From contig JAHLLM010000018.1 of NCBI GenBank assembly GCA_020444175.1, positions 1-64,000 on the forward strand: a stretch of 64,000 bases of DNA. The letters are read 5' to 3'. A model generated the notes under the pieces. The model worked only from the letters and a program-made list of their open reading frames with translations. It had not been told where the DNA came from and ran no database searches. Below are positions 1 to 64,000 of this stretch, one piece after another. Every line of letters starts with the position of its first letter. The first letter of the stretch is position 1. The translations under genes were made by a program, and so were the position numbers. Origin of the DNA: Desulfobulbaceae bacterium. Its GTDB lineage: Bacteria > Desulfobacterota > Desulfobulbia > Desulfobulbales > SURF-16.

Positions 1-18
1 CTCCCGCGGAGGCGGGAG
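1..18. other. Short perfect hairpin at window edge
   Basis: CTCCCGC and GCGGGAG form a 7-bp perfect stem around a 4-nt loop. It lies beyond the 3' end of the minus-strand hisS gene and could be its terminator stem, but any T-run would fall outside the window, so this cannot be decided. Confidence 0.3.
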
Positions 19-80
19 TCTAGAGGTTGACTACTGAGAATTGTATAGAGGCAAAAAAATATATAATAATTTACCGTTTT

Positions 81-1349
81 TTATTGGATAACAAGGGAAT
101 ACAGCTCTGTAGCCCAAGTGGCAACATCATCATTGATCGATATATCCTGCTGCTCCCGATTGGCCATATTACGCAAAACGGCTTTTCCATTTGACAGTTC
201 GTCCTCTCCCATGATCAGCGCAAAGCGGACCATGGCTTTGCCGGCCTGCTTCATCTGGTTTTTCAAACTTCTGTCCTGGAGGTCCATTATTGCGGCAAGA
301 CCTGCTTTTCTTGCCGCATGGGTCAGGGCATACCCCTTTTCCTGCGCAGCTTCTCCCAAAGCGACAACAAAAAGATCAGGTGTTGCAACAGGGACACTGC
401 CCTCCTGCTGGTCAAGAAGCAAAGCCAAGCGCTCCATTCCCATGGCAAAACCGATACCAGGAACATCCGGGCCGCCCAGCTGGGCAACCAGACCGTCATA
501 ACGCCCCCCGGCACCAACAGCGCTTTGTGCTCCGAGGGCATCGGTTACCAGCTCAAAGGTTGTCCTGGTATAGTAATCCAGCCCTCTCACCATGAAAGAG
601 TTGACCGCATACGGAACTGCGAGCAGATCAAGCCCTTTTTTGACTGCCTGGAAATGATCAGCGCAGCTTTGACATATATGATCGAGGATAGAGGGTGCCT
701 TTTCATACTGCTCCTGACAATGGGCACTTTTGCAGTCAAGGACGCGCAGAGGATTCGTTTCTCTTCTACGCAGACAATCATCACAGAGATTCTCAGCCTT
801 ACCCAGAAAATCAAGCAGGGCCTTGTTAAAGGCTGGTCTGCATTTTTTACAGCCAAGGGAGTTTATTTCAAGACTTGCGGAGAGACCAAGTTCCTTTAAG
901 ATGAGCCAGGCCATGGCCATAACTTCGGCATCCACCCGAGGAAGATCGGTTCCCAGAATCTCGACGCTCATCTGGTGAAATTGACGAAGCCGTCCTTTCT
1001 GAGGGCGCTCATGACGGAACATGGGTCCGATTGTATAGAGTTTCTGTACAGCCTTTTTTGACTGCAGGCCGTTTTCAATATAGGCCCGCAATACAGAAGC
1101 CGTGCCTTCAGGCCGCATGGTCAGCGATGACCCGTTGCGGTCTGCAAAGGTATACATCTCTTTTTCAACGATATCCGTTGTTTCCCCGATACTGCGAACA
1201 AACAGCTTGGTTTTTTCGAGGATGGGAACCTTAATTTCGTCAAGATTAAAACGGTGAAAAATTGCCCTGGCCGTCTGTTCAATAAACTGCCAGGTCTCCA
1301 CCTCACCGGGAACGATATCTTTAAAGCCTTTCAGGGCTTTTACACTCAC
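81..1349 (-). CDS. hisS: Histidyl-tRNA synthetase
   Basis: This is a class II aminoacyl-tRNA synthetase that charges tRNA-His in the cytoplasm. Visible family signatures are the ALKGFKDIVPGE start region, the motif-2 like TMRPEGTASVLRAY, GPMFRHERPQKGRLRQFHQ, the histidine-specific RGLDYYTRTTFE and GAGGRYDGL, followed by a C-terminal anticodon-binding domain. A small Cys-rich insertion (CKKC, CDDC and further Cys pairs) sits in the middle, as in many bacterial HisRS. I chose the GTG at 1349 because GAGG lies 8 nt before it and the protein then begins at the conserved KGFKDI region. A longer reading frame to 1409 would need a TTG without a ribosome-binding site. No partner gene is adjacent. Confidence 0.95.
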   Translation of the reverse strand: MSVKALKGFKDIVPGEVETWQFIEQTARAIFHRFNLDEIKVPILEKTKLFVRSIGETTDIVEKEMYTFADRNGSSLTMRPEGTASVLRAYIENGLQSKKAVQKLYTIGPMFRHERPQKGRLRQFHQMSVEILGTDLPRVDAEVMAMAWLILKELGLSASLEINSLGCKKCRPAFNKALLDFLGKAENLCDDCLRRRETNPLRVLDCKSAHCQEQYEKAPSILDHICQSCADHFQAVKKGLDLLAVPYAVNSFMVRGLDYYTRTTFELVTDALGAQSAVGAGGRYDGLVAQLGGPDVPGIGFAMGMERLALLLDQQEGSVPVATPDLFVVALGEAAQEKGYALTHAARKAGLAAIMDLQDRSLKNQMKQAGKAMVRFALIMGEDELSNGKAVLRNMANREQQDISINDDVATWATELYSLVIQ

Positions 1350-1489
1350 AGCTTTTACCTCATCATTAAGAAACCGGGAAAGAATGCCGGACTTCGGCTG
1401 CCGCCCCAATATTATCTGGTAATAAAAAACTGCTAAAGTTATCTGAAGAGCAAAGGAAAGTCAAGAAGTTAGATATCCGAACGTACCTT

Positions 1490-1894
1490 TTATAAAAGCG
1501 ACTCGTGGTCCACCTTCAGACATCTGTCCATTATCACCGTCAGACCATTCTGCCGGGCAAGACGGGCAGCCTCCTCATTGATAATGCCCTCCTGCATCCA
1601 GATAACTTTTGCCTTGATCTTAATTGCATCCGCAACCACGGGCAGAACATCCTCCGGTCTTCGGAAAATATCGACAACGTCAACTGGCTCCCTGATATCA
1701 AGGAGATTCCGGTAGCACGTTTCACCAAGAATTTCCGTCTGGCCGGGATTAACCGGAATAATCTTATATCCCACTTCCTGGAGATAGCGGGCCACCATAT
1801 TGCTTGGCCTGCTTTCTTTGGGAGAGAGCCCGACAACAGCGATAGTTTGAGAGTTTTGCAGAATATTTTTTATCTCAGTAAAGTTGGCAAGCAT
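1490..1894 (-). CDS. CoA-binding domain protein (YccU-like)
   Basis: A 134-residue cytoplasmic protein of the CoA-binding (Rossmann-like) family. IAVVGLSPKESRPSNMVARYL forms the nucleotide-binding loop, IIPVNP follows as in the family, and the C-terminus carries the typical VDVVDIFRRPEDV, VIWMQEGI and VIMDRC segments. The start at 1894 is supported by GGGGG placed six bases before the ATG. The frame stays open upstream to 2056 but that part is not conserved-looking and has no ribosome-binding site. The in vivo role of the family is not settled; binding of CoA or an acyl-CoA is inferred from family membership. Confidence 0.85.
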   Translation of the reverse strand: MLANFTEIKNILQNSQTIAVVGLSPKESRPSNMVARYLQEVGYKIIPVNPGQTEILGETCYRNLLDIREPVDVVDIFRRPEDVLPVVADAIKIKAKVIWMQEGIINEEAARLARQNGLTVIMDRCLKVDHESLL

Positions 1895-2014
1895 TGTTTC
1901 CCCCGATTTTTCTGGCAGATTTTGTTTAATTTTGCCATAGTACCACACTATCCGGCCTGACCGGAAATGGACAATTGAAATGAATAATTTACAATTTTTT
2001 GCAAGGAGCCATTC

Positions 2015-2212
2015 ATGTGCCAGATGAGTGTTGTTTTTGAAAAAAATGGCGATCAAGAAACCATTATGGAAAATGTAACCCTGCTTGAATCTTCCGGGGA
2101 CCAGATAACCGTAAGCACCTTATTTGAAGAACCGAAAGTCATCCCTGCAGCTTATGTTAAAAAAATTGATTTTATGGGCGGCGTCGTAACCCTTGCCCTT
2201 CAGGAGAAATAA
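2015..2212 (+). CDS. CooT-family nickel-binding protein
   Basis: A 65-residue protein opening with MCQMSVVFEK and containing ENVTLLE, VSTLFEEPK and the IDFMGG segment. This is the pattern of the CooT family, small proteins whose N-terminal Cys binds nickel; in Rhodospirillum CooT serves CO dehydrogenase maturation. An AAGGAG ribosome-binding site precedes the ATG. The stop codon is only 3 nt before the next start, a histidine-rich small protein, so the two form an operon. No CO dehydrogenase or hydrogenase gene lies in the window, so the client enzyme is unknown. The family assignment is good; the nickel role is inference from the family. Confidence 0.8.
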   Translation: MCQMSVVFEKNGDQETIMENVTLLESSGDQITVSTLFEEPKVIPAAYVKKIDFMGGVVTLALQEK

Positions 2213-2215
2213 AAG

Positions 2216-2467
2216 ATGACTGATAAAAAAGAGTTATCAGAACTTGAAAAACTGCGTGTCCTTATTCCCCACTGGATTGAACACAGCCACAGCCACCAGC
2301 ACGAATTCCAAAAGTGGGTTAGCGTAGCCCGGAGTGACGGGCAGGAAATCGCGGCTGAAGAAATCGAGAAGGCCCTGCAAAAACTTGCCGAGGCAGACAC
2401 AGCCTTAAAAAAAGCCCTGGAGAGCCTGGGCGGAACCGTGGAAGGCCATCATCATCACCATCATTAA
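2216..2467 (+). CDS. Small protein with natural C-terminal hexahistidine
   Basis: An 83-residue, mostly helical protein. Near residues 23-28 it has HSHSHQHE and it ends in EGHHHHHH, a genomic six-histidine tail encoded by CAT/CAC codons. It lies 3 nt downstream of the CooT-like gene, so co-translation is likely. Histidine clusters of this kind bind nickel, zinc or cobalt, and CooJ of Rhodospirillum is a precedent for a His-rich protein next to CooT; sequence similarity to CooJ was not tested. A metal storage or delivery role is inference from the residues and the partner. Codon use and the shared operon argue against vector contamination. Confidence 0.75.
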   Translation: MTDKKELSELEKLRVLIPHWIEHSHSHQHEFQKWVSVARSDGQEIAAEEIEKALQKLAEADTALKKALESLGGTVEGHHHHHH

Positions 2468-2521
2468 CTCATGATGGGTGAGGCGTAAAGAGTGAGGAGT
2501 TGAGGGAACAAAACAAACACA

Positions 2522-3157
2522 TCACTTGTTGCTTCTGCTGAAAATGGGCAGCCGGGCTATCTCCATGAAGCTCTTTACATGATATTCGGCATCAAGCGCT
2601 TCATTTTTAAAGGCGATCATTTTCATGCCCACACTGTTGCAATGCTCACGGTCCACAGTTGAATCGCCGATATAAATTGCTTCATCAACCTTCCTGCCGA
2701 AATGGCCAAGGATGTCATGCAGGGCATCGGGATAAGGTTTTGGCCGCTCCACGTCAAAAGCCGTCACCACCTTGCCGAAGTGCCGGGACAGATCAAAGAT
2801 ATCCAGAATATCACGCATGGTGGTTGTTCTGTTTGTACTGATAGCCCTGTCATAACGGGGAGTCAGAAATTCAAGAAATTCGACCAGGTCAGGCTCCATA
2901 TTCATATATTGCAAAAAGGGCTGATAATCCAGATCAGCCCTGTATTTTTCCGCCTTATCAATATCCCCTGGATAATGACGCAGAATATAGCGAACCGACT
3001 CCATAACATTATGAATATGAACGTATTCAAGCTCCTCGTCATTCATCGGCGGATGGCCAAGAGCGGAAAGGATCTGATTATAATACATTTTATTGGCGCT
3101 TTTTGAATCAAACATAACGCCGTCGCAGTCAAAAATAACAAGTTTCAGTTCAGACAT
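2522..3157 (-). CDS. HAD-superfamily phosphatase (phosphoglycolate phosphatase-like)
   Basis: A 211-residue HAD hydrolase. Motif I is VIFDCDGVMFDS at residues 7-18, with the nucleophile and acid/base aspartates. Motif II is the AISTNRTT segment, motif III is the lysine in ERPKPYPD, and motif IV is YIGDSTVD. A helical cap lies between motifs I and II, as in the Gph/PGP subgroup. The substrate cannot be read from the sequence; phosphoglycolate or a nucleotide monophosphate are typical for the group. The gene is monocistronic and converges with the small nickel-protein operon. Confidence 0.85.
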   Translation of the reverse strand: MSELKLVIFDCDGVMFDSKSANKMYYNQILSALGHPPMNDEELEYVHIHNVMESVRYILRHYPGDIDKAEKYRADLDYQPFLQYMNMEPDLVEFLEFLTPRYDRAISTNRTTTMRDILDIFDLSRHFGKVVTAFDVERPKPYPDALHDILGHFGRKVDEAIYIGDSTVDREHCNSVGMKMIAFKNEALDAEYHVKSFMEIARLPIFSRSNK

Positions 3158-3252
3158 TTATTTTTCAAGATTTAATTTTTGATTTTAAGTGGTACTGTAC
3201 CTGTATAACGAACTTCATAACTTAACACTTTTAATTTCAAACTTCCACCACC

Positions 3253-4863
3253 ATGACTCTGGCAACCGATTTTCTCATTATTGGCTCCGGAATTTCCGGT
3301 CTTTCCTTTGCCCTCAAGGCGGCCCGACTCGGTCGCGTAACCCTGGTAACAAAAAAAAACAAGGTTGATACCGCAACAAACCTTGCCCAGGGAGGCATTG
3401 CCGCTGTTTTATCCGAAGACGATTCTTTTGATTTGCACATCAAGGACACCCTGCAGGCAGGGGCTGGTTTATGCGATGAAGAGATTGTCCGACTGGTTGT
3501 GGAAACCGGACCGGAAAGGGTCAATGAACTCATCGACCTGGGGGTATCTTTTACCCATGATGAAAAAGACGCTTCCCGGCTTGACCTTGGCCGAGAAGGA
3601 GGGCACTCAGCCAGAAGAATTGCCCATGCCCATGACCTTACCGGCAGGGAGATTGAAAGGGGCCTCCTTGCCCAAGTGGAGGAGAACAGCAACATCATGG
3701 TCCTGGAGGATCATCTGGCTATTGATCTCCTTATTGCCTCCAAGGCTGGTGTTCCCACAGCGAACTCGCATTCGGACCGTTGTCTGGGAGCCTATATCCT
3801 TGATCGTCGCGACAACTCAATCATTCCTTATCTGGCAAAAATTACCGTTCTTTGCAGCGGCGGAGCAGGCAAGGTCTATCTCTATACCACCAATCCGGAC
3901 ATTGCCACCGGCGATGGTATCGCCATGGCTTACCGGGCCGGAGCCAAGGTGGCCAATCTTGAATTTGTCCAGTTTCACCCCACCTGCCTCTACCATCCCC
4001 GGGCAAAAAACTTCCTCATTTCCGAAGCCGTTCGAGGCGAGGGAGGCCGGCTTATTGACAAAAACGGCAATGCCTTCATGAAAAAATATGACGACAGAGG
4101 CGACCTTGCCACCAGGGATGCCGTGGCGCGGGCCATCGACACGGAAATGAAGGCAAGCGGAGATGACAATGTTTTCCTCGACATCAGTCACAGGCCTGCG
4201 GATTTTGTCAAAAATCGCTTCCCCAATATCTACAAAACCTGTCTTTTATACGGCATTGATATTACTCAAGATCCAATCCCCGTGGTCCCGGCGGCCCATT
4301 ATATGTGCGGCGGCGTTCTGACAGATAAAATGGGACGCTCGTCCCTTGAAAACCTCTTTGCCTTTGGAGAAGCTGCCTGCACCGGCCTGCACGGCGGCAA
4401 CAGGCTGGCAAGCAATTCCCTTCTTGAGGCGGTTGTCTTTGCCCATCAGGCTTTTTCACAATGCGAAAAGGACTGGGAAGAATTAAGCAAAAAACCTTTT
4501 GACCAGATTTCCGGCTGGTTTGCCGGACAGGCCGAGAGAATTGAGGAGTGCGTCCTGATTAGTCACAACTGGGACCAGATTCGACGCCTGATGTGGAATT
4601 ATGTGGGGATTGTCCGTTCTGAAAAGAGACTCAAACTCGTCCGGAAGCGCATGGAGCCTATTCTGGAAGAGGTCTCCCAGCACTTCCGCGACTACCTTCT
4701 GACGCCGGACCTCATTGAACTGCGCAACCTGGCCCTGGTTGCCGAACTCATTGTCAAAAGCGCCATGACACGCAAGGAATCCCGGGGACTCCATTATATT
4801 GTCGATTACCCGGAAAGGGACGATATCAACTGGAAAAAGAATACGGTTTTACAAAAAGCATAA
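3253..4863 (+). CDS. nadB: L-aspartate oxidase
   Basis: NadB oxidises L-aspartate to iminoaspartate, the first step of de novo NAD synthesis, using FAD. The N-terminal dinucleotide fold is FLIIGSGISGLSFALKAA, followed by ATNLAQGGIAAVL, HDLTGREIERGLL, GEGGRLID and the FAD-proximal GEAACTGLHGGNRLASNSLLE. The C-terminal helical domain ends near residue 520. The length of 536 residues is normal. In anaerobes fumarate can replace oxygen as acceptor. No clear ribosome-binding site precedes the ATG. nadA and nadC are not in the window. It converges with the pentapeptide gene, with only 2 nt between the stops. Confidence 0.95.
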   Translation: MTLATDFLIIGSGISGLSFALKAARLGRVTLVTKKNKVDTATNLAQGGIAAVLSEDDSFDLHIKDTLQAGAGLCDEEIVRLVVETGPERVNELIDLGVSFTHDEKDASRLDLGREGGHSARRIAHAHDLTGREIERGLLAQVEENSNIMVLEDHLAIDLLIASKAGVPTANSHSDRCLGAYILDRRDNSIIPYLAKITVLCSGGAGKVYLYTTNPDIATGDGIAMAYRAGAKVANLEFVQFHPTCLYHPRAKNFLISEAVRGEGGRLIDKNGNAFMKKYDDRGDLATRDAVARAIDTEMKASGDDNVFLDISHRPADFVKNRFPNIYKTCLLYGIDITQDPIPVVPAAHYMCGGVLTDKMGRSSLENLFAFGEAACTGLHGGNRLASNSLLEAVVFAHQAFSQCEKDWEELSKKPFDQISGWFAGQAERIEECVLISHNWDQIRRLMWNYVGIVRSEKRLKLVRKRMEPILEEVSQHFRDYLLTPDLIELRNLALVAELIVKSAMTRKESRGLHYIVDYPERDDINWKKNTVLQKA

Positions 4864-4865
4864 AA

Positions 4866-6107
4866 TTAAAAAATCTTAAAAATTGATTTCTTCTCTTCCT
4901 GCTGCACCCCAGCTTCATCCGGAGCGCTATACCCTTTTACAGCTTGGAAGTTTGTCCGCTGTATGACGGCATCCGTCAAATCTGCCCCGGTCAGGTCCGC
5001 TTCGGAAAAATCTGTTTTAACAAGATAGGCCTGCTTCAGATTGGCACCATTCAAGTTGGCTTCGCGCAGATTTGCCCAATGGAGATTCGCCTTTTCAAGA
5101 TCGGCATTGTGCACGTCAGCGTCCTCAAGCACAGCTTCAACCATTCTTGCCCCTGAAAGATTGGCGTCCTGCAGAATTGCGTCTTCAAGATTTGCCTCTT
5201 CAAGGTTTGCACCCTTGAGATTCGCGCCGGAAAGATCGGCTCCGGAGAGATCGGCTCCTGAAAAAATCGCACCTTCCAGATTGGCACCTCGCAGGTTGGC
5301 TCCACTTAAAACCGCGCCCTGCAAATCAGCACCGGAAAGGTTGATTTTTTCGGCATCAGCATTTTTGAGCTTGGCATATCTCAGATTGCTTTTACTCAGA
5401 TCGCACTGCACGCACTCCTTGTCTTCAATAAGATGACGCATCTCCACGGTACGCGGGGCCAAGGGAGCAACAAAATCACTATCGTCATCAACTTGTCTAC
5501 CAGGAAAGGCAGGCTGGGCAAAATCGGCATTCGCCCGTCGCTCCTCTTCCTCATCACCAAACCATTTCAGAGGATTCCACCAGCTTCCTTCTTCTCTACC
5601 GGCAACAGAGGAGGCTTTTTCCGCTCGCGGACTGCGGCGACTTCCCGGCATTGTCTGTCCTGTGCCGATACCTTGGGTGGAATAGTCCGCCTGCCCTCCG
5701 CCTAGAATTGTAAACGTTGACTGCAGTCCGGAATCGGTCCGGAACATCTTGAAACCATCATCCATTTTAACAACCGAATAACAATTCAGGAAACCACCGG
5801 CCCATCTGTCATATTTCATACAGAGCCTGTTTTCCTTGCTGACTTTCCACTTTCCAGACGTTTTTTCACCGACAAAATTTTCAGCGGAAAGTTTACCGCT
5901 GGTGTGGAGAATAACATCGGCCTTATCAGCTTTATCCCAACTGATTACGCGAAGGGTTTTCCCGGCAACAAGAGTGCGGATCTCCTTGCCGGACAGCTCA
6001 ACTCCGCCCATCTCTCTGGCTTCATCTATGTCAATATGCTGCTTACTGCAGGCGGGAAGGGAAAGAAGCAGGACAAGGAACAGAAAAAAATATTTTGCTG
6101 ATTTCAT
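4866..6107 (-). CDS. Pentapeptide-repeat lipoprotein
   Basis: A 413-residue protein with a lipoprotein signal peptide (MKSAKYFFLFLVLLLSLPAC). After a non-repeated region and a basic, low-complexity stretch, the C-terminal third is a run of about 25 pentapeptides of the A(D/N)Lxx type, which fold as a right-handed quadrilateral beta-helix. Such helices act as scaffolds or binding surfaces; no specific function can be given. The ATG at 6107 is chosen because it starts the signal peptide. The frame runs further upstream through an octanucleotide repeat that would encode NQPINQST units, but there is no credible start there. No Shine-Dalgarno is visible, which is odd. Confidence 0.8.
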   Translation of the reverse strand: MKSAKYFFLFLVLLLSLPACSKQHIDIDEAREMGGVELSGKEIRTLVAGKTLRVISWDKADKADVILHTSGKLSAENFVGEKTSGKWKVSKENRLCMKYDRWAGGFLNCYSVVKMDDGFKMFRTDSGLQSTFTILGGGQADYSTQGIGTGQTMPGSRRSPRAEKASSVAGREEGSWWNPLKWFGDEEEERRANADFAQPAFPGRQVDDDSDFVAPLAPRTVEMRHLIEDKECVQCDLSKSNLRYAKLKNADAEKINLSGADLQGAVLSGANLRGANLEGAIFSGADLSGADLSGANLKGANLEEANLEDAILQDANLSGARMVEAVLEDADVHNADLEKANLHWANLREANLNGANLKQAYLVKTDFSEADLTGADLTDAVIQRTNFQAVKGYSAPDEAGVQQEEKKSIFKIF

Positions 6108-6120
6108 ATTGATCATATTG

Positions 6121-6168
6121 GTTGATTGGTTGATTGGTTGATTGGTTGATTGGTTGATTGGTTGATTG
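6121..6168. repeat. Octanucleotide tandem repeat (GTTGATTG)6
   Basis: Six perfect head-to-tail copies of GTTGATTG, with a partial copy on the left. The array ends 13 bp before the chosen start codon of the minus-strand pentapeptide lipoprotein, where its promoter or ribosome-binding site would be expected. Confidence 0.9.
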
Positions 6169-6249
6169 ACCCGGAAATAAAGACAAAAAATACCACTATC
6201 CTGTTCAAGGGTCAACTCTTCCTGCAACCCGGAATCCCAAACTCCCCCA

Positions 6250-8463
6250 TCAACTTCCAGCCAACATCTTCAGGAGTTTTTTTACATCAGTGGTCGGCAT
6301 GCTGCAGGTAAAGTTCTGACACACATAGGCACAGGCCCTGCCACCTTGCGGGGTCAGTGCGGCAATAGACGGCATTTTTTTTGCCAGAAACGCCTGTCCC
6401 TCCCCCCCGTCAGCCAGGAGCACAATTGTGTTGGGCAGATACAGGGAATGAACAGTTGCAATCATTTTCTCCGTATCCTCGGACTTGGAATTCCCGGCAA
6501 TGACAACCTGGCGTGGCTTGTTCCCGTGGAAATCAAGAGCTGCAAGCATCTGCGGCAGGGCAAGGGGATAACGGTTAATCTGGCCGGCAAGTGAAAAAAT
6601 CGTCTCTTCTCCTTTTTGGTGCCAGTCAGTAAAGCCAAGGGGAGCAAGGCGCAAAAGATTCATGGCGGCCACCGAATTTGCAGCAGGCTCCGCTCCGTCA
6701 TAATCATTTTTCATTCGCACGAGCAGAGTGGCATCGGTCCCGGTTGTCTCAAAAAAACCTCCCCCTTCTCTATCTTCAAACAGATCAAGCTGTTTCCCGG
6801 TAAGCAAAATGGCTTTTTGCAGGTAGAGATTCTCAAAACAGACCTGGTATAAATCCAGCAGTCCCTGGACAAAAAAGGCATAATCATCGAGCTGGGCGCC
6901 AAGACCGGCCTCACCGTTTCGGTAGCGGCGAAGCAGGGTATTTTCTTTTGGGTCGTAAAGAGTTGCAAGGATAAAATCAGCAGCCCTTTTTGCTGATTCA
7001 AGGTAAACACCATCACGCGTTATCTGGTAGCCTTTGGCAAAGGCGCTTATCATCAGGCCGTTCCACGAACAGATTACCTTATCATCAAGATGAGGTCTTG
7101 GCCTGTTTCCCCTTTCGGCAAAAAGTTTTTGCCTTGCCTCAGCAACAAGAGCCTCAATTTCCGCCCTGCCTTTTGTAAATTTTTTAGACGCCTCGTCGAC
7201 AGTCCCGGCCTGATAAAAAATATTTTTCCCCTGAAACTCATGAAGTGGATCGGCAAGGGCGTTACCGGCCGGCTGCACTCCGTAAAGGAAAGAAAAAATT
7301 TCAGCCGTTTCATCGCCAAGAATCTGCTTCAACTCCTTTGCTTTCCAGGTATAAAAAGCCCCCTCCCCATGATCTGCGGGATTGTCCGGCTCCTGGCTGT
7401 CTGCGTCTTCTGCTGAATAAAACCCGCCCTTTTCATCGGTCATATCACGCCGTACATAATCAAGCACCTCTTTGCCGATCCTCAGGAAAAAAGGATCGCC
7501 GCTGAGCTGATAGGCCTCAAAATATGATACGGCGAGCTGGGCCTGATCATAGAGCATTTTTTCAAAATGGGGTACGCGCCACTGGTCGTCCACCGAATAG
7601 CGATGAAAACCTCCGCCAAGCAGGTCATACATGCCGCCCTGGGCCATTTGGCGTAGTGTATCAAGGGTCATATCAAGCGCCTCGGTGTCTCCAGTCCGCT
7701 TGTACCAGCGCAGTAAGAAATTAAAAACAACGGGTCTGGGGAATTTGGGAGCCGGGCCAAAGCCTGCATGTTTTTTATCATAAAGCTCCTGCTGCTGCGC
7801 AAAAGCCTTATCAAGTACAGTCAGCTCAACCGCGCCTTTCTGTCCCCGGCTCAGAGTTTGCAGATGATCATTCAGGGAGCGGGCTCCTTCCATAATACGT
7901 GAAGGATCCTGTTGCCAGGCCGTGTTTATCGACTGAAGCAGATCAAGAAATCCGTGTCTTCCCATGGCAGCACGTGGCGGGAAATAGGTTCCGGCATAAA
8001 ACGGTTTGCGGTCGGCCGTCAAAAACACGGACATAGGCCATCCCCCCCCGCCGCTGATGGCCTGGGTTGCCGCCATGTAAATACGATCAACATCGGGCCG
8101 CTCCTCCCGGTCAACTTTAATGCAGATGAAATGGCTGTTGAGATAGGCGGCTATCTCATCGTCCTCAAAGGACTCATGGGCCATGACATGGCACCAGTGG
8201 CAGGTGGAATAGCCGATTGACAGAAAAATAGGCTTATTTTCTTTTTTCGCCCTTGCAAAGGCCTCTTCCCCCCAGGGCATCCAGTCCACTGGATTAAAGG
8301 CATGCTGCAAGAGATAAGGACTTTGTTCATTGATAAGGCTGTTTGATTTTTTACCCAGCGCAAGCTGTTTTTCAACAAAAGTTGAAGCACTTGGCGCGGC
8401 AAAGGAAAGAGGAGCTGCCAGCAGGGCAAGAATAAGAAGTAGGAAAATTATTGAAAATGGCAC
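6250..8463 (-). CDS. Exported thioredoxin-domain DUF255 protein (YyaL/SPATA20 family)
   Basis: A 737-residue protein of the YyaL family: an N-terminal thioredoxin-like domain joined to an (alpha/alpha)6 barrel resembling N-acylglucosamine epimerases. The N-terminal signature [21 protein letters not shown] is followed by [11 protein letters not shown], with the CxxC pair, and [10 protein letters not shown]. The barrel region has [16 protein letters not shown] and the [16 protein letters not shown] segment. Unlike many homologues it begins with a hydrophobic signal peptide ([20 protein letters not shown]), so it is probably periplasmic. The biochemical role of the family is unknown. The gene stands alone between two unrelated minus-strand genes. 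Confidence 0.85.
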
Positions 8464-8652
8464 GAAAACACCTCCGCTATCATTTTTGTGTTTACAGCTT
8501 CCGGTTTACAATTGCCGACAAACATACAATAGTTACTAATTACCATAATCAGCATAACTCTCTTTTGCTTTGAAAATTTTTTTTTCTAGTTCCCCATGAA
8601 TCACAAAAGAAAAGTGGGGCAACACCTCACTCCTCACCCTCATCGCCTCACA

Positions 8653-9420
8653 CTACTGATCTACCTCAAGAACAAGCTCTATCGGCTGGTGATCCGAACT
8701 CCTCACCTCAAAGCGGCACGAGGCGGAAACCACCTTCAAACCTTTTACAAAAACATGATCCAGAACCCGGCCAAAATAGCGGGACCTGCGATCCGGTGAA
8801 AAAGTGGCATAATCCATATGCAGATTATCGGTCATGTCCTGCAGAAAATCACTGCGCCTGGTCAGCCAGGTGTTAAAATCTCCAGCCAGCAGAATCGGCC
8901 CGTTGTGCCTGCCGATCTTCTTTTCAAGTTGACGCATCTGGCGTTTAAATTTATTAAATCGCACAAAATTAATGGCATGGACATTCAAAACCAGCAGATC
9001 ACTGCTGCTTGTTTGTAATTCATAGTGGCAGCCTATGGCCATTTTGGGGAGCCGAACCAAGGGCTCATGACTTGGCGAACGAAGATAAAAAATATCACTC
9101 GGCCTTGCCCTGCTGCCAGTCATTACACCTGCATTAATGGCATGCAGACGTCGGGTAAAGCCTGTTGCCAGCTCCCAACGCATATGGGAAAGCTGTTCAA
9201 GCACATCCAGCATGGCTGGACGCAGAAAAGCCTCCTGGAGCAAAACCAGATCCTTGCCGCGAATTAACTTCAAAAAATCAACAGCCCAATGGCTTTTTTT
9301 GGCTTTGAATATGTTCCAGACAAGCACCTCAAAGCGATATCCAACTGTCGGGGCAGATGAATTTCCAAACGATGTAAGAACCCTTGAATGTTCCGGAACT
9401 GTATGGGTCAGCCCCCTCAT
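8653..9420 (-). CDS. Endonuclease/exonuclease/phosphatase (EEP) family protein
   Basis: A 255-residue metal-dependent phosphodiesterase-fold protein. The EEP signatures are VLVWNIFKA, the metal-binding Glu in LLQEAF, the LAGDFNTW loop (Asp and Asn), LDHVFVKG and the terminal SSDHQPIEL with the catalytic Asp-His. There is no signal peptide, so it is cytoplasmic. The family includes nucleases and phosphatases and the sequence does not tell which substrate is used. It is unlike the ExoIII domain encoded at 11756-13201, which has WNVNGIRA. It is monocistronic. Confidence 0.8.
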   Translation of the reverse strand: MRGLTHTVPEHSRVLTSFGNSSAPTVGYRFEVLVWNIFKAKKSHWAVDFLKLIRGKDLVLLQEAFLRPAMLDVLEQLSHMRWELATGFTRRLHAINAGVMTGSRARPSDIFYLRSPSHEPLVRLPKMAIGCHYELQTSSSDLLVLNVHAINFVRFNKFKRQMRQLEKKIGRHNGPILLAGDFNTWLTRRSDFLQDMTDNLHMDYATFSPDRRSRYFGRVLDHVFVKGLKVVSASCRFEVRSSDHQPIELVLEVDQ

Positions 9421-9861
9421 GTTATTTTTACCTGAAAGCTTGAACTCAATGTCGTTAATTCTACTTTAATTCTACTTTTATCAAAAAGATGCAGTCTGCC
9501 TCCTGAATTTAATTTATTGTAGCACACCCTGAATAATGCGACAGAAAAGAAAGCGGAAATCGAAGCAACAAAAAAAACTTGACAAACTGATCACTAAAAA
9601 AGCTTAATATTAAAATATGTTAAATTGCTCTGAAAGTGTGTTTATTTCTTGCTAAGCGCTTTTATTTGGAGTATTAATTTTTGTGGTTAATTTTTAAAAA
9701 TTAATTTTGTCGGCAGCATTTCAGCCCCGATTTCCGGAGTGGGGTTCCATAAAATATGGAATTCCGGGATGTTAAAGGTTTTTGCTTCCGATATGATGGA
9801 GAAGGGTTCCTCGGGAGGAATCCACACCTACAATTCATCTTTTGAGAAAAGGAGATACGAG
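9421..9861 (+). promoter_or_regulatory. AT-rich promoter region and structured leader of the porin gene
   Basis: No gene is seen here. TTGACA occurs at 9579-9584 but no well spaced -10 follows, so the promoter is uncertain. The leader holds two inverted repeats: TTCCAT/ATGGAA at 9745-9761 with a 5-nt loop, and GGTTCCTC/GAGGAATCC at 9805-9823 with one bulge. AAAAGGAG at 9847-9854 is the ribosome-binding site of the porin. Stem-loops in a leader may stabilise an abundant mRNA; that is inference. Confidence 0.45.
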
Positions 9862-11196
9862 ATGAAAAAAATTATTTCTACAGTTGCCGCCCTCGGCCTC
9901 GTGGTTGGAGTGGCCGGCACCGCATCGGCTCTGGATTTAACCGTTACCGGACAGTACGTCCTGGAAGGTTACATGATGGACAACGCTGACGGCAGCGGCT
10001 TCAATCCATACATGGAAGATGTTGGATCAGATTCCGCCTGGGTTCATACCTTCCAGCTCAGACCCACCTTGACAGTCAATGACAAAATCAAAATGATTGC
10101 TGATATCCGTATGGCCAAAGACAGCGACTGGGGTAACCAGGATGACGTAGGTCGCAACAAAGCCACCAATGCTGCTGGCACTACTGCTGATTTTGATCGT
10201 ACAATCGATGTCCACAAAATCTACATGGAATACATGTCGCCTGTTGGTAAAATCCGTGCCGGTCGTACACCTGCCGGTGCCTGGGCCCATGACTTTGTAA
10301 GCTCCTCCGGTAACGCTAACCGCCTCATGTGGTGGCCGAACATGGTTCAGTCTCCTTTCAGCGCCGTGGTCTTCCTGCAGAAAAGCACAGAAGGTGACTG
10401 GTACGGTGGAACCACAGACAGTGACAGCGACCTCTATGAAGCCGGTCTGAGCTACAAAGTTGACGGCCTGCTGTTAAATGTTGCCTATGACTACATCAAC
10501 GACAAAACTGTCGAAACCCAGGAGAGCCAAAGACACCTGCTTAAAGGTTATGCCAACATTTCCATGGATAACATCTACGTCGAGTCAGAGATTGCATATA
10601 TGTTCGGCGACTGGGTTGATTATGATGTCGAGACTCTCACTGATCAAGACGCGGATATTGACGCCTGGGCATTCATGATTGACGGCGGCATGAAAATGGG
10701 TAATCTCGATGTGGGCGCCATGTTCTTCTACGCATCCGGCCAGGATGATGATAGCGACGATATGGAAGCAGCAATGGGACCACTCGGAGGAAGCATCAGC
10801 GATGGTATCGGCGATGATTTCAACCCCTACTACATCCTGACCGGCGACCATACCGGTATGCTGAACAGTGACGAATATGCTGATGACGCTAACATGGCCA
10901 TCGCCGGTGTTTTGTGTCTTGGTGTACACTCTGACTTCCAGGTTTCCGACCAGTTGACCCTGCATGGCGCACTTGCCTATGCCTGGGCTGACGAAACAGA
11001 TGCTCTTGGCAACGACATAGACGACGAGTACGGTTGGGAGATCGACCTTGGTGCCAAGTACAAACTGCTTGACAACCTGACCTATGAAGTACGCGCCGCC
11101 TATATGGATACCGGCGACTTCTTTGATGACCTGAATGGTACGGATGACGAAGAAGATCTCTACCTCCTCAGCCATCACCTGACCATGACTTTCTAA
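9862..11196 (+). CDS. Outer-membrane porin
   Basis: A 444-residue secreted protein with a classic signal peptide (MKKIISTVAALGLVVGVAG up to TASA). The mature part is acidic, rich in Asp, Gly and aromatic residues, with alternating short amphipathic strands and a terminal HHLTMTF ending in phenylalanine, the usual signal for outer-membrane beta-barrel assembly. This fits the major porins of sulfate reducers. A strong ribosome-binding site (AAAAGGAG) precedes the ATG at 9862. The frame is open upstream to 9739 but the signal peptide fixes the start. A perfect rho-independent terminator follows, so the gene is a single transcription unit and is probably highly expressed. Confidence 0.85.
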   Translation: MKKIISTVAALGLVVGVAGTASALDLTVTGQYVLEGYMMDNADGSGFNPYMEDVGSDSAWVHTFQLRPTLTVNDKIKMIADIRMAKDSDWGNQDDVGRNKATNAAGTTADFDRTIDVHKIYMEYMSPVGKIRAGRTPAGAWAHDFVSSSGNANRLMWWPNMVQSPFSAVVFLQKSTEGDWYGGTTDSDSDLYEAGLSYKVDGLLLNVAYDYINDKTVETQESQRHLLKGYANISMDNIYVESEIAYMFGDWVDYDVETLTDQDADIDAWAFMIDGGMKMGNLDVGAMFFYASGQDDDSDDMEAAMGPLGGSISDGIGDDFNPYYILTGDHTGMLNSDEYADDANMAIAGVLCLGVHSDFQVSDQLTLHGALAYAWADETDALGNDIDDEYGWEIDLGAKYKLLDNLTYEVRAAYMDTGDFFDDLNGTDDEEDLYLLSHHLTMTF

Positions 11197-11222
11197 TTTA
11201 GAATTTCAATTAGATTGATCTG

Positions 11223-11253
11223 AAAAGCCCTGCCTCTTGGCGGGGCTTTTTTT
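11223..11253 (+). terminator. Rho-independent terminator of the porin gene
   Basis: A stem of AAAAGCCCTGCC and GGCGGGGCTTTT with a TCTT loop is followed by a T-run, 27 nt after the porin stop codon. Confidence 0.9.
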
Positions 11254-11318
11254 GTGGTGGAAAGAAGTTTTTGCACCCTGGCTCCTACAGAGGCCCTTGC
11301 GACCCAAAAAGAATAATT

Positions 11319-11451
11319 GTAGGTTGGGTTGAGCAGTGTCACCCCGAAACTGTTGGGTTTCGCTGATCTTCACTCTGTTGAGATTGTGGAGCAGGAACAG
11401 AGTGCGAAACCCAACAAAACAGTGTTCCGCGAATCGCTCAACCCAACCTAC
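11319..11451. repeat. Foldback repeat with GTAGGTTGGGTTGAGC ends
   Basis: The 16-bp end at 11319-11334 is repeated perfectly inverted at 11436-11451. Nested inside are TGTTGGGTTTCGC/GCGAAACCCAACA (11351-11363 and 11404-11416) and CACTCTGTT/AACAGAGTG. It resembles a palindromic repeat seen widely in bacterial genomes. No gene lies between 11254 and 11755. Confidence 0.8.
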
Positions 11452-11510
11452 GGGACTGAAAATATTGATTAAGCACCCGCTTCGCTCAAGGCATTTATGC
11501 CCTTCAGGGT

Positions 11511-11608
11511 AAAAAACTCCTCGACCGCCGCCGGAACGTGTGTAAGTTGTTGATATTTCGTTGGCGGATGGTCAGCTTCAGGACTTTTTGCGACTTCATC
11601 AAAATTTG
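11511..11608. repeat. Dispersed intergenic repeat, copy 1
   Basis: The stretch with CCGCCGCCGG, GTAAGTTGTTGATATT and GGCGGATGGTCAGCTTCAG followed by CTTTTTGCGACTTCATCA matches 42064-42170 over its whole length with scattered differences. Nothing coding is seen in it. Confidence 0.75.
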
Positions 11609-11755
11609 TTTTCATGTAAAAAAAAAGCTATCAGTATTTTTAAAAACTTTGTGCCTCTGTGTCTTTGTGGTTTTTGTGATAATACTTATTTATTAAACAG
11701 TTACGCTTAACAATAACATGGTCGTGAACTCCACACTTTTATAAAAAACCAGCAT

Positions 11756-13201
11756 ATGCCAATTGATATCAATAAAATCCTGAAAATTCTCGCTCAAGAA
11801 GTTGCCGCCTACAAGGTTCCCGTGGTGGATCTTATCGCCGTGCAGAGCAATGACCCATACCAGGTCCTGGTGGCAACCATTCTCTCGGCACGCACTAAAG
11901 ACGAAACAACTGCCCGAGCGGCAGGGCGTCTCTTTAAAAAGGCGCCTGATCTGAAAAAACTGGCACAGCTTTCAGAAGCTGAAATTGCCCGGCTTATCTA
12001 TCCGGTTGGTTTTTATAAAAACAAGGCAGGGTATCTTAAAAAACTTCCGGTTGCCTTGAACAACTTTAACGGAATTATTCCAGAGACAGTGGAAGAGCTT
12101 GTTCGACTTCCCGGGGTAGGCAGGAAAACAGCAAATCTTGTGGTGAGCGTCGCCTTTAAAAAGCCGGCCATCTGCGTTGATACCCATGTGCATCGCATTA
12201 TGAATATCTGGGGTTACGTGGAAACGAAAACCCCGTTGCAGACGGAAATGGCACTCAGAGAAAAACTCCCTGAAGAGCATTGGCTCACAGTGAATTCCAT
12301 TCTTGTTGCTTTTGGGCAGGGAACCTGTAAACCTGTTGCCCCCCATTGCGACCGTTGCGTCATTCTGCAATTCTGTCCTCAAATCGGTGTTACCCCCCGC
12401 AAGATTCCTGGAAAAAGAGGCACGACACAGCAGCACGGAATCAAAAAAATGCTGTGCTGGAATGTAAACGGCATACGGGCTCTGGAAAAAAAGGGCTTTG
12501 TCGATATAGTCGCAGAACTGAGCCCCGACATACTCGCCATACAGGAAACCAAGGCCCAGCCCCATCAATTGAGCGACTCCCTTAAAAACATAAAGGGCTA
12601 CCAGTCATTCTGGCACAGCGCTGAACGGAAGGGCTACTCCGGTGTTGCCGTATACAGCCGCATAAAGCCGCTTAATGTGCTCTATGGCATGGACTGCCCG
12701 GAGCACGACAGGGAAGGCCGGGTTCTGACCCTGGAATTTGAGGATTTTTTTCTGGTGAACATCTATTTTCCCAATGCCGGCAATGAATTAAATCGTCTCG
12801 ACTTTAAACTTGATTTTAACGGGCATCTGCTCGATTTTGTCAGCAAACTCGCTGTGCAAAAATCTGTTGTAATCTGCGGCGATTATAATGTCGCTCACAG
12901 GGAAATAGACCTGAAAAACCCCAAAAGTAATGAAAAAAACGCAGGATTTACTCCACAAGAACGTGAGTGGATGGATCACTTTCTGGCTGCAGGTTTTACA
13001 GACACCTTTCGCATGTTCCACCAGGAACCGGGTCACTATACCTGGTGGAGTTACAGATTTAATGCCAGAGCCAGAAATATAGGCTGGCGCATCGATTATT
13101 TCTGTGTGGATGAAAAAAGTAAAACACGGGTGCAGAGCGCCGCCATTTTAAAAGACGTCATGGGCTCGGATCATTGCCCGGTGCAGCTTGACTATAAATA
13201 A
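11756..13201 (+). CDS. Endonuclease III-exonuclease III fusion (bifunctional base excision repair enzyme)
   Basis: A 481-residue protein joining two repair enzymes. Residues 1-210 are a complete endonuclease III: the helix-hairpin-helix LPGVGRKTAN with the catalytic Lys, VDTHVHRI with the catalytic Asp, and a CX6CX2CX5C 4Fe-4S loop (CKPVAPHCDRCVILQFC). After a basic linker (about residues 212-232), residues 233-481 are a complete exonuclease III/AP endonuclease: MLCWNVNGIRA, IQETKA, GDYNVAH, NIGWRIDYF and the final SDHCPV. All key residues of both halves are present. The fused protein could excise an oxidised base, nick and trim the AP end in one polypeptide. The AP endonuclease gene nfo lies just downstream, facing it. 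The junction is read through without a frame change. Confidence 0.92.
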   Translation: MPIDINKILKILAQEVAAYKVPVVDLIAVQSNDPYQVLVATILSARTKDETTARAAGRLFKKAPDLKKLAQLSEAEIARLIYPVGFYKNKAGYLKKLPVALNNFNGIIPETVEELVRLPGVGRKTANLVVSVAFKKPAICVDTHVHRIMNIWGYVETKTPLQTEMALREKLPEEHWLTVNSILVAFGQGTCKPVAPHCDRCVILQFCPQIGVTPRKIPGKRGTTQQHGIKKMLCWNVNGIRALEKKGFVDIVAELSPDILAIQETKAQPHQLSDSLKNIKGYQSFWHSAERKGYSGVAVYSRIKPLNVLYGMDCPEHDREGRVLTLEFEDFFLVNIYFPNAGNELNRLDFKLDFNGHLLDFVSKLAVQKSVVICGDYNVAHREIDLKNPKSNEKNAGFTPQEREWMDHFLAAGFTDTFRMFHQEPGHYTWWSYRFNARARNIGWRIDYFCVDEKSKTRVQSAAILKDVMGSDHCPVQLDYK

Positions 13202-13223
13202 AAGCTTAAAAAAAAATCATTTT

Positions 13224-13461
13224 TTAGCCACTGACCCCACGGAAAAACACGGAATTTTTTACTTCCCTCGTTCCCACGGTCCACCGTGGGAATGCATATC
13301 AATTTGCCCCTGGAGATTCACGTATAGGGTTCCCATGGAGACCATGGGAACCCGAAGTTTAAACTCCTGAGATACTGTCGCAAAATTCTAACCAGGCATC
13401 GCTGAAAATGAATGGTAATCACATTCTTTTTTCCGTGTTTTTCAGTGGGACCCGTGGCTAA
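13224..13461. repeat. Composite foldback repeat between the fusion gene and nfo
   Basis: The outer arms 13224-13254 and 13431-13461 are imperfect inverted copies containing CACGGAAAAACACGGAA. Inside are two perfect hairpins: TTCCCACGGT/ACCGTGGGAA (13271-13292) and GGGTTCCCATGG/CCATGGGAACCC (13327-13353). It fills the space between two convergent genes. Confidence 0.75.
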
Positions 13462-13471
13462 TGATAATATA

Positions 13472-14326
13472 TCAGGGTTTCATCAACTTCCGCAAAACCC
13501 TCAGGTTCACCGTGTCCTCTTTAAGATCTTTGCCCTTCGGAGTTTCCAGGGTCATAGGATGAAAGCGGAATCGAGAATCATTCAAAAAAAAGCCAAAGCC
13601 ATTTAGGCCAATACACCCCTTACCAATGTGCTCGTGGCGGTCAACCTGACTGGCAAGTTCCTTTTTTGAATCATTGAGATGGAAGAATTTGAGCCGCTTG
13701 ATACCGATAGTACGATCAAATTCTTCCATGGTCTTCTTATATGTTTCCGGGGTACGAAAATCATAGCCGGAAGCAAAAAGATGGCAGGTATCAAGACAGA
13801 CCCCGAGTCGGTCGCTGTTTGCAGACCGGTTGATAATATAAGCCAATTCATCAAAAGCAGCACCAAGGGCACTGCCCTGCCCGGCTGTATTCTCAAGAAG
13901 CACCGTGACATTATCGCCCCTCTTGGCTCGCCCCAGGGCCAGATCAAGATTTTCGACAATTCTGCCAAGCCCCACTTCCAGTGGATCGCTGCCGCAGGAA
14001 CCAGGATGCATTATCAAGTAAGAGATACCAAGGGCCGCAACCCGTTCAATTTCAGCAACAAGGGCGGCAAGGGATTTTGAACGCGTCTCTTCTGTGGGCG
14101 AAGCAAGATTGATGAGATATGAGTTGTGAACAGCAACAGGCCACTCTCCCCACTCTGCCCATGCGGCAACAAAGAGGTCTCTTTCCTCAGCTGAAATGGG
14201 CAGAGCTTTCCATTGCCTCTGATTCCTGGAAAAAATCTGCAGCGCCTTTCCCTTGACTTTTCTGATGCGATCGATTGCCAGATGCAGGCCTCCGGCAACG
14301 GACATATGTGCTCCAAGAAGTGGCAT
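13472..14326 (-). CDS. nfo: Endonuclease IV (AP endonuclease)
   Basis: A 284-residue TIM-barrel zinc enzyme that cleaves DNA at abasic sites. Signatures are LLGAHMSVAGGLHLAI at the N-terminus, IFSRNQRQW, HNSYLINLASP, LIMHPGSCG, VLLENTAGQGS, CLDTCHLFASGYDFR, HLNDSKKELASQVDRHEHIG and the final Glu region LETP. The zinc ligands (His, Glu and Asp) of the family are all present. The gene converges with the Nth-ExoIII fusion, so both classes of AP endonuclease are encoded side by side. No operon partner is seen. Confidence 0.95.
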   Translation of the reverse strand: MPLLGAHMSVAGGLHLAIDRIRKVKGKALQIFSRNQRQWKALPISAEERDLFVAAWAEWGEWPVAVHNSYLINLASPTEETRSKSLAALVAEIERVAALGISYLIMHPGSCGSDPLEVGLGRIVENLDLALGRAKRGDNVTVLLENTAGQGSALGAAFDELAYIINRSANSDRLGVCLDTCHLFASGYDFRTPETYKKTMEEFDRTIGIKRLKFFHLNDSKKELASQVDRHEHIGKGCIGLNGFGFFLNDSRFRFHPMTLETPKGKDLKEDTVNLRVLRKLMKP

Positions 14327-14333
14327 AAAAAAA

Positions 14334-14580
14334 AGTGACTAAAATGACTGAATTGACTAAAGTGAGCTGAAGTTAAGTACTGTCCGACCCGAAAAAACGT
14401 CACAAGGGACAAGCCAAAATACCGGATGGTTCAATATACCATGAAATCACGATATAACGCAGGAGTTATGAATTTACTCGCACCCTGAGTATTTCAGAAT
14501 TATGTACCATGTCGTTTGATGTACTTCACCTGTTAACTTTAGTCAATTCAATCACTTTAGTCACTCTAGTCACTCTAATT
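14334..14580. repeat. Inverted heptad-type repeats between nfo and holA
   Basis: The left arm (14334-14372) has AGTGACTAAAATGACTGAAT and the right arm (14537-14580) has its approximate reverse complement built of TAGTCACTCTAGTCACTCTA units. The 160 bp between the arms holds no gene that I can support. Confidence 0.6.
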
Positions 14581-14584
14581 ACCT

Positions 14585-15958
14585 ATGCCTCTCTACCAAC
14601 GACAAGATATAGCCAAGCTGCTTTCTGAAATCAAGGATGAAAATATAAGGCCCGTGTATCTTATTTGCGGGGAACGATACCTGTGCAGGGATGTGGCCGA
14701 CAAGCTCGTACAACACCTTCTGCCGGATGAAAAAGAGCGCAGTTTGAACCTCAAACGCATTGACGGCGAACAGGAGGATGTGGCTCACACAATGGCCCAC
14801 CTCCAGACATACAGCCTCTTTGCCGGTCGCCAGGTCATCCGGGTAATGGACTCAAAACTTTTTTTCTCCAAAGCGGTGGCAAAGAACTTCTGGGACAAGG
14901 CAAAAAAAGCAGCAGGTGAAGGCAACCCTGAAAAAGCTGGTCGTTTTCTGCAGAAAATGATCAATATCGGCGGTCTCGACGCGGAAGAATCCCTGACAGA
15001 TCTCACCCCTGCCCAATGGAAAAAGCTGTTTTCTTTTGCCAAACCGGCTGATACGGGGTGGTGCGCTGATATTTCCCTTCCACAGCAAGAAAAAGGATCT
15101 GATCAGGAAACACAGGGCGCGGATCTTGTTTTGTCCGTTCTTGAAAAAGGGATCCCCAAAAGCAACGTACTCATCCTGGTTGCAGAGGCGGCTGACAAAA
15201 GAAAAAAAATCTATAAAAAAATTGAAAAACTTGGCGCTGTTATTGATCTCTCGGTTGATAGCGGTGCAACCTCAGCCGCCAAAAAAGGACAGGATGCCGT
15301 TATTCGAGAGCTCATTGTCAGGACATTTTCAGAAATGGGGAAAAAGCCTGGTCCCCGGGTTATTGACTGCCTTATTGACCGGGTTGGTTTTCATCCGGTG
15401 GCCGCGGTGCGGGAAGCGGAAAAACTTGCCCTTTTTGCTGGTGAAGCCGATGTTATCAACCTGAAAGACCTTGACGCCATAATTGGCCAGACACGCGAAG
15501 AGGCAATTTACGAACTCAATGACGCAGTTGCCGGCGCTGACCTATCCAGATCCCTGGAACTTCTTGCAAGCCTCCAGGAAAGCGGCCTCCACAGTCTGGC
15601 CCTGGTAGCCAGCCTCAGAAACGTATTGCGCAAGCTCCTTTTCTTCAGGGCTCTTCGCGAGAGTGAGCAGCCGTCCTACAGCCCAGGCCTTTCTTATGGC
15701 GCCTTCCAGAAAGGCTATCTCCCTCAACTGAAGAAAAGCGAGCAGGGACAATCCCCATTCCTCGGCAGCCACCCCTTTGTTTTGTATAAAACATTCCAGC
15801 AGACTGATAATTTTGATATTTCGACCCTGCAAAATGCCCTCCGTCAGCTTCTTGATGCAGAGTTCCAACTCAAGGGAAGCGGCATTCCGGACAAACTGGT
15901 CCTGGAAAACTTTCTCTTCTCATTTCTTTTAAGGGATAGCAAGTCGCTATCACGCTAA
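14585..15958 (+). CDS. holA: DNA polymerase III delta subunit
   Basis: HolA is the clamp-loader subunit that opens the beta clamp. The N-terminal IRPVYLICGERYLCRDVADKLV and the FAGRQVIRVMDSKLFF segment are typical of domain I, and VIDCLIDRVGFHPVAAVREAEKL with TREEAIYELNDAVAGADLSRSLELL is typical of domains II-III. At 457 residues it is longer than the usual 330-350. The extra length is largely an insertion at about residues 95-175, between the two first-domain segments, rich in charged residues. No ribosome-binding site is visible before the ATG. Confidence 0.82.
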   Translation: MPLYQRQDIAKLLSEIKDENIRPVYLICGERYLCRDVADKLVQHLLPDEKERSLNLKRIDGEQEDVAHTMAHLQTYSLFAGRQVIRVMDSKLFFSKAVAKNFWDKAKKAAGEGNPEKAGRFLQKMINIGGLDAEESLTDLTPAQWKKLFSFAKPADTGWCADISLPQQEKGSDQETQGADLVLSVLEKGIPKSNVLILVAEAADKRKKIYKKIEKLGAVIDLSVDSGATSAAKKGQDAVIRELIVRTFSEMGKKPGPRVIDCLIDRVGFHPVAAVREAEKLALFAGEADVINLKDLDAIIGQTREEAIYELNDAVAGADLSRSLELLASLQESGLHSLALVASLRNVLRKLLFFRALRESEQPSYSPGLSYGAFQKGYLPQLKKSEQGQSPFLGSHPFVLYKTFQQTDNFDISTLQNALRQLLDAEFQLKGSGIPDKLVLENFLFSFLLRDSKSLSR

Positions 15959-16104
15959 CATCATAATAAAAAAAACAATCCTCAGTTCACAGGCCTCGAA
16001 CCTCAGTCCTTCACTCCCGCCCTTGCATCAACTCATCTGAGTGGTTACAATAAGAATTAATAATTTGAAATGCTTAAATTTAGGTGAAAATACGAGGTAT
16101 TAAA

Positions 16105-16419
16105 ATGAGTGTGCCGGACAAAAAGGCAGACGGCGGTGTACTCACCGAAGAAAAACAGAAGGTGGAAGAACCACCGCTTTACAAGGTGCTGCTGCATAAT
16201 GACGATTATACAACAATGGAATTTGTCATCATGATCCTGGAAAATATATTCCGCAAAAATGCGGAAGAGGCTACACGGATCATGCTCAATGTCCACCAGC
16301 AGGGAATCGGTATCGCAGGCATCTATACCCGGGAAATTGCCGACACAAAAATACACATTGTGCACGACCTGGCCCGTAAAAATGAATTTCCCCTGCGATG
16401 TTCTCTGGAGCAGGCGTGA
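16105..16419 (+). CDS. clpS: ClpS adaptor protein
   Basis: ClpS binds the N-domain of ClpA and delivers N-degron substrates. The 104-residue protein shows the conserved core PLYKVLLHNDDYTTMEFVIMIL (N-degron pocket residues Asn, Asp, Asp), then MLNVHQQGIGIAGIYTREIAD. The ATG at 16105 is preceded by GAGG at the right distance; a GTG at 16084 is an alternative. clpA begins 79 nt downstream, the usual clpS-clpA order. Confidence 0.92.
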   Translation: MSVPDKKADGGVLTEEKQKVEEPPLYKVLLHNDDYTTMEFVIMILENIFRKNAEEATRIMLNVHQQGIGIAGIYTREIADTKIHIVHDLARKNEFPLRCSLEQA

Positions 16420-16498
16420 AAACAGTTTAAAAGTGAAGTGACGAATTAAGATTTGATGAAAATTCAAACATCACGCTTCACCATTTCAGGTAATAAAT

Positions 16499-18733
16499 AT
16501 GATTAATCACAAAGTGGAAATGGCACTGGTTATGGCCATCCGCGAGGCCAAAAAACGCCGTCACGAACATGTGACGGTTGAACATATCTTATACGGACTC
16601 CTCCATGATGACCTGGCTGTGCAGATTGTCACCGGTTGCGGTGGCGATACGGAGCATTTGAAAACCGATCTGGAATCTTTTTTCAAACAGAATCTGCCCG
16701 TCCTTGAGAAGGATGATATTGCGGACCCGATTCAGACTCTTGGTTTTAACCGCGTCTTACAACGAGCAATTGCCCATGTCCAGAGTTGCGGCAAGGCAGA
16801 AGTCGACTCCGGAGATGTGATAACGGCTATTTTTTCCGAACCCGAGTCGTTTGCGGTCTATTTCCTTGAAAAAGAAGGTCTCAGCCGCCTGGAAATTGTT
16901 GAATATATTTCCCACAAACTTCCCTCCACGGCTCCGGCACTTCCCCAGGAAGGGCAGCAGCAAAAGGACGACAAAAAGAAACCGGGCACCGCCCTTGAGA
17001 AATTTACCATCAATTTTTCCGAGCGTGCCGCTGAAGGCCTCATCGACCCTCTTATCGGCCGGACCCGTGAACTGACCAGGGTCATGCAAATTCTCTGCAG
17101 AAGGAAAAAAAACAACCCCCTTCTGGTGGGTGAACCCGGAGTCGGGAAAACTGCCATTGCCGAAGGCCTGGCCCTGCGCGTCCACGATGGCGACGTTCCG
17201 GATCTCTTGAAAGATTCCGCCATACATCAACTGGACATGGGAGCGTTGTTGTCGGGGACAAAATACCGTGGTGATTTTGAGGAACGCCTGAAGTCAATAA
17301 TTAGTGAAGTTGAAAAGCAACCCAACATCATCCTGCTTATCGATGAAATTCATACCATTGTCGGGGCTGGAGCCACCAGCGGCGGCAGCATGGATGCCTC
17401 CAACCTGCTCAAGCCCGCTCTGCAGTCGGGAACATTGCGGTGTATCGGCTCAACAACCTACGAAGAGTACAAAAATTATGTTGAAAAGGACCGGGCTCTT
17501 TCCCGGCGCTTCCAGAAAATAGACATAGAAGAGCCCTCTGTCGATGAAACCTATTCGATTTTAAAGGGCCTCAAGTCGCGTTACGAAGAGCACCATGGCG
17601 TTAAGTTCTCAAGTCCGGCCATCAAGACTGCCGCAGAACTGGCGGATCGTTACCTGACCGACAGATTTCTGCCGGATAAAGCTATTGATGTCATTGATGA
17701 GGTGGGCGCATCCTTAAGGCTTGCCGGCAAATCAAAAAAACGTAAAAGCGTTACCGTACGGGATATTGAAACTGTCATAGCCCGTATGGCCAGAGTGCCT
17801 GCCAAAAATATTTCAGGCTCTGATATTGAACAGCTTAAATCTTTATCAGCAACCATGAAAAAATATATTTTTGGGCAGGATCATGCCCTGGACGCCCTTG
17901 TCACCGCTGTAAAACGGAGCCGCGCCGGCCTCAAAGACCCTGAGCGCCCTACGGGTTCTTTTCTGTTTGCCGGTCCTACAGGCGTGGGTAAAACCGAGGT
18001 GGCAAAACAGCTTGCCTCTGCTCTTTCCGTCCATTTTGAACGCTTTGACATGAGCGAGTACATGGAAAAACATGCCGTTGCCCGCCTTATAGGAGCGCCT
18101 CCAGGTTATGTCGGATTTGACCAGGGAGGTCTTCTTACCGATGCCATTAAAAAACATCCATACTCGGTGTTGCTTCTTGATGAAATAGAAAAGGCCCATC
18201 CCGATATTTTCAGCATCCTGCTGCAGGTTATGGATCATTCCACCCTGACGGACAACGCCGGGCGCAAGGCGGATTTCAGAAATGTTATCCTCATCATGAC
18301 CACAAATGCCGGAGCCAGGGAGATGAGCGGTCAGCCCATCGGCTTTACCACCAGCAAAAAAGGCCGAGACCAGAAAGCGATAAAAAATCTCTTTTCACCG
18401 GAATTTCGAAACAGGCTTGATGCAATCATCACCTTTAACTCTCTTGAAATGTCGGTCATGAAGCTTATTGTGGATAAGCTTATTGCCGAGCTGCAGGACA
18501 GGGTTCAAGACAAAAAAGTGACCATAAAACTGACAGACAAGGCTCGTACATGGCTGGCCAACGAGGGACATGACCCGGACTATGGAGCCAGACCTCTGAA
18601 ACGTCTTGTCATGAGCCGGATAGGAGATGCCATTACCGAAGAAATTCTTTTCGGACGCTTAAGCAAGGGAGGCACTGTCAGTGTCGACCGCAAGAAGAAT
18701 GACTTTGTTTTTTCATACAAAGGTTCACTTTAA
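16499..18733 (+). CDS. clpA: ATP-dependent Clp protease ATP-binding subunit ClpA
   Basis: ClpA is the AAA+ unfoldase that feeds ClpP. The 744-residue protein has the N-domain (VEMALVMAIREAKKRRHEHVTVEHILYGLL), a first AAA+ module with Walker A GEPGVGKTA and Walker B LLIDEIHTIVGAGATSGG, and a second module with GPTGVGKTE, LLLDEIEKAHPDIF and the sensor region ending in PDYGARPLKRLV. It lacks the coiled-coil middle domain of ClpB, which separates the two. clpS lies immediately upstream. clpP is not in the window. Confidence 0.95.
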   Translation: MINHKVEMALVMAIREAKKRRHEHVTVEHILYGLLHDDLAVQIVTGCGGDTEHLKTDLESFFKQNLPVLEKDDIADPIQTLGFNRVLQRAIAHVQSCGKAEVDSGDVITAIFSEPESFAVYFLEKEGLSRLEIVEYISHKLPSTAPALPQEGQQQKDDKKKPGTALEKFTINFSERAAEGLIDPLIGRTRELTRVMQILCRRKKNNPLLVGEPGVGKTAIAEGLALRVHDGDVPDLLKDSAIHQLDMGALLSGTKYRGDFEERLKSIISEVEKQPNIILLIDEIHTIVGAGATSGGSMDASNLLKPALQSGTLRCIGSTTYEEYKNYVEKDRALSRRFQKIDIEEPSVDETYSILKGLKSRYEEHHGVKFSSPAIKTAAELADRYLTDRFLPDKAIDVIDEVGASLRLAGKSKKRKSVTVRDIETVIARMARVPAKNISGSDIEQLKSLSATMKKYIFGQDHALDALVTAVKRSRAGLKDPERPTGSFLFAGPTGVGKTEVAKQLASALSVHFERFDMSEYMEKHAVARLIGAPPGYVGFDQGGLLTDAIKKHPYSVLLLDEIEKAHPDIFSILLQVMDHSTLTDNAGRKADFRNVILIMTTNAGAREMSGQPIGFTTSKKGRDQKAIKNLFSPEFRNRLDAIITFNSLEMSVMKLIVDKLIAELQDRVQDKKVTIKLTDKARTWLANEGHDPDYGARPLKRLVMSRIGDAITEEILFGRLSKGGTVSVDRKKNDFVFSYKGSL

Positions 18734-18814
18734 AGAATAAAAAAATACTTCCTGCCCTGGAACCTTTACACTTTAAATCAATCTGATATATAACTACGTG
18801 AAGCTAATTATTTA

Positions 18815-18889
18815 CTGGAATTGTAACTGTTCAGCAAAACGCCAAAAGAGCTTGGCTTTTAACACGAAACTGAACAGTTACCTGGAATT
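18815..18889. mobile_element. Minimal non-autonomous element (12-bp ends, 8-bp target duplication)
   Basis: GTAACTGTTCAG at 18823-18834 and its perfect inverse CTGAACAGTTAC at 18870-18881 bound a 59-bp element. Exactly outside both ends is the direct repeat CTGGAATT (18815-18822 and 18882-18889). Ends beginning GTAA and 8-bp duplications are the hallmarks of IS66-type transposition. It lies upstream of the OB-fold lipoprotein gene. Confidence 0.75.
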
Positions 18890-18951
18890 TTGAGTTCTGC
18901 CCACGAGACCATGAACTCAGAAAATTTCTCTCTTATGAAAAAGGACCAAAC

Positions 18952-19827
18952 ATGATAAAAACCAAAAAACTTTACATGACAGCTGCGCTGGTACTTGCAC
19001 TGACTTTTACCGGCTGTTCCAACCAGAGCGACGACAAAACGGAAGCCCCGCCTAAAGCCCCCCAGGCATCCTCTGAAGCACCTGCTCAGGCACCTATGCA
19101 GGAGGCTGCCGCCCCTGCCGAGATGCAACAGACCTCCCTTGACGGAACGGTTGTTGAGACATTTGACAGCGGTGGTTACACCTATATCCAGCTTGACACA
19201 GGAAGCGGTAAAATTTGGGCTGCTATCGGCCAGGCAACGGTTGCTGTCGGTGATTCAGTGAGCCTCATGAATGGACCGGTGATGAAAGATTTTCACAGCA
19301 ACACACTGAATCGCACCTTTTCAGAAATCATCTTTTCCTCAGGCCTGAAAGAGGCCCACGCTGCTTCTGCGCCTGCCATGGGTGGCGACGCTCCAGCAAG
19401 TTTTGCTGACGCCGTCAAGCAGGAAGCTGCCACCATGACAACTCCCGTTATGGGCGAAGGTGATGCAAGCGGCGGCAGTATGAGAGCTGTCACCCCGGCT
19501 CAGGAAGTAAAAATTGAGAAAGTTGAGGGCGGTCACACCATTGAAGAAATTTTTGCCTCCGCTGCGGATCTTGCCGGACAGAAAGTAAAAGTCAAAGGAA
19601 AAGTGGTTAAGGTATCCCCCAACATTATGGGACGCACCTGGATTCATCTGCAGGATGGTACCGGTACTGCCATGAACAACACCCATGACCTGGTTATCAC
19701 CTCAGACAGTGCGCCAGCGGCTGACTCAATTGTTGTGGCTGAAGGTGTGCTGGCCAAAGACAAGGATTTTGGCGCCGGCTACTTTTATAATGTCATTGTT
19801 GAAGAGGCGACTTTTGTAACGGAATGA
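18952..19827 (+). CDS. Lipoprotein with two OB-fold (NrfJ-like) domains
   Basis: A 291-residue lipoprotein: a signal peptide with lipobox LTFTGC puts the lipidated Cys at residue 21, followed by an Ala/Pro/Gln-rich linker. Two beta-barrel-like domains follow, about residues 62-125 (LDGTVVETFDSGGYTYIQL) and 205-291 (QKVKVKGKVVKVSPNIMGRTWIHLQDGTG). Both have the GxVvxxxxxxgxxWihLqdgtg pattern seen in NrfJ-like and other small OB-fold proteins of cytochrome-rich anaerobes. The function is unknown; ligand binding in the periplasm is inference. The stop codon overlaps the panE start (ATGA), so the two are translationally coupled even though no metabolic link is evident. Confidence 0.7.
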   Translation: MIKTKKLYMTAALVLALTFTGCSNQSDDKTEAPPKAPQASSEAPAQAPMQEAAAPAEMQQTSLDGTVVETFDSGGYTYIQLDTGSGKIWAAIGQATVAVGDSVSLMNGPVMKDFHSNTLNRTFSEIIFSSGLKEAHAASAPAMGGDAPASFADAVKQEAATMTTPVMGEGDASGGSMRAVTPAQEVKIEKVEGGHTIEEIFASAADLAGQKVKVKGKVVKVSPNIMGRTWIHLQDGTGTAMNNTHDLVITSDSAPAADSIVVAEGVLAKDKDFGAGYFYNVIVEEATFVTE

Positions 19828-20795
19828 AAATAGTCATTATCGGCCCAGGAGCTCTTGGTTCCCTTTTTGCTGCCCTGCTTGCGGCTGAGGGAAAAAATGA
19901 CGTTTGGCTTCTCGACCATAATGCTGCACGGGCCCATCACACAGATGGAAAACTCCTGCTTACCTTGGGTAAGCAGGAGTTTTGTCGTTTTGTCTCAGTC
20001 ACTGCCGATGTCGAAAAAATCGGCCCCACGGATATTGTTCTGAACTGCGTCAAATCGCAGGATGTTGCTTCAGCTCTGCAAAGAGCCCATATCCTTTTCA
20101 CCCCCCAAACCGTTCTTGTCAGTTTTCAAAACGGCATCAGCCATTTTGATATCCTGGCCTCTTTGGATACTCCGGCAATAACCGCTATCGGGGTAACAGC
20201 CATGGGGGCAACGCTCAAAGAGCCGGGCCACGTCGTCCATGGCGGACATGGCTTAACCAGGATCGGACTGAGCAGACAACTGTCCCTGGAAAATCACCCG
20301 GAAGCGGATATTCTTCTGTCTCAACTTGTCGATATCTTTAATAATGCAGGGCTTGAAACCAAAAAAGTTTCTCATATTATTGATTTTGTCTGGGCAAAAC
20401 TCCTCGTTAACGTGGGAATCAATGCGCTCACTGCAATCTTTGACTGTGAAAACGGCAGACTGCTTGACATTCCGCAGGCCAGGGAAAAAATGATTGAAGC
20501 TGTGCAGGAAGGCGAGAGAGTTGCCCGTGCCCTGGGGATAAAAATTTCTGAAGATCCCGTGGCCCAGACCATTGCCGTCTGCAGGGCAACAGCCAACAAT
20601 ATCTCTTCCATGCTGCAAGATGTACTGAGGCAGCGACCCACGGAAATTGAGGCAATCAACGGCGCCCTGCTGCAAAAAGCCACGCAGCTTGGCATGGATG
20701 CACCTGTTAACCGGGAGCTTGTTCTGAAAATCAGGGAGATAGAAGCTGGATATCGCCCGAAAGAACCTCAAAGACCTGCCCCCGATCATCTCTGA
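19824..20795 (+). CDS. panE: 2-dehydropantoate 2-reductase
   Basis: The 323-residue enzyme belongs to the ketopantoate reductase family, which reduces 2-dehydropantoate with NADPH in pantothenate synthesis. The N-terminal fold is MKIVIIGPGALGSLFAALLA, followed by LNCVKSQD, VSFQNGISH and the catalytic-domain FVWAKLLVNVGINALTAI and RPTEIEAINGALL. It overlaps the upstream lipoprotein gene by 4 bp. Its 3' end overlaps the convergent birA by 65 bp. Related family members act on other 2-oxo acids, so the exact substrate is likely rather than proven. Confidence 0.88.
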   Translation: MKIVIIGPGALGSLFAALLAAEGKNDVWLLDHNAARAHHTDGKLLLTLGKQEFCRFVSVTADVEKIGPTDIVLNCVKSQDVASALQRAHILFTPQTVLVSFQNGISHFDILASLDTPAITAIGVTAMGATLKEPGHVVHGGHGLTRIGLSRQLSLENHPEADILLSQLVDIFNNAGLETKKVSHIIDFVWAKLLVNVGINALTAIFDCENGRLLDIPQAREKMIEAVQEGERVARALGIKISEDPVAQTIAVCRATANNISSMLQDVLRQRPTEIEAINGALLQKATQLGMDAPVNRELVLKIREIEAGYRPKEPQRPAPDHL

Positions 20796-21531
20796 TATGG
20801 AGCCTTCCGGAATCATCCGGTCCCAGGGAAATTCCGGTAACAATCCTTCGATCCGCAGTCACCCAACTCAACCTTTTTCCCCTGGTGGCATCATGGAGAC
20901 GCCACTCGTCCAAAATAACGCCAAACTCTCCATTTTCCATACGCGCCATAATGGAGTCCACTTCCTCCAGAAGCGAGGTGAAAAGCATCGTCATGTCCAC
21001 CCCAGGACAATGTATCTCCAGAGAAGTCAATTTTTTCTGTAAGTCTGGCGGGAAGAACGAAAGAGGAGTGGACACGTTCAAGCCAATGCCCAAAACCACC
21101 ACAGGTTCGGAACCATGCCCCAGATGTGATTCGGTCAAAATTCCCGCACATTTCCTGCCACTCAAAAGCAGATCATTTGGCCATTTCAGCATGGGAACAC
21201 TCTCACAGTGGCGGGCAATGGCCCGGCAAAGCGCAACTCCGGCTGCCAGAGTAATTTGAGGCAATTCCGAAATGTCTAACCGGGGCCGCAGAATCATAGA
21301 AAAATAGAGCCCGCCGCCGGAAGGTGAAATCCAGGTTTTGCCAAGCCTGCCGCGACCTCCGGTCTGAACCTTTGCAATGACAACGGTGCCGGTTGCAGAA
21401 CCATGAATGGCCAGATCCAACGCATCAGTATTGGTGGAAACCGTTTCATCCTTGATTACGAGGGGATGACCGGCCACACTTTCAATGCTTGTAATATGCT
21501 GCCAGAACTGATCCTTATTTGTCGATTCCAT
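20731..21531 (-). CDS. birA: Biotin--[acetyl-CoA-carboxylase] ligase
   Basis: A 266-residue biotin protein ligase that attaches biotin to carrier lysines. Signatures are KDETVSTNTDAL, TGGRGRLGKTWISPSGGGLYFSMIL (biotinyl-AMP loop), KWPNDLLLSGRKCAGILTE and VLGIGLNVSTP, with an SH3-like C-terminal domain. It has no N-terminal helix-turn-helix, so it is a ligase without the repressor function of E. coli BirA. The last 65 bp overlap the end of panE on the other strand, which constrains both C-termini. Confidence 0.92.
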   Translation of the reverse strand: MESTNKDQFWQHITSIESVAGHPLVIKDETVSTNTDALDLAIHGSATGTVVIAKVQTGGRGRLGKTWISPSGGGLYFSMILRPRLDISELPQITLAAGVALCRAIARHCESVPMLKWPNDLLLSGRKCAGILTESHLGHGSEPVVVLGIGLNVSTPLSFFPPDLQKKLTSLEIHCPGVDMTMLFTSLLEEVDSIMARMENGEFGVILDEWRLHDATRGKRLSWVTADRRIVTGISLGPDDSGRLHIRDDRGQVFEVLSGDIQLLSP

Positions 21532-21847
21532 AGTGTGTTATAGAGTAATCGTAAAAAGGCGCGATGAAATGTTAAAAAGGCCTTTTGGTCTTTCCTGCTT
21601 TAAGTTAAAACAGTCTTAATTCAATTTCCCAAAAGAAAAAGTATCAACAGGGAACTTATTCAAATTGTGTCACCTTCTTCTCAGTGACAGTATTCTTTTT
21701 TACCACGAAGCACACGATGCACACAGAGGTTTAAAATATATTTTACGGGATATGAATATTTTCTTCGTGGTGAATAAAACTTACTAAAAAAAGACCGATT
21801 GAACAATTTCCAATAATGTACACCTTCCACAATAAAGGAGGCTCGCT
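21532..21847. other. Intergenic region with short inverted repeats
   Basis: No gene is seen. ACCACGAAG at 21702-21710 is inverted at 21763-21771 (CTTCGTGGT), a low-complexity motif that also occurs in similar form near 11650. AAAGGAGG at 21833-21840 is the ribosome-binding site of the tautomerase gene. Confidence 0.5.
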
Positions 21848-24071
<2,224 letters not shown>

Positions 24072-24139
24072 CTCTTTTTGGGAGACCTTTTTCTCTATTT
24101 TTCAGTGGGCCCAGTTGCCGGAAAAAAAAGGTGAATCAA

Positions 24140-24424
24140 ATGACGACAAAAACCATACATGCAATTGTCAAAGGCAGAGTACAGGGCGTGTTTTTCAGAT
24201 CCTATACCCAGGAAGAGGCTGTCAAATATGGCGTGAACGGCTGGGTTCGCAACCTGCCTGATGGGTCGGTTGAGACCTTGATATCCGGTGATTCTGCCCA
24301 GGTAGACCGTATGATTTCCTGGCTGCACCAAGGGTCTCCCATGTCTGAAGTCCGCGAGGTTATTATTGATAAACGTGATAATGCAGATAGACTGCTCCAG
24401 GGTTTTGAGATAAAATATGCCTAA
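24140..24424 (+). CDS. acyP: Acylphosphatase
   Basis: A 94-residue acylphosphatase, which hydrolyses carboxyl-phosphate bonds. The signature KGRVQGVFFRSYTQEEAVKYGVNGWVRNLPDGSVE holds the catalytic Arg (VFFR) and Asn (WVRN), and GSPMSEVREV follows as usual. AGGTGA before the ATG at 24140 supports that start over the GTG three codons upstream. It lies 68 nt downstream of ligA in the same direction. Confidence 0.92.
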   Translation: MTTKTIHAIVKGRVQGVFFRSYTQEEAVKYGVNGWVRNLPDGSVETLISGDSAQVDRMISWLHQGSPMSEVREVIIDKRDNADRLLQGFEIKYA

Positions 24425-24633
24425 AGGAATTTAGCAAAATCCTTAATTGACAAAATTTTCAGTGTAACGTAAATTAGCATTACCCAAAAAATAGGATGTA
24501 ACTACCTTAACAAGAGAGTCTCCTCGATGATTGGTCTATTAGATAAAAACGTAAAATCTCTTTCATTTGGGCTCACAGTCGGTAATCTACATAGATACTC
24601 ATCCTGAGTAGTTGCAACAGGAGGATATGGAGC

Positions 24634-24903
24634 TTGGAAGTTCTCACTGAATCCATTCATAAAAAGAAATTATCATCAAAGCACTTAATGAAAATAACAT
24701 GCCCTAACTGTGGAAATGACCGTGACTTTGTCGAAGTGGCTGACAGTGTTATCCTCACCACACATTACGTACAGAATGAGGACTGCAGTTTCACTCAGGA
24801 TGGTGACGAATCCCAGATTTTAGGGGAAATCCGCTTCTTTTGCGGAGAATGCAATGCCGATCTTACCCAGCATCATCAACGTTTCCTGGAAATGCTTTTT
24901 TGA
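24634..24903 (+). CDS. Small zinc-ribbon protein
   Basis: An 89-residue protein with two Cys pairs, CPNCGNDRDF and FFCGECNADL, about 45 residues apart, that would form one zinc ribbon. The stretch between them is beta-like (FVEVADSVILTTHYVQNEDCSF). The start is uncertain: a TTG at 24634 has AGGAGG ten bases upstream, while an ATG at 24688 begins directly at the ribbon (MKITCPNCGN) but has no clear ribosome-binding site. Its stop shares one base with the start of the ATP-grasp gene, so the two are translationally coupled and probably work together. The function is unknown. Confidence 0.65.
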   Translation: MEVLTESIHKKKLSSKHLMKITCPNCGNDRDFVEVADSVILTTHYVQNEDCSFTQDGDESQILGEIRFFCGECNADLTQHHQRFLEMLF

Positions 24904-25703
24904 TGTCTCCGAGCCTTACTTCTCCTCGCCCCTCCATTCTTACCAGCAACCAGAATCTGTTTGAAAAATATCACCTCCTGCGTCAAGGCGATATTTTTGT
25001 CGGACGGTTGCGTCTGAAAAAAAGCGAGGAGCACCTTCTCCTTGATTTAGTAGAGCGGGGAATCATCCTTTTCCCCTCTGCCCTCAGCCAGCAGGTCTGC
25101 CGCTCAAAAACATTCCAGGCACATCTTTTTGTTAACGAAATGCTGCCCCACACCACGGCTATACATGATCAGCACGATATGCTGGAAGCCCTTAATTATT
25201 ATCAACATAAAGCTATCGGCCAAGTCGTAACAAAAGATGACAGGAAAAATGCCGGCATGGGAATTTTTCGCTGGCGGGATGTTGAGGAGGTTTTCACCCA
25301 TTCCTCCTTGGGCTCACTGCCCTTTCCCTTTGTCATCCAGCCATTTATCAAGGGAAGCATGGATGTCAGGGTAATAATTCTTGGAGACTATATTGAAGCC
25401 TACTCCCGGAAAAATCCCTATAACTTCAGAAACAATCTGCACTGTGGCGGAGAGAGCACCCCGTATGCGCTGACCGAAAAACAACGTGATCTCTGTAAAT
25501 ATGTCATGGACAGAGGAAAATTCCCTTATGCCCATCTAGACCTGATGGTCCTGGAAAACGGAGAAACATATCTGGCTGAAATAAATCTGCGGGGGGGAAT
25601 AAAAGGGGCACGGATCTCAGGGAAAGACTACAACCGGAAAGTAGATAGGATACATGAAGAATTTCTTTCCACTCATTTTGCGGGGACAGGTCGAAAATTC
25701 TGA
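24903..25703 (+). CDS. ATP-grasp ligase of the RimK/glutathione synthetase type
   Basis: A 266-residue protein resembling the RimK-type ATP-grasp fold. Visible elements are HLFVNEMLPHTTAIHD at the pre-ATP region, KAIGQVVTKDDRKNAGMGIF as a candidate nucleotide-binding loop, FVIQPFIKGSMDVRVIILGDYIEAYSRKN (the central ATP-grasp strands) and YAHLDLMVLENGETYLAEINLRGGIKGA with the Mg-binding Glu-Ile-Asn. Such enzymes join an amino acid or peptide to a carboxylate. It starts inside the stop codon of the zinc-ribbon gene, a partner that could supply or present the substrate; that is inference. The exact substrate cannot be read. Confidence 0.7.
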   Translation: MSPSLTSPRPSILTSNQNLFEKYHLLRQGDIFVGRLRLKKSEEHLLLDLVERGIILFPSALSQQVCRSKTFQAHLFVNEMLPHTTAIHDQHDMLEALNYYQHKAIGQVVTKDDRKNAGMGIFRWRDVEEVFTHSSLGSLPFPFVIQPFIKGSMDVRVIILGDYIEAYSRKNPYNFRNNLHCGGESTPYALTEKQRDLCKYVMDRGKFPYAHLDLMVLENGETYLAEINLRGGIKGARISGKDYNRKVDRIHEEFLSTHFAGTGRKF

Positions 25704-25860
25704 CAAAAACCTCTTGGTGTCATGTCAAGCATGAATTGCCGAGCAGGAACCATACCCATGAGCACTCCGTTTTAAGAAGAGGAAGAAATTTTCCGACCTA
25801 CAAAAAACGGTAAAAGATATCTGACAGACGAAAAACCAAGTCTGCCCCAAAAAAACAATA

Positions 25861-25902
25861 AAAAAAAAGGAAATGGCTTTTAGGCATACCATTTCCTTTT
25901 TT
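25861..25902. terminator. Bidirectional terminator between the ATP-grasp gene and dsrC
   Basis: AAAAAAGGAAATGG (25863-25876) pairs with CCATTTCCTTTTTT (25889-25902). There are T-runs on both strands, so it can end the ATP-grasp transcript and the dsrC transcript. Confidence 0.9.
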
Positions 25903-25941
25903 GATTACGAGTAAAGCAGTCTGCGACTGTTTATCAACGTA

Positions 25942-26262
25942 TCATACACAACCGGTCGGTTTAGGAAGACCAGCCATTTTACAGGCTCCTTTACCTGGTC
26001 CAGATGGGAACAGCTCGTAGATTCTTTTCAGTGGGTAACCAGTGGTTTTGGAAAGAATACGAACCATGGGAGCAATACCATTTTTCTTGTAGTAATCCTG
26101 CAGAGCGTTGATTACTTTCCAGTGCTCATCAGTCAGGTCGCTGATACCTTCCAGGCCTTTTACGTACTCAACCCATCCTTCGTTCCACTCTTCCATACCT
26201 TTAGTCAGGAAGCCGTCCTCATCAACATCATAACTATTTCCAGCATGCTCGATAGTTGCCAT
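25942..26262 (-). CDS. dsrC: Dissimilatory sulfite reductase-associated protein DsrC
   Basis: DsrC is the small sulfur-carrier substrate of dissimilatory sulfite reductase; the trisulfide it forms is reduced by the membrane DsrMKJOP complex. The 106-residue protein has the TusE/DsrC fold with WNEGWVEYVKGLEGISDLTDEHWKVI and the mobile C-terminal arm. Both redox cysteines are present, ten residues apart (C94 and C105, penultimate residue). Having both cysteines separates true DsrC from TusE or regulatory paralogues. AAGGAGG precedes the ATG. It stands alone, as is usual in sulfate reducers. It is the best evidence here for a dissimilatory sulfur metabolism. Confidence 0.96.
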   Translation of the reverse strand: MATIEHAGNSYDVDEDGFLTKGMEEWNEGWVEYVKGLEGISDLTDEHWKVINALQDYYKKNGIAPMVRILSKTTGYPLKRIYELFPSGPGKGACKMAGLPKPTGCV

Positions 26263-26341
26263 TTTATTCCTCCTTGTTCATGATTTGCCTAATGAAGTTT
26301 TCTAAGCATGTTTATTAACCATACTTCATAATAGATGCACC

Positions 26342-26370
26342 TAATTACTCGATGAAAACCTATTTGTCAA
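26342..26370 (-). promoter_or_regulatory. Possible dsrC promoter
   Basis: On the minus strand TTGACA (26365-26370) is followed after 17 bases by TAATTA (26342-26347). The -35 is perfect and the -10 is weak. It lies 80 bp upstream of the dsrC start, which has a strong AAGGAGG site. Confidence 0.35.
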
Positions 26371-26492
26371 GCAGGCAAATGATGATTTTTAAATTTTATG
26401 GATGAGTACTCATTCATTTTGAGAAAGGTCCAGCCGCTAAACACTTATGGTTCATGACCTTTTTCGTACTCCCCGCTCCTCCTGACATAATT

Positions 26493-27839
26493 TTATCGTA
26501 TTTTGTTGTAGTAATCCTGCAAATCTCTGCCCAGAAACTTCCTAATTTTATTTAAATTTCTACAATGTACTGAACCAATGTCAGACAATCTTGCGCCTTT
26601 TACAAGTTCGTCTACCTTCTCTTTCACTTTCAGCCACAAATTTTGCTTGTAATTGGTGTCCAGAACAACCAAATCCTGCAAAGCGGACCGGCAGCCTTTT
26701 ACAAGTTGCGGAAAACTCCAGCGGGTAAACCAGAGCCAGGCCAGAAAACAGACAAGACCGACGCCGGTCAATGGCAGAGGGAGGTGCTGCAGTCCTGCAT
26801 TTCCGTTCAGCAAAGCACCAAGAAGAGTATCTTGGGGAAAGTCGAGAGTCATATTGGCAATCAAGTCGGTAAAGAAAAAAGCGGCAGCCCCTGCTGCCAG
26901 AGTAAACTTACCCACACCTGCCAGCTTTTCCCTGCCCTTTTTGCTCAATGAGGCCATAGACTCACAGACAAGCTGAAGTTCATTGACCTGCCGGTCAATG
27001 TCCTGCAGGATATGGTTCACCCTGAATTCCGGGGCTGAAAAAATTTTCTTTTTCAGCATTTCCCGCTCCTTGCTCCAGGTAGAGAGCATCTCAGACGGCT
27101 CTGCCTCGCCTGCCGCATAGGTGATAAAAATTCTCGGTATGTCCTTACGACCGGTCATCTGGGAAAGGTTCCAGCAGAGAGTCCCGTATGAACGGACAAG
27201 ATCACCGAAATTATCGCATTCATCAATCCGACTCATGACAAAAAGGATACGGTCTTCACCCGATGTTTCCGGCAGGGTGCTGCGAATTGCGGTATAGGTT
27301 TCACTGATCGTACCGGCCTTATGTGGATCGAACATCAGGACCACTAGATCGGCAAGCTTTGCAAACTCGCCTAAAACAGCCAGATAGTCATAGCCCCGGT
27401 CTTTCTCTGTTATGGCATCGAGCATTCCAGGACTGTCTATAATTGCCATATTTTCCAAAAATGGCTCATCAACTTTTTTCAGCCTGAAATGGGATATAAA
27501 CTGCTCGCCAAAAGCCTTGAATTGATAAAAAGGCAGGGTATCATCATTCACCAGAGTAGACCCAGGCACCTCTTTTGTTCCGTTTCCTTCCCCATGGGAG
27601 GTGATAATTGTGAACGAATCATCAGTCGGTGCCTGGCCTGTCCGTTGAAGCTCCTGGCCGATAATTTCGTTGATCAGTGTCGATTTCCCAGATGAATAGT
27701 TACCGATCACGAGAACAATGGGTTTCCATTTTAAAACAGATTCAAGGTCGGAATAGTCAAGTTGATAGCGCTTAAAAAGAGGGAGTAATTTTTTTTGAAC
27801 CTGATTCTGAAGTTCTGCCTGCAGTTTTTTTTCATCCAT
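26493..27839 (-). CDS. Dynamin-like membrane GTPase
   Basis: A 448-residue protein with an N-terminal dynamin-type GTPase domain: G1 VIGNYSSGKSTLINEI, a Thr in the switch region, G3 IIDSPGMLD and a G4-like SRIDE in place of NKxD. After a coiled-coil stretch two hydrophobic segments follow, at about residues 305-322 (KFTLAAGAAAFFFTDLI) and 355-375 (LTGVGLVCFLAWLWF). So the protein is anchored in the inner membrane with the GTPase in the cytoplasm. Bacterial dynamin-like proteins remodel or protect membranes; a specific role cannot be assigned. It is a single gene. Confidence 0.75.
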   Translation of the reverse strand: MDEKKLQAELQNQVQKKLLPLFKRYQLDYSDLESVLKWKPIVLVIGNYSSGKSTLINEIIGQELQRTGQAPTDDSFTIITSHGEGNGTKEVPGSTLVNDDTLPFYQFKAFGEQFISHFRLKKVDEPFLENMAIIDSPGMLDAITEKDRGYDYLAVLGEFAKLADLVVLMFDPHKAGTISETYTAIRSTLPETSGEDRILFVMSRIDECDNFGDLVRSYGTLCWNLSQMTGRKDIPRIFITYAAGEAEPSEMLSTWSKEREMLKKKIFSAPEFRVNHILQDIDRQVNELQLVCESMASLSKKGREKLAGVGKFTLAAGAAAFFFTDLIANMTLDFPQDTLLGALLNGNAGLQHLPLPLTGVGLVCFLAWLWFTRWSFPQLVKGCRSALQDLVVLDTNYKQNLWLKVKEKVDELVKGARLSDIGSVHCRNLNKIRKFLGRDLQDYYNKIR

Positions 27840-28225
27840 GAGAATCTCTCCAAGCCATACAGACTTGTTTTTCGGAAAGCCGGTGTCAAGTCAAGCTTCA
27901 ATTATCGTGTAGCTCGCCATACCCATGGCGGCTCTTTTGTGTCGAAAAAGCTTCAAAGTCTTCTCTCCCGACACGAACTATGCGGCAAAAGTCATTAGGC
28001 ATGACACGAAAACATACGAGTTTAATGTGTGAAGTACGGGTGACACAATAAAAAATGGTATGTCCACACTCCCACCGCGCGGGTGTTTCCGGTCATGGAG
28101 TTTGTTACTGACTTTTCATAAAAAATCATTACCAGATTAGCAGCAAAATTACATGCAGTAATTCACATTCAACCGCATCATGCCCGAGTTTGCATAATGA
28201 GAATTTCTGCTGCCGGCTTTCCACA
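27840..28225. other. Intergenic region without a supported gene
   Basis: Only small palindromes are seen, for example around CCCACCGCGCGGGTG at 28073-28087. No reading frame here looks coding. Together with the mobile element that follows, the gap between the GTPase and lgt is about 640 bp. Confidence 0.5.
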
Positions 28226-28445
28226 TTTTCACTGTAACTATTCAGCTGCACCTCATCTTTGAACGATCAGGCCTGCTCACATAGACGGGCTATCGGAGTC
28301 TCGCAAGCTCGCTTACCTGCCTCGCAGGCCTGCTCGGAGTCTCCACTTCGTTGCGCTTACCTGTCCAAATCTAAGGCACATCTGAATAGTTACGGCCTAG
28401 AATTGAGGCCCATTTCGAGCCCTCGCTGAATAGATACTTTTCACT
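28226..28445. mobile_element. Non-autonomous element of about 204 bp with 8-bp target duplication
   Basis: GTAACTATTCAG at 28234-28245 and CTGAATAGATAC at 28426-28437 are inverted ends with one mismatch. TTTTCACT flanks the element directly on both sides (28226-28233 and 28438-28445). A second inward copy, CTGAATAGTTAC, is at 28382-28393. Inside, CGGAGTCT and GCTTACCTG each occur twice in direct order. No transposase is encoded. The GTAA ends and 8-bp duplication point to an IS66-type source. The element sits just upstream of lgt. Confidence 0.75.
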
Positions 28446-28478
28446 TTGCATTTTTCTCGCTCCGGTGTAAGGAGTGGT

Positions 28479-29291
28479 ATGCTTTCTTTTCCATCCATAG
28501 ATCCCGTTATATTTCATATTGGCCCTTTACAGGTCCGCTGGTACGGCATGATGTATGTGCTCGGTTTTGCCGCTTCCTATTTCCTGGTTCGCTTTCAAAT
28601 TGAAAAATTTAAATCCCAAAAGTTGGCTGCCGAGTTTGAAAACCTGAATTTTATTCTTATCATCAGCCTGGTGCTTGGCGGCAGGCTGGGCTATGTCCTT
28701 TTTTATAATTTTTCCTATTATCTGCATAATCCTATGGAAATTCTGGCCACCTGGCATGGAGGCATGTCATTTCATGGTGGCGTTGTCGGTCTTATCCTGG
28801 GCGGCTTTCTTTTCTGCAGGAAAAAAGGACTGAACTTTTTGGAAACTGCTGATATCTATGTAGTGACAACACCAGTCGGACTTGGCCTTGGTCGCATAGG
28901 GAACTTTATTAACGGTGAACTTTTTGGGAGGGTCAGCGACGTTCCCTGGGCCATGGTGTTTCCAGGTGGAGGCCCACTCTCACGACATCCCTCCCAACTC
29001 TATGAAGCATTCATGGAAGGCTTCCTCCTGTTTATTATCCTATGGCACCTGAAAACGGTGAAATATAGAAAGTCATGGGGCCACGGAACGATGCTGGCCG
29101 CCTTCCTGTTTTTCTATGGCGTTTTTAGAATTTTTATTGAATTTTTCCGCCAGCCGGATGCTCATATAGGCTATATGGCTGGCTTTATCACCAGAGGACA
29201 ACTTTTAAGTTCCATTATGGTTTGCTCTGGATTAATTCTGTTTTTTGCCGTAAAAAACAGATTGGTCATACATCAACCCATTAACCACTGA
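28479..29291 (+). CDS. lgt: Prolipoprotein diacylglyceryl transferase
   Basis: Lgt transfers diacylglycerol to the lipobox Cys of prelipoproteins, in the inner membrane. The 270-residue protein has about seven membrane segments and the family signature GLGLGRIGNFINGELFGR, with the essential Arg, Asn and Glu, plus GGRLGYVLFYN, HGGMSFHGG and RHPSQLYE. The ATG at 28479 is preceded by AAGGAG. Several lipoproteins encoded in this window would be its substrates. A mobile element ends about 30 bp upstream of the start. Confidence 0.95.
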   Translation: MLSFPSIDPVIFHIGPLQVRWYGMMYVLGFAASYFLVRFQIEKFKSQKLAAEFENLNFILIISLVLGGRLGYVLFYNFSYYLHNPMEILATWHGGMSFHGGVVGLILGGFLFCRKKGLNFLETADIYVVTTPVGLGLGRIGNFINGELFGRVSDVPWAMVFPGGGPLSRHPSQLYEAFMEGFLLFIILWHLKTVKYRKSWGHGTMLAAFLFFYGVFRIFIEFFRQPDAHIGYMAGFITRGQLLSSIMVCSGLILFFAVKNRLVIHQPINH

Positions 29292-29374
29292 AGCTCATCA
29301 AGCGCACGGAAAATAAAAATATCTCTGCGTCGTTGATGAACTTTGTGGTTAAATATACTTTTTTGCTCACTTCC

Positions 29375-32038
29375 ATGAAAATCAAAAATCTTTTCTTACT
29401 TATCTTAACACTGGTTACCATCATTATGACTCCACAGACCTCAGAGGCTAAAGAGCTTGCACCCCATCTTTACAAAGAAACGCTTGCAAACGACTTGACC
29501 GTGCTTGTCAAGGAAACCCCGGGAACAAAGGTTGTCACAGTGCAAATCTGGGTTAAGGCAGGCTCCATCTACGAGGATGCAAACGAAGCCGGCATAACCC
29601 ATCTGATAGAACATATGATTTTTAAAGGAACGCCGACCAGGGGACCTGGCAGAGTTGCCGGCGACATAGAAGAGGTTGGCGGGCGCATTAATGCCTACAC
29701 CTCTTTTGAACACACCGTATACCACGCCACCCTGTCCTCACGTTTCTGGGAAAAGGGGCTTGACGTATTGACTGATGCCGTGCGCAACTCCACATTTGAT
29801 CCGGATGAACTTGAGCGTGAGAAAAAAGTTGTTCTCGAAGAAATCAGCATGCGGAACGACAGACCGCAGACCAGACTTTTCCAGGAGCTGATGAGCACAG
29901 CCTATACCGCTCATCCTTACCGGCTGCCGATTATAGGCACAGTGGAAAGTGTTACCTCTTTTTCACGGGACGACATTCTTCACTATATGGAAAAACACTA
30001 TCAGCCGGAGAATTTTACGGTTCTTGTTGTCGGTGATGTTCGTTACGGCGACGTGATGGCTTCGGTGAAAAAACTCATGGGAGATCTGAAAAAAGGAGAG
30101 TTCGTGCAGCCCCTCCTCCCCCAGGAACCCAAACAAACCGAGGCACATTTTTTTCAGTTTAAAGATGACATCAACCAGTCACACCTGGCCCTGGCCTTTC
30201 CTATTACCCCCTTTACCGATCCGGATACCCCTGTTTTGGATATCATAGCCAGTATCCTGGGACAGGGTGAAACATCACGTCTCTACAATACGCTCCGTAA
30301 TGAAAAGGGCCTGGTCTACCAGGTGAATGCCTCGGCTTTCACTCCAAAAGACCAGGGTCTCATGGAGGCAACGGCAACTCTTGACGCAAAAAATCTCAGG
30401 CAGACTCTGGAGGGCATGTTGGAGGAGTTTTTCAAACTCAAGTATCTGCGGGTAGGGGATGACGAATTGAACAGGATAAAACGCAACCTTGAAAGCGATT
30501 TTGTTTTTAACCTGGAGCGGGCGGAAGGACAGGCACGCACCCTGGGTTCCTTTGAATTTTTGACCGGTGACCCGAGAGAGGATGACTATCTGACCAAAAT
30601 ACGCTCTGTGAGCGCTGATGACATTTTAGAAGTTGCCCAGAGATATTTTACAAGAGAGAACATTACTGCGGGTTGCATTGTTCCGACAGATGCAGAGCTT
30701 GAGTTAAATAAAGACGTTTTTGCTGAAATCATTGCTTCAGCAGATGAGGCAGCAAAACATGGCGTTCCCCCTTCACTCATTATCAACTCGTATCTCAATA
30801 ACGTACACCGCTTTACCCTGCCCAACAATATCACATTGCTGGTCAGAGAAGATCCTTCGGTGCCCACGGTTGCCATGCGTGCCATTTTCCCGGGAGGGCT
30901 ACGCAATGAAACTGAGGCAACCAACGGCGCTTTTGCCTTTATCAGTGAACTGCTGCCCACCGGCACCAGTGAATTATCATCCAGAGAACTGGCCATTGAG
31001 ATTGCTGATATGGCCGGATCAATATCCGGCTTTAACGGAAAAAACACATTCGGTATAAAAGCGGATTTTCTTGCTCGCTTTTTTGAACCGGGACTCAAAC
31101 TTGTCAGAGATGTCATCATGACACCGGCCTTTGATGAAAGCGAGGCTGAAAAAATCAGGCCGGAACTGCTTGCCCAGCTCAAGCAGCAGGAAGACTCCCT
31201 GCCTTCCCTCTGTTTCAAGGAATTTAATCGATTGCTCTTCCAGGGACATCCCTATGCCCTGAATACCTTGGGCTCCGAAAATGCCATAAAGAATTTTTCC
31301 ATCGATAAACTGCGGGAAATTTATAAAAACCAAGCATCTCCTGAAAATATGGTCCTGGCCGTTTCCGGTGATGTAAAAGCAGATGAAGTCAAAGACGTTG
31401 TTGAAAATTATTTTGGACAGTGGGAGGGAGGCGACAAAAAAGATGCATTCATGGAAGAGAGCTTTCTTGCCCCGGCTCCTCCATCCATGCCTGAAATGTT
31501 TTCCATTGAAAGAGATAAGGAACAGGTACACATCATCATCGGCTTTCTCGGGACAACACTTACCAGTGAGGACCGTTTTGCCCTGGAGATCATTGAAACC
31601 ATTTTAAGCGGCCAGAGCGGCAGACTTTTTACGGAACTGCGGGATAAGCAAAGCCTGGCCTACAGCCTGTCCGCCTTTTCACAGTTCGGCCTTGATACAG
31701 GTTCCTTCGGCATATACATAGGCACCAACCCTGACAAAAAAGATGATGCCATCAAATCACTCTGGAAAGAACTCTATCTCATTCAGGAAGAAAAAATAAG
31801 CGATGAAGAGCTTACCAAGGCGAAGAATCTTCTTATCAGCCATTATGAACTGGGACTGCAGACCCATGGCGCCCAGGCAATGGAAATGGCACTCAACGAA
31901 ACTTACGGACTTGAACAAAACTACGGCAATCGCTATGTCAGCGGAGTTGAAAAAGTCGACAGCGCCAAGGTTCTTGAAGTTGCCCGGAAGTATATTCAAC
32001 CCGATCATTATGTCATGGTGACCGTGGGAGCAAAATAG
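29375..32038 (+). CDS. Exported M16-family zinc metallopeptidase
   Basis: An 887-residue protein with a signal peptide (KIKNLFLLILTLVTIIM) and two tandem M16 units. The first unit has the inverted zinc motif HLIEH (residues 76-80) and the downstream KKVVLEEI with the third ligand Glu. The second unit (from about residue 470) keeps the fold but lacks HxxEH, as is usual for the paired inactive half. Such proteins resemble the periplasmic PqqL/YhjJ or processing-peptidase type and degrade peptides. The chosen start begins the signal peptide; a longer frame to 29333 is possible. rpe follows after a tandem repeat. Confidence 0.88.
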   Translation: MKIKNLFLLILTLVTIIMTPQTSEAKELAPHLYKETLANDLTVLVKETPGTKVVTVQIWVKAGSIYEDANEAGITHLIEHMIFKGTPTRGPGRVAGDIEEVGGRINAYTSFEHTVYHATLSSRFWEKGLDVLTDAVRNSTFDPDELEREKKVVLEEISMRNDRPQTRLFQELMSTAYTAHPYRLPIIGTVESVTSFSRDDILHYMEKHYQPENFTVLVVGDVRYGDVMASVKKLMGDLKKGEFVQPLLPQEPKQTEAHFFQFKDDINQSHLALAFPITPFTDPDTPVLDIIASILGQGETSRLYNTLRNEKGLVYQVNASAFTPKDQGLMEATATLDAKNLRQTLEGMLEEFFKLKYLRVGDDELNRIKRNLESDFVFNLERAEGQARTLGSFEFLTGDPREDDYLTKIRSVSADDILEVAQRYFTRENITAGCIVPTDAELELNKDVFAEIIASADEAAKHGVPPSLIINSYLNNVHRFTLPNNITLLVREDPSVPTVAMRAIFPGGLRNETEATNGAFAFISELLPTGTSELSSRELAIEIADMAGSISGFNGKNTFGIKADFLARFFEPGLKLVRDVIMTPAFDESEAEKIRPELLAQLKQQEDSLPSLCFKEFNRLLFQGHPYALNTLGSENAIKNFSIDKLREIYKNQASPENMVLAVSGDVKADEVKDVVENYFGQWEGGDKKDAFMEESFLAPAPPSMPEMFSIERDKEQVHIIIGFLGTTLTSEDRFALEIIETILSGQSGRLFTELRDKQSLAYSLSAFSQFGLDTGSFGIYIGTNPDKKDDAIKSLWKELYLIQEEKISDEELTKAKNLLISHYELGLQTHGAQAMEMALNETYGLEQNYGNRYVSGVEKVDSAKVLEVARKYIQPDHYVMVTVGAK

Positions 32039-32044
32039 AAAAGG

Positions 32045-32100
32045 ACTGAGGACTGAGGACTGAGGACTGAGGACTGAGGACTGAGGACTGAGGACTGAGG
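32045..32100. repeat. Heptanucleotide tandem repeat (ACTGAGG)8
   Basis: Eight perfect copies of ACTGAGG start six bases after the stop codon of the peptidase gene and end 24 bp before the rpe start. Confidence 0.92.
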
Positions 32101-32124
32101 AATTATAAAGAAAAGGAAATATTG

Positions 32125-32778
32125 ATGCAAAACAAGATGCTGGCCCCATCAATTCTGTCTGCGGATTTTGCCAAGTTGGGGGACGAAATAAACGCTGTAA
32201 TCAAGGCTGGAGCAGATGTTATCCATGTGGATGTCATGGACGGACATTTTGTGCCGAACATCACCATTGGGCCTCCGGTTGTGGCGGCAGTACGTAAAAT
32301 CTGTGATGTGCCCCTTGATGTGCATCTCATGATATCTGATGCGGATAAATATATTGATGCTTTTGCCGAGGCCGGATCCGACTGGATCACTGTTCATGTT
32401 GAGGCCTGCACCCACCTGCATCGAACCATCCAGCAAATAAAAAAACACGGCATCAAGGCAGGGGTTGTTTTGAACCCGGCCACATCACTCTCGACCCTGG
32501 ACTATATCCTGGAAGAAGTAGATCTTGTTATGCTGATGAGTGTCAACCCCGGTTTCGGCGGCCAGTCTTTTATTCCCTCAACACTCAGAAAAGTTAAAGA
32601 GCTCAAACACAGGATTGATCAACTGGGCCTGCCAATCGGTATAGAAATCGATGGGGGAGTGAGTCCTGATACGATCAGCGACATATCAGAAGCCGGCGTC
32701 AATATTTTTGTTGCCGGTTCAGCTGTATTTGGAGGGGTTTACAAAAAGACGGTGGCCGCGCTTAAAGAGCGCTGGTAA
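32125..32778 (+). CDS. rpe: Ribulose-phosphate 3-epimerase
   Basis: The enzyme interconverts ribulose 5-phosphate and xylulose 5-phosphate in the pentose phosphate pathway. The 217-residue TIM barrel shows APSILSADFAKLGDEI, the metal-binding HVDVMDGHFVPNIT, DVHLMI, GVVLNPATS, LMSVNPGFGGQSFI and EIDGGV followed by FVAGSAVF. All metal ligands and both catalytic aspartates are present. AAAGGAAAT precedes the ATG. Confidence 0.96.
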   Translation: MQNKMLAPSILSADFAKLGDEINAVIKAGADVIHVDVMDGHFVPNITIGPPVVAAVRKICDVPLDVHLMISDADKYIDAFAEAGSDWITVHVEACTHLHRTIQQIKKHGIKAGVVLNPATSLSTLDYILEEVDLVMLMSVNPGFGGQSFIPSTLRKVKELKHRIDQLGLPIGIEIDGGVSPDTISDISEAGVNIFVAGSAVFGGVYKKTVAALKERW

Positions 32779-32871
32779 TCAAATGAACTGAAGTGACTGA
32801 AAAAGTATACTTGTTTATCTGAATCAGATAAACCGTTTAACTTCAGTCCCTTCAGCTCCCTTTAGTCACAA

Positions 32872-34986
32872 CTAATCTTCATAGGGCCAGGGCATCAGTC
32901 GGCCATCCAAAGGCGGATCATCAGCAACACCACCTCTCACCCCACGCCAGAGTGCCGCCTGGCGCCTGGAAACGGTTCTGATTTTCACTTCCTGAACATC
33001 GCTTTTTCCCGTTTCATCAACAACGGTCAATCTCAGAATCGGACCAAAATCATCCCCCGTGTAAAACGTTGAAGGCATGGTAAATGAGATGAACGAAGCT
33101 TCCTCATTGAGTATCTCCACTGGAACCGGAACACCTGCTATCTGCTCCCAGCCGAAACGCAATTTTTCTCTGGCCTCGTCCCTTGAGAGTCGTGCATCCA
33201 CAAAAACTGTTTGACCTACCTGATAAGCCTGAGCCATTTTTTGTATACGGATTTCCGGAGCAGGACTTCCCATGGTCACCTGCATGGTCAGCCTTGCGGT
33301 TCGGGAACTGAGCCCACCACGCTTAAAACGATAGCGGATGACTTCTTTTCCTTCAAAAAAGGGATCAGGTTTATAGTATGAAACGCCGTTCTTCATTTCA
33401 GTCAGCCTTCCAGACAAGCCTGAAGATTCAATTTCAACATGCACCTTTGGATTATAAGCTGAATAATTAGCCTGCCGCCATATCCTGGCCCAGTCAATCT
33501 CCACCTTTTCGGTGCTTTTTGTCTTATATGAAAGACTTTTGGCCAGAACCGTGTTTCTTGGCCGTAAAGATTTTTTCTCTTTTTCTTTTTCCTCTTTTTC
33601 CCTGGCTGCCAGCTCCACCAGGTTTGGACCACTGATAACAACAGAAGCCAGGCTGCTGGTATCTTTTCCATCCGAAGCGGTAAACTCGAAATGATCCTCG
33701 CCAGGAAAATCTCTGTTGGGAAGGTAGACCAATGCAGGTGCTTCCCCGGATAACCTGCCGTGCATGGGCTGACTTGTCACACTATAGGTTAACTCATCCC
33801 CATCTTCATCAAGCCCTTTGAGGAGAATGGCAACCTCCCCTCCTCCCTCGGGCATTTGATAACTGCTGTCATTTACTGATGGGATAAAATTTGGGGCAAC
33901 CTGGCTCTCTGACATCTCGGCTATTTCCTCGCCAGCTCCGGGAATTGCCTGTTCATCATCATCTCCTGAACCCAAAAAATAAAACCCGACACCAATGAGA
34001 AGGACAAGACAGCCGACAATAATGGAAGCCACCGTCCTGTCGATTGAAGCCGGCAAAAATGATAGAAATGCCGGTACAGTAAAACCTTTTCCGTCCCCCT
34101 CACCTTCTTCAGACGATTGTAAAGCAGTTGCAACAGTTTCATCACCAGAGCCTTCGCCTGAGCCAACGGTTATATCCTCATCATCTGCAACTCCTCCCAG
34201 TTCCAGAAACTCTTCATCGTCACTGCCGAGGACATCTGCAAGATCCATGTCTTCTGACTCAAAGGGATCGTCAACCTCATCATCTTCGTCATCGAGTCCG
34301 GAGAAAAGCTGATCAATTTCGTCCTGATCCACATCAAGACCATCATCTTCGGCATCTGCCCCTGCTAAAAAGTCATTAACGCTTTGGGTGCCGAGCTCTT
34401 CCACATCGCCACTGTCGCTCAAATCAATATCTTCTTTGGCATCCTGCTCATCTCCACCTCCAAGCAAGGCGTCGATATTAGCCTGGTCGAGTTCGTCTCC
34501 TGCCTCAGCGGATTCCTCCTCCTCATCCGTGCCACTGAGAAGGGCATCAATATTGGCCTGATCAAGTTCTGCTGCGGCCTCGTCAGACTCCTCCTCCTTT
34601 TCATCCGTGCCACCGAGAAGGGCATCGATGTTGGCCTGGTCAAGCTCTGCTGCTGCCTCGTCAGACTCCTCCTCCTTTTCGTCAGCGCCGCTCAGAAGGG
34701 CGTCTATGTTAGCCTGATCCAGTTCAGGGTCATCTACATCCGCCGCCTCTTCTGCTCCGGTATTCATATCCCCCAGCAGGGCGTCAATATTTGATTGATC
34801 GAGCTCCTCGGAGGCCTCTTCTTCCTCCTCCGCAGATTTTGCCTCTTGCTGCTCCTCTTTATCCAGGCCTCCGCCCAGCAGAGCATCAATGTTGTCTTGA
34901 TCAAGCTCACCGGAGAACTCATCGGAATCATCCAGGTCATCCAACCAGTCATCAATATCGGATGTTGTATTTTGTTCATCAGCCAT
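32872..34986 (-). CDS. Membrane protein with repeated FliM-N-terminus-like motifs and cadherin-like periplasmic part
   Basis: A 704-residue protein. Residues 1-300 are very acidic and contain six near-identical motifs of the form ELDQxNIDALL(G/S)G at about residues 28, 62, 89, 115, 141 and 166, plus degenerate copies near 200 and 219 (DVDQDEIDQLFSG). The motif matches the N-terminal segment of flagellar switch protein FliM (LSQAEIDALLNG in E. coli), which binds phosphorylated CheY. One membrane helix follows at about 319-339. The periplasmic part has a cadherin-like repeat (NDSSYQMPEGGGEVAILLKGLDEDGDELTYSV, residues 378-409) and two further beta domains. It ends the cluster downstream of two FlgO-like genes. 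Binding of CheY-like proteins is inference. No database match was run. Confidence 0.75.
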   Translation of the reverse strand: MADEQNTTSDIDDWLDDLDDSDEFSGELDQDNIDALLGGGLDKEEQQEAKSAEEEEEASEELDQSNIDALLGDMNTGAEEAADVDDPELDQANIDALLSGADEKEEESDEAAAELDQANIDALLGGTDEKEEESDEAAAELDQANIDALLSGTDEEEESAEAGDELDQANIDALLGGGDEQDAKEDIDLSDSGDVEELGTQSVNDFLAGADAEDDGLDVDQDEIDQLFSGLDDEDDEVDDPFESEDMDLADVLGSDDEEFLELGGVADDEDITVGSGEGSGDETVATALQSSEEGEGDGKGFTVPAFLSFLPASIDRTVASIIVGCLVLLIGVGFYFLGSGDDDEQAIPGAGEEIAEMSESQVAPNFIPSVNDSSYQMPEGGGEVAILLKGLDEDGDELTYSVTSQPMHGRLSGEAPALVYLPNRDFPGEDHFEFTASDGKDTSSLASVVISGPNLVELAAREKEEKEKEKKSLRPRNTVLAKSLSYKTKSTEKVEIDWARIWRQANYSAYNPKVHVEIESSGLSGRLTEMKNGVSYYKPDPFFEGKEVIRYRFKRGGLSSRTARLTMQVTMGSPAPEIRIQKMAQAYQVGQTVFVDARLSRDEAREKLRFGWEQIAGVPVPVEILNEEASFISFTMPSTFYTGDDFGPILRLTVVDETGKSDVQEVKIRTVSRRQAALWRGVRGGVADDPPLDGRLMPWPYED
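34455..34725. repeat. In-gene tandem repeat of about 78 bp encoding the FliM-like motif
   Basis: Four consecutive motifs at residues 89, 115, 141 and 166 are spaced 26, 26 and 25 residues. The DNA between them is nearly identical (repeated GAAAAGGAGGAGGAGTC and GCCAACATCGACGCC-like stretches on the minus strand). This indicates recent tandem duplication. Confidence 0.8.
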
Positions 34987-35150
34987 GAGAGACCCTTTTT
35001 CATGTTATTAGTCAGGAGTTGCTCAGTCTTTAAAACAGCAACATCAAAACCAGGTCAATTCAGGTCAACGTCGATTTTCTGCCTTGAATACAGAATTTTA
35101 CGGACAGAATAAAAGCCAAAAGCACGAAACAACCTGAGTAATGATATGAA

Positions 35151-35684
35151 TTAATAGCTTTCAACGTAAGAGTGAAGAAAACGGTAAATGGGTTCCGACA
35201 TCTCCACACTGACGACATGCCCTCGCCTTTCACCCTTGACGTTTCTGCCGCTGATATGCACTCGCAGAAAACCATCCATTTCCTCTATGACGCCTTCCAA
35301 TTTCTGTTCATACTTCTCTTCCACCGAAAAATCGGCAGCAGGTTCGCTGTTAATCATTGCGGTCATCTGATCGGCCATGGTGATTCCCAGCATGGTCATC
35401 TTTCCAATTTTATAATCACTTATTACAGTAAAAGGAAAAACAGCCACTTTTGTCGGCCCATAAAAATTGCTGAAAACCTGCATGGCATCATCGCAAACCA
35501 ATGTTACAAGCTCTGTAAGGCTTGAATAGCTGTGATAACTTATGCGCTGGGGAAACTCTTTTATGGTCAATTCTGCTCCGGATTCATCATTCGCCTGGGC
35601 GCAAGCAGCTGCAATCAGAAACAGACAACCGAAAAAGAGTCCGAACCTTGCCTGAACCCCGAAAATTTTTTTTACTTTTTTCAT
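35151..35684 (-). CDS. Exported protein of unknown function in the FlgO-like cluster
   Basis: A 177-residue protein with a signal peptide (FGLFFGCLFLIAAACAQA). The mature region has alternating strands and helices, including TELVTLVCDDAM and VAVFPFTVISDYKIGKMTMLGITMADQMTAMIN. The latter resembles the core of CsgG/FlgO-type proteins, where a conserved strand is followed by a helix that selects a protein partner. I do not recognise the family with certainty. GGAG seven bases before the ATG at 35684 supports the start. It lies between the FlgO-like gene and the FliM-motif protein, in the same direction. Confidence 0.6.
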   Translation of the reverse strand: MKKVKKIFGVQARFGLFFGCLFLIAAACAQANDESGAELTIKEFPQRISYHSYSSLTELVTLVCDDAMQVFSNFYGPTKVAVFPFTVISDYKIGKMTMLGITMADQMTAMINSEPAADFSVEEKYEQKLEGVIEEMDGFLRVHISGRNVKGERRGHVVSVEMSEPIYRFLHSYVESY

Positions 35685-35717
35685 ATTCATACTCCACCGG
35701 ACTATTTTATTAGGGGG

Positions 35718-36479
35718 TTAATCATTACCTTTAACAGCAATGGTAAAGGGCTGCTCGTTTCCATAAAATAAGCCAAGCAACTCTCGAGTAAGAGGCATGG
35801 TATAACGCCATGATGTTTTGACCAAACCGTTTTTTAAACTGACAAGACGCCCCTGAATAATCAGAGTCTTTCTGGTATTGGTAAAGGTAGAAACAACAAC
35901 GTAATCAAGTTCCGGCGCCACCGAGGCGAGTTCGCCAATATTACGGGACAATATAAACTCTCCGGTCTGGGCCAGAATGTTAATTTCCCTGCCCAGTCGA
36001 AGTTCATTTACTTTTAATCCCCGGTCAGCCATATCTGTTAACAAAAATTCGGCCATGATACGCCCGAACTCGGTTTCCCTTTTTAAATCAGATAACGGAA
36101 CGGCGGCAACAACGGCAACTCGCGCTGAATAGTTCTTTTCTCCATCTTCTTTCAGCTCATAAAAAACTTTACCGGCAACTTCCCGTGAAATATCGGAAAG
36201 TTGACTTTCAGTTCCCTGGGAGGTGGATCTGTCCGGCATATAATGATAGATCCGATGACGGGGTGTGCCGCTGGTCGAGGCAAGCCTTTTTTGCCCAGAC
36301 TGCTGCTCTTCTTTTTCTTCAATGTGCAGATAGGCACTGGGAGAAGCCTGTGTTTCGTGTATAGCCGGCACAACTATTTCCCCTTCCCCTTCAGATGCAT
36401 AAACGCCGGGGACTGCAAAATTGCTCAACGCCAAAAAAGCGCACAGAAAAACAACCTTCTTCATTATTCCCTTCATCAT
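35718..36479 (-). CDS. FlgO-domain exported protein
   Basis: A 253-residue protein with a signal peptide (KKVVFLCAFLALSNFAVPGVYA). Residues 100-250 match the FlgO pattern: a first strand RVAVVAAVPLSDL, then TEFGRIMAEFLLTDMADRGLKVNELRLGREI, GEFILSRNIGELASV and a final DYVVVSTFTNTRKTLIIQGRLVSLKNG. FlgO of Vibrio is an outer-membrane lipoprotein tied to the flagellar H-ring; this one has no lipobox. The N-terminal 75 residues are a low-complexity linker. It sits 33 nt upstream of the next gene in the same operon. Confidence 0.7.
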   Translation of the reverse strand: MMKGIMKKVVFLCAFLALSNFAVPGVYASEGEGEIVVPAIHETQASPSAYLHIEEKEEQQSGQKRLASTSGTPRHRIYHYMPDRSTSQGTESQLSDISREVAGKVFYELKEDGEKNYSARVAVVAAVPLSDLKRETEFGRIMAEFLLTDMADRGLKVNELRLGREINILAQTGEFILSRNIGELASVAPELDYVVVSTFTNTRKTLIIQGRLVSLKNGLVKTSWRYTMPLTRELLGLFYGNEQPFTIAVKGND

Positions 36480-36554
36480 ATTTCCCCTTTTACTATGGAT
36501 GTTTTTTCCCCGCTTTTCAACTCAGGGTTAAAAATTCATATATTACTCAAAAAG

Positions 36555-37214
36555 CTACATCTCCAGCCGCTTCATATAAATGACCTCTGCCTGACGTTTT
36601 CTGGCAGAGGCACTGTCTTTCAGCATCAAATTTCCCAGACTGTTCAAAGGAAAAATGACGGTGGCGCTGGACAACATGACAGCGGTTTTATTATCAAGGA
36701 TCTGGGCATTTACGATGATTTCATTTTCACCGACCAGATATGTTCCAGTCAACATGGCGCTTGCCGTCTGACTGGAAGGTATTTCATCCGGATCCCTTGA
36801 CAGACCGAACTCTCCTCTTTTTTCCTGCACCATGACACTGACTCGTTTTCGCATGTCAACAACTGAATATGAATAACGCTGAAACTCTCCCATCAGCTGA
36901 CTCGCAAGATAACGGCCAAAAGACGAAGTTCTGTTTAATTTATTCTGCTCGACAAAAGTCGCCACCAGAAGTCCGTCTGCCAGCGATCCTACTTGCGGAT
37001 CCGGCTCTTCAAGGTTTTGAAACAATTCATCAGCCAGTAAATGCACTGCTTCTTTGAGCCCCTGTCCATGTTTTTTTAAATCCGGTGACTGCCTGGACAA
37101 TTCCGGCTCAAGATAGACCGGAAATTTTTGTGAGGATTGAAATGCATGAGCAAGAAAAGGCTGAGTCACGAGAAAAAAAATCACAAACAGCATCAATTTA
37201 GGTGACGAAAACAT
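36555..37214 (-). CDS. FlgO-domain exported protein (second copy)
   Basis: A 219-residue protein with a signal peptide (KLMLFVIFFLVTQPFLAHAF). The FlgO-like core comprises GLLVATFVEQNKLNRTSSFGRYLASQLMGEFQRYSYSVVDMRKRVSV, then GEFGLSRDPDEI and MLTGTYLVGENEIIVNAQILDNKTAVMLSSATV. It is a diverged paralogue of the protein encoded at 35718-36479. It is the first gene of the four-gene minus-strand cluster and is preceded by AAGGA at the start codon. There is no lipobox. Confidence 0.7.
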   Translation of the reverse strand: MFSSPKLMLFVIFFLVTQPFLAHAFQSSQKFPVYLEPELSRQSPDLKKHGQGLKEAVHLLADELFQNLEEPDPQVGSLADGLLVATFVEQNKLNRTSSFGRYLASQLMGEFQRYSYSVVDMRKRVSVMVQEKRGEFGLSRDPDEIPSSQTASAMLTGTYLVGENEIIVNAQILDNKTAVMLSSATVIFPLNSLGNLMLKDSASARKRQAEVIYMKRLEM

Positions 37215-37507
37215 TTTTTTGTCCTTATAGTCTGGCCATATTCGTACAGACGGAAGTTATTGTTTCGTTATCAACCAAAGGGGAGATAACAAGCAAAAAT
37301 ATTTTCCAGATCAGTAACATACAGCAGAAATACTCTTGTCATTAAGGGTTGAAGCACCCCAAGACGGGTCAACACATTTTCTGTAAAACTAAATATCGGT
37401 ATAAGTTGCCATTCTCTTTAAAAAAAATTCTCATCACCGGCAAAGGTATGACAAAAAGGCCAAGCACCTCTTGCTCTGTTCTGCAGAGGGATTTATAGTA
37501 ACCCCCC

Positions 37508-38053
37508 ATGAGTAACAAAAAAGATTATTTGGAAGATGAAGTCTTTATTATTGAGGATTCAGGTGAGATGCCGGAAGTGGCTTTGCACAGCTCTCTTTAC
37601 TTTCTTTGCTACGACCCTGATGGTCCGGGGCTGAGACTCTCACAAGAGGATCTTCTTCCTCTGAAACAGGCGGTTATTACCCGTTTCCAAACTATTATCC
37701 TGAGAGATCTCAATCCTGAAAACAGAAAGAAAAGTCTTTACCGCGGATTGGCCAGAAGTGCTGTCAACTGGCAGAGATTGAAAATTTTTGCCGAAAGAGA
37801 AAAACTAGACATTCACCGCGTTCGAAAAAAAACAGCTCCAGCCCTTGTCTCCTTTCTTAAAGATGAGGTGTGCTATGTGACAAGAGGAGGAGAAACTACC
37901 TGCCCGAACTGCAATCAGCAGACCCTGGAAGATTTTGCCGGAGATCTCGGACTGTCACTTAACGATCTCTGTTGCGGCTGGAAGGAATTGTGCTGCAATG
38001 AAACAAGACAAGATGATCAGAACTGCGTCAACGGTCAACCTCTTCACAATTGA
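37508..38053 (+). CDS. Hypothetical cytoplasmic protein with Cys-rich C-terminus
   Basis: A 181-residue protein I do not recognise. It has an acidic start (YLEDEVFIIEDSGEMPEV), a helical centre with many Arg/Lys (AVNWQRLKIFAEREKLDIHRVRKKTAPALVSFL) and a C-terminal part with TTCPNCNQQ, LCCGWKELCC and DQNCVNG. The four to eight cysteines could bind zinc or an Fe-S cluster. It faces away from the FlgO-like cluster and ends 18 nt before the 3' end of the convergent MutS-like gene. Confidence 0.6.
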   Translation: MSNKKDYLEDEVFIIEDSGEMPEVALHSSLYFLCYDPDGPGLRLSQEDLLPLKQAVITRFQTIILRDLNPENRKKSLYRGLARSAVNWQRLKIFAEREKLDIHRVRKKTAPALVSFLKDEVCYVTRGGETTCPNCNQQTLEDFAGDLGLSLNDLCCGWKELCCNETRQDDQNCVNGQPLHN

Positions 38054-38070
38054 CGGTACAACCATGGAGC

Positions 38071-39678
38071 TTAATCCTCGCGGATATACCCTTTTTCTTT
38101 GAGATGCCTTTTGATATCTTCAGAAGAAAAGCCTATCTTTTCGGCCACGCGCTCGGCCTTACTTTCCGTTGAAATTCCCGGAATCAGTTGATGCGTGGGC
38201 ATCTCTCCATCAAATTCCACCTGCAGGTACTGCCCCCTTTCCTGCTTTTTGAAGCGCTCCACCAGTTCAAAGCTGTGGGTAACCAGCAGAGTTGTATTGG
38301 CCTTAGTGAAAAAACCATTCAGAATATCAAGCGACATGGCCATCTTCTCATGGATTGTCGTGCCTTCGGCAATTTCGTCAAGTATTGCCAGACTTTTGGG
38401 AGTGGTATTAAAAAAAATATCCCGTGTTGTTTTCAGCTCGGTGCCGAAGCGGCCTTCCTGGTCAGTGATGGAATCAAACATGGGAGCCTGGTAAAAAATA
38501 CGGTCGCACATATTTATTTTTGCTGATTTGGCAACAACCGGAGCACCGATCTGGGCAAGAATCTGATTCTGGACGATTGTCTTGCAGTAGGTTGTTTTTC
38601 CACCGCTGTTCGGTCCGGTTATAAACGTTACCCCGCCCTTTTCCAGTGAGACGTCATTGCCGACAAAATCTTCCTCAGTCTTTGATCGAACAGGATTTCG
38701 CAGTTCCTTTGCTACAAAATAATGGAATTTTTCATCGGTGACTTCCGGCAGAACGGTTGGGTATTTCAATTTTTTGGCATAGGTGTTAAAAGAACTAAGC
38801 TCATCCAGCCCGGCAACAGACTCAATTGTTGAAGCAAATGGAGATGAATCGAAAAGGCGTTTTCTTATTGGTAGAATTGCAGACATATAATCGAAAAATG
38901 GCTTTACCAATACCCCGTAGGATGCCCCGAGAATCACCCCCCCGCCTGTCAGCAGGGAAAAAGATTGTGCCAATGCCGGATTCATAAGTCCGGTAAACCA
39001 TGCTGTTGAAAAAAAGAGTGCCGGCAGGGCCGGAAAGATAGTTCCTGCCGTGAGCCTTGTCGCTCGGAACTTCAGTGCCGGAGTAAAACGTTTCTTCTCG
39101 GATCTTGACATGATGCCATGCAGAGTTCTATAGGTCGGACGGGTCACCAGGTCAAAAATAGGCGCAGTGTGAAAGCTTTTAATGCTTTGCAGCAGTGAAT
39201 CAAGATACTGGGTGTCCGGCTGGGGAATGTCCCCTGCCGCTCTTGCCATGATTTCAACGGCCTTCATAGCTTTTTTGAAATCCCGGTAAGGAACAACGGG
39301 CATTATGTGGGCATTGAGCAGTTTGAACAAGGCCCGCTCGTTCTCACTGTACAGACCGATATATTCTTCCACGGCACTGCGCAGTTTGTCGTTGCCCTCG
39401 TACTCGCTGAGGGAATCCTGTTTGGCTTCAATCAATTCCAGAGACTCGCATGGATTCATCAGAGACTGAAACAGCTTGGCCGAACCTACAAAGGTTTTTG
39501 TGTGGTTGAGGGTTTTGTAAAGTTCCTGCAGTTCGATGACCTGTAAGGTCCGTTTGTCAATAATCGTTGGAGGCAGCAGATCGAACATCTTGTTTGTGTC
39601 AAGGCCGCCGGCGATTTTTCGTTCATCAAAAATTTTATTTTTATAATGAAAATCTAAAATTACTAAGTCACTGTCCAT
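38071..39678 (-). CDS. Membrane-associated MutS-like ATPase
   Basis: A 535-residue protein. The C-terminal third is a MutS-type ABC ATPase: VTFITGPNSGGKTTYCKTIVQ (Walker A), the ITDQEGRFGTELKTTRDIF signature region, LAILDEIAEGTTIHEK (Walker B) and TTLLVTHSFELVERF. The preceding region has MutS core-type helices, interrupted at about residues 230-290 by two hydrophobic segments (AGTIFPALPALFFSTAWF and SLLTGGGVILGASYGVLV). The DNA-mismatch-reading domain of MutS is absent, so this is not the replication repair enzyme. The cellular role of such membrane MutS paralogues is unknown. The start codon at 39678 has no clear ribosome-binding site. Confidence 0.75.
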   Translation of the reverse strand: MDSDLVILDFHYKNKIFDERKIAGGLDTNKMFDLLPPTIIDKRTLQVIELQELYKTLNHTKTFVGSAKLFQSLMNPCESLELIEAKQDSLSEYEGNDKLRSAVEEYIGLYSENERALFKLLNAHIMPVVPYRDFKKAMKAVEIMARAAGDIPQPDTQYLDSLLQSIKSFHTAPIFDLVTRPTYRTLHGIMSRSEKKRFTPALKFRATRLTAGTIFPALPALFFSTAWFTGLMNPALAQSFSLLTGGGVILGASYGVLVKPFFDYMSAILPIRKRLFDSSPFASTIESVAGLDELSSFNTYAKKLKYPTVLPEVTDEKFHYFVAKELRNPVRSKTEEDFVGNDVSLEKGGVTFITGPNSGGKTTYCKTIVQNQILAQIGAPVVAKSAKINMCDRIFYQAPMFDSITDQEGRFGTELKTTRDIFFNTTPKSLAILDEIAEGTTIHEKMAMSLDILNGFFTKANTTLLVTHSFELVERFKKQERGQYLQVEFDGEMPTHQLIPGISTESKAERVAEKIGFSSEDIKRHLKEKGYIRED

Positions 39679-40183
39679 GGTCAATCAGAGCGTAAAAAAA
39701 AATTTTTGTCAATTGCAGCGCGTAAAAACGCAAAACAAGGCTCTTAACAACTCCTTGTTATTTTGGTCAAACATTTTCTCTTTTATGTTTCCCGGTGCAA
39801 AATGCATTCATTGTGAAATCCCCATATCCCTTTTGATAAAAACCCATCTTTTTCAATGTGTTACACAGGGCTAGTTGTATCCAGGAAAATTAAAAAGAGT
39901 GAAAATAAAATCTTTGGTTTGGAATACGGCAAATTACCACGCCGTCTTGTGAAAAAAAATGTAACTATTCAGCTGCACCTCATCTCTGAAGAGATCCTCC
40001 TTTATTGGAGAGAAATGCAGCAAGCTTTCAATCAGTTTGCACAGATCGATACCGCATTCAAAATGTCACTTTGTAATACAAGGTTTTAATTGACTTTCTT
40101 GGTAAAAACTGCTGAAATCAAGTAACGATAATTATCCTTAACACATTAATGGATTATTACTTCTGAGAGATCTTCGTAAAAAA
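39679..40183. other. Intergenic region upstream of the response regulator
   Basis: No supported gene. A frame running from 39856 to 40089 has no ribosome-binding site and crosses a transposon-like end at 39961. Nothing else stands out. Confidence 0.5.
39961..39994. mobile_element. Solitary GTAACTATTCAG element end
   Basis: The sequence from GTAACTATTCAG through the following GCTGCACCTCATC is the same as the left end of the element at 28234. I could not find a convincing inverted partner or target duplication here. It may be a decayed copy. Confidence 0.5.
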
Positions 40184-41596
40184 ATGACGACAAAACAAGA
40201 TTATCCCATAATGCTTGTTGACGATGAGGTGGATATCCTCAATACATTTGAATTGCAGCTTAACTTTGGTGGTTATCACAATATCATACGTCAAGAGGAT
40301 AGCCGGGAAATCCTCCCTCTGCTGGCTGAGATTGAGGCGGATGTTATTCTCCTTGACCTTGCAATGCCCCATCTCAGCGGTCAGGAACTCCTGCCGCAGC
40401 TTACCGAACAGTATCCGGAAATTCCGGTAATCATTGTCACTGGACAGAGCAGGCTCGAAGTGGCCATTGACTGCATGAAAAACGGCGCTTTTGATTATCT
40501 TGTCAAGCCGGTTGAGAACATGCGTCTGGTTACAGCGGTACGACGGGCTGTGGAACTCAGGGATTTGTCCCGGGAAAATAAAGCTCTGAAGCAAAGAGTG
40601 CTGTCAAAAACCATTGAACATCCCCAGGCCTTTTCCTCCATTATTACCACAAATCCGGCAATGTTTTCCTGCTTCCAGTATATGGAAGCTGTGGCTCCCT
40701 CACCTGAACCTGTCCTTATCACTGGAGAAACAGGCGTCGGCAAGGAGCTCATTGCCAAGGCCATCCACGCGCTCAGCAACCGTCAGGGGCCCTTTGTGGC
40801 TGTCAATGTTGCAGGACTTGATGACACCCAGTTTGCCGACACGCTTTTTGGCCACAAAAAAGGCGCCTTTACCGGTGCTGACACCCAGCGCCGCGGCATG
40901 ATCAGCGAAGCCTCCGGTGGAACCCTGTTTCTTGACGAGATAGGCGACATGAGTCTTCCTTCTCAGATAAAGCTCCTGCGCCTTATCCAGGAAAAGGAAT
41001 ACCTGCCACTGGGTGCAGACGTGCCGCAGATGACCGATGCACGCATTCTGACGGCCACAAACTGTGATCTCAAGGAACTGGATGAATCAGGTAAATTCCG
41101 CCGCGATCTCTATTACAGGCTGAGAACCCACCATGTAAACGTGCCGCCTCTGCGCGAGCGACTGGACGACCTGCCCCTGCTGCTTGAGCATTTTCTTGAA
41201 AAGGCGGCGGAAAAACTGGACAAAAAGAAGCCTACCCCGCCCAGGGAGCTTATCGATCTGCTTTCCACCTATCACTTTCCCGGCAATGTTCGTGAACTTG
41301 AAGCAATGGTCATTGACGCCGTGAGCAAGCATCAATCCGGCACGCTGAGCATGCAGACTTTCAGGGAACAGCTTGTGGCGGCAACAGATCAAAAAAGTCA
41401 GCCGCAAACGGCGCAGGCGGCAAACCAACAGAATATTTTTTCCGGCCTTGACGTGTTGCCTTCATTAAAAGAAAATTCGTATCACTTAATCACGGAGGCC
41501 ATGAGACGTGCCAAAGGCAACCAGACCATTGCCGCCCAGCTGCTTGGCATATCGCAGCCGGCTCTGAGTAAACGCCTGAAAACAATGATGCCGTAA
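40184..41596 (+). CDS. NtrC-family sigma-54 response regulator
   Basis: A 470-residue activator with three domains. The receiver (residues 1-120) has the acidic pair at 13-14, the phosphoacceptor Asp58 and Lys108. The AAA+ domain has Walker A GETGVGKE (181-188), the sigma-54 contact loop GAFTGA (228-233) and FLDEIGDM. The C-terminal Fis-type helix-turn-helix ([21 protein letters not shown]) binds DNA. So phosphorylation would let it open sigma-54 promoters. No histidine kinase is next to it. It lies directly upstream of a sigma-54 promoter for a multiheme cytochrome with a palindromic element 38 bp after its own stop, so local control of that gene is likely. Confidence 0.92.
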
Positions 41597-41633
41597 ATCC
41601 GTCCTTTTTTCTCTTCTTACACTTTTTTCCTCC

Positions 41634-41664
41634 ATAACCTTTGTTATTACATGACAAAGGTTAT
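41634..41664. promoter_or_regulatory. Palindromic upstream element, copy A (candidate sigma-54 enhancer)
   Basis: ATAACCTTTGT and ACAAAGGTTAT form a perfect 11-bp dyad around nine bases. The same sequence with small changes lies at 48784-48814 before cheW. A second shared block (CATAACTTA...CCCCTTCAT) follows at 41722-41746. The dyad starts 184 bp before the -24 GG of the promoter at 41816. Confidence 0.75.
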
Positions 41665-41815
41665 TTTCAGCCCTCTTTCCCTGTTCAGCAAAGGATTCCC
41701 GTGAATTTGCACACTTATATCCATAACTTATGGTATACCCCTTCATAGTGAGTCATTTTTTTATTTTTTTTCCATACCTTGCTGATATATTAAGATAATT
41801 TTAAAAAAATTTTCT

Positions 41816-41832
41816 TTGGCCCTTATCTTGCT
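41816..41832 (+). promoter_or_regulatory. Sigma-54 promoter before the multiheme cytochrome gene
   Basis: TTGGCCCTTATCTTGCT has GG and GC separated by exactly ten bases, and TTGC at -12, which fits the TGGCAC-N5-TTGC consensus with one change. Transcription would start near 41843, giving a long leader that includes the repeat at 42064-42170. Confidence 0.65.
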
Positions 41833-42063
41833 ATATTAAAAGACAAGTGACAAAGACGAGACACCGCGATAATTGGACATGTAGTTGCACAGGACCAAAA
41901 AGCAAATAAGAGAGCAAGGCCCTCTGACATAAAGGCCACTATCTTAGTTTTGCTCCCCCCTAATGAAGAATACAACGCCAAGCCAGAATAAAGCTGAAGA
42001 AGATCAAACAGGCCGCACCTGTGCAGAAACATGATTGTAAATAAAAGGTCCATACAAGTTTGA

Positions 42064-42170
42064 CGGTTTCGTAAAAAACCCTCAACCGCCGCCGACACAT
42101 ATGTAACTTGTTGATATTACGTCGGCGGATGGTCAGCTTCAGAGCTTTTTTGCGAGACCATCACGTTTCA
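42064..42170. repeat. Dispersed intergenic repeat, copy 2
   Basis: GACGGTTTCGTAAAAAA at the left and TTTTTTGCGAGACCATC at the right are imperfect inverted ends. The centre (CCGCCGCCGA, GTAACTTGTTGATATTA, GGCGGATGGTCAGCTTCAG) matches 11511-11608. It lies in the leader of the cytochrome gene. Confidence 0.75.
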
Positions 42171-42204
42171 TGAATCCTCAATAAATTGAGGAAAGGAGGT
42201 CGGG

Positions 42205-43329
42205 ATGAAAAAAATGCTGAATACAAAACAAGCTGCAAAAGCGATTGTGTTAGGGGTAGGAATTGCCGGAATGTTTATGCTTCCAACCGTGGCCTTAGGT
42301 GCTGCTGCTGGTCCTTGCGTTAACTGCCATACCATGCATAACAGTCAGGATGGAGGAAATGTCGTTGGCACAGACACTCCTAACGGAGCCTTGATCGCCA
42401 AGGCAAATGGCTGTGTCGGTTGCCACACCAGCACCAATAACACGGAAAACGTCCAGACCAATATCCCCATGGTTATGCATACTGGTGCACCCGCAGCCAC
42501 GGCCAATGGCGGAACGCTGGCTGGCGGATCCTTTTACTGGGTAAATGACAGCGGCGGCAATCTTGACTCTAAAGGTCATAATGTTGTTGGTATTGCCACT
42601 GCGGATGCGACTATCGGCCAGGTACCTCCGGGATGGAATGTCGCTTTTGATGCAAACGGTGTGGTTGGCCCCACCTGGGCAAGTAACCAATTGACCTGTG
42701 CCGGCACCTATGGCTGCCATGGTGACCATACTAAAGATAGTGATTTTTCAGCTGTCACCGGCTCACATCATGCTGATGACAGCACCATTGACGGCTCTAC
42801 AGTTGCCAAAAGCTATCGCTTCCTGCTCGGCATTAAAGGTATTGAAGATTCCGACTGGGAGGATACAGTAGCTGCTGGCGACCATAACCAGTACTATGCC
42901 GCCCATAGAGCAGAAGACACAGAAGCTACTGCCGACTCGGCATCCATCAACTATCTTTGTGCGGAATGCCATGGCGATTTCCATTCCGGAGCAGGCGATC
43001 TCGGTATTGATGCAGACGGTTCATTCGGTGCGGCCTGGTTGAGGCACCCCACGGATATTGATATGAATAATGCTTTGGTGACAGGCACGGAATACGCTTC
43101 ATACACAACGTATAATCCCCTGGCACCTGTGGGTAGCTCAAACGGGGCTTTGGTGGAAAATAATGTCACGACAGCAGGCAATGCTGTTGTGCTTTGCCTT
43201 TCCTGCCATCGTGCCCATGGGACGGAATATGCCGATTTACTCCGTTGGGATTATACCACCTGTAATGCCGGAACCAATGATGCGGCATGTGGCTGTTTTG
43301 TCTGCCATAGCACAAAAGATGCTGGATAA
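42205..43329 (+). CDS. Exported multiheme c-type cytochrome
   Basis: A 374-residue secreted protein with a signal peptide (residues 12-33, IVLGVGIAGMFMLPTVALGA). Five canonical CXXCH haem sites are at residues 38, 70, 252, 331 and 364. A sixth possible site, CAGTYGCH at 165-172, has five residues between the cysteines. The layout, with long Gly/Ala/Asp-rich loops between haems, is that of large extracellular or outer-surface cytochromes of Desulfobacterota that carry electrons to external acceptors or partner cells. AAAGGAGG precedes the ATG. A sigma-54 promoter and palindromic element lie upstream next to an NtrC-type regulator gene. Function is inferred from type only. Confidence 0.85.
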   Translation: MKKMLNTKQAAKAIVLGVGIAGMFMLPTVALGAAAGPCVNCHTMHNSQDGGNVVGTDTPNGALIAKANGCVGCHTSTNNTENVQTNIPMVMHTGAPAATANGGTLAGGSFYWVNDSGGNLDSKGHNVVGIATADATIGQVPPGWNVAFDANGVVGPTWASNQLTCAGTYGCHGDHTKDSDFSAVTGSHHADDSTIDGSTVAKSYRFLLGIKGIEDSDWEDTVAAGDHNQYYAAHRAEDTEATADSASINYLCAECHGDFHSGAGDLGIDADGSFGAAWLRHPTDIDMNNALVTGTEYASYTTYNPLAPVGSSNGALVENNVTTAGNAVVLCLSCHRAHGTEYADLLRWDYTTCNAGTNDAACGCFVCHSTKDAG

Positions 43330-43392
43330 GAGCAGTGCAGACGGACTCAGGGAATACTTGCAGTAATTGACAATCATTTTCATCCCGTGAAT

Positions 43393-43430
43393 TTATAGTG
43401 TCTATTTCGCTTGGCACATAGACACTATAA
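43393..43430. terminator. Perfect 13-bp hairpin downstream of the cytochrome gene
   Basis: TTATAGTGTCTAT (43393-43405) is inverted perfectly at 43418-43430. It lacks a T-run and may act as a 3' stabiliser or processing structure. Confidence 0.55.
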
Positions 43431-43431
43431 A

Positions 43432-43472
43432 CAGCGCCCCCTTCTGCACATTTTAAGCAGAAGGGGGCGCTG
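43432..43472 (+). terminator. Strong 16-bp GC-rich hairpin
   Basis: CAGCGCCCCCTTCTGC (43432-43447) pairs perfectly with 43457-43472 around nine bases. It follows the previous hairpin by one base and is the likely end of the cytochrome transcript. Confidence 0.7.
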
Positions 43473-43618
43473 ATGTTTAATGTTGAGAGCATTTGGCATG
43501 TCTTATTGAGACTCAATTAAAATTTTCTGCTGTTTGAACGGCACCAAGCAAGACGACCGGCTCGGTCTCGTGAAACACAAGAGACCTTCACGGGAATCTG
43601 ATATAAATTATCCCCAAC

Positions 43619-43659
43619 CCCAAAAGGCCATCATTTTTTTTAACTGATGGCCTTTTGGG
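43619..43659. terminator. Hairpin at the end of the NrfD operon
   Basis: CCCAAAAGGCCATCA pairs perfectly with TGATGGCCTTTTGGG. It lies 36 bp past the stop of the minus-strand NrfD gene and can serve as its terminator. Confidence 0.7.
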
Positions 43660-43695
43660 TGTTTGTAGAAATCGGCTTGCCGGCCTGCTCTCTCT

Positions 43696-44940
43696 TTATT
43701 TATAATCAAGAGAAGGGACAAACTTATTGATCACCCAAAAGAGTACAAAGGGTGTTGCACCCACGGTAAGCGCCCCGAAAATCCCTTCTTTAAAGCTTTC
43801 CATGCTGTGCGGTATAACCGGGATGTGGTAATGCATAAAACCAGAGAAAGAAAGCGAAAAGGCCTGACCGCCAATAACAACATTCCAACGCATCATGAAT
43901 ACACCGAATAAAATCAGTGCAAGAGCAACGGCAGCCCGTTTAATGGTCAGTCTCGGCAGCATCAGCAGGATAAAGGGCAACAGGTTTCCAAAGCCGTACT
44001 GAAGAATGAAAATGTTCACAAAATCATGTTCATACATGACCTCGCGTAGAATATCCCAGGATTTCATGGCAGTGTAGCCCCTGAATATCAAATCGAGGAG
44101 CTCCAGAGAAATTGCCGCAACCAGGAAACCCAGGAGATATTTTGATGTCTTCTTGATGACATCCATCTCAACCCCGCGAATTGTGGTTACCGAATCATCG
44201 CCCTTGCCTCTGGCCATAATAGCCCTGAATTTTTTCCATTCCATGATAATGATATATGTCAGCATACAGAGAGCAATACCTGATACAACCGCAGACATAA
44301 TAAAAATTACAGGCATGAGGGGCGACATCCAAAGGGCATTTGCTTTTACCGATCCAAAGATAAATCCGGCATAACCATGGAGAAAACAGGCAACGGGTAT
44401 ACCAATTCCCGCGAGGATCTTGACAGCTTTCTTGTCCTTTTTGATGGCTTCCTCACTCACGTCATTGGCGCCAAGGGAAAGGATGCGATACACAAAAAGT
44501 TTCATGCGGTTGCCCATGCCGTCCAGCCCCTGCAAAACGCCAATCTGCTCAATGAAATAAGCCCGGTAGACGAACCATATCTCACTCATAACAATCACGC
44601 CATATGTTGAAAAGACAATTCCAAAAGCAGCAATGGCAGAGGTAAAATGCGGTGTAAGCATGACATTTATACCCCGCATCGGCTGCTGCAGATGAAACAT
44701 CAACGGCATCATTGCCACCGGCAGTAACGCCAGAGAAAAGACCAGGGAAAACCTGGCCATGTCTTTAATATCATTCTGATTAAACACGTGATACAGAGAC
44801 GACAGAACAAAAGCACCGGCAACCAGACCTGTCATGTAAGGATACATGACAATCTGGATAGTCCAGTAAATAAACTCATTCGGATAGACAAAAAGGTGCT
44901 TTGCCGTCCACTCAACTCCATGTACAATTAAATCTTCCAT
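43696..44940 (-). CDS. NrfD-family membrane quinone-reactive subunit
   Basis: A 414-residue integral membrane protein with about ten hydrophobic helices, for example WTIQIVMYPYMTGLVAGAFVLSSLYHVF and PVIFIMSAVVSGIALCMLTYIIIMEW. The pattern is that of NrfD/PsrC-like subunits that exchange electrons and protons with the quinone pool. It is the last gene of a three-gene operon (cytochrome, 4Fe-4S protein, NrfD), 7 nt after the 4Fe-4S gene. The same three-part composition is found in Geobacter Cbc4 (CbcSTU) and, with an extra subunit, in Qrc. I infer a menaquinol-cytochrome oxidoreductase. Confidence 0.82.
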   Translation of the reverse strand: MEDLIVHGVEWTAKHLFVYPNEFIYWTIQIVMYPYMTGLVAGAFVLSSLYHVFNQNDIKDMARFSLVFSLALLPVAMMPLMFHLQQPMRGINVMLTPHFTSAIAAFGIVFSTYGVIVMSEIWFVYRAYFIEQIGVLQGLDGMGNRMKLFVYRILSLGANDVSEEAIKKDKKAVKILAGIGIPVACFLHGYAGFIFGSVKANALWMSPLMPVIFIMSAVVSGIALCMLTYIIIMEWKKFRAIMARGKGDDSVTTIRGVEMDVIKKTSKYLLGFLVAAISLELLDLIFRGYTAMKSWDILREVMYEHDFVNIFILQYGFGNLLPFILLMLPRLTIKRAAVALALILFGVFMMRWNVVIGGQAFSLSFSGFMHYHIPVIPHSMESFKEGIFGALTVGATPFVLFWVINKFVPSLDYK

Positions 44941-44947
44941 ATTTTGC

Positions 44948-45718
44948 CTACCTCACATTCGTATCAAGTCCGATGTAAAAAACCTGTGGTTTGGTTCCAA
45001 ATTCATCTTTCAGGATTGCCACCCGTTCGCTCATGACAATTTTTGTAACCGGGTCGTCAGGATCTTTTAAATTGCCTAACATACGCGCTCCAGCGGGACA
45101 GGCGTCCACGCAGGCGGTATTCATTCCTTTGCTTATCCGGTGGTAACAGAAGGTGCATTTCTCTGCCGTTTTGTGAATAGGGTGGAAAAAACGAACCCCA
45201 TACGGGCAGGCCATAATGCAGTACCCGCAGCCGATACACCAGGTTCTGTCGATAAGAACAACCCCGTCTTTTGTCTGGTAGGTCGCACCCACCGGACAGA
45301 CCTGAACGCAGGCGGGCTTTTCGCATTGATTGCAGAGCTTCGGCACAAAATACGCCTTGGCAACATCAGCAGCTTTAATTTCTTCATCCTCGATTTTACT
45401 CTCCGTAAAACCGTCACGGGCTGCATTGGGAGAGTCAATATGCGTCTTCCCATTTTTATCAACAACGTATCTCTCAACCCAGGTTCTGGAAACAGGGGTA
45501 TTGTACGGAACCTCGTTTTCTTTCTTGCAGGCTTTTACACAAAAGCCGCAACCAATGCATTTCGTTGTATCAACAACAAAACCCCACCTCACCCGGGAAT
45601 CACCGATAGCAGCTTTCACCTGGGCTGGACTTAAAAACTTAAATGCGCTCAGCGGCACTGAGGCAGCTATGGTCCCCAAAAAAGTTTTTTTCAATAAATC
45701 ACGACGAGTACAGCTCAT
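44948..45718 (-). CDS. Periplasmic 4Fe-4S ferredoxin subunit with Tat signal
   Basis: A 256-residue protein starting with a twin-arginine signal (TRRDLLKKTFLGTIAASVPLSAF), so it is exported folded with its clusters. Four cluster-binding Cys groups are visible: CIGCGFCVKACKKE, CNQCEKPACVQVCPVGA, CIGCGYCIMACPYGV and CTFC with CVDACPAGA. This matches the NrfC/CbcT/PsrB type that wires a NrfD subunit to a periplasmic cytochrome. Its ATG shares one base with the stop of the cytochrome gene (TAATG), so the two are coupled. Confidence 0.9.
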   Translation of the reverse strand: MSCTRRDLLKKTFLGTIAASVPLSAFKFLSPAQVKAAIGDSRVRWGFVVDTTKCIGCGFCVKACKKENEVPYNTPVSRTWVERYVVDKNGKTHIDSPNAARDGFTESKIEDEEIKAADVAKAYFVPKLCNQCEKPACVQVCPVGATYQTKDGVVLIDRTWCIGCGYCIMACPYGVRFFHPIHKTAEKCTFCYHRISKGMNTACVDACPAGARMLGNLKDPDDPVTKIVMSERVAILKDEFGTKPQVFYIGLDTNVR

Positions 45719-46185
45719 TACATTTCCTCCAGACTAGGGTTGTGCGGGTTGTGACATTCACGGCATTCTGAATCCGGATTATGCTCTTCAGGATCAATAG
45801 CTGGAATATCCCCCTGGCCGCGAGGAAATGAAAGATCAGCGTGGCACCTGAGACAGAGTGCCCGACTTCCATCTATGGTAAGGGCTTCAGGATCATCAGG
45901 GTGATTCAGGGCTGGACCGTGACAATTCTCACACTGGATAATCGCATGGGCGGAGTTCATGTTCTCCTCATACTTGTCCTCGTGACATTCCTGACAGTAC
46001 TCCTTGCCTCGGTACTTTACAGTTACGGCTTTCCAATCATCAATACTTCCAGCCCTGTGGAAGCCGTAGGTGAAATTTTTGCCGTTGACCCCAAAATCAT
46101 CAGGCACAACCGATTGCCTGAAGATGAGAAACAGGACAACAACACAGATGACCACTATGAGTGGCCGAAACACATGATTCCTCAT
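45718..46185 (-). CDS. Membrane-anchored tetraheme cytochrome c subunit
   Basis: A 155-residue protein with one N-terminal hydrophobic segment (PLIVVICVVVLFLIF) and four CXXCH haem sites: YCQECH, QCENCHGPALNHP, LCLRCH and ECRECHNPHNP. It has no lipobox, so the helix probably stays as an anchor in the inner membrane with the haems in the periplasm. It is the first gene of the cytochrome/4Fe-4S/NrfD operon and probably accepts electrons from, or hands them to, periplasmic cytochromes. Confidence 0.88.
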   Translation of the reverse strand: MRNHVFRPLIVVICVVVLFLIFRQSVVPDDFGVNGKNFTYGFHRAGSIDDWKAVTVKYRGKEYCQECHEDKYEENMNSAHAIIQCENCHGPALNHPDDPEALTIDGSRALCLRCHADLSFPRGQGDIPAIDPEEHNPDSECRECHNPHNPSLEEM

Positions 46186-46295
46186 ACCTCTCTCCTTTCA
46201 TCAACTGAATAAAACAAAAAACCAAAAGACTTCTTCAACTGAAAACAAAAACATGCTGATCCGGCAAAAAAAATCTCAAACCGGCCCTTCGCTCC

Positions 46296-46481
46296 TCACG
46301 TCGTCACAACATCCTGAAAACGCTCCATCGGGGGTCGATTTTTTTCATTTGCGCAAACCATCGCAATATTCTTTGCACCAAATATCTTTCCCGGACCAGA
46401 AACAGCCACATTTGATTTCGCTGTAAAAAAATGTGGTTTCCCTTGAGCCACTTTAACCCGGGCAAATATTTTTTTTGACAT
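46296..46481 (-). CDS. Possible small protein upstream of the NrfD operon
   Basis: A 61-residue frame starting MSKKIFARVKVAQGKPHFF with AGGAG directly before the ATG, closer than normal. It has a plausible amino-acid mix but no motif. It lies next to the palindromic promoter-operator repeat at 46474-46546, whose right-hand reading drives the opposite strand. I rate it as uncertain. Confidence 0.3.
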   Translation of the reverse strand: MSKKIFARVKVAQGKPHFFTAKSNVAVSGPGKIFGAKNIAMVCANEKNRPPMERFQDVVTT

Positions 46482-46546
46482 CTCCTACCACGCGGTGGTA
46501 TAGGTAGTTTTTTTGACACCTAATACCACGTGGTGGTATAGGTAGG
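46474..46546 (+). promoter_or_regulatory. Two tandem promoter-operator units with TACCAC-N3-GTGGTA
   Basis: Each unit reads T-run, TTGACA, a spacer of 18 bases holding a perfect dyad (TACCACGCGGTGGTA at 46486-46500 and TACCACGTGGTGGTA at 46524-46538), then TATAGGTAG. TTGACA and TATAGG are placed like -35 and -10 elements on the plus strand. An operator lying in the spacer is typical of MerR-like or repressor-controlled promoters. The first downstream gene is the membrane protein at 46750. Confidence 0.55.
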
Positions 46547-46681
46547 CAAGAATTTATTCGCTGTTGGAAGATTTTTTTTACAGGGCCTACAAAAATACAA
46601 GAAGTAACATGCCGCAATCATTGCTGTTATTATGGACAAATTTGGCTTCGCAAAAAAAATTCTTTACATTTTTGTCACCCG

Positions 46682-46698
46682 TCAACCAATTTGGTTGA
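46682..46698. promoter_or_regulatory. 17-bp perfect palindrome upstream of the membrane protein gene
   Basis: TCAACCAATTTGGTTGA is symmetric around its central base. It lies 52 bp before the start at 46750 and after the tandem promoters, a position suited to a repressor. Confidence 0.4.
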
Positions 46699-46749
46699 AA
46701 ACCGAAAAAGGCTTAGTCGCATAATTTATTACGCATGAAAGGAAACAAA

Positions 46750-48537
46750 ATGACAATGTCGAGCAATTCATTGGAAGAAATGAACAAGGATCTTGCCAAC
46801 AAGATTAATCTTCTTTTTGACACAGTTGGAAACCTTGATTCCCGGCTGAGTGTTATTGAAAAAAAATTAGAGGCACAGACAGTCAACCAGCCGACCCAAA
46901 AGTATATCCATACTCCTGATATGGAAATGCCCTCTTTGGAAATACTGGGCAAGGTGTCAAAAACTTCTTTTCTGCCAAAACTGTCCACAATCTGTTTCCT
47001 TCTTGTCTTCGCCCTTGCCCTCAGAACCCTGACTGACAGCGGGGCACTGAATCATACTACCGGGTCATTACTCGGGGTTGGCTATGCGGCTGCCCTTATT
47101 GTCATTGGCTGGAGACTGCTTGGCAAGTCAAGTAAAATAGCAGGAGTTTTTCCCATCAGCGGTGCCATGCTGATGTACACAATTGTCCTTGAAACCTACT
47201 TCCGGTTTGCCTCTTTTAGCGCATTGACTTCCTATATTGTCCTGTTTGTTACAATGATGAGCCTGGTTATCATTGGCAAACGTTTCGAAAAAAGTATTTT
47301 TCATGCGGTAGGGTTGCTTGGGGCATCCGTGGCGGCCCTGATGATCGATTTTCCCCACCCCATGTTTTACCAGCTTGCAATATTTATATATGCCGCCAAT
47401 ATCACAGCCTTTTATTTTTCAGAAGTGCCTCAAGCGAAATGGATACAGATTTCTTTGTATTCTCTGACAATCCTGTTCTGGTTCATATGGACCATCAAAA
47501 TCCACGGCCCCCTGGCAAAAGGTATGAATGTTGCCCCCGGCGTCTCCCCTGCCTGGTTTCTTCCTGTTACACTTCTTTTAGCCTTCACTTATATGAGATT
47601 TTCTTTTCAGAGCGCTTATACGAAGGGGGATGCTTTAGGCATATTTGAAATTGTTCTTCCCACCGTCAATGCCGCCTTAACCTACTTGGCCTGTTGGGCT
47701 GTCATTAATCCATGGTTTGGACATGCCCGTTTGGTTGGTTTTGCCGGTTTCTTATTAGCCTTTATTCATTATGTCGCCGCATGGGTCATCTTTAAATTCA
47801 GCCGACATGGAGGACCGGGGATATGCGCATTCACCTTTGCCGGCTCCACATTGCTGCTTGTTGCCAGTACATCTGCCATAGGAAATATTTTTATCGCGCT
47901 GCCGTTTTTAAGCGCAGTTGCTCTTGGACTATTAATGACATCCGATAACTGTGAAATAGGAGGAATTCGCCTTGCCTCGTATCTGATGCAGGCAATCTCC
48001 TGTGGAATGGCGATTGGTTATGGCGCTTTCTCCCCTGGCGAGGCGGCACCCGTATCAGCCTTTGTGGTTGCCGGCTCACTGGCGCTTATAAGCGGTTTTC
48101 ATTATTACTTAAGCCGCAAACGCCCCCTGTCCTGCCGCACTGGTTTTTTCGTTGAAGTTGATCCAGCAGACCGAACAGCTGTTTTCATACTTTTTGCAGC
48201 CCTCATAAACAGCTTTTGCATGCTGCAGATAGGTGGTTATTATATACTTGCCTCATTTACAGACAGCCTTCAAAACGCGCTTATGGGATTGCAATCGGTT
48301 CTCATTAACATCGGGGCAATTGTGCTCATGATCCTTGGTTTAAAGGGAAAACATCGGGAAATACTCTATACCTCCCTGGCAGTCGGCGTTATGGGTGCAC
48401 TCAAGGTTTTTGGTTTTGACCTTTTTAAGGCGAACGGGATACCGCTTGTGACAAGTGTCTTTTCATTCGGCGCTGTGGCGGCTGTGGGCTCAATTGTTCT
48501 GGGACGCTGGAACCAGATCCAGAAAAAAGCAACCTGA
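46750..48537 (+). CDS. Polytopic membrane protein (DUF2339-like)
   Basis: A 595-residue protein. Residues 1-45 are a coiled coil (EEMNKDLANKINLLFDTVGNLDSRLSVIEKKLE), and the remainder is a run of about 18 hydrophobic helices with little loop between them. This architecture, a short N-terminal coiled coil followed by many helices, resembles DUF2339-type proteins of unknown function; no transporter motif is visible. AAGGA six bases before the ATG supports 46750. Two tandem promoter-operator units and a further palindrome lie upstream, so it is probably tightly regulated. Confidence 0.7.
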   Translation: MTMSSNSLEEMNKDLANKINLLFDTVGNLDSRLSVIEKKLEAQTVNQPTQKYIHTPDMEMPSLEILGKVSKTSFLPKLSTICFLLVFALALRTLTDSGALNHTTGSLLGVGYAAALIVIGWRLLGKSSKIAGVFPISGAMLMYTIVLETYFRFASFSALTSYIVLFVTMMSLVIIGKRFEKSIFHAVGLLGASVAALMIDFPHPMFYQLAIFIYAANITAFYFSEVPQAKWIQISLYSLTILFWFIWTIKIHGPLAKGMNVAPGVSPAWFLPVTLLLAFTYMRFSFQSAYTKGDALGIFEIVLPTVNAALTYLACWAVINPWFGHARLVGFAGFLLAFIHYVAAWVIFKFSRHGGPGICAFTFAGSTLLLVASTSAIGNIFIALPFLSAVALGLLMTSDNCEIGGIRLASYLMQAISCGMAIGYGAFSPGEAAPVSAFVVAGSLALISGFHYYLSRKRPLSCRTGFFVEVDPADRTAVFILFAALINSFCMLQIGGYYILASFTDSLQNALMGLQSVLINIGAIVLMILGLKGKHREILYTSLAVGVMGALKVFGFDLFKANGIPLVTSVFSFGAVAAVGSIVLGRWNQIQKKAT

Positions 48538-48783
48538 AAACTCGGCCGGAAACGAATATGCCGTTTTTCTAACGGATGAGCCTCGGCTTACAGCCGAAAA
48601 GATTATCTCCCTGAATGAGAAAGACGAGCACTTTGAAGGCTTCTAATAAATTTTCCCATTTAAAATACCGGGCAAAATGCAGATTGCTGCTTCATCATGG
48701 TGTACGTTTTTTGTTTGTTCAAAGGCTTGCGCCATGATTGACCGTTCCTGTGCAGCGAGCCGCCTAACTTTTTATTCCCACCC

Positions 48784-48814
48784 ATAACCTTTGTTATTGC
48801 ATGACAAAAATTAT
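48784..48814. promoter_or_regulatory. Palindromic upstream element, copy B (candidate sigma-54 enhancer)
   Basis: ATAACCTTTGT-N9-ACAAAAATTAT is the counterpart of the element at 41634. The following block CATAACTTACCTCATGCCCC at 48870 is also shared. The dyad starts 183 bp before the -24 GG at 48967. Confidence 0.75.
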
Positions 48815-48965
48815 TTCGGCCTTTTTCCCTTTTCACAACAGGGCCTGCCAGGATACAGGGTCTCCATCCCATAACTTACCTCATGCCCCTTCATGTTCTA
48901 CGAATCTCCCATTTTCAAAGCATAACCTGTTGATAATAAAGACGATCAGCACACACACCCCAGTG

Positions 48966-48981
48966 TGGCACCCATTTTGCT
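48966..48981 (+). promoter_or_regulatory. Sigma-54 promoter of cheW and the chemoreceptor gene
   Basis: TGGCACCCATTTTGCT is a near-perfect -24/-12 element (TGGCAC-N5-TTGC, GG and GC ten bases apart). The start point would be near 48992, about 85 nt before cheW. No gene is seen elsewhere in 48538-49076. Confidence 0.85.
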
Positions 48982-49076
48982 CTAACAGGGTAGGTAGTAA
49001 ACCATCCGAACTTATATCCGCACTAAAGATAGAGTTATTATAGAGGGTTAAAACACGTGCAAGGGAGCAGCGTCCT

Positions 49077-49616
49077 ATGACACAACCCATCAAATCCATG
49101 AGTCAGGCGCCACTAACAGTAACTTCCAATGATGGCAATAGATATCTTACCTTTGCGCTTGGCAGTGAAGAATACGGCGTCAGCATTTTAAAAGTAAAAG
49201 AAATTATCGGCATGGTGCCGATTACCGCCATGCCGCACACGCCGGATTTCGTCAAAGGTGTGATCAGACTGCGCGGCAAGAGCTGTCCAATCCTTGACCT
49301 TCGCAAAAAATTCGGTATGGCAGATGCGGCATACACTGACCTGACCTGCATCGTCATGGTGGAAATAGCCGGCCGTCATCAAACTCTATTAACGGGCATA
49401 ATAGTTGATTCCGTCTCAGAAGTAATAAATATCAAAAATGAAAATATAGAGGCAATACAAGGTTTTGGTGCCGATCTTAATATGGAATTTATCCTGGGGA
49501 TTGCCAAAATGGAAGGCATGGTCAGAATTCTGCTCAATATTGATCGCACCCTGAACGCCACGGAAATAGCAATGCTTAATCGCCATACGCCCTATGACAT
49601 CATGGGCCTGAATTAA
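49077..49616 (+). CDS. cheW: CheW chemotaxis coupling protein
   Basis: CheW links chemoreceptors to the kinase CheA. The 179-residue protein has the double SH3-like fold with YLTFALGSEEYGVSILKVKEIIGMVPIT, FVKGVIRLRGKSCPILDLRKKFGM and GIIVDSVSEVINI. GGGAG precedes the ATG. The chemoreceptor gene follows after 64 nt in the same direction. cheA, cheY and other chemotaxis genes are not in the window. Control by sigma-54 is supported by the promoter at 48966. Confidence 0.93.
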   Translation: MTQPIKSMSQAPLTVTSNDGNRYLTFALGSEEYGVSILKVKEIIGMVPITAMPHTPDFVKGVIRLRGKSCPILDLRKKFGMADAAYTDLTCIVMVEIAGRHQTLLTGIIVDSVSEVINIKNENIEAIQGFGADLNMEFILGIAKMEGMVRILLNIDRTLNATEIAMLNRHTPYDIMGLN

Positions 49617-49680
49617 CACTCTGAATTAAAAAAGTTCTATACGTCCGGCATATTAATCTTGATTGGAGGAGGGAGGGAAG

Positions 49681-51324
49681 ATGAAAAATATGACATTGGG
49701 GAAAAAACTCATAAGCATTATCTCAATGTTGATTGTTATGATGCTTATTTCCACCTGGTTCGGTATTGCCAAGATGCGCTCCATTGGCGAGGAAATTGAG
49801 GGTATTGCTGAACACGATATTCCTCTGACCGAAACGATCGTCAGTATCAATGAAAATCAACTGGAACAATCAATCTGGCTTGAACGTGCCCTGCGCTTCG
49901 GCGGCGTGCAGGCAGACCAGGAAAAGGCACAAGAGGGCCTGCATCATTCGGAGTCTAAATTCGGAGAGCACTCTCATAAGGTCGATGCCCTGCTCAAAGA
50001 GGCGGAAGAGCTTATCGAGCATGTTATTGCGGATAACCACAGCGCAGGAGAAGTAGCCGAGTTTCAACATCTTTCAAGCCTCATACTCAACATTGAGACA
50101 CGGCATGCCAATTTTGAGCACCATGTAGAACAGGTATTTACCCTTGTCAACCAGGGCAAAATACATGAAGCCGAGCAGATGTCCGTGAAAGTGGAGGCCG
50201 AGGAAGATAAGCTTAATGCAGAGCTCGGGGCCTTTCTGAAAGAGGTTGAAAATTTCACCAGTGCAGCCACGGTAAGCGCCGAACATCATGAGCAGACAGC
50301 CCTGAAAGGCATGATTATCCTTGCTTCGCTGAGCATGGTTGTCGGTCTTACCCTTGGTATAATCATGACCTTGAATCTCACCGGCTCCATCAGACGCATC
50401 ATTGAAGGCCTGAGTTGCGGCGCTGAGCAGGTCTCTGTCGCTTCCGGGCAGGTCGCCTCCACAAGTCAGTCCCTTGCCGGTGGTGCCTCTCAGCAGGCGG
50501 CAAGCCTGGAGGAGACATCAACCTCCATTGAAGAGATGGTTTCCATGATCAAACAAAATGCCGACAATGCCGGACAGGCGAACAGTCTAATGAAGAGCAC
50601 CAACGACATGATCAACCTGGCCAATGAATCCATGGAGAAGATGACCCTGTCCATGCAGGAAATTTCCACGGCCAGCGAGGAAACATCCAAAATCATCAAG
50701 ACCATTGACGAGATAGCCTTTCAGACCAATCTGCTGGCCCTGAATGCGGCTGTGGAAGCAGCCAGAGCCGGAGAGGCAGGAGCAGGGTTTGCCGTGGTGG
50801 CTGATGAGGTACGAAATCTGGCCCTGCGTGCCACAGAGGCCGCCAAAAGCACAGCAACTCTCATAGAGGGCACAGTGGTGAAGGTCAGGGACGGTGCAGA
50901 ACTTGTCTCAAGCACCAACGAGGCCTTCAGAAAAGGAGCTGAAAGTTCCTTGAAGGTGGCGACCCTGGTCAATGAGATCGCAGCCGCATCCAATGAACAG
51001 TCACAGGGTATTGAGCAGATCAACAAGGCCGTGGTTGAGATGGACATGGTAACCCAACAGAATACGGCGGCAGCCGAAGAATCCGCCTCGGCCTCAGAGG
51101 AGCTCAGTGCCCAGGCAGATGAGATGCTCGGTATTGTTGCAGAATTGAACAAGCTGATCAGCTCCAAGCAAATTGGAGCAATCGACGCACGGAGCAATTT
51201 CCTTGCAATGGAATACAAAGGCGGCAGCACATCAAGCAGGGGAATCCTCAGTGCTGTTAAAAGCAGAATTCCGCTCCCGGAAAAAGTAATCCCCATGGCC
51301 GAGGCGGAGTTTGAAAACTTCTAA
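49681..51324 (+). CDS. Methyl-accepting chemotaxis protein
   Basis: A 547-residue chemoreceptor. TM1 is at about residues 9-29, a helical periplasmic sensor of about 170 residues follows (four-helix-bundle type, rich in His and Glu, for example [14 protein letters not shown] and [16 protein letters not shown]), and TM2 is [22 protein letters not shown]. The HAMP region after TM2 is short, and the cytoplasmic signalling domain has the hairpin tip [23 protein letters not shown]. The sensor ligand is unknown. GGAGGGAGGG upstream is a very strong ribosome-binding site; the long frame to 49663 would need a TTG. A terminator follows at 51359. Confidence 0.93.
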
Positions 51325-51358
51325 GGAACACCGGTCTCTTTGACGTCATTCCCTTTTC

Positions 51359-51404
51359 AGTCCGCCACTTTGTCAAAAAACGACAATGTGGCGGACTTTT
51401 TTTG
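51359..51404 (+). terminator. Rho-independent terminator of cheW-chemoreceptor operon
   Basis: AGTCCGCCACTTTGTC pairs with GACAATGTGGCGGACT with one mismatch and is followed by seven T residues. Confidence 0.92.
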
Positions 51405-51733
51405 TCCTTTGCTTTCACACTCATAAAACTATACAATTTCAGCCGGTGAATCCCCAATAAATGTCCCCACGGCCCCACGTTCTATCTCCCCTGTAAAATT
51501 AATAAAGTCGCGATACAGCCAGGAAAGCTGGAGACAACACGCGATCAACAATGTGTACACGCATTGGCAGGTGTGAACGTTTTTTTGCCAGACCGTCAAA
51601 ATTAGTTTCTTGCAGAATAAAAAATTGTAGTATCATGATAAGAGTCAATTCTTTCTGTCAACTTCAATACATGCTGCGAATTTCAAACAGCTTTTTTAAC
51701 TTATCAGCAATCAAAGCAATAACCGGAAACGAT
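51405..51733. other. Intergenic region with a possible decayed dispersed-repeat end
   Basis: TTTTTTTGCCAGACCGTCA near 51579 resembles the right end of the dispersed repeat at 42064-42170. Nothing else is supported. An open frame from 51551 leads into the next gene but its first 61 codons look non-coding. Confidence 0.4.
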
Positions 51734-52042
51734 ATGATTTTGATCGTCAAAGCTTTTTTTACGCGGGATCACCTTAAGGACGCAGCCAAATCATTTACAC
51801 AACTTCCTCGTCTTCCCAATACTGTAAAAAGAAAAGGACCCTTTTTTCATTTTGACGAAAAAGGAGACATTCACGCCCTCTCCATGTTCGCCTTCAGCGA
51901 TCCTTTTATTTCAAATGAGCAGAGAAAATTTGTTGAAAACCGCCTCAAGAATTTTTCCGAGGTGCAGGGATTCACCTATACGGTGGAGGAATGGATGAGC
52001 ATGGAAGAAGCCCTGGCTCATCTCAAGAAAAACAAAAAATAG
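51734..52042 (+). CDS. Hypothetical protein
   Basis: A 102-residue soluble protein that I do not recognise: MILIVKAFFTRDHLKDAAKSF, then HFDEKGDIHALSMFAFSDPF and a C-terminal helical region ending with EEWMSMEEALAHLKKNKK. GGAAACGAT precedes the ATG at 51734. There are no membrane segments or cysteines. It is convergent with the ankyrin-repeat gene, 150 bp away. Confidence 0.55.
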   Translation: MILIVKAFFTRDHLKDAAKSFTQLPRLPNTVKRKGPFFHFDEKGDIHALSMFAFSDPFISNEQRKFVENRLKNFSEVQGFTYTVEEWMSMEEALAHLKKNKK

Positions 52043-52192
52043 AAAAAAGGAGGTACCTTTATCTCAAAGAGGCTCGAAAATCAAGAGAGCCCATTAGCAG
52101 CAAATTCAGTCTGTTAACACCGTATTTCCCGTTAACGGGCCCCACATTTTTGCATTCCTTCTTTCCTTGTTTCGATTTTCCTTGCTGGTGCT

Positions 52193-53752
52193 TTAACTGG
52201 CAGCCTGCAGGATCCGGACAATTTTTTCATTGCCCCTGTCAGTAGCCCAGGTTAATGCCGTTTTGCCCTCTTTGTCGGTATCCGTTACTTTGGCACCATG
52301 GTTGAGAAGGTAGCGGACAATATCCTCATGACCTGCCCAGGATGCACACATAAGAGCTGTTACGCCTCGTTTTGCCTTGAGGTTAACATCAGCTCCAGCC
52401 TTCACCAGATTTATGACCACATCTGCAAAACCCTGGCTTGCTGCCAAGGCGAGGGCTGTCATGCCACGGGTGTCAGTTGCGTTTATTTCTGCCATTGAGG
52501 CCAGAAGTATGTTTACCGTATCGACATGGCCGGCACTGGCTGCATACATTACGGCCGTCCTGCCGGGCTTATTCTGCACGTTGACCTCTGCCTTGTGTTG
52601 CAATAGTATCTTCACAACCTCACTATGTCCCTGGCCTGCTGCGCTCATAAGTGATGTCACATTCCCGCTGTTTACAGCATTAACCTTTGCCCCATGCTCT
52701 AGAAGCGTCTTCACGCTTCCCACATCGCCACGGCGGGCGGCACTCATCAGAGCAGTCATCTCACCCATAAATCGTGACTCAGGGTCTGCTCCGTGTTCAA
52801 GCAGCAGTTCTACACTTTCACTTTGCATTCCCAGTACTGCGCAAAGAAGAGGTGTCAATCCTTCTCCGTTTTTAGTATTTACTTTGGCTTTATGTTCAAG
52901 CAGCACTTTCATAGCGTCATCAAGGCCCTTTCTGGCCATAAACATTAAGGCGCTGTTGCCATTCTTATCAACACTATGAATGTCTGCACCTGCCTTAATC
53001 AGCATCTCTACGATAGGGGCTCCTCCTTTTTTGGACAAAAACATGAGTGCTGTTGCACCACTTTCCGCTTTGGCGCCAACATCAGCACCATTTTCCAGAA
53101 GCATCTTGACAATATTATTATTGCCATTTTTTACGGCCCACATCAGGGCTGATATGCCTTCAGCATCCTGGGCATGGGGGCTGGCCCTGTGCCGGAGCAA
53201 TAAATCAACCACATCCTCCTGCTCACTGCGCACTGCTTCAGCCAGCAGGGTCATATCGCCGAGATAGCGAATATTAAGATCACTGCCTGCCCTGATGAGC
53301 ATATCTATTATTTCCAGGTTGCTCGCAGCCGTTGCCATTCTGATCGCAGTGTGTCCCTTGCTGTTTTTAGCATTGACGTCCGCCTTATGCTCCAGGAGCT
53401 TTGAAACGGCTTTAACCTGATTATTGCTGACTGCAAGCATCAAAGCAGTCAAACCCTGCAGACCCTGTTTTTCAACAACAGCATTAACGTCTGCCTTGCT
53501 TTCAAGCAAAATTGACATTATTTCTTCATAACCGTTTTCTGCGGCAATCATCAGAAGTGTCTTCCCGCTCCCCGCCCTGCTGTTAACATCAGCTCCCTCC
53601 TCAAGCAACTGCCGGACAGTTTGCGCATCACCCTGCTGTACGGTGAGAGCAATGTCACTCCCTTGCACGTTTGCATAGGCATACACTGGCAAAAGAAACA
53701 GAAAGCAGAAAACAAATAATTTGAAATCGAAAACGCTCCTTACTTTTTTCAT
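52193..53752 (-). CDS. Exported ankyrin-repeat protein
   Basis: A 519-residue protein with a signal peptide (LFVFCFLFLLPVYAYA) and then about 15 ankyrin repeats filling the rest, each with the LMxAAxxG, VVxxLLxxGAxVN core (for example VTALMCASWAGHEDIVRYLLNHGAKVTDTD). Ankyrin stacks bind other proteins; a periplasmic one could serve as a scaffold or inhibitor. The ATG at 53752 follows AGGAG; an ATG five codons upstream lacks a ribosome-binding site. It is a single gene, and the partner is unknown. Confidence 0.85.
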   Translation of the reverse strand: MKKVRSVFDFKLFVFCFLFLLPVYAYANVQGSDIALTVQQGDAQTVRQLLEEGADVNSRAGSGKTLLMIAAENGYEEIMSILLESKADVNAVVEKQGLQGLTALMLAVSNNQVKAVSKLLEHKADVNAKNSKGHTAIRMATAASNLEIIDMLIRAGSDLNIRYLGDMTLLAEAVRSEQEDVVDLLLRHRASPHAQDAEGISALMWAVKNGNNNIVKMLLENGADVGAKAESGATALMFLSKKGGAPIVEMLIKAGADIHSVDKNGNSALMFMARKGLDDAMKVLLEHKAKVNTKNGEGLTPLLCAVLGMQSESVELLLEHGADPESRFMGEMTALMSAARRGDVGSVKTLLEHGAKVNAVNSGNVTSLMSAAGQGHSEVVKILLQHKAEVNVQNKPGRTAVMYAASAGHVDTVNILLASMAEINATDTRGMTALALAASQGFADVVINLVKAGADVNLKAKRGVTALMCASWAGHEDIVRYLLNHGAKVTDTDKEGKTALTWATDRGNEKIVRILQAAS

Positions 53753-53818
53753 CAACCTACTCCTCATTACAGGAAAACTGCTCCTTATCCAAAAAACTCT
53801 TTTATATCCGGGGGAAAT

Positions 53819-53854
53819 CCAAAGGGAAGCCTGAGGCTGCAGACTTCCCTTTGG
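53819..53854. terminator. Hairpin downstream of surface protein A
   Basis: CCAAAGGGAAG and CTTCCCTTTGG pair perfectly around 14 bases, 24 bp past the stop of the minus-strand surface protein gene. There is no T-run. Confidence 0.55.
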
Positions 53855-53877
53855 GTAGAATGTACTGATTTAGTTAA

Positions 53878-55881
53878 TTAACGACACACCTTGGCCCGGA
53901 AACACTCATCATCATCACAATCAACAAGCCCGTCACCATCATTGTCATAGCCATCTTTACAATCCTCTGTACCGGTACAGAATGTTGCACTGTCGCAATC
54001 CGGATCAGCACAGTCGATCATACCGTCAAGATCGTTATCAACCAGATCCTGGCAGTCTTCCTGAAATACACCCGTACACGGCGGTGCATCCACACAGTTC
54101 TGATCAGCACAGTCGATCAGGTAGTCCCCGTCATTATCAATGCCGTCGTTGCATATTTCCGCTCCTGTTTCACATCCGGACATGGTCAGACAATCCGGGT
54201 CAAAACAGTCAATATAACCGTCTTCGTCATTGTCAAGGCTGTCACCGCAGGAGGTCTCAGGACACCATGAATCGGGGCAGTCATCAATGTCACCGCAGTC
54301 AATAAGTCCGTCAAGATCATTATCAATGCCGTCATCACACAACTCTTCCTGGCTGGTGACAGCGGGATCCTCATACTCAAGGTGGAGGATGGCGTTATAG
54401 ACAACCGTCGGCTTATACTCACCCTTGATAAAAAGATAGACATCAAGATCCGGAGTCAGAGGCATACCTTCTACATAGGAGAGGCCGTCCTTTACGGTGT
54501 CTGTCGGGTCAGCTGGATTCAGGTCAAGAAGATCGTTCCAGTTTGCACTCCACAGCAGAGGAGATGGCCCATCCTTCCAGTCAAGCAGATTGACGGTGGT
54601 CGTGGTATCGGTTCCCACCTGATACTTGATAAATTCATGCTCAAAGGGCATTTCCATACAATCTTCAGTTGGTATTTCCAGGGCCGGAATATTCTGACCG
54701 AACTTGACTGACTGAAGACGGTAACGAGGTCCTTTACCGGTTACCGGATCGGACTCATACGGATCGCGATCCATGGTGGTAAACCAGGCATTGGTTGTTC
54801 CTGTCTGCAGGTCGGTGGACCAGCCGCCGCTTTCAAAAATGCCGTCACCATCGAGATCAACCCGGGGATCAGCCAGGGCCGGATCCTTGAACAGAGTCCC
54901 TGCCGGGATGAAGTCACCGTCACCCTCATAACAATCGCGGTCAGAGGTCAATACTCCCAGGGTGTCGATGTAACCGGGCAAGCGTCCCGTGGCTCCTTCG
55001 TTTTCCAGGTCCTCCGGACGTATCTGGTCATTGGGGCTGTTAGTTATTTTATGGTTCACTGTCAATTCGGCCTTGGTTACCAGATAATTGGCACCGGGAA
55101 CCTTCCAGGCATCCGGCACGTCAAACTTTGCCAGCAGACGCACTTCAGTGGGCCTCTTATGCCTGGTTCCCCAGCGAAACAGGAACTTGCCGTCATCCTT
55201 CATGTTAACGGCATAATCTTTTCCTATGAGGATATTGACCAAATCACCTTCATTGGGCGTCAGCACGTTTGGACTGACAGGCGTTGCGGGATCATCCGGG
55301 AAATAAAGCTCATCTGACAATGGCTGGCAGATAGCGTCCCACATGGGATCGCTATAAAAATAAGGTACCTTTTCCGTACAGGTGAGGATATGCTCCATGA
55401 CCGTATACTGCTCGGCAGCACACTTAACGGTCTCACCGCCGACACCGGCACAGACACTGCCCTTGCGGCCGCCGGTCAGGTAATACTCTGTTTCCCTGGA
55501 CGAGGCTATAACGCCGATTTGCTCTCCCTGATCGTTTACATAGTTACCAATCCATCCCTCTTCATAGATACCGTCACGGGGAGCTCTTTCCGCTCCGACA
55601 AAGTGGGTGATATCCCAGCCGAATTCCGTATCAAGGGGCCAGGCCGTCATTCCGGTATAAAGATCAACAAATGGTTCCGCACCAACACAAGGCAGAGCGG
55701 TACAGATAATTGAGTTATCTTCGGCATAGGTTGTCCCTGTAAACGTACCTACTGTATCATCCATAGAGAAGACATGTCTTGCTGATGCATGCTTTACAAT
55801 AGCAGCAGATGCCATATCAGCATAAGCAAACAGACCCAAAAGTCCTGCGCAGGCAATGCTACTTTTTATATGCCACTTCAT
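53878..55881 (-). CDS. Cys/Asp-repeat (MopE-like) exported protein A
   Basis: A 667-residue protein with a signal peptide (IKSSIACAGLLGLFAYADMASA). About 490 residues follow that share their layout with proteins B and C. The C-terminus has five repeats of C-x-D-x-x-DND-x-DG-x-x-DC-x-D-x-DC type. The Asp-rich loops resemble calcium-binding DxDxDG loops, and the paired Cys probably form disulfides; MopE of Methylococcus has a related repeat. An extracellular or outer-surface location and metal binding are inference. GGAGGAG precedes the ATG at 55881. It is about two thirds the length of B and C and has diverged from both. Confidence 0.78.
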   Translation of the reverse strand: MKWHIKSSIACAGLLGLFAYADMASAAIVKHASARHVFSMDDTVGTFTGTTYAEDNSIICTALPCVGAEPFVDLYTGMTAWPLDTEFGWDITHFVGAERAPRDGIYEEGWIGNYVNDQGEQIGVIASSRETEYYLTGGRKGSVCAGVGGETVKCAAEQYTVMEHILTCTEKVPYFYSDPMWDAICQPLSDELYFPDDPATPVSPNVLTPNEGDLVNILIGKDYAVNMKDDGKFLFRWGTRHKRPTEVRLLAKFDVPDAWKVPGANYLVTKAELTVNHKITNSPNDQIRPEDLENEGATGRLPGYIDTLGVLTSDRDCYEGDGDFIPAGTLFKDPALADPRVDLDGDGIFESGGWSTDLQTGTTNAWFTTMDRDPYESDPVTGKGPRYRLQSVKFGQNIPALEIPTEDCMEMPFEHEFIKYQVGTDTTTTVNLLDWKDGPSPLLWSANWNDLLDLNPADPTDTVKDGLSYVEGMPLTPDLDVYLFIKGEYKPTVVYNAILHLEYEDPAVTSQEELCDDGIDNDLDGLIDCGDIDDCPDSWCPETSCGDSLDNDEDGYIDCFDPDCLTMSGCETGAEICNDGIDNDGDYLIDCADQNCVDAPPCTGVFQEDCQDLVDNDLDGMIDCADPDCDSATFCTGTEDCKDGYDNDGDGLVDCDDDECFRAKVCR

Positions 55882-56002
55882 TCTATTTTCTCCTCCTCTT
55901 TTTATCATTTCATTTCGTGTGTAGGGTCCCTAACCACCTCCAGAAGAAAACGTACTGCGCCACTTCCGGAAAAATGGCATAAGACTCTCAAAGCAAAACA
56001 GC

Positions 56003-56027
56003 GTCCTCTCAATCGCGTTAGATACGA
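56003..56027. promoter_or_regulatory. Shared leader box near promoter A
   Basis: GTCCTCTCAATCGCGTTAGA with ACGA following matches, in reverse orientation, the boxes at 59532-59559 and 63042-63071 (core TCTAACGCGA). In all three places it lies just downstream of the candidate sigma-54 promoter. Confidence 0.5.
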
Positions 56028-56036
56028 CATAAATTT

Positions 56037-56052
56037 AGCAAACAATATGCCA
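56037..56052 (-). promoter_or_regulatory. Sigma-54 promoter of surface protein A
   Basis: On the minus strand TGGCATATTGTTTGCT has GG and GC ten bases apart and differs from TGGCAC-N5-TTGC by one base. A perfect 13-bp dyad (56044-56056 and 56061-56073) overlaps the -24 part. Confidence 0.7.
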
Positions 56053-56237
56053 CATTGTGAAATGTGGCATATTGCCCCATCACGTCGGTTCAACTGATGA
56101 CTTCCTTGGCCGGATGAAAAACATCCCGCTCCACCCGGCAAACAACGCATTTCAACTGGCAACAATACCAACCCTCCCCCTAACCTGCCAAACCACCACA
56201 CACAATTGAATGAGTAGCCCAGCACGGCCTTCACCGC

Positions 56238-56254
56238 TGCGACAATTTGCCGCA
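56238..56254. promoter_or_regulatory. Palindrome TGCGACAATTTGCCGCA
   Basis: This near-symmetric 17-mer (TGCGRCAAWTTGYCGCA) lies about 190 bp upstream of promoter A. Its inverse is at 56351-56367 and relatives are at 59739, 59830 and 63159. Confidence 0.6.
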
Positions 56255-56337
56255 CCAGTAAAAACAGCACGAAGCAACAGAATTACTCAAAATCCCTATA
56301 ATGAACAGCAGACCCACCAGTATCTGACCACCACTCT

Positions 56338-56367
56338 CACCAGCTTCTGGTGCGGCAAATTGTCGCA
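56338..56367. promoter_or_regulatory. Adjoining palindromes CACCAG-N3-CTGGTG and TGCGGCAAATTGTCGCA
   Basis: CACCAGCTTCTGGTG (56338-56352) is a perfect dyad that shares its last two bases with the 17-mer at 56351-56367. The same pairing recurs at 59817-59846 in degenerate form. Confidence 0.6.
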
Positions 56368-56403
56368 CCCCATTTACAAAAAATCCATATTACCTAGACC
56401 AAT

Positions 56404-56436
56404 AAAAAAGGGCTGCCTCTGCATCGAGACAGCCCC
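56404..56436 (-). terminator. Rho-independent terminator of surface protein B
   Basis: On the minus strand GGGCTGTCTC pairs with GAGGCAGCCC with one mismatch and is followed by a T-run, 60 bp past the stop. Confidence 0.85.
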
Positions 56437-56495
56437 ATGGTTACGAAGTGAATGAAATCAATTCACTTACTTTACATAATGATTTGTTTTACCGA

Positions 56496-59492
56496 TCAAG
56501 AACATGTACCAGTCTTGTTACTCCATGAACAGCCGGCATCACGACATGATGTCTTGTCTGTAAAATCACTGCACGATGCGGAACAGGCAGGATCACTGAC
56601 ACAATCACCATCTGCGCAGTCGACATAGGTATCACCGTCGTCATCAATACCATTGACGCAGTTTTCCACCAGACATGCTGTGGCGCCTGCACAGTCAGGA
56701 TCGTCACAGTCGATCAGGCCGTTGTCGTTATTGTCGATGCCGTCATTGCAGATCTCATTCAGGCAGCCGGGATTATCTGCGCAATCCGGGTCGTCGCAGT
56801 CAACGAGACCGTCGCCGTCGTTATCTACCAAGTCGGCACAGAGTTCAGGATTAGGCAGACAGACCGGGTCATTGAAACACTCGGTATCGGAGCAATCAAT
56901 GGCTCCGTCACCATCGTTATCAGTACCATCTGAACAATCCTCAAAAATACAGGCAGGAGTCTGGGCGCATCCCGGATCCTCACAGTCGATGAGGCCGTCG
57001 CCGTTATTGTCAATGCCGTCTGTACAGTCTTCCGTGGTACAGGAAGGGGCATCCACACAATCAGGATCGGCACAGTCAACCAGGCCGTCATGGTCGTTGT
57101 CCAGGAAGTCACTGCATTGTTCCGGCATCGGCTGGCAGTTGATATCGTTGAAGCAGTCATTGTCATTACAGTCAATGGCGCCGTCAAGGTCATTGTCCAG
57201 GCCGTCAATACAGTTCATTTCAGGATTACAGTAGGCCACGGCGTCGCAGTCATCATCAACACAGTCCGTCATGCCGTCCTGGTCGTTATCAACACCATCG
57301 TTGCAGATCTCGCCGGTACAGGCCAGTGCACCAACGCAATCCGGGTCATCACAATCTACCAGGCTGTCACCGTCGTTGTCATTGCCATCACCGCAGACCT
57401 CGGAAGAACCGAGACAGAGAGGCAGGTTGTTACAGTCCGGATCAGCACAGTCGATCATCAGGTCTCCGTCATTGTCAAGCAGGTCATCACAAACAAGCTC
57501 AGGGTTGCAGGCCTGGGCATCAACGCAATCCGGATCATCGCAGTCTATGAGGGTGTCCTCGTCATTATCAACACCGTCACTACAGAATTCCGTGTTACAG
57601 CTTGGAGCGTCTACACAGTCTGTATCGTTACAGTCAATGAGGCCGTCAAGATCGTTGTCCAGCTCATCAGAGCAGATTTCACCGCCGCGACACTGGACAA
57701 ACGTCCGGCAATCCGGATCCATACAGTCGATGAGGCCGTCAGAATCGTCATCTATGGTATTGACGCAGTTCTCATCAGGGAAGGTACAGTCAATGTAATC
57801 CGAGCAGTCCGGATCTTCACAGTCGGTATAGCCGTCACCATCGTTATCCCAGCCATCCATACAGTATGTTTCAGGACACCAGGCGCCGTAACAGTCGGTA
57901 TCCGCGCAATCGATAAAAAGATCGCCGTCATTGTCAATACCGTCGGCACAGAGCTCGATCTGGTCGGTCACGGCCGGATCCTCATACTCGATGAGCAGGG
58001 TGGCGTTGTAAATAACCGTCGGCTTGTACTCGCCCTTGACAAACAGGGCCAGGTCAAGATCCTGGGTAAGGGGCATGCCCTCTACCCAGGAGATGCCGTC
58101 CGGCACCGTATCCGTCGGATCATAGGGGTTGAGGTCATTATAGGTTGCCCAGTTCTCACTCCAGGCCAACGGAGACTCGCCATCTGCCCAGTCGAGCAGG
58201 CTGACACGGGTGGTGGTCAAGGCGCCTGCCGGATATTTAATATCGTATTTATAAATCGGCGGTTCGGTGCAATTGACAATGGGGATATCAACGGCCGGAA
58301 TGTTCTGGCCGAATTTACCCGAACGGAGCCTGTAGCGCGGCCCTTTGCCGCTCACCGGATCATCCTCAAAAGGATCGCGGTCTGTTGTTGTATACCAGGC
58401 GTTGGTGGTGCCGCTGGCAAGATCAGAGGACCAGCCGCCGCTGTCAACCTGGCCGTCACCATCACTGTCAGCAGGCGGGTCGGCAAGGGCAGGATCCTTG
58501 AAAAGGGTTCCTGCCGGGATAAAATGACCGTCCCCCTCATAACAGTCCTTATCTGAAGTAAGCACGCCAAGGGTGTCTATAAAACCAGGCAGACGGCCGG
58601 TCGCACCCTCATTTTCAAAATCCTCAGGACGGATCTGGTCATTGGGGCTGTTGGTGATCTTATGGTTGATGATTAACTCCGCCCTGGTGACATGATAGTT
58701 GGCGCCCGGCACTTTCCAGTCGTTTGGTGTCGGAAAGGTGGTATAGAGGCGAACCTCGCTGGGACGCTTATGGATTGTTCCCCAGCGGAAGAGCAACTTG
58801 CCGTCATCTTTCTTGGTTATGGAGTAGTCCCGGCCGCTGACGATATTGACCAGATCCGATTCATTGGTCTGCAGGTCAAATGGGTTGGCCGGAGTGCTCG
58901 GGTCACTGGGAAAATACACTTCGTCGGACAGAGGTTGACAGATGCTTTCCCAGGAAGGGTCTGTGTAGAAATAGGGAATTTTCTCCGTGCAGGTCAGGAC
59001 ATGTTCCATGACCGAGTACTTCTCGGCTGAACATTTTGTTTTTGATCCTCCGAGACCGGCGCAGACACTGCCCCGGACAGTACCGGTTTTAAAGTACGGT
59101 GTCTGCGGATTGGCTACCACAACACCGATCTGATTATTATTGGCATTGACATAATCACCGATCCAGCCGTCATCATAGATACCGTCCCGTGTCTTGCGTT
59201 CGGCGCCGACAAAATCTGTGGTCCAGAAGGCAAACTCGGTATCAATGGGATACAGGGTTATACCGGTGAATATATCAACCTTGGGCTGCTCGCCGTTACA
59301 GGTGTCGCTCTCACAGATAATCGAGGGATCAGCAACATAACCTGTCCCGTCAAATTGCCCCAGGAGATCGTTCTTTGAAAAGGTGTGCTGCGGTGACTGG
59401 TATTGCACAACAGCCGCATCAGCAATTCCTGTACAGGCAAAGGCGCCCAATAATGCTGCGCAGACAACGCTGCTTTTTATACGCCACTTCAT
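56496..59492 (-). CDS. Cys/Asp-repeat (MopE-like) exported protein B
   Basis: A 998-residue protein with a signal peptide ([22 protein letters not shown]), an N-terminal domain of about 500 residues and then 15 repeats of the type C-x-D-G-x-DND-x-D-x-x-x-DC-x-D-x-DC. Most repeats have a GxDNDxDGxxDCxDPDC core. It ends with [20 protein letters not shown], a small Cys module absent from A and C. The mature part matches protein C with no difference seen over about 800 residues, which implies very recent sequence exchange. Metal binding and a surface location are inference. The ATG at 59492 has GAGGAGGA upstream, and a sigma-54 promoter lies at 59573. Confidence 0.8.
56955..59372. repeat. 2.4-kb direct repeat, copy within protein B
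   Basis: This stretch matches 60335-62752 at a constant offset of 3380 bp with no difference noticed by eye. Just outside both ends the two loci differ at many positions while staying homologous. Confidence 0.85.
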
Positions 59493-59531
59493 TCTTTTTA
59501 GTCCTCCTCTTTATTATTTTTCATTTAAGAG

Positions 59532-59559
59532 ATTCGTTTCTAACGCGAAATTCGAGGAC
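59532..59559. promoter_or_regulatory. Shared leader box near promoter B
   Basis: ATTCGTTTCTAACGCGAAAT then TCGAGGAC lies between promoter B and its start codon. It is nearly identical to 63042-63071. Confidence 0.5.
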
Positions 59560-59572
59560 TGCTGAGCACATG

Positions 59573-59588
59573 AGCAAGACTTGTACCA
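59573..59588 (-). promoter_or_regulatory. Sigma-54 promoter of surface protein B
   Basis: On the minus strand TGGTACAAGTCTTGCT has GG and GC ten bases apart and one change from the TGGCAC-N5-TTGC consensus. It lies 81 bp before the start codon. Confidence 0.7.
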
Positions 59589-59738
59589 CAAAGTGCTAAA
59601 GCATATAATGAAACACTTACCAACCGTCACACCCCGCAGCCAATGCTGATCCTTTACTATTCTTTGCTCTGTCTGATTTCACCGTACGAAAAAAGCAAAA
59701 AATTACAATCCATCAATACGTTGAGCAACCACACCAAG

Positions 59739-59755
59739 TGCGACAATTTGCCACA
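59739..59755. promoter_or_regulatory. Palindrome TGCGACAATTTGCCACA
   Basis: A 17-mer related to the one at 56238, with one change in the right half-site, about 160 bp upstream of promoter B. Confidence 0.55.
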
Positions 59756-59816
59756 CACAACAGCATATATACGGCTTATAATTTCCTTTTATTGGGTGCT
59801 CCAAGGTGAGCAAAAT

Positions 59817-59846
59817 AGCCAGTTTCTGGTGAGGCAAATTGTCGCA
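59817..59846. promoter_or_regulatory. CTGGTG half-dyad joined to TGAGGCAAATTGTCGCA
   Basis: The CCAGTTTCTGGTG segment and the adjoining 17-mer at 59830-59846 reproduce the arrangement at 56338-56367, about 250 bp upstream of promoter B. Confidence 0.55.
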
Positions 59847-59873
59847 CACAAGTCTGTTGTTCAAGCTAAGAAG

Positions 59874-59909
59874 GAAAAAAAACAGGGGGAAGCCAAATTG
59901 GCTCCCCCT
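59874..59909 (-). terminator. Rho-independent terminator of surface protein C
   Basis: On the minus strand GGGGGAGCCAA pairs with TTGGCTTCCCCC, followed by a T-run, 39 bp past the stop. Confidence 0.85.
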
Positions 59910-59947
59910 CATCACTTCACTGATTTACTCAGGCTGTGGAAAGAAAC

Positions 59948-62872
59948 TTACCTGCAGGCCTTGTCTCTGGCGCAATCGGGATCAGAACAATCAGTCAATC
60001 CGTCACCATCGTTGTCAAATCCGTCACGGCATAACTTTTTCTCCGAGGGTGCGCACCCCCTGGCATCAGCACAGTCTGGATCAGCACAATCAATGAGGCT
60101 ATTGCCGTTATTGTCGATGCCGTCGTTACAGATCTCATTCAGGCAACCTGGATTATCCGCGCAATCCGGGTCGTCGCAGTCAACGAATCCATCGCCGTCG
60201 TTATCAACAAGGTCGGCACAGAGTTCAGGATCAGGCAGACAGACCGGATCATTGTAACATCCGGTATCTGAGCAGTCGATTGCACCGTCACCGTCATTGT
60301 CAATGCCGTCGTCGCAGATCTCAGGAGTGCAGGTAGGAGTCTGGGCGCATCCCGGATCCTCACAGTCGATGAGGCCGTCGCCGTTATTGTCAATGCCGTC
60401 TGTACAGTCTTCCGTGGTACAGGAAGGGGCATCCACACAATCAGGATCGGCACAGTCAACCAGGCCGTCATGGTCGTTGTCCAGGAAGTCACTGCATTGT
60501 TCCGGCATCGGCTGGCAGTTGATATCGTTGAAGCAGTCATTGTCATTACAGTCAATGGCGCCGTCAAGGTCATTGTCCAGGCCGTCAATACAGTTCATTT
60601 CAGGATTACAGTAGGCCACGGCGTCGCAGTCATCATCAACACAGTCCGTCATGCCGTCCTGGTCGTTATCAACACCATCGTTGCAGATCTCGCCGGTACA
60701 GGCCAGTGCACCAACGCAATCCGGGTCATCACAATCTACCAGGCTGTCACCGTCGTTGTCATTGCCATCACCGCAGACCTCGGAAGAACCGAGACAGAGA
60801 GGCAGGTTGTTACAGTCCGGATCAGCACAGTCGATCATCAGGTCTCCGTCATTGTCAAGCAGGTCATCACAAACAAGCTCAGGGTTGCAGGCCTGGGCAT
60901 CAACGCAATCCGGATCATCGCAGTCTATGAGGGTGTCCTCGTCATTATCAACACCGTCACTACAGAATTCCGTGTTACAGCTTGGAGCGTCTACACAGTC
61001 TGTATCGTTACAGTCAATGAGGCCGTCAAGATCGTTGTCCAGCTCATCAGAGCAGATTTCACCGCCGCGACACTGGACAAACGTCCGGCAATCCGGATCC
61101 ATACAGTCGATGAGGCCGTCAGAATCGTCATCTATGGTATTGACGCAGTTCTCATCAGGGAAGGTACAGTCAATGTAATCCGAGCAGTCCGGATCTTCAC
61201 AGTCGGTATAGCCGTCACCATCGTTATCCCAGCCATCCATACAGTATGTTTCAGGACACCAGGCGCCGTAACAGTCGGTATCCGCGCAATCGATAAAAAG
61301 ATCGCCGTCATTGTCAATACCGTCGGCACAGAGCTCGATCTGGTCGGTCACGGCCGGATCCTCATACTCGATGAGCAGGGTGGCGTTGTAAATAACCGTC
61401 GGCTTGTACTCGCCCTTGACAAACAGGGCCAGGTCAAGATCCTGGGTAAGGGGCATGCCCTCTACCCAGGAGATGCCGTCCGGCACCGTATCCGTCGGAT
61501 CATAGGGGTTGAGGTCATTATAGGTTGCCCAGTTCTCACTCCAGGCCAACGGAGACTCGCCATCTGCCCAGTCGAGCAGGCTGACACGGGTGGTGGTCAA
61601 GGCGCCTGCCGGATATTTAATATCGTATTTATAAATCGGCGGTTCGGTGCAATTGACAATGGGGATATCAACGGCCGGAATGTTCTGGCCGAATTTACCC
61701 GAACGGAGCCTGTAGCGCGGCCCTTTGCCGCTCACCGGATCATCCTCAAAAGGATCGCGGTCTGTTGTTGTATACCAGGCGTTGGTGGTGCCGCTGGCAA
61801 GATCAGAGGACCAGCCGCCGCTGTCAACCTGGCCGTCACCATCACTGTCAGCAGGCGGGTCGGCAAGGGCAGGATCCTTGAAAAGGGTTCCTGCCGGGAT
61901 AAAATGACCGTCCCCCTCATAACAGTCCTTATCTGAAGTAAGCACGCCAAGGGTGTCTATAAAACCAGGCAGACGGCCGGTCGCACCCTCATTTTCAAAA
62001 TCCTCAGGACGGATCTGGTCATTGGGGCTGTTGGTGATCTTATGGTTGATGATTAACTCCGCCCTGGTGACATGATAGTTGGCGCCCGGCACTTTCCAGT
62101 CGTTTGGTGTCGGAAAGGTGGTATAGAGGCGAACCTCGCTGGGACGCTTATGGATTGTTCCCCAGCGGAAGAGCAACTTGCCGTCATCTTTCTTGGTTAT
62201 GGAGTAGTCCCGGCCGCTGACGATATTGACCAGATCCGATTCATTGGTCTGCAGGTCAAATGGGTTGGCCGGAGTGCTCGGGTCACTGGGAAAATACACT
62301 TCGTCGGACAGAGGTTGACAGATGCTTTCCCAGGAAGGGTCTGTGTAGAAATAGGGAATTTTCTCCGTGCAGGTCAGGACATGTTCCATGACCGAGTACT
62401 TCTCGGCTGAACATTTTGTTTTTGATCCTCCGAGACCGGCGCAGACACTGCCCCGGACAGTACCGGTTTTAAAGTACGGTGTCTGCGGATTGGCTACCAC
62501 AACACCGATCTGATTATTATTGGCATTGACATAATCACCGATCCAGCCGTCATCATAGATACCGTCCCGTGTCTTGCGTTCGGCGCCGACAAAATCTGTG
62601 GTCCAGAAGGCAAACTCGGTATCAATGGGATACAGGGTTATACCGGTGAATATATCAACCTTGGGCTGCTCGCCGTTACAGGTGTCGCTCTCACAGATAA
62701 TCGAGGGATCAGCAACATAACCTGTCCCGTCAAATTGCCCCAGGAGATCGTTTTTTGAAAAGGTGTGCTGCGGTGACTGGTATTGCACAACAACCGCATC
62801 AGCGGACCCTGTACAGGCAAAGGCACCTAATATTGCTATGCAGACTACGCTGCTATATATACCCCACTTCAC
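59948..62872 (-). CDS. Cys/Asp-repeat (MopE-like) exported protein C
   Basis: A 974-residue protein with a signal peptide ([21 protein letters not shown]), the same N-terminal domain as protein B and 15 Cys/Asp repeats, the last ending in DPDCARDKACR like the end of protein A. It begins with GTG, preceded by AAGGAGGA; B begins with ATG at the same place. Only the signal peptide and the last four repeats differ from B. The repeats would form disulfide-linked, probably calcium-binding units. It is the first of three tandem genes of this type on the minus strand, each with its own promoter. Confidence 0.8.
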   Translation of the reverse strand: MKWGIYSSVVCIAILGAFACTGSADAVVVQYQSPQHTFSKNDLLGQFDGTGYVADPSIICESDTCNGEQPKVDIFTGITLYPIDTEFAFWTTDFVGAERKTRDGIYDDGWIGDYVNANNNQIGVVVANPQTPYFKTGTVRGSVCAGLGGSKTKCSAEKYSVMEHVLTCTEKIPYFYTDPSWESICQPLSDEVYFPSDPSTPANPFDLQTNESDLVNIVSGRDYSITKKDDGKLLFRWGTIHKRPSEVRLYTTFPTPNDWKVPGANYHVTRAELIINHKITNSPNDQIRPEDFENEGATGRLPGFIDTLGVLTSDKDCYEGDGHFIPAGTLFKDPALADPPADSDGDGQVDSGGWSSDLASGTTNAWYTTTDRDPFEDDPVSGKGPRYRLRSGKFGQNIPAVDIPIVNCTEPPIYKYDIKYPAGALTTTRVSLLDWADGESPLAWSENWATYNDLNPYDPTDTVPDGISWVEGMPLTQDLDLALFVKGEYKPTVIYNATLLIEYEDPAVTDQIELCADGIDNDGDLFIDCADTDCYGAWCPETYCMDGWDNDGDGYTDCEDPDCSDYIDCTFPDENCVNTIDDDSDGLIDCMDPDCRTFVQCRGGEICSDELDNDLDGLIDCNDTDCVDAPSCNTEFCSDGVDNDEDTLIDCDDPDCVDAQACNPELVCDDLLDNDGDLMIDCADPDCNNLPLCLGSSEVCGDGNDNDGDSLVDCDDPDCVGALACTGEICNDGVDNDQDGMTDCVDDDCDAVAYCNPEMNCIDGLDNDLDGAIDCNDNDCFNDINCQPMPEQCSDFLDNDHDGLVDCADPDCVDAPSCTTEDCTDGIDNNGDGLIDCEDPGCAQTPTCTPEICDDGIDNDGDGAIDCSDTGCYNDPVCLPDPELCADLVDNDGDGFVDCDDPDCADNPGCLNEICNDGIDNNGNSLIDCADPDCADARGCAPSEKKLCRDGFDNDGDGLTDCSDPDCARDKACR
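60335..62752. repeat. 2.4-kb direct repeat, copy within protein C
   Basis: This is the partner of 56955-59372 at an offset of 3380 bp. The first base differing at the high end is 62753 (T here, C at 59373). Confidence 0.85.
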
Positions 62873-63041
62873 GTTAAGTCCTCCTTATATATTTTTGTCA
62901 TTTGCAAAGATTGACGCTCCCGAATTTATACCCGTGCGAAGACAATTCCGCCTCATGGCTGCCAATAGTTGCACATGGAGATATCGCGCGGCAAATTGAC
63001 AGCTTTTCTGTTCACCCCAAGGTATAATCGAACTCATCAAT

Positions 63042-63071
63042 ATTCGTTTCTAACGCGAATTTCGAGAGGAC
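63042..63071. promoter_or_regulatory. Shared leader box near promoter C
   Basis: ATTCGTTTCTAACGCGAATT then TCGAGAGGAC lies downstream of candidate promoter C on the minus strand and matches 59532-59559. Confidence 0.5.
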
Positions 63072-63085
63072 TTACCCCTTACAAT

Positions 63086-63102
63086 GCGCAAAACCCATGC
63101 CG
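63086..63102 (-). promoter_or_regulatory. Candidate sigma-54 promoter of surface protein C
   Basis: On the minus strand CGGCATGGGTTTTGCG has GG and GC ten bases apart and a TTGC -12. The -24 part is weaker than in A and B. It lies about 215 bp before the GTG start. Confidence 0.5.
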
Positions 63103-63158
63103 CATTATGTCAACCTTTTCACTCCATTCCTTGCACCTCCTGTCACCACTCACTTTAA

Positions 63159-63175
63159 CGTGACAAATTGTCGCA
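63159..63175. promoter_or_regulatory. Palindrome CGTGACAAATTGTCGCA
   Basis: It is related to the 17-mers at 56351 and 59830; the central GACAAATTGTC is a perfect dyad. It lies between surface protein C and the divergent exported-protein gene. Confidence 0.55.
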
Positions 63176-63213
63176 CCAAACTGATTTTCCCAAGCTGAAC
63201 CGCTCAAGCAACT

Positions 63214-63250
63214 CACCAGAAACTGGTGACCAACCCACCAGTTTCTGGTG
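63214..63250. promoter_or_regulatory. Two CACCAG-N3-CTGGTG dyads
   Basis: CACCAGAAACTGGTG (63214-63228) and CACCAGTTTCTGGTG (63236-63250) are perfect 6-3-6 palindromes with centres 22 bp apart, about two helical turns. They lie about 150 bp before the gene at 63399. Confidence 0.65.
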
Positions 63251-63398
63251 AGTTATCCCGTTGAATTTACGTATTTTATGTTTTTTCAACCTTTCTTGAT
63301 TTTTTTTGCTTTCCCATGAAACCATTTTCAAATTTCAGTCGTTAGAAGGTTCAGTTGATGAATCAAATGGAGGGGAAAATATAAAAAAGGAGAATGAA

Positions 63399-64000
63399 AT
63401 GGAGAGAAAAAGGTTTCACAAAACACGAGCCACATCTTTTGCCGCAATGCTGCTGGGACTTATCTGTTTTACGAACCCGGCTCAGGCTGATTATCTTGCC
63501 AATGCAAGCTTTGAAGATCCGAATCTGCTTAATGGCCAGATGAGCCTCACTATGCCGGGATGGGAGCAGACAGGGCAAGGTTCCGCCAATGTGTTTAATG
63601 TCCCAACTGGGCGTTCACAACTTCCCAAACCCACAAACGGCTATAACGTTGGTGTCCTGTATTTTTACAACCAGTATACGGTTGCAGAACAGGCAATTTA
63701 CCAGACGCCAATACAGTCCCTGACAACCAATACCCAATATCAGCTGACATTCCATGTCGGCAATCCCAAGGGCAGGACATATCTCGGCAAATGGTACACA
63801 ACAAATACCAATGTCACGGTCTATTTTGTTGCCGGAGATGACCTGGATATTGCCAATGCAGTGGGCGATGTTTTTTCAATCCCTGTAACGGACATTGCCA
63901 GAGGCACTTTCCAGGAGCATTCCATATCTTTTGATACAACATACTTTAACGAATCATTAGACCAGCCTCTCTCCATTGTTATCCAGCTCGAAACGACTGG
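63399..64000 (+). CDS. Exported protein, PEP-CTERM-like N-terminus (partial)
   Basis: The reading frame is open to the window edge (200 codons seen). It starts with a signal peptide (ATSFAAMLLGLICFTNPAQA) followed by DYLANASFEDPNLLNGQMSL and MPGWEQTGQGSANVFN. This NxSFExP...GW opening is typical of beta-sandwich surface proteins that often end in a PEP-CTERM sorting signal, but the C-terminus is outside the window, so that is inference. AAAAGGAG precedes the ATG at 63399; an overlapping ATG at 63394 is in another frame. It is divergent from surface protein C and shares its upstream palindromes. Confidence 0.75.
   Translation, partial: MERKRFHKTRATSFAAMLLGLICFTNPAQADYLANASFEDPNLLNGQMSLTMPGWEQTGQGSANVFNVPTGRSQLPKPTNGYNVGVLYFYNQYTVAEQAIYQTPIQSLTTNTQYQLTFHVGNPKGRTYLGKWYTTNTNVTVYFVAGDDLDIANAVGDVFSIPVTDIARGTFQEHSISFDTTYFNESLDQPLSIVIQLETT

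Follow-up and report, generated by a model that had tools for sequence, protein, structure and literature searches.

A putative sigma-54 enhancer module shared by multiheme cytochrome, chemotaxis and PilZ promoters in a Desulfobulbaceae bacterium

The genome of a Desulfobulbaceae bacterium holds a gene for a multiheme c-type cytochrome and, at some distance on the same contig, the chemotaxis gene cheW. The question raised by this locus is whether the two genes obey one and the same sigma-54 activator, and whether this activator is the NtrC-type response regulator encoded directly before the first of them. The window analysed here is a stretch of 64,000 nucleotides (assembly GCA_020444175.1, contig JAHLLM010000018.1, positions 1 to 64,000). 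A preliminary description of the window had reported a palindrome, a second block and a -24/-12 element at equal spacing upstream of both genes, and had proposed from this geometry a single regulon joining extracellular electron transfer and chemotaxis.

In order to define the shared element, we located each of its parts in both regions. Upstream of the cytochrome gene, the palindrome ATAACCTTTGT-N9-ACAAAGGTTAT was found at 41634-41664 with perfect 11-bp arms, 37 bases past the end of the regulator ORF at 41596. Its counterpart before cheW lies at 48784-48814, and there the right arm is degenerate. The 31-bp palindrome is composed of two 14-bp dyads placed back to back, which we termed putative enhancer dyads A1 (ATAACCTTTGTTAT, 41634..41647, plus strand, with the exact core ATAACNTWTGTTAT) and A2 (the inverted copy ATGACAAAGGTTAT, 41651..41664, minus strand). 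As an inverted repeat, A1 and A2 form 14-nt arms that are 93% complementary and stand 3 nt apart; the putative A1/A2 pair of the cheW promoter covers 48784..48814 (plus strand). The second block occupies 41721-41746 and 48869-48894, with 21 of 26 positions identical. It contains a putative dyad B with a tail, ATAACTTATGGTAT-ACCCCTTCA (41723..41745, plus strand), 94 bp before TGGC in the cytochrome promoter, and ATAACTTACCTCAT-GCCCCTTCA (48871..48893, plus strand), 95 bp before TGGC in the cheW promoter. In the pilZ promoter described below, the arms of block B are perfectly symmetric, GTATAAC-TTAT-GTTATAC; hence B is a third dyad of the same kind as A, followed by the tail ACCCCTTCA.

The -24/-12 elements, TGGC-N7-TTGC, begin at 41817 (TGGCCCTTATCTTGC, 41817..41831, plus strand) and 48966 (TGGCACCCATTTTGC, 48966..48980, plus strand), and the first G of their GG lies 184 and 183 bp from the start of the palindrome, as had been noticed before. 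Two details had to be corrected. The motif given earlier, TGGCAC-N5-TTGC, is exact for cheW only, the cytochrome promoter having TGGCCC. Furthermore, the rest of the two regions had been called unlike, which holds for most of the DNA, near random in the alignment, but not for two further common blocks, TTTCCNNNTNC..AAAGG at +42 to +64 and a TGATA/IHF-like block at about +140. The former corresponds to the middle conserved block TTTCC...AAAGG of the four-promoter alignment (41675..41701, plus strand). The latter includes an IHF-like site in the cytochrome promoter, TACCTTGCTGATA (41775..41787, plus strand), which agrees with 7 of 9 consensus positions and whose position is conserved in the alignment, and the sequence TAACCTGTTGATA in the cheW promoter (48923..48935, plus strand), which agrees with all 9 positions of YAANNNNTTGATW.

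We then asked how often this arrangement occurs in the 5.42-Mb genome. When up to three mismatches were allowed, the palindrome pattern matched four places, and its reversed control none; the second-block pattern, searched independently over the whole genome, matched the same four places, again with no match for its control. A profile of the first 117 positions scored these four promoters at 92-102 bits and revealed a fifth, at C68:488-598 (37.6 bits, E 8.5e-9), which precedes a PilZ gene and has a TGGC-N7-TTGC of its own. The next best score in the whole genome was 16 bits, and a 211-position profile that includes the -24/-12 element recovered the same five promoters genome-wide and no sixth member. 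A search of the kind suggested in the preliminary description, for the palindrome with a -24/-12 element downstream, thus ended at five promoters. Nor do palindromes stand at random positions lacking such elements, since all five genomic copies of the exact 14-bp core ATAACNTWTGTTAT are found within these promoters. The 13 one-mismatch copies of the core elsewhere in the genome were dismissed as regulon sites, none having a -24/-12 element within 260 bp downstream.

Counting both strands, we found 15 matches to TGGC-N7-TTGC in 205 kb of the genome (3.7e-5 per strand position), yet the motif lies within one base of +182/183 in all four promoters that match the palindrome pattern. Relative to TGGC, A starts at -182/-183 and B at -94/-95; the pilZ promoter is 14 bp shorter than the other four, with A at -168 and B at -80. 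GG and GC are 10 bp apart in all five. Between B and -24, the IHF-like match is 9/9 in the cheW promoter and 7/9 in three others at the same aligned place, and the best match in the pilZ promoter is 8/9 at a different place. The occurrence of the module exceeds chance, and the fixed spacings and unique dyads strengthen the proposed geometry of a sigma-54 enhancer. That five promoters carry the module likewise favours a single regulon. No match to Rfam was found in the window.

Of the genes behind the five promoters, two encode multiheme cytochromes that are paralogues; the others are cheW (followed by an mcp gene), a gene for a CZB-domain methyl-accepting chemotaxis protein (MCP), and pilZ. 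The window cytochrome (42205..43329, plus strand) is a protein of 374 aa from the doubled-CXXCH family with 5 CXXCH motifs, or 7 if CX2-5CH is counted. We found no sequence-related solved structure for it, and a scan of genome contigs returned one distant metagenome relative with 41% identity. CheW (49077..49616, plus strand; Pfam CheW) is followed after 46 bp by an MCP gene (49663..51324, plus strand; Pfam MCPsignal and TarH), and the two genes probably share one transcript. Beyond the window, the targets on contig C39 are the CZB-domain MCP and the second doubled-CXXCH cytochrome. The gene of the latter is followed by genes for an NHL/PKD-repeat protein, for a TPR protein and for a giant cytochrome (L006:3362-8500), which is at least 1713 aa long and has 12 CXXCH motifs in the part read. 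The target on contig C68 is the PilZ protein. The cytochrome and chemotaxis themes therefore recur at sites outside the window, and PilZ is added to them.

Several other features of the window lie near these genes. Between the two promoters, on the minus strand (43696-46185), are encoded an NrfD-like membrane protein, a four-cluster Fe-S protein and a tetraheme cytochrome, and no copy of the element was found before this set. At 46467-46542 a tandem pair of 38-bp units, each with the palindrome ACCACGCGGTGGT, stands upstream of the gene for a 600-aa membrane protein (46735-48537) that has no Pfam match; the pair resembles a separate operator. Further on, two large adjacent minus-strand ORFs of 998 and 974 aa (56496-59492 and 59948-62872) are possibly tandem paralogues, as the lengths of their antisense ORFs match (488 and 175 aa in both); the 998-aa ORF has no Pfam match.

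The proposed activator (40184..41596, plus strand; Pfam Response_reg, Sigma54_activat and HTH_8) is, according to its translation, an NtrC-type sigma-54 response regulator, with a receiver, an AAA+ domain bearing GAFTGA and Walker motifs, and a Fis-type helix-turn-helix. It could not be given a named functional type (NtrC, AtoC, ZraR or NorR), its NCBIfam scores falling far below every equivalog cut-off among the 25 models listed; the NtrC model, for instance, gave 345 against a cut-off of 558.6.

In order to see whether this regulator and the element belong together, we turned to its close homologues, which occur across the order with 53-59% identity. In genus g35 (family f4), the stop codon of the regulator relative is followed after 116-155 bp by a sigma-54 promoter. 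Among the 13 genomes whose sequence extends past the gene, 12 have a GCAA-N6-TTGC dyad, mostly followed by ACCC, 94 bp (once 93) before the TGGC of this promoter. When 258 genomes from across the order were searched for the GCAA dyad at the 94-bp spacing, 12 matches with no more than one mismatch were obtained, every one of them directly 3' of the regulator gene, and one of these, from family f15, has the tail ACCCCTTCA. The regulator-linked promoters of G069 (f15) and G092 (f4) contain a further dyad at -178/-180; in block B of G092 the tail is kept and the dyad is degenerate. Four matches with two mismatches, in g35 and g68, precede a gene for a cytochrome of the octaheme tetrathionate-reductase family, an assignment made on one of the four genes (TIGR04315, 609 bits; PDB 1SP3, E 6e-174). 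All four of these promoters contain another dyad, located at -167 to -179. With dyads there and at -94 and a sigma-54 promoter, the octaheme loci L212, L214, L207 and L216 make up a predicted regulon in g35 and g68. Operons for rhodanese-domain proteins stand behind the module in these other families as well.

The letters of the operator differ between the two groups. The half-site is GCAA in the relatives and ATAAC here, in step with a change of the recognition helix, which reads ITRQALNWRLK in the relatives and is a different 11-residue sequence in the window regulator. The link is accordingly drawn from the length of the dyad, the tail, the spacing and the position. No credible ATAAC-type palindrome was found outside this genome in 96 related genomes, a search in which this form was also absent from relatives of the same family; the 117-position profile gave no credible ATAAC-type site elsewhere in 258 genomes, the best score being 21 bits at a place where no -24/-12 element was seen. 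In the regulator tree, the ITRQALNWRLK clade does not include the window regulator, which branches outside it with a long branch, so we regard the latter as a close homologue and not as a proven orthologue. Nevertheless, a module of the same type lies directly 3' of its closest relatives in two other families, which links regulator and element far more strongly than adjacency does and supports the role that had been assigned to it. Taken together, these findings make it very likely that the five promoters form one sigma-54 regulon, with the window regulator, and probably also its copy described below, binding the dyads.

As for its purpose, the regulon may exist as described and yet serve redox reactions of periplasmic sulfur compounds or of other soluble acceptors, and not extracellular electron transfer. 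We give this reading a substantial chance, a little short of even, as the module elsewhere precedes the octaheme tetrathionate-reductase-family cytochrome and rhodanese-domain operons. Against it, the C39 set, with its NHL/PKD-repeat protein and giant cytochrome, appears more like a cell-surface apparatus.

A second question is whether another activator binds the dyads of this one regulon, the adjacent regulator being there by coincidence. The genome encodes 49 sigma-54 activators, so that it is only mildly improbable for one of them to adjoin one of five sites, and adjacency by itself is weak evidence for the link. Moreover, homologues with a more usual recognition helix are encoded at C77 and C12. 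None of the 49 lies on C39 or C68, and C79 encodes none besides the window regulator and its copy. We consider a different activator improbable, because, in two other families, an element of the same type with the 94-bp spacing and the tail stands beside the nearest relatives of the window regulator, and because the GCAA-carrying regulators have their best matches in the genome in that regulator and its copy (54-58%, the next 44-50%).

The copy lies outside the window at C79:84334-85743 (L042:4334-5747). It differs from the window regulator by 30 nucleotides, 27 of them within the first 178 bases, which encode the front part of the receiver; the following 1198 bases are identical, and 3 differences come at the end. 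This pattern is most simply explained by an older duplication followed by gene conversion, which kept one output domain and two receiver surfaces; the identical stretch could also be an assembly error. No enhancer was found beside the second copy, which is flanked by dispersed repeats. These belong to a family whose members are 80-98% alike (window 28234-28440 and 39955-39990; L042:4033-4239 and 5763-5926), and they adjoin both regulator copies and are present elsewhere on the contig too.

Since the regulator gene has been copied, and its second copy has such repeats on its flanks, the likeness of the promoters might itself be due to recent copying, by segmental duplication or a mobile element, the more so as the targets include two paralogous cytochromes. 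However, identity is limited to short blocks at fixed spacing. The alignment showed that the DNA separating the blocks has diverged to near random, and this argues that selection, not recent copying, holds the blocks. In addition, the genes behind the cheW, mcp and pilZ promoters are unrelated, and a like module recurs in other families. We rejected an origin by duplication on the grounds of this block-wise conservation, and regard it as very improbable. We also rejected, as hardly credible, the idea that the palindrome is the terminator of the regulator gene and its likeness at cheW incidental: it does lie 37 bp past the stop codon with TTTT behind it, but it is AT-rich and recurs in intergenic DNA upstream of other genes, where the downstream blocks, among them block B, and a -24/-12 element again follow it.

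Returning to the regulon under the window regulator, we propose the following mechanism, as judged from the sequence. Dimers of the regulator would bind the 14-bp dyads ATAAC-N4-GTTAT, two of them back to back at about -182 from TGGC and one at -94, and the second copy (C79:84334) would probably bind the same dyads. IHF-like bending between B and the promoter may then bring the AAA+ ring of the oligomer to sigma-54 RNA polymerase at -24/-12, and the polymerase would open the promoter only with the regulator phosphorylated. The predicted starts, some 12 bp after the GC as expected of such promoters, are at about 41843 for the cytochrome and about 48992 for cheW. The output would be joint expression of the two multiheme cytochromes, one of which heads the set with the NHL/PKD-repeat protein and the giant cytochrome, together with CheW and its MCP, the CZB-type MCP and the PilZ protein.

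From its predicted start, the cytochrome leader would have an unusual length of about 360 nt, which speaks against the proposed mechanism, as do the shorter pilZ promoter and the lack of an enhancer beside the second regulator copy. Within the leader, at window 42059-42142, lies a repeat of about 85 bp with an inverted repeat (GCCGCCGAC...GTCGGCGG), of which the contig has two further copies with 81-84% identity (L042:3830-3914 and 15688-15770).

As for the sensor, no histidine kinase gene was found beside either copy of the regulator. A kinase gene with no regulator gene beside it lies on C68, divergent from the pilZ promoter, and its product is perhaps the sensor. The closest homologues of this kinase in the genome are those at C77 (57%) and C27 (48%), the next reaching 36%, and the C77 and C27 kinase loci both hold homologues of the window regulator. 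The kinases that adjoin closer relatives of the window regulator, in turn, are of another subtype, 26-28% identical to the C68 kinase, and the regulator tree gave no clean support for a C68-C79 pair of kinase and regulator. We therefore put forward the pairing tentatively, with the balance leaning against it. The C77 locus (L044:101-7750) encodes a periplasmic binding protein, two kinases, a CheW-like protein and the homologue of the window regulator, and a third kinase follows on the opposite strand.

It is also conceivable, though we hold it to be doubtful, that an ancestral circuit was rewired in this lineage: helix and half-site would have changed together, the kinase would have been lost from the side of the regulator, the regulator duplicated, and chemoreceptors, CheW and PilZ gained by the regulon. 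The ancestral circuit would have consisted of this regulator subfamily and a two-position dyad enhancer before multiheme cytochrome and rhodanese genes. As the duplicated regulator has an identical output half and a diverged receiver, two signals may feed one output. Whatever its history, the window helix with ATAAC and ITRQALNWRLK with GCAA form a natural pair of regulator/operator variants at conserved spacing, informative on how enhancer-binding proteins read DNA. The compact regulon of five promoters ties the production of multiheme cytochromes to chemoreceptors and a PilZ protein, and so the idea that apparatus for electron transfer and for searching or attachment is built together becomes testable through one regulator.

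In comparison with known systems, the circuit most resembles NorR-norVW and NtrC-glnA, which likewise have several upstream dyads, an AAA+ activator with GAFTGA, and a -24/-12 promoter. For NorR, three enhancer sites are required on which the oligomer is scaffolded (PMC2941729), and their number equals that of the dyads found here; a role for IHF between enhancer and promoter is common (PMC7962754). In contrast to the NorR and NtrC enhancers, the dyad sequence here is another one, two sites lie back to back with one about 88 bp off, and the regulon comprises several operons; the input of NorR is a GAF domain, whereas that of the present regulator is of the two-component type. In Geobacter sulfurreducens, the RpoN regulon, with the consensus TTGGCACGGTTTTTGCT (PMC2725144), reaches cytochrome, flagellar and chemotaxis genes (PMC2725144, PMC2577667), and sigma-54 controls che/mcp genes (PMC2577667). 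In the searched parts of these two reports we found no such enhancer element, and the link they describe is a common sigma factor, whereas in the present genome five promoters share one small enhancer element and, on our reading, a single activator. The sigma-54 regulome of Desulfovibrio vulgaris was reconstructed activator by activator and includes DVU3142, which regulates electron transport genes, among them those of an octaheme cytochrome complex (PMC4641369). The targets reported there differ from those found here. Octaheme tetrathionate reductase (TIGR04315, PDB 1SP3) represents the family of the gene behind the module in g35 and g68; the cytochromes of the present genome are doubled-CXXCH proteins and fall outside that family. 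Our literature search found no described regulon with this element. In summary, this kind of circuit is known; the proposed regulon itself is new, and its limits are unusually clear.
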